From: Clostridiales bacterium
GTDB lineage: Bacteria; Bacillota; Clostridia; Lachnospirales; Lachnospiraceae
Direction: 5' to 3'
Length of the DNA: 45,039 bases
Assembly (NCBI GenBank): GCA_012839295.1
Contig: DUNO01000062.1
Location: 1 to 45,039, forward strand
The stretch's first letter is position 1. Every line of letters begins with the position of its first letter. Shown here one piece after another: positions 1 through 45,039 of this stretch. Made by a program: the position numbers and the translations under genes. The notes under the pieces were generated by a model that made no database searches, was not told the origin of the DNA, and saw nothing but the letters and a program-made list of their open reading frames with translations.

Positions 1-237
1 AAGGGACACCTCCCGATTATGTACGCGGCACTGGCTCTTGGCGGCAACGTGCGCGTCGGCATGGAGGACAACATCCTCTACTCCAAGGGTGTCCTTGCAA
101 AATCCAACGTGGAATTTGTGGAGAGAACCAAGAGGATTGTCACGGAATTAGGAAAGACCATTGCAACACCGGATGAGACAAGAAAAATCCTGGGCTTAAA
201 GAACCTAAACACCAGACATCCGGAGCTTTTCCAATAA
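1..237 (+). CDS. kce: 3-keto-5-aminohexanoate cleavage enzyme, C-terminal end (partial)
   Basis: The open frame runs in from base 1 (KGHLPIMYAALALGG...) and stops at 235-237, so only the last 78 residues are present; the ATG at 19 is internal. The segment around GGNVRVGMEDNIL and the tail with RKILGLKN look like the C-terminus of the BKACE/DUF849 family, zinc enzymes that condense a beta-keto acid with acetyl-CoA. The best known member, Kce of lysine fermentation, makes 3-aminobutyryl-CoA and acetoacetate. The CoA-transferase genes directly downstream support that role, because acetoacetate is their substrate. The metal-binding and catalytic residues lie outside the window, so the exact BKACE substrate cannot be confirmed here. 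Confidence 0.85.
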   Translation, partial: KGHLPIMYAALALGGNVRVGMEDNILYSKGVLAKSNVEFVERTKRIVTELGKTIATPDETRKILGLKNLNTRHPELFQ

Positions 238-268
238 TGGAAGAAAAGAAGAAGGATAAGAGGTGCTT

Positions 269-925
269 ATGAGGAATAAAATCATTTCAGCCGAGGAGGC
301 CGCAGGCTTTCTCAAAGATGGTGATACTGTAATGGTCGGAGGATTTATGTCCTGCGGTACACCGGAAATATTAATGGATGAAATCGTGAAAAAGGGTATC
401 AGGGATCTGCATGTGATTGCAAATGATTCCGGCACACCGGGAAGAGGAATCGGCAAATTAATTGGCGCAAGATTAGTTAAAAAATTAACAGCTTCCCACA
501 TTGGACTGAACCAGGAAACAGGCGCCCAGATGGTGGCAGGTGAATTGGAGGTAGAGCTGGTTCCACAGGGATCCCTGGCTGAGAAAATCCGCGCCGGCGG
601 TGCCGGTCTTGGAGGTGTCCTCACACCAACCGGAGTCGGGACGGAAGTGGAGAATGGAAAGCAGAAGATTACCTTGGACCAGGTAGAATACCTGATTGAA
701 ATGCCGCTAAAGGCAGATGTAGCCCTGATTAGGGGAAGCATTGTGGATAAGGGCGGCAATGTCTATTATAATGCAACTACCAGGAACTTTAACCCAATGA
801 TGGCTACGGCAGCGACAACTGTTATTGTTGCGGCAGAAAAAATTGTTGAGGTCGGGGAGCTTGATCCCAACTGTGTTATGACACCGGGGATTTTTGTGGA
901 TTACATCGTAGGAGGTGAGGTCTGA
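269..925 (+). CDS. atoD: Acetate/butyrate-acetoacetate CoA-transferase, subunit A
   Basis: This 218-residue protein is a class I CoA-transferase alpha subunit. It opens with the family pattern [22 protein letters not shown] and contains the glycine-rich [16 protein letters not shown] loop that binds CoA. With AtoA it would move CoA from butyryl-CoA to acetoacetate, releasing butyrate. This matches the product of the upstream Kce-type enzyme and links it to the lysine fermentation route. ATG 269 is preferred because AGAGGTG lies just upstream; a GTG at 263 in the same frame is possible. It lies 31 bases after kce, and its stop overlaps the atoA start by one base (TGATG), so the two subunits are translationally coupled. 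The length is normal. Confidence 0.9.
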
Positions 926-1584
926 TGGCAGGTGAAAAGGAAATTATTGCGTCAAGGGTAGCCCAGGAGCTACATGACGGAGATGTCGTAAACTTAGGAA
1001 TCGGACTTCCAACCCTGGTGTGCAACTATCTGCCAGGTGATGTACATATTACCCTCCAGTCAGAGAACGGCATTCTTGGGATGGGTGAATTATCAAAGCC
1101 CGGTACCGAGGATAAGGACCGCATTAACTCGGGAAACCAATTTGTAAATGTCCTCCCGGGAGCCAGCTTCTTTGACAGCTGTACCTCCTTTGGCATCATC
1201 CGCGGCGGGCATGTGGATGTAACAATCCTCGGTGCGCTCCAGGTGGATGAGACCGGAACACTGGCGAGCCATATCGTACCGGGAAAGATGGTGCCGGGTA
1301 TGGGAGGTGCCATGGATCTGGTGGTTGGAGCAAAAAAGGTAATCATTGCAACAACACATACGGCAAAGGGCAGTCCTAAATTAGTGAAGAAGGTCACCCT
1401 TCCTCCTACAGCCGTAAACAGGGTACACCTCATTGTAACAGAGCTGGCTGTGATTGAAGTGACAGAAAAGGGCTTTCTTCTTAAAGAAATCGCCGAAAAC
1501 ACCACGATAGAAGAAGTAAAGAGTTTAACCGGTGCAGAGCTGTTTGTTGATGAGAATTTAAAAATCATGAAGCCTTTCCTGTAA
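925..1584 (+). CDS. atoA: Acetate/butyrate-acetoacetate CoA-transferase, subunit B
   Basis: The 219-residue beta subunit carries the class I signature SENGILG; Glu47 is the expected catalytic residue that forms the glutamyl-CoA thioester. The segment [15 protein letters not shown] is also typical of the subunit. It forms an A2B2 or AB enzyme with the upstream subunit and acts in the cytoplasm. GGAGGTGAGG (911-920) serves as ribosome binding site inside the atoD 3' end. The gene is followed within 84 bases by an MFS carrier on the same strand, so the three or four genes probably form the end of one amino-acid fermentation operon. Homologs such as ctfB of solventogenic clostridia have the same layout; the names atoA and ctfB are interchangeable at this resolution. 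Confidence 0.9.
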
Positions 1585-1667
1585 GGGGAGCTTTGGCTTG
1601 GCCACGATATGTAAACAAGGAAATGTTATGGTGTGTTAACAAAACTATATATCTTAGGAGGTTTATA

Positions 1668-2828
1668 ATGAAAGGAAATAAAGTTTTAAAGTTATCAATA
1701 CTTTCCATATCTTTTTTAATGATGCTCCGTCTGACCATATCACCGGCTTTGTCGGTAATTGGTGCAGCAGTGGACAAGGATGCCACTGAAATGCAGATCA
1801 TGGTAATTGTGGCATCAGTTGTGGCTATTCCCTTTGGTTTTATATCAGGAATTTTATCCAGGAATGTTAAGACAAAAACAATTTTATACATAGGCTTAAT
1901 ATTATATCTCATTGGTGGTATCGGCCCCATGTTTGTTGCAAACTTTACCTTTATGATAGTGTGCAGGGCTCTGCTTGGAGCGGGAACGGGATTATTTTTA
2001 CCCTTTGCGGCAGGTCTGATTGCAGATTTCTATACAGGGGAAGAGTTCAATATGATGATTGGTTTACAAAGTGCAGCAGTTGCAGTCGGTAACATTATTA
2101 CAAGTGCCCTGGCAGGTGTGCTTGCTTCCATCAACTGGAGACTGTCCTTCCTTATTTATGCCTTTGCAATCATTTCCTTCTTCTTAGTAGCCTTTAATAT
2201 TCCGGAGCCGGAGAAAAAGGAAAAGAAGAAGGAGGAAGGAAAGGCATTTAACGGGAAAATGCTTTTCATCTGTATTGCTATCTTTATCTACGCCATTATA
2301 TACTTTGCATTCTTTGGCTTTATTTCCTATGTTGTTGATGAGCTAGGTGGAAATGCAGCACAGTCCGGCCTGGCATCTATGGTGATGACTTTATTGTCTT
2401 TGATTGCGGGAATTATCTTCTCCAAGACAATCACTGTATTAAAGAGGGCATCCCTTCCGATTATTTTACTTATTAATGTTATTGGTTTCTATGTTATGTC
2501 ACAGGCATCCAGCTTTGGTGTTCTTGTAATCGGTGCAGCCCTTGTCGGCATTGGGTTTGGTTTATTAATGCCTTATGGTACGAAAAGGGTTATTGAAGCT
2601 GCTCCTGCCTCAGCCGGTACCTTTGCCAACGGTATGTACATGACATTTGTTAATGTAGGAACGGCTATTTCTCCAATGCTTCTTGCGGTAACCGGCGCAA
2701 TATTCGGCCGTCAGAATGATGGACAGTTTATTTGGTTCGTCTCAGCGATAGCCCTGGTTATTGGAACGATCATTTCCGTTATCCTGGCCTTCGTTAAAAG
2801 CAAGGATAGCGTTGAAGAGAGAGCATAA
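1668..2828 (+). CDS. MFS transporter
   Basis: The 386-residue protein has about 12 hydrophobic segments with a central charged loop (PEPEKKEKKKEEGK, about residues 180-193) dividing two six-helix halves, as expected for the major facilitator superfamily. The start at 1668 is set by TTAGGAGGTTTATA directly upstream; a longer reading from 1593 has no ribosome binding site. It follows the CoA-transferase genes with no visible terminator between, so it may move a substrate or product of that pathway (lysine, a keto or amino acid, or a fermentation acid). No substrate-specific motif is recognisable, and its direction of transport is not evident. The transcript ends at the strong hairpin downstream. 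Confidence 0.85.
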   Translation: MKGNKVLKLSILSISFLMMLRLTISPALSVIGAAVDKDATEMQIMVIVASVVAIPFGFISGILSRNVKTKTILYIGLILYLIGGIGPMFVANFTFMIVCRALLGAGTGLFLPFAAGLIADFYTGEEFNMMIGLQSAAVAVGNIITSALAGVLASINWRLSFLIYAFAIISFFLVAFNIPEPEKKEKKKEEGKAFNGKMLFICIAIFIYAIIYFAFFGFISYVVDELGGNAAQSGLASMVMTLLSLIAGIIFSKTITVLKRASLPIILLINVIGFYVMSQASSFGVLVIGAALVGIGFGLLMPYGTKRVIEAAPASAGTFANGMYMTFVNVGTAISPMLLAVTGAIFGRQNDGQFIWFVSAIALVIGTIISVILAFVKSKDSVEERA

Positions 2829-2936
2829 TAGCCGCTAGTAACTGAACCATATTTAGAGAAGTAGAAGATATTAACATTTTCTTTGTTTGCATGGAATGTA
2901 TATGTTTCATTATAATAGAACCAGAACTGACTCTGT

Positions 2937-2982
2937 AAGAAAAACACCTCGATGCCCCACAAGGCAAAGAGGTGTTTTTCTT
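2937..2982. terminator. Bidirectional rho-independent terminator
   Basis: A perfect 14-bp stem pairs 2937-2950 (AAGAAAAACACCTC) with 2969-2982 around an 18-base loop. The right arm carries TTTTT and the left arm AAAAA, so it can end transcripts from either side. It closes the atoDA-MFS operon. Confidence 0.85.
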
Positions 2983-3115
2983 ATGCGGGCTGTTTAGAGA
3001 CAGCTAGAAGTTATTTGCAAAACCGTTATCCCTTCGGTTGTTTTACATGTTTAGGCTGTGAAAGGGAAATAATAGAGGATTAATTAAAAAATAGTTTGAA
3101 TAATTAAAAATTACA

Positions 3116-3140
3116 TGTAACCTTTATAATTGTTATATCG
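3116..3140 (+). promoter_or_regulatory. Candidate ECF-type promoter upstream of the sigma gene
   Basis: TGTAAC at 3116-3121 and CG at 3139-3140 (context TATCGAATA) are separated by 17 bases, the layout of many ECF promoters (AAC -35 core, CG-containing -10). It sits about 45 bases before the ECF start, so the sigma factor may activate its own gene. This is inference from spacing and the AAC/CG cores only. Confidence 0.45.
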
Positions 3141-3184
3141 AATAATAGATGTATACAAAAGAAATCAATATGAGGTGCACTTTC

Positions 3185-3739
3185 ATGGATTCCGACAAAA
3201 TTTTATATCAGGCTTTTTTGGAAGGGGACATATCTGCCTTTGAAGAGCTGGTGCTGCGTTATAGGCATAATCTGGTTTATTTTATCCTGCAATATCTGAG
3301 GGACTATCAAAGCGCCGAGGATATTGCCCAGGAGGTCTTTGCGTACATTTATGTAAACCCTGAAAAGTATTCCAGTGCCTATCAGTTTAAGACATATCTG
3401 TTTATGCTTGGAAAAAGGAGGGCAATTGACTTCCTGCGAAAAAATGGGAGGAGCAAGCTCATTTCTTTGGAGGAGGCGGAAATAGAGGCGGAGGATACCA
3501 ATTCCCTGGAGGAGATCATTTACCGCAGGGAGAACGCCAGCCTGTTGAGAGAGGCTATGAAGGAGATGAAGCCCGAATACCGGCAGGTTCTTGTGCTCAT
3601 CTATTTAAATGGTTTTTCTGTAGCGGAGGCAGCAGAAATTATGCAACGTTCCGTAGCTGCTACCAAGGTGCTTTCCCATCGTGCGAAAAAAAGCTTGAAG
3701 ACGATTTTGGAAAAAGGAGGAGTTGCATATGAAATCTGA
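3185..3739 (+). CDS. RNA polymerase sigma factor, ECF (sigma-70 family)
   Basis: The 184-residue protein has the two ECF domains. Region 2 covers about residues 10-80, with FEELVLRYRHNLVYF and the YQSAEDIAQEVF core. Region 4 covers about residues 115-172, with PEYRQVLVLIYLNGFSVAEAA and a helix-turn-helix ending in SHRAKKSLKTIL. It would direct RNA polymerase to a small stress or envelope regulon. ATG 3185 is chosen because GAGGTG lies seven bases upstream; ATGs at 3149 and 3170 lack this. Its 3' end overlaps the downstream membrane protein by 11 bases, the usual arrangement of a sigma factor with its anti-sigma partner. A candidate autoregulatory promoter lies at 3116-3140. Confidence 0.9.
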   Translation: MDSDKILYQAFLEGDISAFEELVLRYRHNLVYFILQYLRDYQSAEDIAQEVFAYIYVNPEKYSSAYQFKTYLFMLGKRRAIDFLRKNGRSKLISLEEAEIEAEDTNSLEEIIYRRENASLLREAMKEMKPEYRQVLVLIYLNGFSVAEAAEIMQRSVAATKVLSHRAKKSLKTILEKGGVAYEI

Positions 3740-4331
3740 CCAGGAATTTTTAAAGGGTGTATATGAGAAAGCAAGGCTTATGGAAAGCCAAGAAGAGGAA
3801 TCTGTGAAGAAGACAGTCGTTGCCCCAAAAACTATGGTTTATTTAAGATGGGGGGCCGTTGCAGCTGCTCTGGTACTTATTTTCTCGTCAGGTGTTTTCA
3901 TGCAGAATTGGAGGAAGGCCGCCCTGGAGGATGAAATCCAGAATCCGGGTATTAGCACGGCACGGATTGATGCCTTGGATGATATACCCCAACCTCCGGG
4001 TGATACACCGCAGCCTTTCAGTAATATATCACAGCCTTTAGACCAGGCTTCGGAGGTAGTGGAGCTGGAGCCATTACAGAACACAAGGAAAGCTCCTGGA
4101 ATTGCCCAAATATATAAGGCATCCGTGGATGAAGCGACCATTCTGTCAGTACTCGAGAAGAATGGAGTTTATCCTGATCCCGAGAAAAATACCCTGGTGC
4201 TCTTGAAAATCGAGGGGGATTCTTCACAGATCCTGGAGGTTCTGACCCTGGATGAGCAGACGGGAGACTATATGGATTCTCTTGGTGGGAAGATAGCAAA
4301 AGAAGAGCTTGAAATTTATTTTAATAGATGA
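3729..4331 (+). CDS. Putative membrane-anchored anti-sigma factor / sigma-linked protein
   Basis: This 200-residue protein has a charged N-terminal cytoplasmic part of about 40 residues, one membrane span (about residues 40-58, GAVAAALVLIFSSGVF), then a Pro-rich stretch (PQPPGDTPQPFSNISQP) and an extracytoplasmic C-terminal region. That is the topology of a one-span anti-sigma factor. It is translated from ATG 3729, with AAAGGAGG at 3713-3720 inside the sigma gene, and overlaps it by 11 bases, so the two are coupled. No ZAS zinc motif (HxxxCxxC) is visible in the N-terminus, so it may be a non-ZAS anti-sigma factor or another membrane regulator. The function is inferred from topology and neighbour only. 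Confidence 0.6.
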   Translation: MKSDQEFLKGVYEKARLMESQEEESVKKTVVAPKTMVYLRWGAVAAALVLIFSSGVFMQNWRKAALEDEIQNPGISTARIDALDDIPQPPGDTPQPFSNISQPLDQASEVVELEPLQNTRKAPGIAQIYKASVDEATILSVLEKNGVYPDPEKNTLVLLKIEGDSSQILEVLTLDEQTGDYMDSLGGKIAKEELEIYFNR

Positions 4332-4332
4332 G

Positions 4333-4527
4333 ATGATTTGAGCGTCAGTGGGCAAGGTTTAGGCTATGAGATGAATGCGAGTGCAGCTATATGCATATGG
4401 CTTGCCTTTAACATCGCATGATTACCAAGTGCAGGCAATCATGCGAGGCCCGGTCTGCGCCATATGCATATAACTGCACCCGCATTCACCGCGATAGTTA
4501 TAGGAAGACTTTTGTCGGGCAAATCAT
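4333..4527. repeat. 195-bp fold-back (near-palindromic) element
   Basis: Arms are concentric on base 4430. ATGATTTG at 4333-4340 pairs with 4520-4527; a 29-base block at 4373-4401 pairs with 4459-4487 (two mismatches); CGCATGATT at 4415-4423 pairs with AATCATGCG at 4437-4445. It begins one base after the stop codon of the preceding gene. ATGAG occurs at both edges (4328-4332 and 4526-4530) and could be a target duplication. It contains no coding frame of note. It could be a MITE-like element or a long structured RNA at the end of the sigma operon; there is no T-run, so it is not an ordinary terminator. Confidence 0.8.
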
Positions 4528-4684
4528 GAGACAGGAAAATACAGTGAGATAAGAAAAAACAATGCAACAGGGAAATACAGCAGATAAGAAAGTGAAGTGA
4601 GATAAGGGATGGAGTAAGAAAAGGAATATAGCAAGATAAGGAATAAAGTAAGGAAAATAGAAAAGAGTAGTGGAGGATATTAAA

Positions 4685-5215
4685 ATGTTGAAAAGAATAA
4701 TTAGTATTATGATGATAGGAATTTTAGCTTTGGGCCTGACCGCCTGCGGGACAGCAGCCGGAAATGGGGCGGGTAAGGGGCCGGAAGGTGAATTAAGTGA
4801 TATTATTGATAAGATCTATGAGCAAAAGAAACTGGATTTGGCGTTAGCAACAACGAAGCTGGACCTTACGGATCTGGATGTATTAAAATATAGTACCGGG
4901 TTATCCGATGCATCCATGGTTAAGGAGGCCGCAGTATCTGAGGCGATGATCTCGTCCATGGCCTATTCCATGGCACTGGTACGGGTAAATGACAGCAAGG
5001 ATGCAAAGACAGTGGCACAGCAGATGTTAGATGGAATCGACCAGAGGAAATGGATTTGTGTCGCAGCGGATGACCTGAAGGTAGCCGGAACCGGTGATGT
5101 CGTGATGCTGATTATGGTAGCCGATAGTCTTGCGGATACGGTAACCGCCCAGCAGCTCGTAGATGAATTTAAGACGGTATGCGGCGGAAAGCTGGATTTT
5201 ACCTTGGAAAAATAA
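4685..5215 (+). CDS. DUF4358 domain lipoprotein
   Basis: The 176-residue product starts with a lipoprotein signal peptide (MLKRIISIMMIGILALGLTAC) and has the lipobox Cys at residue 21, so it is anchored to the outer face of the membrane. The rest resembles DUF4358 proteins, with YSTGLSDASMVKEAAVSEAM in the middle and an acidic/hydrophobic C-terminus. ATG 4685 is supported by TGGAGG at 4671-4676; a GTG at 4670 is less likely. DUF4358 genes are commonly found beside MBOAT and DHHW genes in clostridia, and that is the case here, so it probably serves the same surface acylation machinery. The biochemical role of the domain is unknown. A purine-rich, weakly repetitive stretch (4528-4684) precedes it. 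Confidence 0.75.
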   Translation: MLKRIISIMMIGILALGLTACGTAAGNGAGKGPEGELSDIIDKIYEQKKLDLALATTKLDLTDLDVLKYSTGLSDASMVKEAAVSEAMISSMAYSMALVRVNDSKDAKTVAQQMLDGIDQRKWICVAADDLKVAGTGDVVMLIMVADSLADTVTAQQLVDEFKTVCGGKLDFTLEK

Positions 5216-5304
5216 TTACGGGAACATCCCAGGGGCAACCAGGGTGAGAAAAAGGAACATCCCAAGGAGCATTCCAGGGTGTTTTCTAGAAATGAGGAGA
5301 AGCC

Positions 5305-6708
5305 ATGCTGTTTTCCAGTATAACCTTTTTATATTATTTTTTACCCCTGGTAATACTCCTGTATTTTATTCTTCCATTCCGGTATAAAAATCTGCTGTTA
5401 CTGGTAAGCAGCCTCATATTCTATGCCTGGGGGGAACCCCTGTATTGCATGCTGATGCTTCTTGCCATCCTGCAGAGTTATTTTATCGGGATGCGGATAG
5501 AAGCGGCTGGGGGAACCATAAGGGCAAAGCGGTGGCTGGTCTTATCGGTGGTTCTATGCCTGGGGATACTCGGCTTTTTTAAATACTATAATTTCTTTGT
5601 GGCGAATGTGAGGGAGCTGACCCATTTGCCCCTGCCCATCCTTGCCATAGCGCTTCCGATGGGAATCAGCTTTTATATCTTCCAGATCATGAGCTACACG
5701 GTTGATGTGTACCGGGGGACAGCGAAGGCGGAGAAAAATTTGCTGTATTTTATGACCTATGCAGTCTTGTTTCCCCAATTGGTTGCAGGACCCATTGTAA
5801 GATATACGGATATCTCACAGCAGCTGCACCACAGAACCCACAGCCTTTCCCAGACCTATCTTGGCAGCCGGAGGTTTTTAACCGGATTAGCGAAGAAGGT
5901 GCTGTTTGCTAATTCCTTTGGCATGCTTTGCAGCCAGTTTGACCTATCTAAGGACCGGTCAGTGCTGTTTTATTGGCTTTATGGGGTTGCCTATACCCTG
6001 CAGATCTATTATGATTTCTCCGGTTATAGCGATATGGCAATAGGGCTTGGCAGAATTTTTGGCTTTGAGTTTATGGAGAATTTTAATTATCCCTATATTT
6101 CAAAAAGTATTACGGAATTTTGGAGACGCTGGCATATTTCCTTAAGCTCCTGGTTTAAGGATTATGTCTATATCCCCCTGGGAGGCAACCGGGTTCCGGT
6201 ACCAAGGCAGATCCTAAACCTGCTGGTCGTATGGATGCTTACGGGACTTTGGCACGGGGCAGCCTGGAATTTCGTGCTTTGGGGTCTCTTCTTTGCCCTG
6301 CTGCTGATCTTGGAGAAGTTTATATTATTGAAACGGAAATGGTATGGGAAGGGCTTTTTTGCCCATTGCTATATTATGGTGGCCATTATCATCAGCTTTG
6401 TGCTGTTCCGGGCGGAAAGCCTGGGACAGGCGGCCTCTGACATAGGAAGTATGCTCGGACTGGCGAAGCTGCCGGTCATCTCCGTGGAGGCCTGGTACTA
6501 TATGAGAAGCTATGGGGTCATACTGCTGATGGGTGCCCTGGGTGCGACGCCGATAATCAGGAAGGGGCTGCACCATATAATTGGAACAAAGCCGGGGGCA
6601 CAGGCGGCGGTGGTTTTGGAGCCGGTTCTGCTGGGAGGCCTGCTGCTTCTGATTACTGGATATCTTGTAGATGGCTCCTTTAACCCATTTTTATATTTTA
6701 GGTTCTAA
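5305..6708 (+). CDS. MBOAT family O-acyltransferase (AlgI-like)
   Basis: The 467-residue multi-pass membrane protein starts LFSSITFLYYFLPLVILLYF, as AlgI/DltB-type acyltransferases do. It has YDFSGYSDMAIGLGRIFGF, the WRRWHISLSSWFKDYVYIPLGG block and the conserved MLTGLWHGAAWNF segment with the catalytic His317. Such proteins transfer acyl groups, usually acetyl, across the membrane onto extracellular polysaccharide or wall polymers. GAGGAG precedes ATG 5305. The neighbouring DHHW protein has an SGNH-like AlgJ/AlgX fold, which fits the two-step scheme known for alginate acetylation: MBOAT carries acyl groups across and the partner transfers them. The polymer modified here is unknown. Three short repeats of a GGAACATCCCA type occur in the upstream gap. 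Confidence 0.9.
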   Translation: MLFSSITFLYYFLPLVILLYFILPFRYKNLLLLVSSLIFYAWGEPLYCMLMLLAILQSYFIGMRIEAAGGTIRAKRWLVLSVVLCLGILGFFKYYNFFVANVRELTHLPLPILAIALPMGISFYIFQIMSYTVDVYRGTAKAEKNLLYFMTYAVLFPQLVAGPIVRYTDISQQLHHRTHSLSQTYLGSRRFLTGLAKKVLFANSFGMLCSQFDLSKDRSVLFYWLYGVAYTLQIYYDFSGYSDMAIGLGRIFGFEFMENFNYPYISKSITEFWRRWHISLSSWFKDYVYIPLGGNRVPVPRQILNLLVVWMLTGLWHGAAWNFVLWGLFFALLLILEKFILLKRKWYGKGFFAHCYIMVAIIISFVLFRAESLGQAASDIGSMLGLAKLPVISVEAWYYMRSYGVILLMGALGATPIIRKGLHHIIGTKPGAQAAVVLEPVLLGGLLLLITGYLVDGSFNPFLYFRF

Positions 6709-6842
6709 CTAAGGTGTAATGTGGATTATTGAAGCGAATAATTTACAGCCCTGGACTGATGGTTTGATGGTTGATGGTGGAATTAGCTTATGAATTACAG
6801 GGAAAATGGGCATTAGTCTGAATTAGATGAGGTGAAAAGGCA

Positions 6843-7958
6843 TTGGAAACAGAACTTGCTTCCCGAAAGAGTAAGATTGGAATTATATTGTTGACAGGTA
6901 TTTTGCTGTCATTGTCCCTGCTTAACTGCTTACAGCCCGACCGTGAGCTTTCTGATGCGGAGCGCAGAAAGCTAAAGCAATTTCCGGCATGGTCGGTTGG
7001 CTCCTTTGTGAAGAAGGGCTATAGTGAGGAATTCGAAGTCTATGCCATGGACCAGTTTCCTTACCGGGATGTTTTCCGGCGCATGAAGGCGGAAAGCCTG
7101 TATGGAGTGTTCCGCGCAAAAGACAATAATGGGATATATCTGGCGGATGGATATGCGGCAAAGCTGAATTATCCCCTGAATGAGAACTCCCTGAAGAATG
7201 CAATGGATAAATTCAGGTATATTTACGATACTTATCTGGTGGATAACAAGGGGAGGATCTATAGCTGTGTGGTTCCCGATAAGGGATATTACCTTGCGGC
7301 GCAGAACGGCTATCCTGCTTTGGATTATGATAAGCTGTTTAATAGCGTCAAGGAGGGGATGGAATATTCGCAGTACATTGGCATCACGGACTGTCTTAAA
7401 ATAGAGGACTATTATCGGACGGATACCCATTGGAACCAGATAAAGCTGGTGCCCGTGGCAAAGAGACTTGCAAAGGAAATGGGTGTGGCAGAACTGCTAT
7501 CAGGCCAATATGAGGAGCATTCCGCAGCGGAGCCTTTTTATGGCGTATATTATGGGCAGTCAGCCCTGCCTTTACAGAAGGAGAGGATCCGCTATCTGAC
7601 GAATCAGGTCATTAATGGCGGCCGGGTTTATAATTATGAGACGAAGAAGACAACCCCGGTCTATGAGGCCGGGAAATTAAAGAGCAGGGATCCCTATGAG
7701 ATGTTTTTATCGGGCCCGGTACCTCTGCTTACAATAGAAAACCCACAGGCTGGCACGGATAAGGAGCTGATTATATTTCGTGATTCCTTTGCCAGCAGCC
7801 TGGCACCGTTGCTGATGGAGGGCTATGCGAAAATTACCCTAGTAGATATCCGCTATATCAGCAGCTCCATTTTAGGGGATTATATTGAGTTTGACGGACA
7901 GGATGTCCTGTTTCTTTACAGTACCCTGCTCTTAAACGACAGCTTCAGCTTTAAGTAG
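6843..7958 (+). CDS. DHHW family protein (AlgX/AlgJ-like SGNH hydrolase fold)
   Basis: The 371-residue protein has an N-terminal membrane anchor (about residues 12-30, IGIILLTGILLSLSLL) and an extracellular domain. Visible motifs are DTHWNQ (Asp194, His196) and RDSFASSL (Asp314, Ser315), matching the catalytic DxHW and Ser blocks of AlgX/AlgJ-type acetyltransferases and the DHHW family. It is expected to finish transfer of acyl groups delivered by the MBOAT protein. The start is TTG 6843, preceded by GAGGTG with suitable spacing; the first in-frame ATG would remove the anchor. It follows the MBOAT gene by 134 bases with no terminator seen. It ends at a convergent hairpin shared with the leftward gene at 8048. 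Confidence 0.85.
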   Translation: METELASRKSKIGIILLTGILLSLSLLNCLQPDRELSDAERRKLKQFPAWSVGSFVKKGYSEEFEVYAMDQFPYRDVFRRMKAESLYGVFRAKDNNGIYLADGYAAKLNYPLNENSLKNAMDKFRYIYDTYLVDNKGRIYSCVVPDKGYYLAAQNGYPALDYDKLFNSVKEGMEYSQYIGITDCLKIEDYYRTDTHWNQIKLVPVAKRLAKEMGVAELLSGQYEEHSAAEPFYGVYYGQSALPLQKERIRYLTNQVINGGRVYNYETKKTTPVYEAGKLKSRDPYEMFLSGPVPLLTIENPQAGTDKELIIFRDSFASSLAPLLMEGYAKITLVDIRYISSSILGDYIEFDGQDVLFLYSTLLLNDSFSFK

Positions 7959-8003
7959 ACTGCAAATGAAAAGTCAATAGGATAGTAATAGGGTTTATAG
8001 GAA

Positions 8004-8063
8004 AAAGGAGCATAGGGGATACACCAGATTCAATGAAGCCTGGGGATTCAGATATGCTCCTTT
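8004..8063. terminator. Convergent hairpin between DHHW and pseudo-ABC genes
   Basis: AAAGGAGCATA (8004-8014) and TATGCTCCTTT (8053-8063) form an 11-bp perfect stem with a 38-base loop. The right arm covers the last codons of the leftward gene ending at 8048. A/T tails on both sides suggest a weak bidirectional terminator. Confidence 0.5.
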
Positions 8064-9469
8064 AAAACGCCATGGGATAAGTACAGTATCCTGCCTGTGA
8101 TAGAGCTAAGGTCGGGCCATCCGGAGGTGATGACCAGGACGGAGATCCCGTTTTCCGCAAGCATCAGGATCATTTTTTCCGTCAGTATATTCTGTGCGTC
8201 TGCTACGGAAAAGGGTTTGATACAGACAACCAGCTTAGGATTATATAGCAGAAACTTGCAATAAACAATTTTCTGGAGATCATCCTGCATCAGGGATTTT
8301 AAGGGCTTTTTCAGCATCTCAGGGTTAATGACGGGACGGACCTTGAGTGCGATGCTTTTTCTATAATTCCTTTTTAACCAGTAGCCTTTCACCTTGGTGC
8401 TTAAAGGATAGCTGAGGTTTTCTAGTACGCTGAGGTGCTTAAACAACAGCTTCTCGACGGGATTTTCATCGATGAAGCAGATTTCATTTTTGGTTGCGTA
8501 GTAATTCTGCAGGGGTGCATAGGGAAGGCCGTCCATGTAGATTTCGCCGGAGGTCTTCGTAGCTTCACCCTTTAGCATGGAGATGAACCGGTTGGCACTT
8601 GCCTCATCGGCATAAAGAATACGCAGGATTTCGCCCTTATGGATATGAAAACTGACCTGCCTTAGAACCTGGTCTGAAACCTTGTGGAAGGAAAAAACCG
8701 CCTGACCGGGCACCTGGGGTACCTTACCTGCGGGACTGTGGGAGGAAAGCTCCAGCTTTAAATCAAAAACCCGGTAAAGCTTTTCCTTGTCCATGGCTTT
8801 GGGATCAAAGACCCCAATGGTACGCCCTCCCTTAATGACGGTCAGCCTGTCAATATGCTCATAGTTAATGTTCTCAAAGTTGCGCAGGATAAGAAAGGAC
8901 ATGCCCTTGCCCTTTAATTGGAGAACTAATTGGAAGACGGAATTCATCTCATAGGAATTCAGGATCCCGGCAATGTTGGACAGGATAACCAGCTTACGTT
9001 CCAGGGCAAAGGCCGTGATCAGCTCAATAATGATGCATTCGTATATGGTCAGGTTCTTCACGGCTTTGTTCAGCGGGATGTCTATGTTAAAATGCTGGAA
9101 CAGGTCGCGGGCGATCCTATAATAATGCTTCGGGTTCAAATAGAAAAAATGGAACCTGTGGTAGAGCATATTTTCGTAGATTTTAAAATTGGAGACCAGG
9201 TGGCTGGTATGGTCAATCAGGACCACATCCCTTTTGAGGAATTTAGCAATATCATTCTGCTTCATGGCCTCTTCTTCATAGTAGATCTTTCCGTAGCCCA
9301 GGGAGCCTTCCCCGCAAAGAATCTTAAGCAGGGCATTTTTAACATCCGTATTGTCCAGGGAAATGCCATGCACCTCGGATTTAAAAAGCTGGAGGTTTAG
9401 GTTCTCAATCAGCCTGTGGTTATGGTAGGTTAAGGTTCCATTTGATATTTTTAACAGTTCTTCTTTCAT
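8048..9469 (-). CDS. Degenerate double-NBD ABC protein (pseudo-ATPase), probable regulatory partner of the adjacent two-component system
   Basis: The 473-residue protein lines up along its whole length with RbsA/MglA-type dual ATPases but has lost the nucleotide-binding motifs in both halves. The first Walker A position reads SLDNTDVKNA (residues 37-46) instead of GxNGAGKST. The LSxGQ signature is LTIYECIII and Walker B is LVILSNIAGIL. In the second half Walker A is YADEASANRF, the signature LMQDDLQK and Walker B LVVCIKPF. Lengths, strand order and spacing of the half-domains are kept, so it is an evolved pseudo-enzyme and not a decayed gene. The start is ATG 9469 with TGGAGG upstream. It is the last gene of the operon with the kinase and regulator, which suggests a sensing or tethering role. 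No transport role is likely without ATP hydrolysis. Confidence 0.7.
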   Translation of the reverse strand: MKEELLKISNGTLTYHNHRLIENLNLQLFKSEVHGISLDNTDVKNALLKILCGEGSLGYGKIYYEEEAMKQNDIAKFLKRDVVLIDHTSHLVSNFKIYENMLYHRFHFFYLNPKHYYRIARDLFQHFNIDIPLNKAVKNLTIYECIIIELITAFALERKLVILSNIAGILNSYEMNSVFQLVLQLKGKGMSFLILRNFENINYEHIDRLTVIKGGRTIGVFDPKAMDKEKLYRVFDLKLELSSHSPAGKVPQVPGQAVFSFHKVSDQVLRQVSFHIHKGEILRILYADEASANRFISMLKGEATKTSGEIYMDGLPYAPLQNYYATKNEICFIDENPVEKLLFKHLSVLENLSYPLSTKVKGYWLKRNYRKSIALKVRPVINPEMLKKPLKSLMQDDLQKIVYCKFLLYNPKLVVCIKPFSVADAQNILTEKMILMLAENGISVLVITSGWPDLSSITGRILYLSHGVLKEHI

Positions 9470-9573
9470 ACTGGGCCTCCATTCTGCCAAAGGCTGCAAA
9501 TTGTGGTGCCGGCCTGGCGGGGTATTATAATCATGGCGGGTCTTGTTCTATCTGGCAGCCATCCGTTTCCTGG

Positions 9574-10572
9574 TTAATCCATGATTTTTGGAAGGGTTAT
9601 ATTTACATCAGTTCCATAGCCTTGGATGCTGTAGATATGCAGCCCGTATTCTTCACCAAAGAGCAGCTTAATTCGCTGGGATACATTGCGCAGCGCGATA
9701 CCGCCTTTGGATCTTTTCTCCTCCTGCATGGTAGGGATGGCGGCCTTTTCCAAGGATTTATTTAGCTGTCGGAGCCTCTGTTCCGGGATGCCCAGACCGT
9801 TATCCGATATGCATATCATGAGGTTTTTATTGGTAGTCTCAAGCTGGATGGTGATACAGCCCCCATTTGTCTTTCCCTCTAAGCCATGGAATACCGCATT
9901 TTCTATAATCGGCTGGAGGGTCAGCTTGGGAAGCTTTAGCAGCCTGACGCTTTCCTCGTTCTCATTTTCGGGGAAATTAATCACCATTTTTATCTTATCA
10001 TCAAAGCGGTATTGTTGGATTTTAAAATAGTTGCCTGCATTCTCAAGCTCATCTGCAAGGGTAACAAGGGTTTTAACCTCGGTAATCGTGTAGCGGAAGA
10101 AAGAAGAAAGAGCTTCCGTGGTCTCCGCAATGCTCATGACACCCGCATATAGGGCATCTCCCCGGATTGCTTCCAGTGTATTGTAGAGAAAATGTGGGTT
10201 GATCTGGTTCTGTAAGGCAAGGTATTCCGCCTGCTTCTTTGAGAGATTGATGGCGTCCTGCTTGTTAAGCAGCTGGTGGAATTTCTTTGTAACGAGGGCG
10301 GACTGCTTCGTGTATGGGAGGCTGCTTTCAAAGAGCTCCTCATAGATTTTCCCCTCTAAAAATAAAGCATTGAGCTTTTTATTATGCTGGTAAGGCAGGA
10401 AAACCAGAAAATAGTACAATATAGCAATGGCCAGGTGGAGTAATAATCCCGCCAGGAGATAGGGGTAATGGCGGTTTAAGAGGCCATAAAACAAGAATAA
10501 ACAAAAAATATGATATAAAAAAAGCAGGGCTGTTATTAAGAAGGCCCTTTGGAAAAGGGATATTTTTCTCAT
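9574..10572 (-). CDS. Sensor histidine kinase, YesM/LytS type, lacking an extracytoplasmic sensor domain
   Basis: The 332-residue protein has two membrane helices (about residues 9-30 and 38-60) joined by only about seven residues. A short linker follows, then the His_kinase domain with QINPHFLYNTLE (His127 as phospho-acceptor) and a HATPase domain with IIENAVFHG, SDNGLGIP and GGIALRNV. Classical YesM kinases are near 580 residues and carry a large Cache-type sensor between the helices; that domain is absent here. Input must therefore come from the membrane, the cytoplasm or a partner protein. The gene lies between its response regulator and the pseudo-ABC protein on the same strand. GGAGA precedes ATG 10572. 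Confidence 0.88.
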   Translation of the reverse strand: MRKISLFQRAFLITALLFLYHIFCLFLFYGLLNRHYPYLLAGLLLHLAIAILYYFLVFLPYQHNKKLNALFLEGKIYEELFESSLPYTKQSALVTKKFHQLLNKQDAINLSKKQAEYLALQNQINPHFLYNTLEAIRGDALYAGVMSIAETTEALSSFFRYTITEVKTLVTLADELENAGNYFKIQQYRFDDKIKMVINFPENENEESVRLLKLPKLTLQPIIENAVFHGLEGKTNGGCITIQLETTNKNLMICISDNGLGIPEQRLRQLNKSLEKAAIPTMQEEKRSKGGIALRNVSQRIKLLFGEEYGLHIYSIQGYGTDVNITLPKIMD

Positions 10573-10591
10573 AATAATATTCTCCGTATGC

Positions 10592-10650
10592 TATCCCCGT
10601 ATGCTGTTATGCTGTTTTATAAGGCGGCAACATAACGGCATACGGGGATA
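10592..10650. repeat. 20-bp-stem hairpin between regulator and kinase genes
   Basis: The arms 10592-10611 and 10631-10650 match over 20 bp with one mismatch (TATCCCCGTATG.TGTTATG type) around a 19-base loop. There is no T-run on either strand, so it is probably an mRNA processing or stability element or a local attenuator inside the leftward operon, just upstream of the kinase start. Confidence 0.75.
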
Positions 10651-10718
10651 TATTTTAAAATGGTATTCCTGCATTGCTTCCGGTCATATCAGCTCCGGCC
10701 ATACGGCCTGACCAGGCA

Positions 10719-12320
10719 TCAGGAATAAAGCTTACGGTATTCCGAAGGACTTAAACCCGTATATTTCCTGAATTTCTTATTAAAATATTTCAAATCGTTA
10801 AAGCCGGAGATCCCGGCAATGTCGTTGACGCTTCTGCCGGTGCTTACCAAAAGCTCCTTTACGTTCTGGATGCGGACTTCCGTGAGGTAATCGACAAAGC
10901 TGACGCCTGTCTCCTTCTTAAACACGCTGGAAAAGTAGGCAGGGTTTAGGCCTACCTGCTCCCCGATGACTTCCAGGGACAGGGGCTCTGAAAAATTTGC
11001 CTTGATGTACTGCTTTGCCAGCCGGATCGGCTTGGAGTGCTCCAGGGCTTTTTCCGTCTGCCATTCGCTGATGGTGTCCGTAATTCTGTTTAATAGGTTG
11101 CGGAAGATTTTATCGATGCTGTTATAGATATGGAAATCCTCCTCCAGGTTTTCCGCAAATTTATCAGAGTCAAAGCTTATGCCATAGTTCTTTGCCCCGT
11201 AGAGGAAGGTGGAGATAACCTCATGGTAGATATCAAGGACATAGCGCCCGTCAATGGGCTGGGTGTTTTTCAGGGTTTCTGCAAGACCCTTAAGGATGGT
11301 GGATAATTTATCATAATTGACAGTTTCAATTGCAAGGAGAAACTCTTTACGGAAGCCGCTGCTGATGATATTGTCAATAGGGTTTAGTACGGGCCGTCCG
11401 GTAAAGTCAAGGATGCTTTCATGGCTGCGGAACAGCTTATTTAAAAGAGTGTCCTGCACCTGCCTCATCATATCGTCCGAAGCGGTGAGGCTGCTTTTGA
11501 TTTCGCTTAATGCAATGACCGGAGTGATGTCTTCGAACATGTCCTTAAAGTTCAGGAAAGTGGTACGCAGCCGCTGCAGATCCTTCTTTAGTGTAAGAAA
11601 GGCGGTGTCTTTACCGTTTATCAGGCAATACAGGATACCGTTTCGGTTGGCAAAGACAATCTCGTCAAAGGAAGAGAGGCCTTCGAGAATAGTATCTTGA
11701 AGCTTTGTATTAAGAAAGCCGATGGCTTTTTCGTTAATATTATTATAAAGCATAATCTGGATGCCTATCATCTGGAAGGGGTTTTCGGTAAATTTGCAGT
11801 AATAGGTCTGGTTAATCTGCCTAAGCTCATAATCACAGGTAAGGCTATGGTCTAATAAATCATTGAGAAGCTTGCCTTTCACCCTGCGGCCGCTTTGGCT
11901 CAGCTGTTCACGCATATATTCTTCTTTATCGATGTTCTTCTGGTTTTCCCTAAATTCCTCAATAATTTTTTCTAATGTCCCGACAAGCTCCTTTTTTTTG
12001 ATTGGCTTGAGCAGATAATCATCCACACCATATTTGATTGCGGTCTGGGCATAGGAAAAATCACTATAGCCGCTGATAATAATAAAGCGGGCATTGCTGC
12101 CGATGCTTCTGGCGTTCTTAATTAATTCCAGGCCGCCCAGCTCGGGCATCCGTATGTCTGTTATTACAATATCCGGATTTTTTTCTTTAATCATATGTAA
12201 TGCTGATAAACCGTCGTTTACATAACCTAATACATCCAGGCCAAGTGAACTCCAGTCAAATAAATATTGGATTAATCTGCATACACGTATTTCATCATCT
12301 ACTATTAAAACCTTCAACAT
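10719..12320 (-). CDS. Response regulator with AraC-type DNA-binding domain (YesN-like)
   Basis: The 533-residue protein has a receiver domain at residues 1-120 (acidic DD at 8-9, phospho-acceptor Asp55 in ITDIRMP, Lys in LLKPIKKKEL). A long central region of about 300 residues follows, and the C-terminal AraC helix-turn-helix pair covers about 430-533, with the signature around SGFNDLKYFNKKFRKYTGLSPSEYRKL. It starts at ATG 12320 behind GGGAGATAAACT. It is divergent from the glycyl radical enzyme operon across a 449-base region, and paired with the kinase downstream. The simplest reading is that it activates the divergent enzyme/importer operon in response to the imported compound. YesN-like regulators typically control carbohydrate uptake genes. 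Confidence 0.9.
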   Translation of the reverse strand: MLKVLIVDDEIRVCRLIQYLFDWSSLGLDVLGYVNDGLSALHMIKEKNPDIVITDIRMPELGGLELIKNARSIGSNARFIIISGYSDFSYAQTAIKYGVDDYLLKPIKKKELVGTLEKIIEEFRENQKNIDKEEYMREQLSQSGRRVKGKLLNDLLDHSLTCDYELRQINQTYYCKFTENPFQMIGIQIMLYNNINEKAIGFLNTKLQDTILEGLSSFDEIVFANRNGILYCLINGKDTAFLTLKKDLQRLRTTFLNFKDMFEDITPVIALSEIKSSLTASDDMMRQVQDTLLNKLFRSHESILDFTGRPVLNPIDNIISSGFRKEFLLAIETVNYDKLSTILKGLAETLKNTQPIDGRYVLDIYHEVISTFLYGAKNYGISFDSDKFAENLEEDFHIYNSIDKIFRNLLNRITDTISEWQTEKALEHSKPIRLAKQYIKANFSEPLSLEVIGEQVGLNPAYFSSVFKKETGVSFVDYLTEVRIQNVKELLVSTGRSVNDIAGISGFNDLKYFNKKFRKYTGLSPSEYRKLYS

Positions 12321-12769
12321 AGTTTATCTCCCTTACCTCTTAACTGGAAAAACAGGCTACATTTACCCACAAAAAACCAAGACATCTACAATACAGATAT
12401 CAAGGAAGTCTTTTGTGCCTAGGATTGAATTATAAAATTAAGATATGGATTAGACTTACTATGGATTTGGAGGGTAAAAAGCATTAAGCTAATCTGTATA
12501 AGAATTATATTCGTATCTTGGGATTAAATCAATAGCAGATTATAACATTTGTATAGGGAAGGGTGAAATTATTTTTCCTGTTTGATGGTTTTATCTAAGT
12601 TCTAAAGATTATACCCCTGTGTGTAAAGATAATGAGTTCTAATAATCAGAGGATGATGCTAGAATAGGTGTACAAATTAACCAATACAGTAAGAGGAAAA
12701 TGGATTTGGAGAGGACTTATGGCATTGGTTAATGGTATTGATGTATTGATTATTGTAGGAGGATTTAGC
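12321..12769. promoter_or_regulatory. Divergent control region between regulator and glycyl radical enzyme
   Basis: This 449-base AT-rich gap must hold the promoters of both the leftward regulator operon and the rightward enzyme/importer operon. No clear consensus -35/-10 pair or perfect operator palindrome was seen, which would fit an activator-dependent promoter. A reading frame opens at 12668 in phase with the enzyme but has no ribosome binding site, so it is treated as non-coding. Confidence 0.5.
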
Positions 12770-15007
12770 ATGAGAGAAATGGATTCTTTTCAAATTGGCA
12801 CACAACCGGTTCGAAGTGAACGTATTGACCAGCTTTATAAATACGTAACATCCTTTGAGTATGGGATCTGTGCCGAAAGAGGTCACTACCTGACTGAATT
12901 TTACAAAGATAATATGAATCTGCCCGCCATTGTACGCAGGGCGAAGGCCATCGATTATGTATTGGAAAACATGAGTATTTATATCATGCCGGGAAGCTTG
13001 TTTGCAGGCAACCAGACCTCAAATCCGAGATGGGCACCACTCTTTCCTGAATTTGAGGTAGAGTGGGTTGAGGAGGAGCTTTTGAAGGGAAATCCCTATT
13101 ATCCCTGGGAAAGGCCTGCTGACCGGTATACCCTCCGTGACGAGGATAAACCCCTGATCAAGGATATGTGTGACTGGTGGAAGGGGAAGACGCACACGGA
13201 TACCCTGCGTGTCAGACTGCCAAAGGAAGCGCTTGCAACACATTATGATTTAAAGGCTGCCGATATCGGCACTTATTTCCAGGGCGGTGACGGGCATTTT
13301 GCGCCGGATCATGAGTATTTGATTAATAACGGTGTCCAAAAGCTGATTGATGACTGTACAAAGTACAGGGACGCGCTGGATTGGAGCGAGCCGGATACGA
13401 TTAAGAAAAAGGATTTTTACGATGCGGCAATTATTAGTGCCAATGCGATTATAAAGTTTGCCGAAAGGTATGTAGATCTTGCGGAGAAGCTGGCAGCAGA
13501 GGAAAAGGACGAGACCAGGAGAAAGGAGCTGCTTACCATTGCGGAGACCTGCAGGTGGGTACCAAAGAATCCGGCAAGAAACTTTTATGAAGCCCTGCAG
13601 TGCATCATTCTGGTACATATCTGTATCCAGATTGAAGACAGCGGAGCCGGTGTATCCTTTGGCAGGTATGACCAGTTCATGTACCCGTTTTATACACAGG
13701 GAAAGAAGGAAGGTACCTTAACGGACGAGCTGGCACTGGAGCTGACCGAGAACTTCTTCCTCCAGATCTATGCCTGCAATAAGGTAAGAAGCTGGGTTGA
13801 TACGGATTTTTACAGGGGCGTGCCAATGTTCCAGAACCTTACGATTGGCGGACAGGATCCGGTCAGGAAATGCGATGCCACCAATGAGCTGAGCTACATA
13901 GCGCTGGATGCAACCTACCATACAAGAATACCGCAGCCATCTTTAACGGTCCGTTTCCATAAAAACACACCCTATGAGTTTAAGATTAAGGTGGCTGAGG
14001 TTATCAGGCTGGGAACCGGATTACCCTCCATCTTTAATGATGAAACCTATATTCCGGCTCTGATGAACCGCGGTTATGAGTTAAATGATGCTTACAACTA
14101 TTGTATTATCGGATGTGTGGAGCCTGGAGCCGCAGGCCTCTTGGGAGGCAGGACCGGCGGTGCATGGCTGAACTGTACCAAGGCGCTTGAGATGTCCTTG
14201 TATAACGGAAGGGATCCAAGAACTGGTATTTGCCTGCATAAGAATCCCCGCGATAAGGATCTTTCTACCTTTGAGAGCTTTGAAGAAGCGAAGGAGGCTT
14301 ATTTAAGCCAGATCGCTTACTATATCAAGATGGAGGCCATCCTTGAAAATACCATCGACCAGGTATGGGAAGAAACACTGGAGGAGCCGATGGCTGCAAT
14401 ATTTGCCTGCCCGACGACTACAATTCCAAGAGGAAAGCCGATTAAGCAGGGCGGTGCGAAATATGATCTGACAGGACAGCAGACCATTGGTACCGCAAAT
14501 GTAGCCAATAGCTTGTATTCCATCAAGAAGCTGGTATTTGACGATAAAGTCATTACCGGTGCCCAGTTAAAGCATGCCCTGGAAACGAATTTCCAGGATA
14601 TGAGCACCAATCCTACCGGGGCACAGATCAAAGCCCTCTGCCTGAATGTACCGAAATACGGCAATGACGTCGATGAGGTGGATGAACTGGCAAGGGAAAT
14701 GCTGGCCTTTGTTGCAAATGAGCTGGTAAGCTACAAGAATACACGTTATGGAAGGGGGCCCATTGGGGGCACGCTGCATTGCTCGACCAGTACGGTATCC
14801 AGCAATACTCCATTTGGTAAGGTATGCGGTGCGACGCCGGACGGAAGGGAAGCCTACACGGCGGTGGCAGACGGACAGTCTCCTATGAGGGGAACGGATG
14901 TAAACGGCCCTACGGCGGCAATCGCTTCCGTTGCAAAGCTAAATAATATTTTATTATCCTGTGGTTCTTTATATAATATGAAGTTCAGTCCGGCAGATTT
15001 AAGCTAG
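12770..15007 (+). CDS. Glycyl radical enzyme, catalytic chain lacking the glycyl radical domain (split GRE)
   Basis: The 745-residue chain is a PFL/glycerol-dehydratase family barrel. It carries GCVEPG with the thiyl Cys449 and Glu451; the C-x-E pattern is the one used by dehydratase and C-X lyase members (glycerol and propanediol dehydratases, CutC, HypD, isethionate lyase), not by pyruvate formate-lyase, which has two adjacent cysteines. The chain stops after NMKFSPADLS, exactly at the hinge where normal family members continue into the glycyl radical domain. That domain follows as a separate gene 71 bases downstream. AGGAGG (12757-12762) sets the start at ATG 12770. It heads an operon with an importer and an activase. 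The substrate cannot be read from sequence; the ribose-type importer hints at a small polar compound. Confidence 0.88.
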   Translation: MREMDSFQIGTQPVRSERIDQLYKYVTSFEYGICAERGHYLTEFYKDNMNLPAIVRRAKAIDYVLENMSIYIMPGSLFAGNQTSNPRWAPLFPEFEVEWVEEELLKGNPYYPWERPADRYTLRDEDKPLIKDMCDWWKGKTHTDTLRVRLPKEALATHYDLKAADIGTYFQGGDGHFAPDHEYLINNGVQKLIDDCTKYRDALDWSEPDTIKKKDFYDAAIISANAIIKFAERYVDLAEKLAAEEKDETRRKELLTIAETCRWVPKNPARNFYEALQCIILVHICIQIEDSGAGVSFGRYDQFMYPFYTQGKKEGTLTDELALELTENFFLQIYACNKVRSWVDTDFYRGVPMFQNLTIGGQDPVRKCDATNELSYIALDATYHTRIPQPSLTVRFHKNTPYEFKIKVAEVIRLGTGLPSIFNDETYIPALMNRGYELNDAYNYCIIGCVEPGAAGLLGGRTGGAWLNCTKALEMSLYNGRDPRTGICLHKNPRDKDLSTFESFEEAKEAYLSQIAYYIKMEAILENTIDQVWEETLEEPMAAIFACPTTTIPRGKPIKQGGAKYDLTGQQTIGTANVANSLYSIKKLVFDDKVITGAQLKHALETNFQDMSTNPTGAQIKALCLNVPKYGNDVDEVDELAREMLAFVANELVSYKNTRYGRGPIGGTLHCSTSTVSSNTPFGKVCGATPDGREAYTAVADGQSPMRGTDVNGPTAAIASVAKLNNILLSCGSLYNMKFSPADLS

Positions 15008-15078
15008 ATTGCAATGGATGGCCGGCCATCCCATGGGATTAACGGAAAATAAGGAAGTAATGGAAAGGAGAATGAATT

Positions 15079-15330
15079 ATGTCAGAGGTATTAATTAATA
15101 AAACGGACGGATTACAGAGGTTTGTCAGCCTGATTGACCGGTATTTTGCGGCGGGCGGTTCCCAGCTCCAGTTTAATGTGGTCAGCAGGAAAACCTTAAT
15201 TGACGCCCAGAACAATCCGGAGAAGTATGCCAACCTGCTTGTCAGGGTTGCCGGGTACAGCGCTTATTTTACGCAGCTGTCCAAGGATGTGCAAAAGGAT
15301 ATTATTGAACGTACGGAAGAGAAATTATAA
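15079..15330 (+). CDS. Autonomous glycyl radical domain subunit (partner of split GRE)
   Basis: This 83-residue protein is nothing but the C-terminal radical domain of a glycyl radical enzyme. It begins GLQRFVSLIDRYFAAGG, runs through QLQFNVVSRKTLIDAQNNPE and ends with the signature LLVRVAGYSAYF, with Gly59 as the radical site. It has its own ribosome binding site (AAAGGAG, 15064-15070) and lies in a different frame from the catalytic chain. Complete domain boundaries argue for a true two-chain enzyme, not a broken gene. The nearest known precedent is YfiD/GrcA, a spare radical domain that repairs pyruvate formate-lyase; here the partner chain has no such domain at all, so this subunit should be essential. 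It would be activated by the radical-SAM protein at 19325. Confidence 0.9.
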   Translation: MSEVLINKTDGLQRFVSLIDRYFAAGGSQLQFNVVSRKTLIDAQNNPEKYANLLVRVAGYSAYFTQLSKDVQKDIIERTEEKL

Positions 15331-15490
15331 TAGCGGGCAAAAGCAAAATAAACTACGGGTCAATCCTTGTATGCGGGTTAAGATGGCTTAGGGCATACCG
15401 GAAATACAGCTTTGGGGCAGGTATTTGAAGGCTGCATACAAGGATACCTGGGGAACAATATTACCGGAACAAAATTATGGAGGGTTAGTT

Positions 15491-16627
15491 ATGAGAAAAA
15501 GAATGATAAGTATATTAATGTGCATCACATTAGCTGGAGCCTTGATGACGGGCTGCCAGATGGGAGACAGTAACACCGCCGGGAAAGGTTCTTCCACCAC
15601 AGAGCAGGCCAGTTCAGGCACAGCCCAGACTGTTGCACAGGGAGAAGTATTTTCAGCAACACCGGAACAGTTGGCATTATTACCGGAAGATATGATCGGG
15701 ACCAAGGATCAGTTTAAGGGTATGAAAATAGGTTTCTCACAGAGAAATATTGCCGGCTCCGAGTGGTGGGAGCAGCTTGTAAGGCTTGCCAAGGAAGAAG
15801 CAGAATACTTAGGGATAGAGCTTACCGTATATGACGGCGGAAATGATTTGACAAAACAGATGGCTGATATTGAAACCCTGGTAAACCTAAAGCCGGATGC
15901 CATTATCGTCAACCCCTTCCATTCCACGGGAGTGCTGCCTTCCATTGAAAAGGTGCACGAAGCAGGGATTCCGTTAACAGTTGTAAATTGTGCATTGGAT
16001 GCAGAGGGCTCACCCTTTACCTTCGTATCCTGTGATGTGGAAAACAGCGGTTTCCAATCAGGATACCAATTAGCAAAGGCATATGACGAGAAATACGGCT
16101 GGAAGGACCAGGTAAAGGCATTGGTGCTGTCTGCAGCGGCACAGGAAGAGGAGTCTGACTTAAGAAGATGGGGACAGATTGCAGGCTATAATGATTATAT
16201 GCTTGAAAAATACGGCAAATCCAATCTGGACATTGTTGCCTACCGGTATTATAATTGGCAGCCTGAACCTGCTATGAATGAAACTCTGGATGCTTTGCAG
16301 GCAAATGCTGACCTGGATATCATTTTCGCCGCTTGTGACGGAGGAGCACAGGGTGTAGTTGCAGCCCTTGATTCCGTCGGGAAATCCGGTGACATTATGA
16401 TTACCTCCATTGATGCCAGAAAAACCGTATTGGAATGGATTGATTCCGGGGATAAGGGCGTAGTGGCTACAGTGGCAAATGATCCCAGGATGATGGGCAA
16501 ATGGGCAGTATATCTGGCGGCACTCCAGGCTAACGGCATTACTACCCCGTCCACCTTCTATGTACCGAATACCTGCTATACGAAGGCTAACGTAGCTTCC
16601 GTCTATGACCCGAACTCAACCTATTAA
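15491..16627 (+). CDS. Ribose-type ABC transporter substrate-binding lipoprotein
   Basis: The 378-residue product has a lipoprotein signal (MRKRMISILMCITLAGALMTGC, lipobox Cys22) and a low-complexity Ser/Thr linker. A periplasmic-binding-protein type I domain (PF13407-like) follows, with KGMKIGFSQRNIAGSEWWEQL, LVNLKPDAIIVNPF and a cluster-B arrangement as in RbsB. It captures the substrate outside the membrane and passes it to the permease. ATG 15491 follows GGAGGG by six bases; a longer reading from 15425 would bury the signal peptide. Its position directly after the glycyl radical genes suggests that it binds the enzyme's substrate. An intercistronic hairpin at 16660-16701 may raise its expression over the membrane parts. 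Confidence 0.9.
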   Translation: MRKRMISILMCITLAGALMTGCQMGDSNTAGKGSSTTEQASSGTAQTVAQGEVFSATPEQLALLPEDMIGTKDQFKGMKIGFSQRNIAGSEWWEQLVRLAKEEAEYLGIELTVYDGGNDLTKQMADIETLVNLKPDAIIVNPFHSTGVLPSIEKVHEAGIPLTVVNCALDAEGSPFTFVSCDVENSGFQSGYQLAKAYDEKYGWKDQVKALVLSAAAQEEESDLRRWGQIAGYNDYMLEKYGKSNLDIVAYRYYNWQPEPAMNETLDALQANADLDIIFAACDGGAQGVVAALDSVGKSGDIMITSIDARKTVLEWIDSGDKGVVATVANDPRMMGKWAVYLAALQANGITTPSTFYVPNTCYTKANVASVYDPNSTY

Positions 16628-16659
16628 TAGCTTGCTTTCATTCATATGGCATTGACCTT

Positions 16660-16701
16660 CGTCCTGGCAGCCTATTCCTGACGGTACAGCCTGTCAGGAC
16701 G
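16660..16701 (+). repeat. Intercistronic hairpin between binding protein and ATPase
   Basis: CGTCCTGGCAG (16660-16670) and CTGTCAGGACG (16691-16701) form an 11-bp stem with one mismatch and no T-run. Such hairpins after binding-protein genes often protect the upstream mRNA. Confidence 0.55.
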
Positions 16702-16745
16702 ATAAATTTAAATTGACCTATTTGGAACTATGAGGAGTTGGAACT

Positions 16746-18278
16746 ATGGAGTGTCCTAAGGCAGTAGTATTAAAAAATATAACGAAAAAGTTTTCAGGCG
16801 TAAAAGCCTTGGATGATGTCACATTCCATGTGGAGCAGGGTGACATTCACGCCTTAGTCGGTGAAAACGGTGCAGGCAAGTCCACCCTGATGAAAATATT
16901 GTGCGGAAGCTATTCCCACCACTCGGTGGAAGGGCAGATATCCATCCTTGGGAATGAGGTAAGGCTGAATAACCCAAAGGAAGCAAACCGGCATGGAGTG
17001 GTCATGGTACATCAGGAGCTGGCCCTGATTCCGGAGTTAAGCGTGGCAGAAAATATGTTTTTGGGAAATCTGCCCTTTAAGAATGGCGTAGTGGATTGGA
17101 AAACGGTCTATAGCAAGTCCCAGGAAACCTTAAAGCAGCTTGCCCTGGATATTGATGTGCGCATGAAGGTAAAGAACCTGAGTGTGGGGCACCAGCAGCT
17201 GGTGGAGATATCAAAGGCCATACTTCTGGGCGGCAAGGTCATGATCCTGGATGAGCCTACGGCGCCGCTGACAGGCAGGGAGATTGAGCTTCTTTTCAAA
17301 GTAATCAGAAAATTAAAGGAGCAGGGTATTACCATTATATATATATCCCACAGGCTGGAAGAGATATTTTCCTTAACGGATAAGGTGTCTGTTATGCGGG
17401 ATGGAAAATTAGTAATTACGAAGGATACAAAGGACGTAGATGAACACGAGCTGGTATCCTACATGATCGGAAGGGAAATGGAGGACTTCTATCCAAAGGA
17501 TAAGACACTTCCCGGTGACATTATATTGTCCGCCCAGAATTTCAGTGTTGCACATCCAAACTATCCGGGGAAAAAGATTGTAGATAATGTAAGCATGAAT
17601 TTTAGGGCTGGTGAGATTGTAGGGATAGCAGGACTTCTCGGTGCAGGCCGTACAGAGCTTATGACTGCCATTACAGGAGCTTATCCGAAAAAAAGTACGG
17701 GAATTGTCACATTTAAAAGCCGGCCGGTAAAGTTTAAAAATCCTGGCCAGGCCATAACAAATGGAATTGGCTTTGTCTCGGAAGACCGGAAAGGAAATGG
17801 ACTAATATTAAACCAAACCATCCGGTTTAATATCAGCCTGGCATCCTTAAGGCGGATCTGCAAAAACCGTCTTTTGAATAAAAGGAAGGAAGATGGGCTT
17901 ACACAGGAGATGATAGGAAGGCTTAGGATCAAAACAACCAGTGAATATAACCCGGTTAAAAGCCTAAGCGGCGGGAACCAGCAGAAGGTAGTGTTTGCGA
18001 AATGGATCGCCACGGATCCGGAGGTATTGATTCTGGATGAGCCCACAAGGGGTGTGGATGTTGGTGCCAAATATGAGATCTATTCCATCATGAAAAAGCT
18101 TGCGCAGCAAAATGTGGCTATCATTATGATATCCTCAGACCTTCAGGAAATCATCGGTATGAGCGACCGGGTATATGTAATGTATGAGGGTAAACTTTCA
18201 GGCGAATTGCAAAAGGAAGAATTGACGGAGAATTCAATTATGAAATATGCAACAGGTGCTGTAAGTATGGCAGTATAG
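16746..18278 (+). CDS. Ribose-type ABC transporter ATP-binding protein (RbsA/MglA family)
   Basis: The 510-residue protein has two ABC domains. The first is canonical: Walker A GENGAGKST, signature LSVGHQQ and Walker B VMILDEPTAPLT. The second has GLLGAGRTE in place of the standard Walker A, as usual in this family, with LSGGNQQKVVFAKW and VLILDEPTRGVDVG. It powers sugar-type uptake with the permease downstream. GAGGAG precedes ATG 16746. It is a useful in-window reference for the pseudo-ATPase at 8048, which aligns to the same architecture without any of these motifs. Residues 1-240 and 250-500 form the two halves. Confidence 0.93.
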   Translation: MECPKAVVLKNITKKFSGVKALDDVTFHVEQGDIHALVGENGAGKSTLMKILCGSYSHHSVEGQISILGNEVRLNNPKEANRHGVVMVHQELALIPELSVAENMFLGNLPFKNGVVDWKTVYSKSQETLKQLALDIDVRMKVKNLSVGHQQLVEISKAILLGGKVMILDEPTAPLTGREIELLFKVIRKLKEQGITIIYISHRLEEIFSLTDKVSVMRDGKLVITKDTKDVDEHELVSYMIGREMEDFYPKDKTLPGDIILSAQNFSVAHPNYPGKKIVDNVSMNFRAGEIVGIAGLLGAGRTELMTAITGAYPKKSTGIVTFKSRPVKFKNPGQAITNGIGFVSEDRKGNGLILNQTIRFNISLASLRRICKNRLLNKRKEDGLTQEMIGRLRIKTTSEYNPVKSLSGGNQQKVVFAKWIATDPEVLILDEPTRGVDVGAKYEIYSIMKKLAQQNVAIIMISSDLQEIIGMSDRVYVMYEGKLSGELQKEELTENSIMKYATGAVSMAV

Positions 18279-18317
18279 ACTAATTTATCTGTATTGAGGT
18301 TATTAAGGAGGAAAACT

Positions 18318-19298
18318 ATGTCAGACATTCAATTGACAGCAGCATCAGATATGAAGCAAAAGAGAAATTATAAAAGTGAAATATTGAAATTTACGAAAAA
18401 CAACTTTGTGGTTATCGCCTTTATAGCACTGATTATTTGGGGAGGCTTTGCTTCACCGGCATTTCTGACCCTGAGCAATATCAAGACGGTATTATTACAG
18501 AATTCAATCTATGCAATCTGTGCCCTGGGTATGCTGTTTATCGTCATCACCGGTGGAATTGATTTATCCGTAGGCTCCTACGTGGTAGTTGCCGTATGCT
18601 TTACGGCAGGCTTTATCCAGGATGGCAGGGGAGTATTGGCAATTGTTATAGTAACACTGATGAGCATCCTGTTCGGCATAATATCAGGCACCCTGATCGC
18701 CTATGCAAAGGTGGCGCCCTTCATTGCGACACTGGCAATGACGACGATCCTGAGGGGCATTGCGTATATCTACCAGGTTGGACAGAACAGAAGGATTGAC
18801 GGCACCTTCTGGCCCAAATTCATCCAAGGCAGCTTACTTGGAATTCCAATCCCTGTCCTGATTCTTTTTATAACATATCTGATTGTTACATTTTTATTAA
18901 AGAAAACAAAATACGGACGCGGTATCTATGCCATTGGCGGTAACAGCGAGACAGCCCGTTTGGCGGGTATCAACGTAAAAAAATATATTATCATAACCTA
19001 TGCCTTAGGCGGCTTTTTGTTCGGCTTGGCCGGTATGATACTGGCAGGACGGCTGAGCATGGGTACGGCTACCGTAGGTGAAGGCTATGAGCTGGATGCA
19101 ATTGCTGCCGTAGTGGTAGGCGGTGCAACCCTGTCCGGCGGCGTAGGAAGCCCGATCAAGACCCTGGTGGGCGCATTTTTAATCGGCGCGTTGATGAATA
19201 TCATGAACTTAATGGGAATTGCTTCTTATCCGCAGATGATTATCAAGGGCATTATTATTGTTGCAGCAGTATTAATGCACCGGGACAGCAGCCATTAA
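18318..19298 (+). CDS. Ribose-type ABC transporter permease (RbsC family)
   Basis: The 326-residue integral membrane protein has 8 to 10 hydrophobic segments. It shows the BPD_transp_2 family pattern, with VITGGIDLSVGSYVV near residue 85 and the cytoplasmic ATPase-contact segment GGNSETARLAGINVKKY. AAGGAGG at 18305-18311 sets ATG 18318; a TTG at 18294 is less likely. Only one permease gene is present, so the channel is probably a homodimer served by the single ATPase upstream. The order binding protein, ATPase, permease, activase is uninterrupted, with short gaps. Confidence 0.92.
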   Translation: MSDIQLTAASDMKQKRNYKSEILKFTKNNFVVIAFIALIIWGGFASPAFLTLSNIKTVLLQNSIYAICALGMLFIVITGGIDLSVGSYVVVAVCFTAGFIQDGRGVLAIVIVTLMSILFGIISGTLIAYAKVAPFIATLAMTTILRGIAYIYQVGQNRRIDGTFWPKFIQGSLLGIPIPVLILFITYLIVTFLLKKTKYGRGIYAIGGNSETARLAGINVKKYIIITYALGGFLFGLAGMILAGRLSMGTATVGEGYELDAIAAVVVGGATLSGGVGSPIKTLVGAFLIGALMNIMNLMGIASYPQMIIKGIIIVAAVLMHRDSSH

Positions 19299-19324
19299 AA
19301 TTTAAATAAACGGAGGGCATACCA

Positions 19325-20296
19325 TTGGTCCACTATAATCAAAACAGGACAACGACCTTAGAGCTATTAAATGAATCCGGAATGATATCAAACATTGAGC
19401 GCTATGCGATTAATGATGGCTATGGTTTACGGACAACAGTATTTTTGAAGGGATGTCCTCTTCGGTGTAAATGGTGCAGTAATCCTGAAACGCAGAAAAC
19501 ATATCAGGAAATGGTTTTCTTTGGGGATCAGTGTATCGGCTGTAACGAGTGCGTCAGGCTATGTGAATACGGCGCCCTGGAGCATGGGCTTCTGGCAGAC
19601 CGGTCAATCTGTGAGAGATGCCATGAGAGGGAGACCGCATTTGCCTGCACCAGGAAATGCTATCCCCAGTGCAGAAAAATTGACGGAAAAGTGATGACGG
19701 TAAAGGAGGTATTGGATGTAGTAAAAAGGGATCTGCAGTTCTATCAGATGAGCGGCGGAGGTGTTACCTTATCCGGCGGTGAACCCTTGTCCCAACCGGA
19801 ATTTACATACTCCCTCCTGAGTTCCTTAAGAAATAATTACATCAATACCGCCATTGAGACCTGTGGAGCAGGCAGGAAAGAGGATTTTGTAAAAATAGCA
19901 CCTTATTTAAATATGGCCTTCATGGATTTAAAATCCGCGAATAAGGATAAGCATCTGGAATGGACAGGTGCCGGGAATGATGCCATACTTAAGAATATTA
20001 AAGCCATGGACCGGCTTTCCGGGGAATATGGTTTTGACCTGATCATCCGGGTACCGGTCATTCCAGGCTTTAATGATACCCCGGAGGACATAGGTGCCAT
20101 TGGGGAATTCATTCTTAACAATTGCAATAACTTTAAAGGAATGGAGCTTCTTCCCTACCATAAGCTCGGAAGGGGAAAATATACGAGCCTGGGCAGAAGC
20201 TATGAACTGGAAGGCCTGACGGCTCCTTCGGATGGAAAAATGAAGGAATTAAATAAAATATTATTCGATGCGGGAATAAAGCTATACCAGTTTTAA
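19325..20296 (+). CDS. Glycyl radical enzyme activating protein (radical SAM, with ferredoxin-like insert)
   Basis: The 323-residue enzyme carries the radical-SAM motif CPLRCKWC (Cys44, Cys48, Cys51). A ferredoxin-like insert with two further Cys clusters follows (CIGCNECVRLC, and CERC with CTRKCYPQC), then GGGVTLSGGEPL for SAM binding. It uses reduced Fe-S and SAM to abstract hydrogen from the glycine of its partner, here Gly59 of the 83-residue subunit. The extra clusters are typical of activases for dehydratase-type enzymes; the PFL activase lacks them. The start is TTG 19325 with GGAGGG at 19312-19317; the alternative ATG (Met20) lacks a binding site. It ends the operon, followed by a strong terminator. 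Confidence 0.93.
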   Translation: MVHYNQNRTTTLELLNESGMISNIERYAINDGYGLRTTVFLKGCPLRCKWCSNPETQKTYQEMVFFGDQCIGCNECVRLCEYGALEHGLLADRSICERCHERETAFACTRKCYPQCRKIDGKVMTVKEVLDVVKRDLQFYQMSGGGVTLSGGEPLSQPEFTYSLLSSLRNNYINTAIETCGAGRKEDFVKIAPYLNMAFMDLKSANKDKHLEWTGAGNDAILKNIKAMDRLSGEYGFDLIIRVPVIPGFNDTPEDIGAIGEFILNNCNNFKGMELLPYHKLGRGKYTSLGRSYELEGLTAPSDGKMKELNKILFDAGIKLYQF

Positions 20297-20352
20297 GGTG
20301 TGTAATGCCATTATTGGTAATAAATTAAGAGATAACAGATTTATACAGGAAA

Positions 20353-20380
20353 GGGGACTGCCAGAGAGCAGTCCTTTTTT
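20353..20380 (+). terminator. Rho-independent terminator of the split-GRE operon
   Basis: GGACTGC (20355-20361) and GCAGTCC (20368-20374) form a stem followed by TTTTTT (20375-20380). Confidence 0.9.
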
Positions 20381-20522
20381 GGCCTGGCGGATAGTGATCC
20401 AAGTAAAAAACCTTATAAAAGAATGTCAGTTTTAGTTTGGTAAAGCTATAATCTATCTAAGATTGACAAACCAGCTATAAAAAGGAATAATAATCATGAA
20501 TATCTAATTTAGGGAGTGAATT

Positions 20523-20639
20523 ATGGAGCATAAGGTATGTACTTATTGGGATGATTTTTTATCGAAAACCAATAGGGATAAAGAAACAAGATGTGATATG
20601 GACATAATTTTTGAATATTTTGAAGTTGTTTATAAGTGA
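20523..20639 (+). CDS. Possible small protein, 38 residues
   Basis: ATG 20523 is preceded by TTAGGGAGTGAATT and opens a 38-codon frame (MEHKVCTYWDDFLSK...) ending TGA at 20639. It is rich in charged and aromatic residues and has no membrane segment. It lies alone in the gap between two operons. No homology is recognised; the support is only the ribosome binding site and the gap context. Confidence 0.3.
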   Translation: MEHKVCTYWDDFLSKTNRDKETRCDMDIIFEYFEVVYK

Positions 20640-20771
20640 TTTGCTGGAAGCATTTTTGTTTTATAAAAAATATCGTATTACGGAAGGGATATGGTTATAA
20701 TCTATATATGAAATAAATTTTAATTTTTTGAAAAGATATATAAGAATACTATGAAAGTTATAAATAACAGA

Positions 20772-20818
20772 TAATTGCGAAACTCAAAAATACCACTGAC
20801 GATATTGTTCCGCAATTA
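20772..20818 (+). promoter_or_regulatory. Hairpin in the L-serine dehydratase leader
   Basis: TAATTGCGAAAC (20772-20783) and GTTCCGCAATTA (20807-20818) pair over 12 bases with one mismatch, 35 bases before the sdaAB start. It has no T-run, so it is either a regulatory fold or an operator. Confidence 0.4.
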
Positions 20819-20853
20819 CCTACGGATAAATCGCCTGTGAAAGGAGACAAATT

Positions 20854-21516
20854 ATGCTTGGAGTATTTGATATTATCGGGCCTGTTATGATTGGTCCGTC
20901 CAGCTCCCATACCGCAGGGGCGGTACGCATTGGGAAATATGCCCGTTCCATATTGGGGGAAAAGCCTATCAGGGCCTGGATTGGCTTTGTAGGATCCTTT
21001 GCCAAGACTTACCGGGGGCATGGGACGGATAAAGCGATCATTGCCGGCATCCTTGGAATGGATGCGGACGATGGCAGGATCCGGGACAGCCTGGATGTTG
21101 CTGCCGCGGGAGGGCTTTCCTATACCTTTGAAACGATAGAGATGGAAGGGATGCATCCCAATACGGTAAGCCTTGAACTGGAGGGAGGGAGCGGAAGGAC
21201 GGTTAATGTCATAGGCTCCTCTGTAGGAGGGGGCAATATCTTAATTAATAGGATCAATGGTGCCGAGGTGCTGATTTCCGGGAAGTCAACGGCATTGATT
21301 ATCATACATTTGGACATCCCCGGTATGATAGGGAAGGTAAGTAATGTATTGGGTGACAACGGTATCAATATTAATAAGATTTCACTGAACAGGGAAGAAA
21401 AGGGCGGGATAGCCATAATGACGATTGAGATAGATGGGGATATAGAGCCGGCTATTCAGCAGATAATCCAAAGCATTCCCAATGTGTTATCTGCCAGTAT
21501 CTTGAATGCGGTTTAG
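20854..21516 (+). CDS. sdaAB: L-serine dehydratase, iron-sulfur-dependent, beta subunit
   Basis: The 220-residue beta subunit starts with the family block VFDIIGPVMIGPSSSHTAGAVRIG. It ends in an ACT domain (about residues 148-220, LIIHLDIPGMIGKVSNVLGDNGININ), a likely serine-binding regulatory site. With the alpha subunit it deaminates L-serine to pyruvate and ammonia. AAAGGAG precedes ATG 20854. The two subunits are separate proteins, the usual arrangement in Clostridia; in E. coli they are one chain. A leader hairpin lies upstream. The length is normal. Confidence 0.95.
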   Translation: MLGVFDIIGPVMIGPSSSHTAGAVRIGKYARSILGEKPIRAWIGFVGSFAKTYRGHGTDKAIIAGILGMDADDGRIRDSLDVAAAGGLSYTFETIEMEGMHPNTVSLELEGGSGRTVNVIGSSVGGGNILINRINGAEVLISGKSTALIIIHLDIPGMIGKVSNVLGDNGININKISLNREEKGGIAIMTIEIDGDIEPAIQQIIQSIPNVLSASILNAV

Positions 21517-21562
21517 GAGTAAGGTTAAAAAATAAGGTTAATTGATGAAAGGAGGCGGATCC

Positions 21563-21625
21563 ATGCAGCAATTTCGTAGAGCTTTGCGCTGCATGTGGTG
21601 CATGGATATAGCTTATGAAATATGA
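21563..21625 (+). CDS. Possible 20-codon coupling ORF ahead of sdaAA
   Basis: A strong ribosome binding site (AAAGGAGGCGG) drives ATG 21563, which opens a 20-residue frame (MQQFRRALRCMWCMDIAYEI) ending TGA 21623-21625. It overlaps the sdaAA start (ATG 21615) by 11 bases. sdaAA itself has no convincing binding site, so ribosomes finishing this peptide may start sdaAA. The peptide contains three Arg, two Cys and a Trp. Confidence 0.4.
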   Translation: MQQFRRALRCMWCMDIAYEI

Positions 21626-22487
21626 TTCAGTATCAGAATTATGCCGGATAGCGGAAGAAGAGAAGGTAAGGATTTCAGAGTTGGTATTAAAGGATCAGGC
21701 GGTCCAGATGGAAAAGAGCGAAGAAGAAATAAAGGGTACAATGAGGACAATGCTTAAAGCAATGAGGGCAAGCACAAAGGAAGGGATCGAGCCTGGTAAA
21801 CGCTCCAGCAGCGGCCTAAGCGGCGGTGATGCATATAAAATGCAGCAGGCAGTGGAGGAAGGGCGGACGATCTGCGGGCCTGTCCTGGGAAAGGCACTTA
21901 CCAAAGCGCTTTCCGCATCTGAGACAAATGCCTGCATGGGCAGGGTTGTAGCAGCACCCACAGCCGGAAGCTGCGGGATTCTCCCTGCTGTCCTAATGAC
22001 GGTTGGGGAAGAATGGGAGCTTGATGATGAGCAGTTAGTGATGGCATTATTTACCGCATCAGCGGTTGGGATGGTCATAGCCAACAAGGCCAGTATTTCG
22101 GGTGCCGAAGGAGGCTGCCAGGCAGAGTGCGGCTCCGCCAGCGCAATGGCTGCAGCAGCCCTGGTTGAGCTAAACGGCGGCACACCTGCAATGGTGGGAC
22201 ATGCCTGTGCCATTTCCTTAAAAAGCGTACTGGGACTGGTATGTGATCCGGTGGCAGGACTGGTTGAGGTTCCTTGTATCAAGCGCAATGCCATGGGGGC
22301 GGCGAATGCCTTTGTAGCAGCCGAGCTAGCCCTGGCGGGCATCGAAAGCAGGATCCCTGTTGATGAGGTCATTCATGCAATGAAGACGATTGGGGACTGC
22401 ATGCTTCCTGCCCTTAAGGAGACAGCAGAGGGCGGCCTGGCGGCAACCCCGACGGCAAAGAAATATATGAAACAGATTTTCGGATAG
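21615..22487 (+). CDS. sdaAA: L-serine dehydratase, iron-sulfur-dependent, alpha subunit
   Basis: The 290-residue alpha subunit holds the catalytic 4Fe-4S site. The family blocks ACMGRVVAAPTAGSCGILPAV, GCQAECGSASAMAAA and CDPVAGLVEVPCIKRN are all present and supply the conserved cysteines. The N-terminus MKYDSVSELCRIAEEEKVRISELVL matches the family start, which supports ATG 21615 although its own ribosome binding site is weak; the overlapping 20-codon frame may provide coupling. It is the partner of the beta subunit 98 bases upstream. It ends 12 bases before the convergent L,D-transpeptidase, with no clear terminator in between. Confidence 0.95.
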   Translation: MKYDSVSELCRIAEEEKVRISELVLKDQAVQMEKSEEEIKGTMRTMLKAMRASTKEGIEPGKRSSSGLSGGDAYKMQQAVEEGRTICGPVLGKALTKALSASETNACMGRVVAAPTAGSCGILPAVLMTVGEEWELDDEQLVMALFTASAVGMVIANKASISGAEGGCQAECGSASAMAAAALVELNGGTPAMVGHACAISLKSVLGLVCDPVAGLVEVPCIKRNAMGAANAFVAAELALAGIESRIPVDEVIHAMKTIGDCMLPALKETAEGGLAATPTAKKYMKQIFG

Positions 22488-22498
22488 GCTCTTTATGT

Positions 22499-23893
22499 TC
22501 ATTCCTCGTATAGGACGACAGGAGTCCCTGATTCAATATTCTCGAATACTTTTTTTGCCAAATAAATTGGGGCATTGACGCATCCGTGGGAGCCTCTCTG
22601 CCTATAGATATTCCCTCCAAAGTGGGATCTCCAGGAAGCATCATGAAGGCCTATGTTACCGAAAAAGGGCATCCAGTAGGTCACGGGTGCTTCGTAGCCG
22701 GGGCCGGACAGGGTGGCATTCTTTTGCTTGTAATTAATCATATATACTCCGGTCGTGGTAGCATTTCCGCGGCCTGGGTTCCCGGTCACAACGGAGCCCT
22801 GGACCACCAGCTTTCCGTTCTTGAAAAGCCATAGGTGCTGCCGGGTAATATTGATTTCAATATAGGTATCACCTATTTCATTTCCTTCCCTGGAAACTGC
22901 CTTTTGCAGATAGACAGGCTCCTTCTCAAGGACGGCACCCTGCCTGATATTCTTAAGCAGAGCTTCTGTTTCCGCTTCGCGGTTAATCCTCCAGCCGTAA
23001 ATGCCTCCCTTTACCTCAATCAGCTTGCCTGTGGCAGTTTGGAACTCCCTGCTGATGCCGACCGTATTATATTGGCTGCTCAGTTCATGGACGTACTCCT
23101 CCACGGCTTGTCTGTTTATTACAACATCCAGATTCCCATTAACACTGAGCCATTTATGGATTATGGTTCCATCCAGCTGTTCCTTGGTGCTGCCGAATTT
23201 ATAGGTTATCCTGGTAGAGACGTATTTGTTTAACAGGTTTTTTGTTTTTATAGTTTTTTCCGAGGTAAGCTTAAATTTTGGGGTTTCATAGCAATGCCTT
23301 GCGTTCAGGTCAAGTGAGGTTTTACCCAGGGATAAGCAGGAATTGACGGCTTTAATTAATTTGTCTTTCTTTATTTTATTACCGTAGGTTTCTTTGATGG
23401 TTTCATAGGAGCCATCCTTATATTTGAAAGAGGCATTTTTCGGCGGGATAATCTTTCCGTTCAGGCATTTTAGGCGGAGGAGTCTGCTGTTTAATAAATC
23501 AGCATCATATCCGTAAAGGCCTTTAACATAGTATTTTTTGCCTTTGAATAAAGCGGTAATCCATAGAAGAGGGTTTTGCAGGCTGTCTATCTGGGATGCT
23601 GCATTATTTTCACGGCACTTCAGCCCAATCTCCTTACCGGTTATTACCTCAGTCAATCCATCTCTTCCGGTCAGCTGCAGCTTATAGTCATCAATGTAAT
23701 TGTTGAACGCGTCCAATGCAGTAGCATGGGCCTTCAATGATACATTAACTCCATTTATTTCGGTATGGAAGAAAAAATGATTTATAAAATATAGAGATAT
23801 AATAAAATACAAGCCTATAATGGAAGCTGTTATCTTTAAAAATCTCCTTTTTATTTTCTTCTTGCTAAGCACCATGATCCTAAGCTGCTTCAT
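22499..23893 (-). CDS. L,D-transpeptidase (YkuD domain) with peptidoglycan-binding-like domain
   Basis: The 464-residue protein has a short Lys/Arg-rich N-terminus and one membrane anchor (about residues 20-40). A long extracellular region of the PG_binding_4 type follows, then a C-terminal YkuD domain with GNIGLHDASW and the catalytic SHGCVN motif (Cys438). It forms or edits 3-3 crosslinks in peptidoglycan outside the membrane. The start may be ATG 23893 or 23875; neither has a strong binding site. It is monocistronic and convergent with sdaAA. Domain order and length match the common clostridial form. Confidence 0.9.
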   Translation of the reverse strand: MKQLRIMVLSKKKIKRRFLKITASIIGLYFIISLYFINHFFFHTEINGVNVSLKAHATALDAFNNYIDDYKLQLTGRDGLTEVITGKEIGLKCRENNAASQIDSLQNPLLWITALFKGKKYYVKGLYGYDADLLNSRLLRLKCLNGKIIPPKNASFKYKDGSYETIKETYGNKIKKDKLIKAVNSCLSLGKTSLDLNARHCYETPKFKLTSEKTIKTKNLLNKYVSTRITYKFGSTKEQLDGTIIHKWLSVNGNLDVVINRQAVEEYVHELSSQYNTVGISREFQTATGKLIEVKGGIYGWRINREAETEALLKNIRQGAVLEKEPVYLQKAVSREGNEIGDTYIEINITRQHLWLFKNGKLVVQGSVVTGNPGRGNATTTGVYMINYKQKNATLSGPGYEAPVTYWMPFFGNIGLHDASWRSHFGGNIYRQRGSHGCVNAPIYLAKKVFENIESGTPVVLYEE

Positions 23894-24160
23894 GCTGATC
23901 GATCCCCTGTATACATGATAACCATTTCATCATATGTGCGTGGTGCCCCAATTATTCTGCCCATTCCTATATTTCGGTTAAATAAGCGGCTTTGCTCTGT
24001 GCATTGCCCGCTTGGTTAATTGTCCTATGAGGTATCCCATATTAGGATTGTCTTATATTTGGATGTAGCCTTAACAGGAGGAGTTTTCTGGTATTTTGCA
24101 ACATTATGTCGAATATGCATAAGATATAGTGTATTAACCTAAGGAAAGGAAGGGGTATGT

Positions 24161-24502
24161 ATGTACAATTTCTATAACAGCAAGGATGGGTATATGAGCG
24201 AAGAAAAAAGAGAACGTAAATACAATGATGGAGAATATGGTGTTTCTGAGAATGTCTTTTATAGTAAAAAGGAATGCGGGGAAGACACTTATAAGGACTG
24301 CGAAAAGGAAGATAAGCATAAAGAGGAAAAGAATTGCGTCGTTATAAATATTTATTGTGACAAATGTAAAAAGGAACCTAAGAAGGATGGCTGCAAGGAT
24401 AACTATAAGGATGGCTACAAAGACAACAGTGGGAAAGAGTACGAATATAAGGAAGGGCAAGGCTGTGTTGTAGTAAATATCTTTTGTGATAAAGATAAAT
24501 AG
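24161..24502 (+). CDS. Hypothetical Lys/Cys-rich repeat protein
   Basis: The 113-residue hydrophilic protein has two copies of a module: CVVINIYCDKCK (about residues 59-70) and CVVVNIFCDKDK (about 102-113). They are joined by a KDGCKDNYKDGYKDN spacer with short KDGx repeats. Lys, Asp and Glu make up a large share of it, and the paired Cys could bind metal or form crosslinks. AAGGAAAGGAAGGGG precedes ATG 24161. There is no signal peptide or membrane segment. The composition is reminiscent of small spore-coat or envelope-associated proteins, but no family is recognised and no function is claimed. Confidence 0.6.
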   Translation: MYNFYNSKDGYMSEEKRERKYNDGEYGVSENVFYSKKECGEDTYKDCEKEDKHKEEKNCVVINIYCDKCKKEPKKDGCKDNYKDGYKDNSGKEYEYKEGQGCVVVNIFCDKDK

Positions 24503-24577
24503 GGTGTAGGATTAATATGGTATAAAAAGTAAGGCACAAAGCCCGGAATGTAAAAGCTAAGACACAAACAGTAGAGA

Positions 24578-24672
24578 GGATGTCGCAAAATAAAAGGAAC
24601 ATACTGTATATTGCAGATGACATAGGATAATCTTGTGATATATGGTATAGGAGCTTCTTTTTTGCGACATCC
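24578..24672. repeat. 95-bp element with 13-bp perfect terminal inverted repeats
   Basis: GGATGTCGCAAAA (24578-24590) is exactly mirrored at 24660-24672 with 69 bases between. The inside has no gene. The arms resemble small non-autonomous insertion sequence ends as well as long terminator stems. The rest of the 446-base gap (24503-24948) shows nothing else. Confidence 0.6.
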
Positions 24673-24948
24673 TTTCTTTGTATAAGAAAACGTCTTTCCA
24701 AAATAAGAAGGGGGCATTTTGTATTGCGGAATACTACACGCCGGTTCATCTGAAATATTTATTAATTTATTTATCAAAATATTTATTGGACTATTTGTTA
24801 GATTGCGGCAGGCCTGAAGCTGTGATAAAATGGGATCCGTAAGACAAATATTTCAACAGGGGCTGCCGATAAAGGGTTATGAATATTACGGATTATATTG
24901 AAATTATATCGAAGACTATATTACAGATTATAAAAGGTGCGAGTAGGG

Positions 24949-25716
24949 ATGAATGACAGTGAAAAAATATTCAGGCTGGTGATGCTGACCGGGGAGATTC
25001 TTCTGAAAAATGGTGCCGAAATCTTTAGGGTGCAGGAAACCATGTTAATTATTGCACAGTATTACAAGGTGCAGGAGATTGATATATTTACTATATCTAA
25101 TGGAATCTTTGTAACGATGAGTGTGGACGGAAAAACAATAACGTCTAAAAGTAAGCATATCCCCATTGCACCGGTCCATTTAGGCCGTATAGCCGCGGTT
25201 AATAATTTATCCCGGGAAATTGTAGCGGGAAAATATGAGGTTGATGAAGCCATAGCGGAGCTGCATAAAATATCGGTGATGCCCTATTCGCCCAATTCCC
25301 TTCGGATTATTTTTGCGGGTCTGGGCAGCGGCAGTTTCTGCTACCTCCTTGGCGGAAGCGCCTTTGACAGCCTGGCGGCTCTTATTGCAGGAATGTTTTT
25401 GTATATATTTATTCTTTGTTTGGCAAAGACGAAAACCCCCAAGGTGCTTATGAATGTGTTTGGAAGTGCGGTAGTAACCGTTATTTCCATATTATTATAC
25501 AGCCTTGGGATAGGGGATGAGCTGGACCATATTATGATTGGGGCAATTATATGTCTGGTGCCCGGGGTAGCAATCACTACCTCCATCCGTGACTTTTTTA
25601 ATGAAGATTATCTGGCCGGAACGATACATCTGGTGGATGCGATTTTAGTAGCTGCCAGCATAGCTGTCGGTGTCGGAGTAATATTTAAGGTTTGGAGATT
25701 ATTAGGAGGGATATGA
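24949..25716 (+). CDS. Threonine/serine exporter family protein, larger subunit (ThrE N-terminal-like)
   Basis: The 255-residue protein begins with a soluble domain of about 110 residues (LTGEILLKNGAEIFRVQETM, then HKISVMPYSPN) and continues with about five membrane helices. This is the PF06738 (DUF1212) architecture of the N-terminal part of ThrE. It would export threonine or serine, or related small metabolites, with the short partner downstream. AAGGTG lies about nine bases before ATG 24949. The stop overlaps the next gene's start (ATGATG/TGATG), so the two are co-translated. Serine breakdown genes lie about 2.5 kb upstream but in a different unit. Confidence 0.85.
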   Translation: MNDSEKIFRLVMLTGEILLKNGAEIFRVQETMLIIAQYYKVQEIDIFTISNGIFVTMSVDGKTITSKSKHIPIAPVHLGRIAAVNNLSREIVAGKYEVDEAIAELHKISVMPYSPNSLRIIFAGLGSGSFCYLLGGSAFDSLAALIAGMFLYIFILCLAKTKTPKVLMNVFGSAVVTVISILLYSLGIGDELDHIMIGAIICLVPGVAITTSIRDFFNEDYLAGTIHLVDAILVAASIAVGVGVIFKVWRLLGGI

Positions 25717-26156
25717 TGTTGATTCAGGTTTTGATGGCGGCTTTGGCTACGGTCTCTTTTTCAGTGTTATTCAATGTTCCCGCCCGGGAATATGTTTTTT
25801 GTGGAATTACAGGAGCCATTGGATGGCTCTTCTATTTGATAACCTGCTCTATGTTAGGTTCCATAGCTTTTGCAAACTTTATTGCGGCTATTATAATAAC
25901 GGTAGTCTCCCGGTTGTTTGCCGTGAACCGGAGGGTTCCCGTAACTATTTTTTTGATTGCGGGCATTTTCCCCTTGGTTCCGGGAGCGGGAATCTATTAT
26001 ACCACCAGCCATATCTTTAATAATGAGGTTAACCTGGCAGCAGCAAAGGGAATAGAGACAATCAGTATTGCCATATGTATCGCCTTTGGAATCATGGTGG
26101 TTTTTCTGATTCCCCAGAAGCTTTTCATGATAGGGAAGAGAAAAGGCAAAGCATAG
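25716..26156 (+). CDS. Threonine/serine exporter family protein, small subunit (ThrE_2)
   Basis: The 146-residue membrane protein has about four or five helices and the PF12821 pattern, with REYVFCGITGAIGWLFYL and the conserved AGIFPLVPGAGIYYT segment. It corresponds to the C-terminal half of ThrE and completes the exporter formed with the upstream protein. AGGAGGG at 25704-25710 serves ATG 25716; ATG 25713 is too close to it. Small split exporters of this kind are the usual form in Firmicutes. A bidirectional terminator lies downstream. Confidence 0.88.
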   Translation: MLIQVLMAALATVSFSVLFNVPAREYVFCGITGAIGWLFYLITCSMLGSIAFANFIAAIIITVVSRLFAVNRRVPVTIFLIAGIFPLVPGAGIYYTTSHIFNNEVNLAAAKGIETISIAICIAFGIMVVFLIPQKLFMIGKRKGKA

Positions 26157-26291
26157 TAAGCTTATGTTTTTCAAAGGCATTGCTGAGGTACAGCTGGATC
26201 CTGGCTATATCCTGTTACATGAGAGCAGTATAGCATAAAATATGGGATGGGTCGAGGGAGAAGCGAGCATATGATTGTAAAGAAATGCATT

Positions 26292-26340
26292 GGTTACCTA
26301 TTTAAATAACGGGAATAATAAGTGTAAAAAATAACTGCCC
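26292..26340 (+). pseudogene. Decayed 3' end of a holin-like toxin gene
   Basis: Bases 26292-26340 match the 3' end of the intact toxin at 42760-42808, from the TTACCTATTTAAATAA block to the ATAACTGCCC stem. The 5' half and the start are missing. Only the shared terminator survives in useful form. Confidence 0.75.
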
Positions 26341-26372
26341 TCGGGCTATATGGGTAGTCTCGCGGGCAGTTA
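26332..26372. terminator. Bidirectional terminator
   Basis: TAACTGCCC (26332-26340) pairs perfectly with GGGCAGTTA (26364-26372). It is the toxin-type terminator, now sitting between the convergent exporter and PF04020 genes. Confidence 0.7.
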
Positions 26373-26423
26373 ATCTGACTATCAAATTATGATATTGCAA
26401 GTATACCGTGTGTTTGTAACTAA

Positions 26424-26771
26424 TTAATTTGATGCCTTATTCATATCCCTGAACAGATGATTAAAGATAACGATGATAAAGGCGGCAAACAGTGAATTAA
26501 GAAAGCCGCCCATGCTTATGTTCCTTACGAAATGATCTGCAATCATGATCGTCCAGGCATTCACGATAAAGCTGAATAATCCCAAGGTCAGCAGGCTGAA
26601 GGGTAATGTAATCAACAGTAGAATCGGCTTTAATATAAGATTTACAACTAACAGCACCAATCCCATGATAAGAAGTGCCGGGATACTGCCTATTTGAATC
26701 GTGTGTAATACAAATGACAGCAGATATATCGTTAATATGATAGATGCATATTTCATGAACAGTTTCGTCAT
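26424..26771 (-). CDS. yvlD: PF04020 family membrane protein (YvlD-like, annotated as phage holin family)
   Basis: The 115-residue protein is nearly all membrane: four hydrophobic helices with LVLLVVNLILKPILLLITLPFSLLTLGLFSFIVNA, the diagnostic core of PF04020. ATG 26771 is behind TTGGAGG, and an upstream TTG at 26783 is unlikely. It closes an operon with DUF2089, SHOCT-like and a third small protein, comparable to the Bacillus yvlABCD set that responds to envelope stress. Despite the phage holin label in databases, nothing phage-like surrounds it. Confidence 0.85.
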   Translation of the reverse strand: MTKLFMKYASIILTIYLLSFVLHTIQIGSIPALLIMGLVLLVVNLILKPILLLITLPFSLLTLGLFSFIVNAWTIMIADHFVRNISMGGFLNSLFAAFIIVIFNHLFRDMNKASN

Positions 26772-26793
26772 TTTTACCTCCAACAGACATGCT

Positions 26794-27108
26794 TTACCTG
26801 ACTTTAATTAATACCTTGACTTTGTCAGTTGTAACATCCACAAGATTATAGGGTTCATCCCCGTTTAAAGAATCCAATAGCTTCATGACCATGATAACGA
26901 GCGCTTTTACTGAATAAATGGTAATTCGTGAGGATGAATCCGGGTCAGGCACTTTTGGTAAAAAAAAGCATGTGACGGTAAGCAGGTTCAGAAAACAGTC
27001 CAATAATTCCTGAAAGATATAAAAGGGGATTGGAATGGGAATGCGTATGAACCTTTTGTTTTCAATCTGGAGCTTGATCCATAATAAACGAAAGCCCTTA
27101 ATCGACAT
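26794..27108 (-). CDS. Conserved-operon hypothetical protein
   Basis: The 104-residue protein starts inside the 3' end of the SHOCT-like gene (11-base overlap) and ends 22 bases before the PF04020 gene, so it is part of the operon. It has a basic N-terminal amphipathic part (RFIRIPIPIPFYIFQELLD), a hydrophobic middle and a C-terminus VDVTTDKVKVLIKVR that looks like a short beta hairpin. The C-terminal style resembles that of the SHOCT-like neighbour. No family is recognised with certainty. Confidence 0.6.
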   Translation of the reverse strand: MSIKGFRLLWIKLQIENKRFIRIPIPIPFYIFQELLDCFLNLLTVTCFFLPKVPDPDSSSRITIYSVKALVIMVMKLLDSLNGDEPYNLVDVTTDKVKVLIKVR

Positions 27109-27541
27109 ATACTTTCACCATTACCATCGCCTGATGGCTTTCATCCCAGGCCTCCACATCAACGATATTCGGGTCATCCAAAGTACCGTTTATGATCTCC
27201 TCGATGATTTTTGCAAAGTCGATGCTGGAAATATCGATACCTTTTGCTTCCATTTCCCTTCTGGCATCCGCAGGAACCATAGTGGTCATCTTGTCAGCGA
27301 TTTCACCAATCGTGGTCAGCAGACGTAATGGGATATTTACATTAACATTAACGGAATTGTTATCCGCTGTAACCTTAACCTTAAGGAATTTGTAGTTGCG
27401 CCTTGTGGTTGTTAAGGTTTCAACCTTCTGAAGTGCTTCTGATTCCTTAGTCACATTCAGGGCTTCCAAAAGCTCCATACCTTCTGCAGCGGTAATCTGC
27501 CCTTTTTCAATCATTTCCAATATTTTTTGTTGTTCACTCAT
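27098..27541 (-). CDS. SHOCT-like domain protein (YvlB N-terminal-like)
   Basis: The 147-residue protein opens with a short helical hairpin, QQKILEMIEKGQITAAEGMELLEAL, the SHOCT-like/YvlB N-terminal motif that often links to membrane stress sensors. The remainder is a beta-rich domain ending in VEAWDESHQAMVMVKVYVD. AGGAGG precedes ATG 27541. It lies between the DUF2089 gene and the short hypothetical gene. The domain is known from the LiaF/YvlB context; a role in envelope homeostasis is inferred from operon structure only. Confidence 0.75.
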   Translation of the reverse strand: MSEQQKILEMIEKGQITAAEGMELLEALNVTKESEALQKVETLTTTRRNYKFLKVKVTADNNSVNVNVNIPLRLLTTIGEIADKMTTMVPADARREMEAKGIDISSIDFAKIIEEIINGTLDDPNIVDVEAWDESHQAMVMVKVYVD

Positions 27542-27560
27542 GGACTGGACCTCCTACTAA

Positions 27561-27950
27561 TTATAGATTTTTAATTCGTTCTGTTGCTTCTTTTGGGGAG
27601 ATTTCACCCTTTGACAATTGGTCAAGAATTTCATTCTTGGCGGCTGTTTTGTCTTCATTTTCCTTAATCAATTCTTTTGATGGTACTTCATAGCCAAGAC
27701 CTCTTATGACCGAATCCAGTTTGCCACGGACCGTGGGATAAGAGATGCCCAGTTCTTTCTCAACATCCTTGATATTACCGCGGCATTTTATGAAAATCTT
27801 GACAAACTCGAGATCTTCTTCTGGAAGGCGGCAGAATTCACAAGGCTGGAAATCTCCTTCAATGGATGTGGAGCACTTGGGACAGCCGAGCTTGGTTATG
27901 GAAAGTTTTTCACCGCATACGGGACATTTACCTGGGGCTTTGTATTTCAT
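27561..27950 (-). CDS. DUF2089 domain protein (zinc-ribbon/HTH-like regulator)
   Basis: The protein has an N-terminal zinc ribbon (CPVCGEKL with CPKC, then CEFC), a helix-turn-helix-like region (DVEKELGISYPTVRGKLDSVIRGLGY) and a C-terminal SHOCT-like helix pair (ILDQLSKGEISPKEATERIKNL). This is the DUF2089 layout, likely a DNA-binding regulator of its own operon. ATG 27950 (129 residues) has GGTG at a suitable distance; ATG 27962 (133 residues) is the alternative. The same helical motif in this and the next protein suggests that they interact. The AT-rich region upstream (27963-28074) holds the operon promoter. Confidence 0.85.
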   Translation of the reverse strand: MKYKAPGKCPVCGEKLSITKLGCPKCSTSIEGDFQPCEFCRLPEEDLEFVKIFIKCRGNIKDVEKELGISYPTVRGKLDSVIRGLGYEVPSKELIKENEDKTAAKNEILDQLSKGEISPKEATERIKNL

Positions 27951-28074
27951 TGTTTTCACCATCCTGATGTATTATTTGATTATAATATACAGCTTTAAAT
28001 TAAATATGTCAATATATAAATTAATAATATTAATATTTATATTGAAATGATTAATTAATGTGTTGAATATATTA

Positions 28075-28227
28075 ATGATTGCATTTAATGATGCTAATTA
28101 TACAGAGATGCTAGGGGATAAGATGCATCTTAAACCTGCCCAACTCCTTTTTTGTCATCTGGAGGATGGTAGTGCTGTTATGGTTTATTGGGAGAATGGC
28201 ATCATATATGAAGCTCCGAATGGATAG
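28075..28227 (+). CDS. Possible small ORF, 50 residues
   Basis: The frame from ATG 28075 to TAG 28225-28227 reads MIAFNDANYTEML...; an inner ATG at 28123 has AGGGGATAAG just upstream and would give 34 residues. The C-terminal part (LLFCHLEDGSAVMVYWENG) looks like a small beta domain. It could be a real small protein or the tail of a lost gene. It lies in the gap before the DUF6273 gene; the rest of the gap shows nothing. Confidence 0.3.
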   Translation: MIAFNDANYTEMLGDKMHLKPAQLLFCHLEDGSAVMVYWENGIIYEAPNG

Positions 28228-28345
28228 ACTATTTAAGCAATCTTTGATAGTATTTGAATAGAAGTATTTAAGTACTGATTGGTATCAATAGAGTGCTGAT
28301 CATGTCCAGGATAAATGAAAGGTTCCATTTGAAAGGAGAAGAACT

Positions 28346-29731
28346 ATGCCACATTATTTTGTGTTAATAGGTATCATTTTAATTATCATGGCATTGGTTT
28401 ATATATTATCAAAAAGGCCAAAGGTAAGGAGAACAGATACAAAGGGCGGCAACACTCCCGCAAATGCCCATGTCATTCGTGAAATCTCTGAGCTGGAGGA
28501 AAAAGGGATAAACATAACAATTCCGGAAGCAGTGACTTTATATTTCGGTAACACTGAAAGAATCAAAATGAAAGCCTCTGTCAAATCTGCAAAGATGGTG
28601 GCTTTCCGCTCTTTGGATGAGGGAGTTGCAGCAGTTATAGATAAAGTAATCATTGGCCAAAAAGTAGGAAGTACGTCAATATATACTACAGTTTTGGTAG
28701 AAGGCAACTATTATGAATATACAACGATAGTGACGGTAAAACCCGGAAGTGTTATTGTTACAGCAGAAAAGGAAAGAATTCAAGTTGGGGAAACAACAAA
28801 AATAAAGACGATGGTGTCCTCAGGTGTTATGAAGGATCTGTCTTATCGCTGTGATCAAAATGAGATAGCTGTTGTAAAAAAAGATGGGATCTATGGCGTT
28901 GTAGAAGGAAGAGCAGCCGGAAGCGCTCTAATTACCGTAAAGGTAGGATTTGGCGGAAAAATAAAAGCAGGTAAGGTTGAAATTGAAGTAGTAAATGCAC
29001 AAGCACCGGTGATTCCTGTTAGTAACCCAATTAATGCAAAGGATTATACAGTGAAAGATGACTGGCAGGGGAGCCGGGTGTATTTTGGCCATTATGAGCA
29101 GGATAACCAAGAGGCAAATGGGCCTGAGCCAATTCTTTGGCGGGTACTTGAAGTAGCTGAGGATAGCATACTGTTATTATCAGAATATGGGCTAATCTGC
29201 AAAAATTATAATGATACTTATGATAATGTCACTTGGGAAACCTCCACATTGCGTGCTTGGCTCAATGGTGAATTTCTAGAAACAGCATTTACGAATCAAG
29301 AAAAGCGTGCCATCCAAGATACCTTGGTAAAGAATGAGGTTAACAAAAATTATAATACAAGCGGTGGAAATGATACGGTAGATAAAGTATTCCTGCTATC
29401 CTATGAGGAAGCTCAAAATAATGCCTATGGATTTCAAAGTGGTGTGAGCAACAAAAGCAAATCAAGGCAGATGAGATTAACAGAAGCGGCCTTGTTAGAA
29501 GGATATACAAATAAAGACAACGGAAATACCTGCTGGTGGCTGCGCTCTCCAGGAATCACAAATCAGTATGCTGCGTATGTATTTTCCGTAGGGAGCATTA
29601 CTGACAGTTACTATGTTGGAAGACGAAATGATGCTGTAAGACCTGTAATTCGTCTAAAATCCTCTTCTGTTGTATTTGGAGAGCATATCAAAGACGGTAG
29701 TTTTTTTAGTGTAAGAATAATTCCAAAATAA
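28346..29731 (+). CDS. Membrane-anchored protein with Ig-like (BIG2) and DUF6273 domains
   Basis: The 461-residue protein has an N-terminal membrane helix (residues 4-22), two or more bacterial Ig-like modules (about 60-215; VGETTKIKTMVSSG and EGRAAGSALITVKV are typical BIG2 strands) and a DUF6273 domain (about 230-460). The last holds GHYEQDNQEANGPEPILWRV, VTWETSTLRAWLNGEF and CWWLRSPG. DUF6273 domains occur on clostridial surface proteins and resemble lectin-fold modules. AAAGGAGAAGAAC precedes ATG 28346. It is monocistronic. A surface display or binding role is likely, but no ligand is known. Confidence 0.85.
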   Translation: MPHYFVLIGIILIIMALVYILSKRPKVRRTDTKGGNTPANAHVIREISELEEKGINITIPEAVTLYFGNTERIKMKASVKSAKMVAFRSLDEGVAAVIDKVIIGQKVGSTSIYTTVLVEGNYYEYTTIVTVKPGSVIVTAEKERIQVGETTKIKTMVSSGVMKDLSYRCDQNEIAVVKKDGIYGVVEGRAAGSALITVKVGFGGKIKAGKVEIEVVNAQAPVIPVSNPINAKDYTVKDDWQGSRVYFGHYEQDNQEANGPEPILWRVLEVAEDSILLLSEYGLICKNYNDTYDNVTWETSTLRAWLNGEFLETAFTNQEKRAIQDTLVKNEVNKNYNTSGGNDTVDKVFLLSYEEAQNNAYGFQSGVSNKSKSRQMRLTEAALLEGYTNKDNGNTCWWLRSPGITNQYAAYVFSVGSITDSYYVGRRNDAVRPVIRLKSSSVVFGEHIKDGSFFSVRIIPK

Positions 29732-29798
29732 AATTGGGGAAGGGGTTCCTGCCTGAACATCCTGAAAAAAGGAAGGTGGAGAGCTATAGTAGTGAATT

Positions 29799-30395
29799 TC
29801 ATGGTTGAACTGTAACAAAAATCTTGTGAGGGAGGTCGCTTACGATTGACAGGATAATCGATACGATTTCAGCAGGAGTTTCTTTCATGCCGGAATTAAG
29901 CCATTCTTTAATAAAGCTTGTTTGAATCCCAATAATGAGCGCTATTGCGTATTGCTCTGGTACCCTTAACAGGTTTACCATATTTTTGGTAATAAAAACA
30001 GATTTTATGGTTTCATGAAGCTTGTTTAAAAAAGCAGGATCTCCGTTTTCCCCCATAAATAATGTAAAAAACGTGCCATGTTCTTTGATGTATTCAAAAA
30101 CCCTTAAAATAACAGCGGAAATGCGTTCGTTGTTTAATCCGGTAGCGATTATTGTCTCAACCGGCATTTCCATAATAATATCCTTTATGCCATTCAGCAT
30201 CTCAGCTTCAAGCTGATTGAGTAAATCATACTTATCGGAATAGTGAAGGTAAAAGGTATTGCGGCTGATCAAGGCCTTCTTTGTAAGATTTTCTACTGTG
30301 ATTTTTGAAAATCCAATCGTACTCATGAGTTCTAAAAAAGCATCCTTAATCATTTGACGTGTACGGATGACCCGTAAATCAGTCTGTTTTTGCAT
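29799..30395 (-). CDS. TetR/AcrR family transcriptional regulator
   Basis: The 198-residue repressor has an N-terminal helix-turn-helix (about residues 10-56: MIKDAFLELMSTIGFSKITVENLTKKALISRNTFYLHYSDKYDLL) and an all-helical ligand domain. It is divergent from the ABC exporter 149 bases away, the usual arrangement for a TetR regulator of an export pump. A candidate operator palindrome lies in the gap. The inducing ligand is not evident. Confidence 0.9.
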   Translation of the reverse strand: MQKQTDLRVIRTRQMIKDAFLELMSTIGFSKITVENLTKKALISRNTFYLHYSDKYDLLNQLEAEMLNGIKDIIMEMPVETIIATGLNNERISAVILRVFEYIKEHGTFFTLFMGENGDPAFLNKLHETIKSVFITKNMVNLLRVPEQYAIALIIGIQTSFIKEWLNSGMKETPAEIVSIILSIVSDLPHKIFVTVQP

Positions 30396-30488
30396 GATGT
30401 ATCCTCACTTATAAAATATAAAATAATGAACATTTACCTTGAAAGTGCCTATTGATAAATTATTATACGGATGTATTATTAAATATAT

Positions 30489-30498
30489 TACAGCTGTA
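30489..30498. promoter_or_regulatory. Candidate TetR operator
   Basis: TACAGCTGTA is a perfect 10-base palindrome (extended ATTACAGCTGTATT) midway between the divergent TetR and ABC genes. It is inferred from position and symmetry only. Confidence 0.35.
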
Positions 30499-30543
30499 TT
30501 ATATTTATCTAGTGTTTAAAAGTCAATGTCTTAGGAGGATATT

Positions 30544-31275
30544 ATGGATATCAAGCTTACAAACGTCAGTAAGAGCTTTGACAAAAAAACGGTAATCAGT
30601 GATATGTCTTTCTCCATTTCATCCGGTGATATCGTGTGTCTGTTAGGCCCCTCCGGTTCCGGTAAAACAACAATAATTCGGCTTCTCATCGGAGCCATCG
30701 CGTCTGACCGTGGTACGATTCATTTTGGTGAAACGAAAGTGCCCGACTTAAAACTTCTGAAGCAGATTGGATTTATGCCTCAGAACGATGCTCTATATGA
30801 TGATTTGTCCGGTGAGGATAATCTTAGATTTTTCGGCGGGTTCTTCAAAATGGGAAAAAGTCATCTGGAAAAGCGAATTACAGAAGTACTTGAGTTAGTG
30901 GATTTATCAGATCATCGTAAAAAATATATCAGGAATTATTCCGGAGGGATGAAAAAGCGTCTTTCACTGGCTGCTACGTTGCTTCACGAGCCAGATGTAC
31001 TCTTATTGGATGAGCCGACAGTCGGCATTGATCCGGTGCTTCGTCATAATATCTGGAATCAGTTTAAAGCGATAAAAGCAACCGGAAAAACTATTATTGT
31101 ATCGACTCACGTCATGGATGAAGTGACGGAATGCGATAAAGCCGCGCTTATTTATAATGGCCGGTTGATCAATTACGATTCTGTAGAAAATCTGTTATCG
31201 AAAACGAAGAGTGGCAAAGTGGAGGAGCTGTTTATCGAAGCAGATAAGAGACAGAAGGGCGGTGAGGCTTTATGA
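30544..31275 (+). CDS. ABC transporter ATP-binding protein (ABC-2 type exporter)
   Basis: The 243-residue ATPase has Walker A GPSGSGKTT, Q-loop FMPQNDALYDDLSGEDN, signature YSGGMKKRLSLAATLL, Walker B VLLLDEPTVGIDP and the His-loop STHVMDE, so it should be active. It pairs with the ABC-2 permease, whose start overlaps its stop by four bases (ATGA). TTAGGAGGATATT precedes ATG 30544. The family handles drugs, lipids or peptides. Control by the divergent TetR gene points to an inducible efflux system. Confidence 0.93.
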   Translation: MDIKLTNVSKSFDKKTVISDMSFSISSGDIVCLLGPSGSGKTTIIRLLIGAIASDRGTIHFGETKVPDLKLLKQIGFMPQNDALYDDLSGEDNLRFFGGFFKMGKSHLEKRITEVLELVDLSDHRKKYIRNYSGGMKKRLSLAATLLHEPDVLLLDEPTVGIDPVLRHNIWNQFKAIKATGKTIIVSTHVMDEVTECDKAALIYNGRLINYDSVENLLSKTKSGKVEELFIEADKRQKGGEAL

Positions 31276-32291
31276 TGAGTGTTGCAAAACGAATCATCCG
31301 GCAGGTAGCCGGAGATAAACGCAGTGTGATGATGATAGTGTTTGCACCGCTGCTTATTTTGACATTATTATATTTTCTTCTGGGAAACACAACCTACAAG
31401 CCGACCATCGCAATTCATGAGAGTAAATTGCCTCCTGCCCTGGTAGCAACGCTAAAGGCAGAGGATGCTCATATAGTCGATATTCATGAGGATATGGATT
31501 CGGAACTTTATCTTAAGGATCACAGGGATGTGGATGCAGTGTTCTCCTTGTCAGAGGCTGGTTCCGGTATTACTATGTATGAATCCTCAAGCAAAAGTGC
31601 AAAAGCAATGAAGGTGATACAAAATGCCTTGGCGTCCCTAAATCCGTCAGCTAAGATGACAACAACCTTCGTAATCGGAAAAGAAAATGCTTCATTTTTT
31701 GAATCGATGGGCTACATTTTTTTTGGATTGTTTGCCTTCTTTTTCATCTTCCTGATATCAGGTATGTCACTAGTCAAGGAACGAAGCATTGGAACGCTGG
31801 AGCGTTTTATGATGTCACCTATTTCCCGAAGCAGCGTCATTCTGGGATATACGGTTGGTTATGGCGTATTTGCTGTTTTACAGGCCGTCGTTATGACGCT
31901 TTTTGGTATTTATATTTTAGGCATCGGATGTGCCGGAAATATTATATGGGCTATTCTGATTATGCTGCTACTAGCAATCTCGGCTGTTTCGTTTGGTTTT
32001 TTAGTATCTACATTTTCAAACACGGAACTTCAGGTGGTGCAGATTATTCCGGTTGCCATCATTCCCCAAGTATTTTTCTCCGGGCTGATCCCGATGGATA
32101 CAATTCCTTACGGACTGGGTAACCTGGGTTACTTTACCCCGGTATTCTATGGTTGCACAGCCATGAAAAAAATCATGATAATCGGTGATGGCTTTGGCGA
32201 TATCTGGCCATATTTACTTGGATTGCTGATCTACATTCTGGTGTTATGTATACTCAATATGCTGGCACTTAAGAAATACAGAAGGCTGTAA
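31272..32291 (+). CDS. ABC-2 type transporter permease
   Basis: The 339-residue protein has an N-terminal helix (about 17-38), an extracytoplasmic domain of about 110 residues and five C-terminal helices. SLVKERSIGTLERFMMSPISRSSVILGYT is the ABC-2 signature (LxKErexGTleqL type), and FFSGLIPMDTIPYGL is also conserved. It forms the channel with the ATPase upstream. GGTGAGG inside the ATPase gene is the binding site. The length and domain order match YhfI/YbhR-like exporters. No terminator was identified with confidence after it. Confidence 0.92.
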   Translation: MMSVAKRIIRQVAGDKRSVMMIVFAPLLILTLLYFLLGNTTYKPTIAIHESKLPPALVATLKAEDAHIVDIHEDMDSELYLKDHRDVDAVFSLSEAGSGITMYESSSKSAKAMKVIQNALASLNPSAKMTTTFVIGKENASFFESMGYIFFGLFAFFFIFLISGMSLVKERSIGTLERFMMSPISRSSVILGYTVGYGVFAVLQAVVMTLFGIYILGIGCAGNIIWAILIMLLLAISAVSFGFLVSTFSNTELQVVQIIPVAIIPQVFFSGLIPMDTIPYGLGNLGYFTPVFYGCTAMKKIMIIGDGFGDIWPYLLGLLIYILVLCILNMLALKKYRRL

Positions 32292-32499
32292 TAGCTATAA
32301 ATACATTAGTCCCATAAAGCTAACCGCTCTTATAAGCGGCACATTTTATAATGACTTTCTGCAATGTCTCGGAAGCTTATCCGACCAAGGGAGCAGATCT
32401 TTACAGAAACTGTTGGTACAAAAAAGCATGTGACAGTTGGAGGATTAATATAATACAGCTTACAAGTAAGTAGTTACCACGCCATTAATTGAACACTTT

Positions 32500-32583
32500 C
32501 TATGAATTAGTTGATTGGCCTCCATCAACATGAAGAACTTGACCGGTTACAAAACGGGAATCATCTGAAGCTAAATATATTTT
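32500..32583 (-). pseudogene. Remnant: C-terminus of a short-chain dehydrogenase
   Basis: The minus strand reads KIYLASDDSRFVTGQVLHVD followed by GGQSTNS and a stop at 32500-32502. This is the classic C-terminal end of FabG-like short-chain dehydrogenases (LASDxSxxVTGQxxxVDGG). The other 200 or so residues are absent, so this is a leftover of a deleted gene. Confidence 0.85.
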
Positions 32584-32611
32584 AGATTTATGATATTATG
32601 AATATACAAAC

Positions 32612-32838
32612 TTATTTTAATGTGAAACAGTTAGTCTGTTTGTGGGTAGTTATTTTTTTGAAAAGTGATATTAAAGTTACGTATAGAAAGGCAATAACAG
32701 GCAGCGTAAAGAGAACGTAAGGCAAGAAAGCCTTTACGTTTGGTTTCATAGAGGCTATAATATAGGTAACAGGAAACATAAGGTTAAAACTTATGCTTGC
32801 CCAAGCGAGATAAAAAATGATTATCCACTACTTTAGGC
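32612..32838 (-). pseudogene. Remnant: C-terminus of a membrane protein
   Basis: A minus-strand frame of about 75 codons, closed upstream by a stop and without a proper start, encodes two helices (FYLAWASISFNLMFPVTYIIA and LPYVLFTLPVIAFLYVTLI) and a basic tail ending at 32612. It looks like the end of a larger transporter or membrane enzyme. The family is not identified. Confidence 0.5.
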
Positions 32839-32859
32839 GGTTGAGGATAATCATTTTTT
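32812..32859. terminator. Strong bidirectional hairpin
   Basis: AAAAAATGATTATCC (32812-32826) pairs perfectly with 32845-32859 (15 bp, 18-base loop), with T-runs on both strands. It separates the decayed region from the hydrolase operon. Confidence 0.8.
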
Positions 32860-33041
32860 ATTGTGTATCTTTTAATAGGGGAGAATTGAAATATTCATAG
32901 ACACAATATATAATTAATATCGGGATACAAATACGATTTTCTGCAACTTATCCGCACAGAACGCATCTTATCCAATATCGATTGCTTCCCAAGCAAATTA
33001 TATCTATACTTGGGGCAGAAATTAATTTGGAGGATGAGATT

Positions 33042-34340
33042 ATGGGAATACTTATGCTGGTTTTATTGCTCACACTGGAGACGTTTTTTCTTGTCTGGTC
33101 AATTATAACAAGGAACAATCACAGAGAAGAAAAAGGAATTATCAGTATATCTTTATTGATACTTTTCGGACTTTTGCTTGTTACCGGAGCTTTTGAATGG
33201 GGCTTTCGCTATGCAGCACTTTTAATTGTGCTTATTATAAAGGCTCTTATAGGTGCGGTCATACTTGTTAGGAAAAAGGAAAAAGAATATAGTTTACGAA
33301 AAAATATTATTTATTTTGTGAGAAACTGCGTTGTTTTTACCTTTGCCCTGTTCCTTGCTATTCTTTGTCCACAATATCAGCAACCGAAAACAACAGGCAA
33401 TCTTGAAGTGGCAACGACAAAATATACCTGGACCGATAACAGCAGAAGAGACGAATTTTCACAATCCGGTAAAAACAGAGCATTGACGGTTGAATTCTGG
33501 TATCCGGAAAACGCTGATAAGACATATCCCCTTGTTGTTTTTTCCCACGGAGCATTTGGCTTCAGCGGAAGTAATTATTCCACATTTGCAGAGCTTGCTT
33601 CGAACGGATATGTCGTCGCAAGCATCGGACATACCTATCATGCGTTTTATACGATGGATACAAGTGGAAAGCTTACAATTGTAAATACAGGTTTTATTAA
33701 TAAAGCAATTGAAATCAGTGCTGACAACAATATAAATAATAAAGAAGAAATTTTTAATATCACAAGAGAGTGGATGAAGCTTCGTACAGATGACGAAAAT
33801 TTCGTTATTAATACGATACTTGAGAAATGCAAAAACGATAAGGTTGATACACTCTTTTCTATTATTAATACGGAGAAAATTGGTCTGATGGGGCATTCCC
33901 TTGGGGGTGCGGCATCCGCACAGGTAGGCAGGGAGCGTGACGATATTGATGCCGTCATCGTTCTTGACGGAACAATGCTGGGCGAAGAGGTGGCATTCGA
34001 AGACAATAGGGTTGTTCTCAACGACATACCTTATCCCATTCCGCTCCTGAATGTTTATGCGGAAGATCATTACACAAATTCAAAGGAGCTTGACGGAGAC
34101 GATTATAGTAATTTTCACGCAACACAAAATGCCATCTGCGCATATGAGACAGTATTTCTAAACGCAGGACATCTAAACTTTACCGATCTGCCTCTGTTTT
34201 CTCCTGCGCTTGCCAAAAAGCTTGGTGTGGGTACAGTTGACGCAAGGTATTGCATTGAAACAATGAACGAAGTTGTGTTAGAATTTTTCAACTGCTATTT
34301 AAAAGACGCAGGAGAGCCGAAAATCGAAAAGGAATATTAA
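33042..34340 (+). CDS. Membrane-anchored alpha/beta hydrolase (PAF-acetylhydrolase/dienelactone hydrolase type)
   Basis: The 432-residue protein has about four N-terminal membrane helices (residues 1-120) and then an alpha/beta hydrolase domain. The domain holds VEFWYPENADKTYPLVVFSHGAFG, the nucleophile elbow GHSLGG (Ser286) and a C-terminal catalytic His377 in NAGHLNF. It probably hydrolyses an ester or lipid at the membrane. GGAGG at 33029-33033 selects ATG 33042; an in-frame upstream start at 32982 has none. It is followed after two bases by a LytTR regulator and then a DUF3021 protein. The substrate is unknown. Confidence 0.85.
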   Translation: MGILMLVLLLTLETFFLVWSIITRNNHREEKGIISISLLILFGLLLVTGAFEWGFRYAALLIVLIIKALIGAVILVRKKEKEYSLRKNIIYFVRNCVVFTFALFLAILCPQYQQPKTTGNLEVATTKYTWTDNSRRDEFSQSGKNRALTVEFWYPENADKTYPLVVFSHGAFGFSGSNYSTFAELASNGYVVASIGHTYHAFYTMDTSGKLTIVNTGFINKAIEISADNNINNKEEIFNITREWMKLRTDDENFVINTILEKCKNDKVDTLFSIINTEKIGLMGHSLGGAASAQVGRERDDIDAVIVLDGTMLGEEVAFEDNRVVLNDIPYPIPLLNVYAEDHYTNSKELDGDDYSNFHATQNAICAYETVFLNAGHLNFTDLPLFSPALAKKLGVGTVDARYCIETMNEVVLEFFNCYLKDAGEPKIEKEY

Positions 34341-34342
34341 TT

Positions 34343-34786
34343 ATGAAAGTGCGAATCAAGCAAATTAGTGACAAAGCAAACGAGTGCCTTATTATAGAAT
34401 GTGTTGAGGTTACGCCTGATATCGAGAGCATACGATCCTATGCCCTCACCAAGGGAACAACATTAACGGGAAGCGTAGACGAACGCATTTATCAGTTTAA
34501 TCTCGCCGATGTTTTCTATTTTGAGGCGGTTGACGAGCATGTATTCGCTTATACAAAGAGTAAGTCGTATGAACTTAAAATTCGTCTGTATGAGCTTGAG
34601 AAAGCCTATGCGGATAAACATTTTATCCGATGCTCCAAATCCTTTATTATCAACCTGATGAAGCTTGAAAGTATAAGCCCGGCTTTAAACGGGCGGTTTA
34701 CGGCTCATATGAAAAACGGAGAAAAAATAATCATTTCAAGACAATATGTGCCTGAAATAAAGCGCGCTGTCATGGGAGGGAAGTAA
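34343..34786 (+). CDS. LytTR domain transcriptional regulator
   Basis: The 147-residue protein has a short N-terminal part and a LytTR DNA-binding domain (about residues 45-145) with LADVFYFEAVDEHVFAYTKSKSYELKIRLYELE and FIRCSKSFIINLMKLESI. It has no receiver domain. Such stand-alone LytTR proteins are typically encoded with a DUF3021 membrane partner, as here. It starts two bases after the hydrolase stop, so translation is coupled. It probably controls this operon. Confidence 0.92.
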   Translation: MKVRIKQISDKANECLIIECVEVTPDIESIRSYALTKGTTLTGSVDERIYQFNLADVFYFEAVDEHVFAYTKSKSYELKIRLYELEKAYADKHFIRCSKSFIINLMKLESISPALNGRFTAHMKNGEKIIISRQYVPEIKRAVMGGK

Positions 34787-34787
34787 C

Positions 34788-35246
34788 ATGGATTTTAAAA
34801 GTTTCTTTATAAAAAAGGTTATGATGAGCTTTTTTGTATCCATAGCCTGCATTACTGCGGCTATGGCTTTGATCGGAATGATATTTGAACCCGATACCCG
34901 TTTTGGTTACGAAGCATTTTTATCTCCCCTTATCTTTGGTGCACTTGCATCATTTCCCCTGCTTGTGACATATTCAAAGAGAGAACTGTCTCTAAAGAAG
35001 GCAGCGGTAAGGAATGTGATTCATTTTATTTTACTTGAGGTAGAAATATTATCAGTTCTCTATCTTGGAGGAATGCTCACAAGCGTGTCAATGGCAATAT
35101 CGCTTGGAATTTCCATATTTATGATCGATTTAACTGTTAATCTGGTGCTGTGGATAAATGATAAAAGGACTGCAAAAGAATTCAATGACGCGTTGAAAAG
35201 GCTGCAAAACGATTACGGTGCGGGCGAACAACATAATCGACATTAA
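34788..35246 (+). CDS. DUF3021 family membrane protein
   Basis: The 152-residue protein has four membrane helices and a charged C-terminal tail (NDKRTAKEFNDALKRLQNDYG), matching DUF3021. It follows the LytTR gene by one base, behind a GGGAGG ribosome binding site. In related systems the membrane protein is thought to restrain the LytTR regulator, forming a minimal one-span-away switch; that is established only for LytTR pairs with inhibitor membrane proteins, and is inference here. Confidence 0.88.
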   Translation: MDFKSFFIKKVMMSFFVSIACITAAMALIGMIFEPDTRFGYEAFLSPLIFGALASFPLLVTYSKRELSLKKAAVRNVIHFILLEVEILSVLYLGGMLTSVSMAISLGISIFMIDLTVNLVLWINDKRTAKEFNDALKRLQNDYGAGEQHNRH

Positions 35247-35280
35247 AATATGGGAACCAACAAAAGCAGAAGCAGGCATT

Positions 35281-35338
35281 GATTTATTTACTTTTGTATT
35301 AGTAATCATTGTGCCGCTTACCTAATTAAACAATAGGT
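35281..35338 (+). pseudogene. Decayed internal copy of a holin-like toxin gene
   Basis: Bases 35281-35338 match 42725-42783 of the intact toxin with only a few changes (GATTTATTTACTTTTGTATT block, then the TTACCTA block). A substitution creates a stop after the PLT codons, and the start and 5' leader are missing. Confidence 0.75.
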
Positions 35339-35376
35339 AAGCAGAAGATTCAAATCCCTTGGCTACGATAAAGAAG

Positions 35377-35410
35377 AAAGCCTTACAACTCAATGGTTGT
35401 AGGGCTTTTA
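35377..35410. terminator. Bidirectional terminator
   Basis: AGCCTTACAAC (35379-35389) pairs with GTTGTAGGGCT (35396-35406), one G-U pair, followed by TTTTA. It is shared by the DUF3021 operon and the leftward integrase. Confidence 0.8.
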
Positions 35411-35488
35411 TACATTGTGAAATATGAAGCTGAAAAGTAATCCCAATGGGCGAAAAATGGACAAATAACGGACAAAATATAAAAACGG

Positions 35489-36700
35489 TCATTTTGCTTT
35501 ACTGTTTGGAGAGTTGCGCCGGTACGGCATGGACGCTATCTTGTTAGAGGCACGTTCATCGGCACCCTTCATGATATGGCCATAAATGTTCTGTGTAGTG
35601 CTTACGTGCTTATGGCCCAGCCGATTTGATATGGTAACCGGATCCTCACCGGAGAAATATAATAGGCTTGCCTGGGTGTGCCGGAATTTATGGGGATGGA
35701 TATAGGGGAGGGAATAGTCCTCTGAAAACTTTTGTTGCCATCCATTGATCTGGCTTGGGTACATGGGTGTACCGTCCTCCTGGGTGAAACAGAAGCCGGT
35801 TTCAATCCAGTAATCACCACACTGTAATTTATATTGCAATTGCTCTTTTCGGTGTGCGGCTAGTATCCGCATGATCTCCGGCGCAATAGTGACAGTCCTA
35901 TCTTCATCGGTTTTAGTTGAATCCTCCAGGTAAATTCCCTGCTCAGGGGTGTATTGTAGATTGCCCTGGATCTCGATTTTATTATTTTTAAAGTCTATGT
36001 TCTCCCATTGAAGCCCAAGGATTTCGCCGCGCCTGGCTCCGGTATCGATCAGCAGGTCAGTGATAGCCTGCCATTTCAAAGGCTGCTGTATCAATGCGTC
36101 CCGGATAGCCAACACTTCTTCCAGTTCAAAGAATTCTGCCTCATGCTTTTCAATCTTTGGTGGAGTGGCCGTATCGGCTACATTGTACATGAAGATATGC
36201 TCTTTCACTGCTTGGGCAAAGATCATGTGGATAAGCCGGTGATGTTGATTGATGGTCTGGGAGGAAAGTGGCTCCCCGGTTCTCTTATTAGCGCCGGGCT
36301 TACCAAGTTTCATATAAAACCGGTTCAGGTGTAGCCCTGTTATATCTGTAAGCTTTACATGGCCAAATTCTTCATTGATGCGTACCAATACCTCTTTATA
36401 CCTGTGGATTGTCCTATGCTTGAAATCACGCTCTTTCAGTTCCATGACGTAATCACTGTACTGCTTGAAGGTTTTCTTCTCCAGGGGGACAGATCCGGCC
36501 TTACAGTCGATCTCAAATTGTGCTGCCACACGGTCAAGTTCTTTCTTGATCTTATTTTCAGATTTCCATCCTTCAGGGATCTGCCAGGTCATGCTGTAGG
36601 GCTTGAGCTTCTTCCCTTCGGAATCCCGGCCACGGTAGACCTCGATCTGGTATGAGGTAACGTTGCCGTCTTTGTCTTTTCTGGGGGTTTTACTAGCCAT
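35489..36700 (-). CDS. Tyrosine-type site-specific integrase
   Basis: The 403-residue recombinase has an N-terminal arm-binding domain (VYRGRDSEGKKLKPYSMTWQ), a SAM-like core-binding domain (about 60-165) and a catalytic domain with TGARRGEILGLQW (first Arg), HKFRHTQASLL (His-x-x-Arg), LGHKH and the nucleophile Tyr in QNIYGH. It belongs to the phage/ICE integrase class of Firmicutes. ATG 36700 is chosen with AGAAAGGA 11 bases before it. The neighbours are repressor genes and decayed fragments, so it marks a degenerate integrated element. No attachment site could be defined by eye. Confidence 0.93.
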   Translation of the reverse strand: MASKTPRKDKDGNVTSYQIEVYRGRDSEGKKLKPYSMTWQIPEGWKSENKIKKELDRVAAQFEIDCKAGSVPLEKKTFKQYSDYVMELKERDFKHRTIHRYKEVLVRINEEFGHVKLTDITGLHLNRFYMKLGKPGANKRTGEPLSSQTINQHHRLIHMIFAQAVKEHIFMYNVADTATPPKIEKHEAEFFELEEVLAIRDALIQQPLKWQAITDLLIDTGARRGEILGLQWENIDFKNNKIEIQGNLQYTPEQGIYLEDSTKTDEDRTVTIAPEIMRILAAHRKEQLQYKLQCGDYWIETGFCFTQEDGTPMYPSQINGWQQKFSEDYSLPYIHPHKFRHTQASLLYFSGEDPVTISNRLGHKHVSTTQNIYGHIMKGADERASNKIASMPYRRNSPNSKAK

Positions 36701-36863
36701 TGTATCAAACATCCTTTCTGCGAACACCAGTTTTGTGGTGCAATTAATCAAGGCTTATGATATAATGATTTTGTATGAATTGCATTATATAAGCCTTATG
36801 GGTTTATATATGTCATTTATGAAAGCCGTTCCTGCGCCAACAGGGGCGGTTTTTAACTGAGTA

Positions 36864-36892
36864 TTGACATAGGGTGTACCCTATCATATAAT
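36864..36892 (+). promoter_or_regulatory. Perfect-consensus promoter with internal palindrome
   Basis: TTGACA (36864-36869), a 17-base spacer and TATAAT (36887-36892) are an exact consensus. The spacer holds ATAGGGT-GT-ACCCTAT (36869-36884), a likely operator. It fires rightward into the short RNA that meets the toxin gene on the other strand. Confidence 0.85.
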
Positions 36893-36898
36893 ATACTT

Positions 36899-36996
36899 AA
36901 CAAGACAGCCGGAGGATAGATGCACCTATCCGTCCTGGCAAAATATGAACTATAAAAGTAGCGCCTTACTTTACCAGAGCAGGGGCGCTATTTTTT
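36899..36996 (+). ncRNA. Putative antitoxin RNA convergent with the holin-like toxin gene
   Basis: The RNA from the consensus promoter would be about 98 bases. It has a 5' hairpin (GGATAG/CTATCC at about 36912-36930) and ends at the terminator 36959-36996, overlapping the toxin stop codon. It contains no reading frame of note. Its first 20 or so bases repeat, on the opposite strand, the 5' leader of the toxin transcript. Confidence 0.6.
36959..36996. terminator. Shared terminator of toxin and antitoxin transcripts
   Basis: TAGCGCC (36959-36965) pairs with GGCGCTA (36984-36990), followed by TTTTTT on the plus strand and by TTTT on the minus strand. Confidence 0.75.
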
Positions 36997-37083
36997 GTGC
37001 CTGTCATTTCTGACAAGGGTTATTATAGCTACGAGCATAATTACAAAGGTGGATAAGTCACTGTATGTAATATACATTGGCAT
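36988..37083 (-). CDS. Holin-like type I toxin (Hol_Tox), 31 residues
   Basis: The minus strand encodes MPMYITYSDLSTFVIMLVAI continuing ITLVRNDRHKK. It has an N-terminal YSDL motif, one membrane helix and a short basic tail ending in KK, the pattern of the putative holin-like toxin family (PF16935). A purine-rich GGAAGGGGG lies upstream; ATG 37083 or ATG 37077 may start it. A convergent RNA with a perfect promoter overlaps its 3' end, as expected for a type I toxin-antitoxin pair. Peptides of this kind insert in the membrane and depolarise it when not repressed. Confidence 0.8.
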   Translation of the reverse strand: MPMYITYSDLSTFVIMLVAIITLVRNDRHKK

Positions 37084-37203
37084 CAGCCCCCTTCCTGCAA
37101 GACTCAGGACGGAAGGCAACGCCCCGCCGGCTGCCTTATTAAGCATATTATATTGTCAATGTGGTGGCTCTGGCTGTATTGCCAGAAAGTTTTTATATTT
37201 TAC

Positions 37204-37641
37204 TCATTTCGATGATGAATCTTTCGCATTTGGAATTTTTGATAATACATATCTGATATAATCATTAATTTCTTCCTTAAGAGCTTCGTATTCATTTTCT
37301 TGAAGGATTAACTCTTTATTATCCGGATAAATAAGTTTTAGGCAACCATTTTTTAATACCTCTGTTTTATATCCAATATTGTATAAGACTGTATCAAAAC
37401 CGTCTTTGAGGTGATTAATGAGATTATCAAGTTCTTCTGTAGAATTGGTACCGGATAATAATGCAACTGGATTAACATTGAGGGCTTTGGAAATCTGTAT
37501 TAATATATCAGCATTAGGAACTCTATCATTTCTTTCGTAGTTTCCAACAGAAACGCGTGATATATTTGCCCTTTCAGCTAAATCGGATTGTTTCATGCCT
37601 CTTTCAATTCTTAATTCCTTTATTTTATCTCCTAAATTCAT
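37204..37641 (-). CDS. XRE-family repressor (CI-like)
   Basis: The 145-residue protein has an N-terminal helix-turn-helix (LGDKIKELRIERGMKQSDLAERANISRVSVGNYERNDRVPN) and a helical C-terminal part without an obvious protease domain. ATG 37641 is preferred because AGGAGGG lies eight bases upstream; ATG 37659 overlaps that site. It is divergent from a Cro-like gene across 144 bases holding a consensus promoter and repeated operators, the arrangement of a phage or ICE immunity region. Confidence 0.9.
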   Translation of the reverse strand: MNLGDKIKELRIERGMKQSDLAERANISRVSVGNYERNDRVPNADILIQISKALNVNPVALLSGTNSTEELDNLINHLKDGFDTVLYNIGYKTEVLKNGCLKLIYPDNKELILQENEYEALKEEINDYIRYVLSKIPNAKDSSSK

Positions 37642-37717
37642 TTCATGATCCCTCCTCATTTATATTAAATCATATCTTATAAAAGAAAACAAGTGAAACA
37701 TTTATAAAATTTTGTGC

Positions 37718-37757
37718 TTGACATGATAACAAACGGGTCATATGATGATAACAAACG
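37718..37757 (+). promoter_or_regulatory. Consensus promoter with two direct operator repeats
   Basis: TTGACA (37718-37723), a 17-base spacer and TATGAT (37741-37746) face the Cro-like gene. ATGATAACAAACG occurs at 37723-37735 and again at 37745-37757, a 22-base period (two helical turns), so two repressor dimers could bind on one face and cover both promoter boxes. Confidence 0.8.
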
Positions 37758-37785
37758 AAGCATTAAATCAGAAAGGAGATAACGA

Positions 37786-37983
37786 ATGAAACTTGATCTT
37801 AAGAAATATGAGCTTTTGATAGCGGCTAAGTGTTTATCTGATAAGGATGTTTCCGAATTGTGTGGTGTTGGTAGATCGACATTAACACAAATAAAAAAAG
37901 GAAATCGAAATCCTATGCCGCAAACCCTTGGCAAAATAGCGAAAGTTCTGGAAGTGGATGTAACCGAGCTGATCGAAAACTGA
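37786..37983 (+). CDS. Cro-like helix-turn-helix protein
   Basis: The 65-residue protein is a single helix-turn-helix domain (LLIAAKCLSDKDVSELCGVGRSTLTQIKKGNRNPMPQTLGKIAKVLEVDVTELIE). It starts at ATG 37786 behind AAAGGAG, downstream of the operator-bearing promoter and opposite to the CI-like repressor. A small Cro- or excisionase-like regulator of the integrated element is the best call. Its stop codon overlaps a 20-base perfect palindrome. Confidence 0.88.
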   Translation: MKLDLKKYELLIAAKCLSDKDVSELCGVGRSTLTQIKKGNRNPMPQTLGKIAKVLEVDVTELIEN

Positions 37984-38024
37984 GTTGAGCCGGCTCAACT
38001 CTCACCCTGCAGTTCTGCCAGGGT
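37982..38024. repeat. 20-bp perfect palindrome and second hairpin at the end of the Cro-like gene
   Basis: GAGTTGAGCC-GGCTCAACTC (37982-38001) has no loop and overlaps the stop codon. ACCCTG/CAGGGT (38004-38024) follows directly. There is no T-run. This could be a protein-binding site, a recombination site or a processing signal. Confidence 0.7.
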
Positions 38025-38105
38025 AAAGAAAATCTGAATATTGGCTGATCTGAGAGCCAGGGAACGATATTGATGTGCGATAACGCACAGGAAAGGAGCG
38101 GCGCA

Positions 38106-38273
38106 ATGAGTATTCAGGAATGTACTCAGATAATGGAGCAGCTCATACGAGAGGAAGGGCAACGCCTGGGAATCGGCAGCCCGGAATTCATCCAGAGGCA
38201 TAATGAGATGATGGAAGCAGCGGATCGGCAGCTGCTGCAGGATCTCATGATGGAGCAAAGAGAAGAAACATGA
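38106..38273 (+). CDS. Small element-associated protein, 55 residues
   Basis: ATG 38106 follows AAAGGAGCGGCGCA and opens a 55-residue, highly charged, helical protein (MSIQECTQIMEQLIREEGQR...) with no Cys cluster or membrane segment. It follows the Cro-like gene on the same strand, the place of early genes in phages and ICEs. The function is not known. A longer reading from 38070 lacks a ribosome binding site. Confidence 0.6.
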   Translation: MSIQECTQIMEQLIREEGQRLGIGSPEFIQRHNEMMEAADRQLLQDLMMEQREET

Positions 38274-38428
38274 ATTTTTATGGTTGACATTTTAATATGG
38301 GTTATGGCTATCATAACCTCATCATAAGGGGTAGTGTAAAGTAACGTATGAAAATCCCGAGCCTAGAAACAGGCTCATTCAGAACCTTGAAAATTGCTAG
38401 ATATAGTTTTTTGGCAGGCTATCGCCGC

Positions 38429-38556
38429 CCTTGACAGCATGACAAAACAATGCTCCGGCATCTCTGCCGACGGCGAGGAACCTCAGGAACAGAGATCACC
38501 TTTCATTTCGCCGTCGTTTCGAAGCATTTTAGCATTGTTTTGCCATGCCATCAAGG
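38429..38556. repeat. 128-bp fold-back repeat
   Basis: A 26-base arm at 38429-38454 is mirrored at 38531-38556 with three mismatches (CCTTGACAGCATGAC.../...CATCAAGG). An inner CGACGGCGA (38468-38476) pairs with TCGCCGTCG (38508-38516), nearly concentric. No real gene lies inside. It may be the nick or transfer region or an end of the decayed mobile element. Confidence 0.75.
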
Positions 38557-38583
38557 CCAAAAGAGTGATAAATATTAAGTTTA

Positions 38584-38832
38584 ATGGCAATGACTTTTCG
38601 TGCCTTTTGTGATATTGCCGATTGGGATCAAATTGATCACAAAAAAGTTTCGGTAAATGCGAAGCCTTTGTCAACAGATAATAAACAGCCGGTTACAATA
38701 CAAAATCCAATAGACAAAGAGCACCAAATAGGTATGAATCTACATTATAACATTCAAATACATCTGCCTGAAACAACAAATATGGCTGTTTATGATGCGA
38801 TTTTTCAGAGCTTGAAAAAGCACTTAATGTAG
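38584..38832 (+). pseudogene. Fragment resembling the C-terminus of a DUF5343-like protein
   Basis: Of this 82-codon frame the last 40 residues (MNLHYNIQIHLPETTNMAVY then DAIFQSLKKHLM) resemble the conserved C-terminus of DUF5343-type proteins. The N-terminal part is unlike the family and no ribosome binding site is present, so the gene has lost its 5' part, probably by insertion or deletion at the adjacent fold-back repeat. The stretch 38833-39041 shows nothing recognisable. Confidence 0.45.
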
Positions 38833-39041
38833 GGGGAACATCTACTTGTACATGCTTATATGATACTTTCACAGTCTCAATATCTAATTTTTCGAGAATC
38901 TTTGGATGTCAGCCACCGAATTCAAGTTAAAATAAAGTACTGATTGCAGTATCTTCTAATTTGCCGAACAACACCTATAAAAAGTCATAATTAAATATAA
39001 ATAGGCGATAATGGAAAATTTGATATTATTTTAAAAATCAC

Positions 39042-39101
39042 TTGACAGAATTATTCTCCAGGGGTATATTGGTGATATGGTTAATTAGTATAGCAACTAA
39101 C
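39042..39101 (+). promoter_or_regulatory. Promoter and GntR-type operator of the ABC operon
   Basis: TTGACA (39042-39047), a 17-base spacer and TATATT (39065-39070) form a good promoter. GTTAATTAG-TATAG-CAACTAAC (39080-39101) just after it is an imperfect inverted repeat, the likely site for the GntR protein encoded next. Confidence 0.75.
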
Positions 39102-39137
39102 AAAACAACTAAAGGATAATCGAAAGGAGGGAGAGAG

Positions 39138-39506
39138 ATGTTGTTAGAATTTAATGATGATCGTCCGATCTTCGTGCAGATTGCGGAAGGAGTCGAGGAT
39201 GCGATCCTGTCCGGAGCATTTCCGGAAGAAAGTCAAATACCATCGATTACTGAGTTTTCCGTAAGTTATAAGATTAATCCGGCTACCGCACTGAAGGGGA
39301 TCAATATTCTGGTTGATAACAATATTGTGTATAAGAAAAGGGGATTAGGTATGTTTGTTATGGAAGGAGCAGTTGAAAAGCTTAGGGAAAAGAGAAGGCA
39401 GGAGTTCTACAATAATTATATCTGTAGTCTGGTCGCAGAAGCAAAGAGGCTACAATTGACCAAAGAAGATATCAATATAATGATAGAAAGAGGGTTTGAA
39501 AAATGA
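39138..39506 (+). CDS. GntR family regulator, YtrA subfamily
   Basis: The 122-residue protein has a winged helix domain (residues 1-75: DRPIFVQIAEGVEDAILSGAFPEESQIPSITEFSVSYKINPATALKGINIL) and a short helical tail of the YtrA type, too short for a ligand domain. GAAAGGAGGGAG precedes ATG 39138. It overlaps the ABC ATPase gene by four bases, and YtrA proteins usually repress such ABC operons in response to envelope stress. An inverted repeat in its leader is the likely operator. Confidence 0.92.
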   Translation: MLLEFNDDRPIFVQIAEGVEDAILSGAFPEESQIPSITEFSVSYKINPATALKGINILVDNNIVYKKRGLGMFVMEGAVEKLREKRRQEFYNNYICSLVAEAKRLQLTKEDINIMIERGFEK

Positions 39507-40354
39507 ATTGCATCGAAATAAATAATGTAAGCAAGAATTACAAAGATACCTGCGCTCTTAACAATGTCAGCTTAAAAATTGAGAAGAATAAGATCTATGG
39601 TCTTCTTGGCAGGAATGGGGCAGGAAAATCCACTCTGCTGAATGTTATTACAAATCGTGTTTTTGCTGATAGCGGCGAAGTATTAATCGATGGAATACCG
39701 TCGGTTGAAAATGATAAAGTACAGCAGAAGGTCTATCTCATGAGTGAAGTTACTTTATATCCTGACAAAATGAAGATAAAGGATACCTTCCGCTGGAGTG
39801 GGGAATTCTATTCCGGTTTTGATATGGAATATGCAATGGCAATGGCAGAGAGATTCGGACTTAATGTAAATAAAACAGTCAAATCGCTGTCCACTGGATA
39901 TACATCGATATTTAAAGTGATTATCGCTTTATCCGTAAATACACCATATGTATTGCTGGATGAGCCGGTTCTAGGATTAGATGCCAATCATAGAAACCTT
40001 TTTTACCAGGTATTACTTGAGAAATATTCGAATAGTCCGAGTGCAATTGTAATATCGACTCACCTAATTGAAGAAGTATCCAATGTAATTGAGGATATCA
40101 TAATCATAAAGAGTGGAAAGATCTATAAAAATGAAAGTAGAGAAGAACTCCTGTCAAAAGGCTATACAATTTCCGGACGCGCAACGCAGATCGATGCTTT
40201 TATTGCTGACAAAAATGTTATAGGAGTTGATACACTCGGTGGACTAAAGACGGCATATATCCTTGGTACACTTAACCGTAATAAGATACCGGAAGGTATC
40301 GAGGTTACAAAACTGGATCTGCAGAAGCTGTTTATACAGTTGACGAATGCATAA
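39503..40354 (+). CDS. ABC transporter ATP-binding protein (YtrB/BcrA type)
   Basis: The 283-residue ATPase has Walker A GRNGAGKST and Walker B YVLLDEPVLGLD with His-loop STHLIEE. Its signature, LSTGYTSIFKV, differs from LSGGQ but is of the kind seen in YtrB-like proteins. The last 70 residues form an accessory domain (ISGRATQIDAFIADKNVIGVDTLGG). It works with the membrane protein downstream. Its start overlaps the GntR stop, so all three genes are co-expressed. The substrate is unknown. Confidence 0.9.
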   Translation: MNCIEINNVSKNYKDTCALNNVSLKIEKNKIYGLLGRNGAGKSTLLNVITNRVFADSGEVLIDGIPSVENDKVQQKVYLMSEVTLYPDKMKIKDTFRWSGEFYSGFDMEYAMAMAERFGLNVNKTVKSLSTGYTSIFKVIIALSVNTPYVLLDEPVLGLDANHRNLFYQVLLEKYSNSPSAIVISTHLIEEVSNVIEDIIIIKSGKIYKNESREELLSKGYTISGRATQIDAFIADKNVIGVDTLGGLKTAYILGTLNRNKIPEGIEVTKLDLQKLFIQLTNA

Positions 40355-40367
40355 GGGGGAGAACAAA

Positions 40368-41123
40368 ATGAATTATAAGAAGAGTCTAAAATATAATATA
40401 TTGGGATCTTTAAGGTCAGTGATTGTATTTTATATCATAATAGCATTGATATTATTCCTTAGTCTGATTGGTTTAATTACGATAGTTAACGGTAGTTCCA
40501 ACTCATCAATTAACGGTATGGAGTTCTCTACAGCGATTTTTATCTTTGTGCTTGGATTGAATTCATTTAAGGATAGGCTGCTCATGATGATACAGAACGG
40601 GGTATCAAGAAAAACCTTTTTCCTAAGCAGTATTACTTCCTTTGTGATCCTTTGTTTTTTAATGTCAGCGATTGACAGAGTAATTGCTCTGCTGGCTAAA
40701 TTTGCAGTAAGTTTTTCAAATCAGGTAAGCTATTCAAGCCTTTTTGAAAGTTTGTACCAACAGAAGCTTGTAGGAATGTCTGCAGTTACTGTGAATTTGG
40801 AAAGTTTTCTGTTGAGCCTATGTCTATATTTGGCAACGGCTACACTCGGTTTCTTTATTACGATTTCTTACTACAGAATGAATAAATCATTGAAGGTGGC
40901 AATTTCTGTCGGAGTACCGGTCGGAGTGTCCGTAGTACTTCCGATCGTTGATCAAATAGCAAAAGGAAAAATCTCACACGCCATCATTCGTGCCCTTAAT
41001 TTCGCCATCGGTATCAGCGCGCAGAAACCATTCCATGCAATAGTTACCTTTCTACTTATCTTTGCCGCATTTGCAGGGTTGAGCTGGCTACTTGTAAGAA
41101 AAGTAATGGTTCGAAGTAATTAG
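40368..41123 (+). CDS. ABC transporter membrane subunit (ABC-2-like)
   Basis: The 251-residue protein has about six membrane helices and no other motif; NGVSRKTFFLSSI is the cytoplasmic segment usual in this permease type. AAGGGGGAG before ATG 40368 sets the start. It is the channel partner of the ATPase upstream in a YtrA-controlled operon. Eight bases after its stop a sodium/proton antiporter frame begins without a good start. Confidence 0.8.
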   Translation: MNYKKSLKYNILGSLRSVIVFYIIIALILFLSLIGLITIVNGSSNSSINGMEFSTAIFIFVLGLNSFKDRLLMMIQNGVSRKTFFLSSITSFVILCFLMSAIDRVIALLAKFAVSFSNQVSYSSLFESLYQQKLVGMSAVTVNLESFLLSLCLYLATATLGFFITISYYRMNKSLKVAISVGVPVGVSVVLPIVDQIAKGKISHAIIRALNFAIGISAQKPFHAIVTFLLIFAAFAGLSWLLVRKVMVRSN

Positions 41124-41131
41124 GGAAGTGC

Positions 41132-42244
41132 TTGTGGGATATTATAACACCATTGCCAAACAACCTACTAATTGCCGGTCTTTTATTAGGCCCGTCGATA
41201 CTAAATATCATATCAGTTGATATGGTAAATAATTTTAGTGTTATATCTGATATTGCATTAGGGTTTATTGCCTTCGCAATCGGTAGTGAGTTCAACCTGA
41301 AATATTTTAGAAAGGTTGGCATTGCACCAATCATAATAGCACTTGCAGAATCCTTTGGTGCGATAATACTTGTCACAGGGGTATTAATAATACTTGGCTT
41401 TGATTTAAAGCTTTCTATTATGTTAGGAGCAATAGCAGCTGCTACGGCTCCTGCTCAAACTATTATGGTAATTAATCAATATAAAGCAAAAGGTTCTTTG
41501 ACATCAATGCTGATGAGTGTTGTAGCAATCGATGACGCAATAGCTTTAATTGGTTTCGGATTTGCTTCAACCATAGTAAATATGATGACTTCTAATACTG
41601 ATTTTAATTTAGTATTATCAATATTAAGCCCGATCTATGAAATAGCAATATCTTTCATATTAGGAGCATTTACTAGTATTATTATGAAAATTATGTTTCG
41701 GTGGTTTAAAAAACCATCAAATAGACTATGTATCATCGTTGCTTTAATATTATTCACTTATTGGTCTGCTACAATGTTACACGGATCTCCACTATTAGCT
41801 TGTATGTCTCTAGGTGGTGTATTAGTTAATATATTTGCGGATATTGATGATATCGTAAAGATCACCGATTCTTTTAACCTTCCAATTTTTATGTTATTTT
41901 TTGTTATATCAGGAGCCGGTTTTCAGCTCTCTGCATTACAAGGTATTGGAATAATAGGATCCGTGTACAGTGTTATGAGAGTAATGGGGAAATGGATAGG
42001 AGCATGGATGGGAGGTAAGATATCGAAACAAGAAGAAAAGATATGTAAATACTTAGGGCCAACTCTGATGCCTCAAGCAGGAGTTGCATTGGGTTTAGTG
42101 GCAGTAGCCGGTCAGATCATTCCTGATTTTGCTCCTCAAATCAGGGTTATCATTTTATGTTCAACGTTTATTTATTCTATCATAGGACCAATTTCAGCTA
42201 AGGCTGCATTAATAAAATCAGGAGAAATTGTTATTAATAAATAA
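41132..42244 (+). CDS. Cation:proton antiporter (CPA2/KefB type), N-terminally short
   Basis: The 370-residue membrane protein has about 11 helices with LLIAGLLLGPSILN, GFIAFAIGSEFNL, AAATAPAQTIMVINQY and VVAIDDAIALIGFG, all typical of CPA2 exchangers. The usual first helix and its loop (about 35 residues before LIAGLLLGP) are missing. The only start is TTG 41132, with a weak AGGGAAG site and an in-frame stop 15 bases upstream. The 5' end may have been lost when the ABC operon became joined here. It could still fold if the first helix is dispensable, but it may be a pseudogene. It would exchange Na+ or K+ for protons. Confidence 0.75.
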   Translation: MWDIITPLPNNLLIAGLLLGPSILNIISVDMVNNFSVISDIALGFIAFAIGSEFNLKYFRKVGIAPIIIALAESFGAIILVTGVLIILGFDLKLSIMLGAIAAATAPAQTIMVINQYKAKGSLTSMLMSVVAIDDAIALIGFGFASTIVNMMTSNTDFNLVLSILSPIYEIAISFILGAFTSIIMKIMFRWFKKPSNRLCIIVALILFTYWSATMLHGSPLLACMSLGGVLVNIFADIDDIVKITDSFNLPIFMLFFVISGAGFQLSALQGIGIIGSVYSVMRVMGKWIGAWMGGKISKQEEKICKYLGPTLMPQAGVALGLVAVAGQIIPDFAPQIRVIILCSTFIYSIIGPISAKAALIKSGEIVINK

Positions 42245-42390
42245 GTTGAATTGATGACATCGATATGATGAAAGAAAAATACGGTTTATAACTACAATCG
42301 TATATATCTAAAATAGAATACTGTTAATGTAAAATCGTTATGAAATTTCGATAATTTTGGCTAATAGATAGTAAGCACTTTACAACTTAA

Positions 42391-42570
42391 AAGCAAATAG
42401 CCCATCACGCCATTGTGATGAGCTATTCACTAAAAAGGGGAGGGTGAGCAGTTGAGAGTTCATGAGGGTTCATCCTGTGTTATATGGTGTACCGAGAGGG
42501 GATATATGGGGATTTAAAATTCATCATGTGTCGTCTTGTGATATCTAAATTGCGTATAAAGTTGCGTATA
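42391..42570. repeat. Structured repeat, copy A (180 bp)
   Basis: Copy A starts with a hairpin (ATAGCCCATCAC, loop GCCATT, GTGATGAGCTAT). An AAAAAGGGGAGG block and a conserved 130-base tail (TCCTGTG.TATATGGTGT) follow. Copy B lies at 44554-44730 and a partial tail copy C at 44421-44471. It holds no gene. Confidence 0.8.
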
Positions 42571-42618
42571 GATTAGGAAAAGCATAGTAGAAATAGCTGG
42601 AATTAATATTATGTTCGA

Positions 42619-42647
42619 TTGTAACAATAGGGATTATATGGTAAGAT
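42619..42647 (+). promoter_or_regulatory. Promoter of the 42705 toxin transcript
   Basis: TTGTAA (42619-42624), a 17-base spacer and TAAGAT (42642-42647) precede the toxin leader. Confidence 0.6.
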
Positions 42648-42653
42648 AAATGC

Positions 42654-42880
42654 AGGAGTAATCGAGACAGGGTGTGTTAGCCTCCCAGAAGGGAGGTGGT
42701 GCCGATGAATTATGTTACATATAGTGATTTATTTACTTTTGTATTGGTAATCATTGCGCTGCTTACCTATTTAAATAATAGGAATAATAAGCATAAAAAA
42801 TAACTGCCCCTGACTTGGCTGGTCGACTGGGCAGTTAATCTGACAATCGGAGGCTAACCACTTTGTGGGCGATTACTCCT
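42654..42880. repeat. Mirrored leader modules around the 42705 toxin gene
   Basis: AGGAGTAATCG with TTAGCCTCC 12 bases later occurs at 42654-42685 on the plus strand and again on the minus strand at 42880-42849. The toxin RNA and the opposing RNA therefore begin with the same 32-base module. Confidence 0.8.
42705..42803 (+). CDS. Holin-like type I toxin (Hol_Tox), 32 residues
   Basis: The peptide reads MNYVTYSDLFTFVLVIIALL then TYLNNRNNKHKK, one membrane helix flanked by an N-terminal YSDL motif and a basic tail, as in the putative holin-like toxin family (PF16935). GGGAGG (42691-42696) is the ribosome binding site and is locked in a stem with CCTCCC (42681-42686), so translation is restrained by the leader. 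Its stop codon lies in the shared terminator. A leftward RNA from 42886 covers the 3' end. The arrangement is that of a type I toxin-antitoxin locus. Decayed relatives are at 26292 and 35281, and another intact one at 36988. Confidence 0.85.
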   Translation: MNYVTYSDLFTFVLVIIALLTYLNNRNNKHKK

Positions 42881-42886
42881 TTTCTT
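42794..42886 (-). ncRNA. Putative antitoxin RNA for the 42705 toxin
   Basis: TTTACA (42921-42916), a 17-base spacer and TACAGT (42898-42893) on the minus strand would start an RNA near 42886. It ends at the TAACTGCCC/GGGCAGTTA terminator (42801-42837) with a T-run at 42800-42794. It overlaps the toxin 3' end. Confidence 0.6.
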
Positions 42887-43121
42887 ATATTTACTGTAAC
42901 ACGATTTCGGGTAAATGTAAAGTGATAACAGATTAAAATTACGGAATTATAGTTTTGAAAATCAGCACAGGGGAACATTTGATAAAATTGAAGAAATAGA
43001 TGAAATTACGTTGCCAGCTTCGCTATATTAATGATAGGAGATAAAAACAATGATCATGAGCTATTGTGGATTGTTATAAAATGATTATGTTGTCGGGCTT
43101 ATTCATGAGATGAGGTATAAA

Positions 43122-44255
43122 ATGAGGTATAAAAAGATAAAAGGTGGAACAAAATCTAAAAAACGAAAGAGCATACATAAAGATAACAATGCTAAAAAAA
43201 ATGAAACATTACTTGGGGCTAGTTCAAAGAATGACGTTGAAGAGAAGTTAGGAAATAATGAACATAAACCTTATTCAAATACGTTAGAGTTTTCGGAAAG
43301 GAAGGATAGATTTTTAATTGTATTCACAGTTTTAGCTGCTTTATTGACATTATTGAAGCTAACACTTCAAGTATTATTAAAAATATTTGATAAAATCTAT
43401 GTAAATAAAACCACTATTTTTGGAGATGTTAACGGATCAATATCAGGAGAACATTTTATAATAATTTTTTTTATGGCTACAGCTATCTTAATAGTATGTA
43501 AATTTATGCTATACTGTTTGTCAGAGGCTAGGAATTTTGTAAATAAAGAACCAAGTTCTAAGTTCGAAGAAAAAGCTGATTTGTATTATATGGGAGTCTT
43601 TTCTACATTATATCGATGCATGGGGATAGTTTATGTAGGTGCTATGTATATTACAATGATTTTTTATAATAGCAGATTACCGTTTATAATTTTAAGTGTA
43701 ATATTTAGTGTTATTTTAATTATATTTATTGTATTATTTATAAAATTAAAAAATAGAAAAGAAATATTAAATCATCATATAAAACCTTTTATGAAAGATT
43801 TAATGTATTATTTTCTTATTTGTGTATTATTGTTTTATTTTGCCATCATTATTAAGTTTAGTAGTGATTGTACAGGAACATTTAAGTTTGATGATGCAAA
43901 TGTAAATATAACTTTTGAAGGACTAAATACACCAGAAAAAATAATTATTCAAATTAGTAATGATAACAACATAGCATTTAAAACGTTAAATTTAGAAAGT
44001 GATTTTATAGAATCATTTGTTGAAGAGACATCAAATGAAACAGCCTATAATGCAAATAGTAATGAAGAAATGACATCTCTGAGTAAAAATAAATATTATT
44101 ATATAGCCAATATTGATTTATCATCTTACTTTACAGAGGGGAAAAATGAAATTATAATTTCTTATCATGTAAGGGATAAGAAGTACAAAATAAAAAATGA
44201 AGTTATAAAAAACGATATATTTACATATGCAAAAGAGTATTTAGCAACAGAATAA
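43122..44255 (+). CDS. Hypothetical multi-pass membrane protein
   Basis: The 377-residue, AT-rich gene encodes a very basic N-terminal tail (about residues 1-50, KKIKGGTKSKKRKSIHKD), five membrane helices (about 65-90, 110-135, 160-185, 190-212 and 230-250) and an extracytoplasmic C-terminal domain of about 120 residues (CTGTFKFDDANVNITFEGLN and ENEIIISYHVRDKKYK-like strands). ATG 43122 has ATGAGGTATAAA upstream; ATG 43110 is the alternative, and the two starts lie in a tandem 12-base duplication. No family is recognised. Its base composition is lower in GC than the neighbours and it is flanked by copies A, C and B of the structured repeat, so it may be recently acquired. Confidence 0.7.
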   Translation: MRYKKIKGGTKSKKRKSIHKDNNAKKNETLLGASSKNDVEEKLGNNEHKPYSNTLEFSERKDRFLIVFTVLAALLTLLKLTLQVLLKIFDKIYVNKTTIFGDVNGSISGEHFIIIFFMATAILIVCKFMLYCLSEARNFVNKEPSSKFEEKADLYYMGVFSTLYRCMGIVYVGAMYITMIFYNSRLPFIILSVIFSVILIIFIVLFIKLKNRKEILNHHIKPFMKDLMYYFLICVLLFYFAIIIKFSSDCTGTFKFDDANVNITFEGLNTPEKIIIQISNDNNIAFKTLNLESDFIESFVEETSNETAYNANSNEEMTSLSKNKYYYIANIDLSSYFTEGKNEIIISYHVRDKKYKIKNEVIKNDIFTYAKEYLATE

Positions 44256-44420
44256 TTTTATAAGATTTACCCTGAATATTTTATAGATAAGTAAATATAA
44301 AACATATATGTATTAATTGATATGTTAATATTGAAGACTATAAAAAGTGAAAAGTTTACTGAGCAAACGGTAGTAAGTTCACCCAAAAGGTGCTGATAAG
44401 TATTTAATAATACATGATAT

Positions 44421-44471
44421 TTTATCATGTGTCATCTAGTAATAATTAAGTTGTGTATAAGGCAGTGTATA
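44421..44471. repeat. Structured repeat, partial tail copy C
   Basis: TTTATCATGTGTCATCT through the GTGTATAAGGCAGTGTATA end resembles the last 50 bases of copies A and B; the hairpin part is absent. Confidence 0.6.
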
Positions 44472-44553
44472 AAATATATACGTAAAAGGATTTTTATGTA
44501 TATATTGAAATACTGATATACAGAAACCCTTATAGATAGGGGCTTTCTGGCAT

Positions 44554-44730
44554 AAGCAAACAACCCACTACGCCATTGTAGTGGGTTGTTGCTAAAAAGG
44601 GGAGGATAAGCACTTGTGAGTTCATGTGGTTACATCCTGTGCTATATGGTGTTCGGTAAGGGAATATATGAGGATTTTAAATTTATCCTGTTTCATCTTC
44701 TGGTATCTTAATGGCATATAAAGTTGCTTA
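44554..44730. repeat. Structured repeat, copy B (177 bp)
   Basis: Copy B has the same layout as copy A. Its hairpin arms (ACAACCCACTAC and GTAGTGGGTTGT around the same GCCATT loop) differ from copy A by paired, compensating changes. It holds no gene. Confidence 0.8.
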
Positions 44731-44779
44731 CAATCTCGAAGTAAATTAATAATTAGTGTAGGATTCATCATAAAATGAT

Positions 44780-44968
44780 TCAATTATCTCTGATTGGTGT
44801 TATTGAAGGAATTTCTTTCTGTAAAACTTTTGCTTGAGAAATAATTTTAGGATTCATCATTTTAATGAATCTCTCACGATTTTCAGGAGATTGGAAATCA
44901 TGTAAATGCTTTGGAGACCGTTTCAAAGTCTGTGTAAACACAAAAAAACTGATATAAAATTTTAATAG
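44780..44968 (-). pseudogene. Short minus-strand frame without a start, possible gene remnant
   Basis: A 62-codon minus-strand frame (…FTQTLKRSPKHLHDFQSPEN…) ends at 44780 and is closed upstream by a stop. It has no ATG before the middle and no ribosome binding site. The hydrophilic C-terminal part looks protein-like, so it may be the tail of a lost gene. No family is recognised. Confidence 0.3.
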
Positions 44969-44974
44969 TTACTT

Positions 44975-45009
44975 ATGGGCAAGGCCATTTTTCGCTGGTT
45001 CTTGCCCAT
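44975..45009. repeat. Hairpin near the window end
   Basis: ATGGGCAAG (44975-44983) pairs with CTTGCCCAT (45001-45009), with CCA/TGG extending the stem inward. It has no T-run; a terminator-like or mobile-element end is possible. Confidence 0.5.
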
Positions 45010-45039
45010 GCTTGTATTATAAAACTGTTTTTGGGGTTG

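Follow-up and report, generated by a model that had tools for sequence, protein, structure and literature searches.

A glycyl radical enzyme (GRE) of the PFL fold is expected to have a Cys-bearing catalytic domain and a Gly radical domain on the same polypeptide. In the window, by which we mean the whole 45,039 nucleotide stretch analysed here (contig C73 of an 82-contig, 6.36 Mb genome), these parts are encoded by two genes (Table 1), and the locus raises the question of whether the pair specifies a single enzyme made of two chains. The catalytic ORF ends ...SLYNMKFSPADLS-TAG, with the stop codon at 15005-15007 and the radical domain absent after NMKFSPADLS, and the radical-domain ORF is found 71 nt 3' of it, in frame +2. 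A preliminary description of this DNA had placed the stop at the hinge and a separate gene of 83 residues, with its own ribosome site, beyond the 71-nt gap, and these coordinates are correct. The residues it had singled out, Cys449 and Glu451 in GCVEPG and Gly59 in VRVAGYSAYF, are as claimed in both the sequence and the alignments, and Cys449 is invariant in 45 of 45 aligned sequences.

Table 1. Features of the window around the split pair. Homologues were counted in 18 loci compared for neighbours, which include fused and unrelated ones.
Feature	Position	Strand	Basis
Sensor histidine kinase (His_kinase/HATPase)	9574..10572	-	Domain match, locus comparison
Response regulator (AraC-type DNA-binding domain), transcribed divergently from the enzyme genes	10719..12320	-	Domain match, locus comparison
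Ribosome site (AGGAGG) for the catalytic gene	12757..12762	+	Read in sequence
Catalytic chain, PFL2/3-type GRE, 745 aa	12770..15007	+	Sequence, ORF list, Pfam, NCBIfam
Ribosome site (AAGGAG) for the radical-domain gene, 8 nt ahead of the ATG	15065..15070	+	
Separate glycyl radical domain (83 aa; Gly59 within VRVAGYSAYF)	15079..15330	+	ORF list, Pfam, NCBIfam
Sugar-type (Peripla_BP_4) ABC substrate-binding protein	15491..16627	+	Pfam/NCBIfam; homologue in 13/18 loci
ATPase of a sugar ABC transporter; the xylose-type model scores best, below cut-off	16746..18278	+	Pfam, locus comparison
Permease of a sugar ABC transporter (BPD_transp_2); start codon provisional	18294..19298	+	Homologue in 13/18 loci
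Radical SAM GRE activase, 334 bits to TIGR02494 (cut-off 174); start codon provisional	19325..20296	+	Homologue in 14/18 loci

The domain models divide between the two chains. In Pfam, PF02901 covers residues 17-683 of the big chain (636 bits, cut-off 24.3), where PF01228 is matched at just positions 1-44 of its 106 (25.5 bits); positions 49-106 of the same model are found in the small chain (77 bits, E 1.9e-21). The NCBIfam model for PFL2-3, TIGR01774 (786 positions), runs from 3 to 708 in the big chain and from 705 to 786 in the small. Scores of 592.7 and 86.7 are both below the cut-off of 678.2, which the big chain misses because the protein is split or truncated; a fused relative, L049, scores 717.2. 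The window thus contains what defines a split GRE, namely a catalytic chain without a radical domain, an adjacent separate radical-domain gene, and conservation of both.

The same two-gene split with a matching breakpoint, for which the preliminary description proposed a search, recurs. Including the window, there are 13 adjacent split pairs, one of them partial (L152). Among 80 catalytic-chain loci in species genomes, eight are split (L041-L045, L047, L048 and L051) and 71 are fused in the same frame; the remaining one, L046, is cut off at a contig edge before the radical domain. Whole-genome searches contributed L038, L039, L155 and the partial L152, and L151, L153 and L154 were treated as copies of L043, L044 and L047, whose contigs have the same lengths. 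L038 is a second, divergent split pair in the genome of the window itself (G000, contig C19, 8259-10511 and 10529-10765), and in the matches listed for 24 further congeneric genomes, L039 is the sole clear split pair. G024, of the same genus, also has a frame of 103 codons that matches the radical domain in part. Three named strains carry a split pair: Anaerobium acetethylicum GluBS11, Diplocloster agilis ASD5720 and Clostridiales VE202-21.

The small chain has a match in 249 of 299 genomes of the family, and among the matches listed for these genomes at least eight rows, from seven genomes, hold the small domain on its own, in frames 84-106 codons long. In one of the seven, G107, a lone radical domain (L156, 9468-9749) has no catalytic chain that we could find within the surrounding 19.5 kb. 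Three genomes are unusually rich in GREs, with 18 (G194), 17 (G254) and 15 (G269) radical-domain matches.

Across 87 rows, the number of residues past the breakpoint is bimodal, either 0-1 or 72-83, with the exceptions of L048 (18) and the cut L046. The two nearest fused relatives read ...NLKFSPNDI-KGS-EGLQRLV... (L049) and ...NLKFLPEHL-RSE-EGLRRFL... (L050) across this point. In the window, the big chain ends ...NMKFSPADLS-stop and the small chain begins MSEVLINKTD-GLQRFV..., with ten residues before GLQRF. Comparison of these ends with L049 and L050 therefore places the split in a linker of approximately 3 residues that leads from the barrel to the radical domain.

Eleven junctions were tabulated; L155 was read only partially. 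That the radical-domain gene occupies a reading frame of its own, as the preliminary description had it, is true of the window but is not a general trait, as the frame offset is 0 (n=3), 1 (n=2) or 2 (n=6). Intergenic gaps range from 17 to 134 nt, and in 11 of 11 cases the small gene carries a start codon of its own and a Shine-Dalgarno match of 4-6 nt; the match is poorest at L048, where the small gene is TTG-initiated. Recoding, in which stop read-through or a frameshift yields a fused protein, could be entertained for L042, L043 and L047, where both genes share a frame. However, the other eight junctions have an offset of 1 or 2, and gaps of this length and small genes equipped for their own translation also speak against it. 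As neither frames nor gaps are conserved across the junctions, we reject recoding as very improbable.

Both chains have been retained by selection. In comparisons with the window among the 12 complete pairs, pN/pS was 0.068-0.39 for the big chain and 0.085-0.417 for the small; L152, in which only 59 aa of the big chain are present, was excluded from the selection, tree, AU and co-inheritance analyses. The estimates are coarse because dS was saturated in 44 of the 44 big-chain pairs listed and in 34 of the 44 small-chain pairs; in the 10 unsaturated small-chain pairs, dN/dS was 0.013-0.173. The Cys-x-Glu motif of the big chain and RVAGYSAYF of the small chain are intact in 12/12 complete pairs. 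We conclude that both chains are under strong, long-standing purifying selection. They have also been inherited together: big- and small-chain distances correlate over the 12 pairs (Mantel r 0.954, p 0.0001) and, in the same test, over the nine main-clade pairs only (r 0.769, p 0.0012).

The window is a single contig of an 82-contig assembly, and at such a locus an error of sequencing or assembly might be suspected, as might a pseudogene of recent origin. Assembly error is excluded as a general explanation because the split recurs in independent genomes, including those of A. acetethylicum GluBS11, D. agilis ASD5720 and VE202-21, and a pseudogene does not fit with long-standing purifying selection on both chains. 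The preliminary description had taken the clean domain boundary and intact motifs to argue against decay, and recurrence and selection uphold this; it had also considered a split present in no other genome and accompanied by relaxed selection, and the opposite was found. Decay and assembly error are therefore rejected as extremely improbable.

A further statement in the preliminary description, that both parts are on a single chain in known GREs, is contradicted by the split PFL and GrcA3 of NCBIfam (TIGR01255 and NF038360), which were found in 17 genomes of the order. The concept of a split is therefore already in the databases via GrcA3. In the matches listed for 392 genomes from the order, radical domains encoded on their own are common. 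At 29 loci (L158-L186), 17 have a GrcA3-like domain beside a PFL chain that lacks one, 11 are fused and one is the window; the 17 genomes had been picked for carrying a stand-alone domain. In 17/17 of them, the only PFL match over the cut-off is the split chain. As in the window, a chain without a radical domain is followed just 3' by a separate gene, here in a frame of 81-120 codons. The split PFL chains end at position 665-670 of 744, or at 700-707 across a stop in G139 and G350. For G381 and G584, the genome scan gives one long frame and reading of the locus gives separate stop-to-stop frames (L161 and L176). G139 also has a 70-residue frame with a weak radical-domain match of 27 bits (L184, approximately 1202-1411), flanked by the split PFL chain and GrcA3. 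Two PFL chains in the PDB, 38la and 38lb (687 and 739 aa), are absent from the radical-domain matches.

Unlike the split PFL chains, the big chain of the window scores only 96 against the TIGR01255 cut-off of 994 and belongs to a different GRE subfamily. The small chain likewise falls below the cut-offs for GrcA3 (NF038360, 76 vs 158), GrcA/YfiD (TIGR04365, 51.5 vs 170) and GrcA2 (NF008341, 55.7 vs 145), and its assignment to any of the three was rejected. The small chain of L040, the only GrcA3-like partner of a split PFL that was scanned, passes the GrcA3 model (171 vs 158). What appears to be new here, judged from sequence, is that the split GRE falls in the PFL2/3 (dehydratase-type) branch and not in PFL proper. 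In a search of freely accessible published papers, no split GRE was found among the literature matches listed, and neither 'split' nor 'glycyl radical domain' was found in the accessible portion of a 2024 review of gut metalloenzymes (PMC11574389).

YfiD/GrcA of E. coli is likewise a radical domain on its own, from which a radical passes to a cysteine in a different chain. According to Andorfer et al. 2021 (PMC8683613), its PFL partner owns a radical domain until it is cleaved by oxygen, and such spare parts have been validated for PFL only, with a role for other GREs a matter of speculation. In trans supply of the radical is illustrated by E. coli PflB-G734A, a variant unable to hold a radical itself, which, in a 2025 report (PMC12338860), produces formate with GrcA and none without it. 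The small gene of the window could by analogy be a YfiD/GrcA-like spare part for some other, complete GRE, with the big chain a dead fragment: the small chain does stand alone, the genome has other, fused GREs, and that spare parts might serve enzymes other than PFL was suggested in the same 2021 article. We regard this as improbable. The big chain is conserved, with Cys and Glu intact over the 12 pairs, and its evolution tracks that of the small chain, which adjoins a chain missing precisely that domain and lies below the cut-off of all three GrcA models. The proteins also differ in layout. YfiD/GrcA is 127 aa long, with 67-122 matching (PDB 6owr), whereas the small chain of the window starts at the hinge, and the big chain, unlike the PFL partner of YfiD/GrcA, never has a radical domain.

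We return to the reading of the pair as two parts of one enzyme, for which the fused dehydratases provide a structural reference. Glycerol dehydratase (1r8w), propanediol dehydratase (5i2g and 9rco) and YbiW (8id7) share with the split pair a full-length fold, Cys-x-Glu and RVAGYS; they differ in being single chains, and Foldseek alignments give 37-40% identity with the joined L043 pair. The joined L043 chain is artificial: its two genes are in one frame with a single stop between them, which was read as Q. AlphaFold2 returned a confident model of it (pLDDT 92.3, pTM 0.92), in which the sole stretch of at least three residues with pLDDT below 50 is 747-761, the artificial junction. Foldseek matched this model to 5i2g, 9rco and 1r8w over 828-830 columns with TMq of 0.91-0.92. 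Fused relatives account for 33 of the 45 rows in the alignment used for this fold, and the program was presumably trained on fused GREs; the model hence indicates that the joined L043 pair is compatible with a complete GRE fold, and docking from first principles is not implied. The small chain alone, predicted from 15 aligned rows, gave a weaker result than the joined chain (pLDDT 76.6, pTM 0.53). The Glu of Cys-x-Glu, a feature of GRE dehydratases, is present in the big chain of the window. After this motif the window has GGRTGGAW and 1r8w has EGWHDSAF, and the substrate is therefore probably different from that of 1r8w.

The genes around the pair include a radical SAM activase of the kind that would be cognate to a GRE. 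The window and most of its closest relatives share the gene order big chain, small chain, binding protein, ABC ATPase, permease and radical SAM activase. At L038 and L155 the binding protein is 5' of the pair and the activase directly follows the small gene, at L048 the activase and transporter are upstream of the pair, and no activase was found within the available stretch of L042. A response regulator and histidine kinase are upstream and divergent in the window, L039, L041, L042, L043 and L047, and downstream in L044, L152 and L051 (regulator only within the L051 stretch). An ABC-ATPase-like protein is encoded at 8048-9499 on the minus strand of the window, recognized by a single weak ATPase match (39.4 bits), and its homologue adjoins the histidine kinase and regulator, conserved in six loci. 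On the 3' side of the activase, the window carries genes for the beta and alpha parts of an iron-sulfur L-serine ammonia-lyase (20854-22487). The importer is of the ribose/xylose/arabinose type; several sugar models were matched, all below their equivalog cut-offs. The substrate of the enzyme would be a sugar, a polyol or a related compound.

How often the split arose was addressed with a tree built without the first big chain of L045, which is cut at its 5' end; L046 was unlabelled in it. One clade, with support of 100/100, holds 13 split rows, the cut L046, and the fused L049 and L050. Three changes of the split/fused label are needed on this tree, at least two of them forced by starred branches, and a single change was sufficient in 0% of 200 bootstrap trees. 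In the AU test, with L046 joined to the group held together, a single clade of split rows was not rejected (p 0.136). One gain followed by re-fusion in L049 and L050 is thus possible. L049, from an Actinomycetota MAG, is 57% identical to the window in the catalytic part and has an activase, an ABC ATPase and a permease beside it; the split therefore seems to have arisen within an existing operon. L050, from an Aneurinibacillus MAG, is 54% identical in the catalytic part and has an adjacent activase gene. The fused protein of L050 (7758-10457) reads VRVAGYVAYF, with valine in place of the serine after GY. As the PFL and PFL2/3 branches are distant and 71 of the 80 loci found for the latter are fused, the splits in the two branches look independent. 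Independent splits would mean that division at the hinge is repeatedly tolerated or favoured, as seems to be the case.

We consider it very likely that the window pair is a two-subunit GRE; its reaction is probably that of a dehydratase or another eliminase. The 745-residue chain would provide the barrel, with Cys449 as the thiyl residue and Glu451 as the probable base. The 83-residue chain would dock at the place that a fused enzyme fills with its C-terminal domain, bringing Gly59 beside Cys449. The activase would then take a hydrogen from Gly59, the radical would move to Cys449, and Cys449 would attack a substrate imported by the neighbouring sugar-type transporter.

Two loci bear on whether the radical subunit can be exchanged. 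L044, in Diplocloster agilis, has two catalytic genes (4916-7153 and 8001-10238) that are 844 nt apart, 92% identical and share the same end point, and a single radical gene located after the second. Of the 57 residues that differ between these tandem chains, 56 are within the first 349 and one lies from 350 on, a pattern that looks like gene conversion. L045, from a MAG, also has two catalytic genes and one radical gene; the first catalytic gene is truncated by the contig start and is 92% identical over 546 residues. The arrangement hints that both catalytic chains of L044 and L045, if expressed, would share the sole radical subunit seen there. It is a tentative proposal, possible rather than probable, that the radical subunit is an exchangeable carrier that serves one or more catalytic chains, such that its supply sets activity and a copy cleaved by oxygen is swapped and the large chain kept.

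A pair of this kind would be a natural two-component system in which installation, storage and transfer of the radical could be studied on separate proteins. It also suggests that some GREs annotated as 'truncated' and some 'autonomous cofactors' may be halves of a single enzyme. The split architecture would be extended from PFL to the dehydratase-type branch of the GREs.
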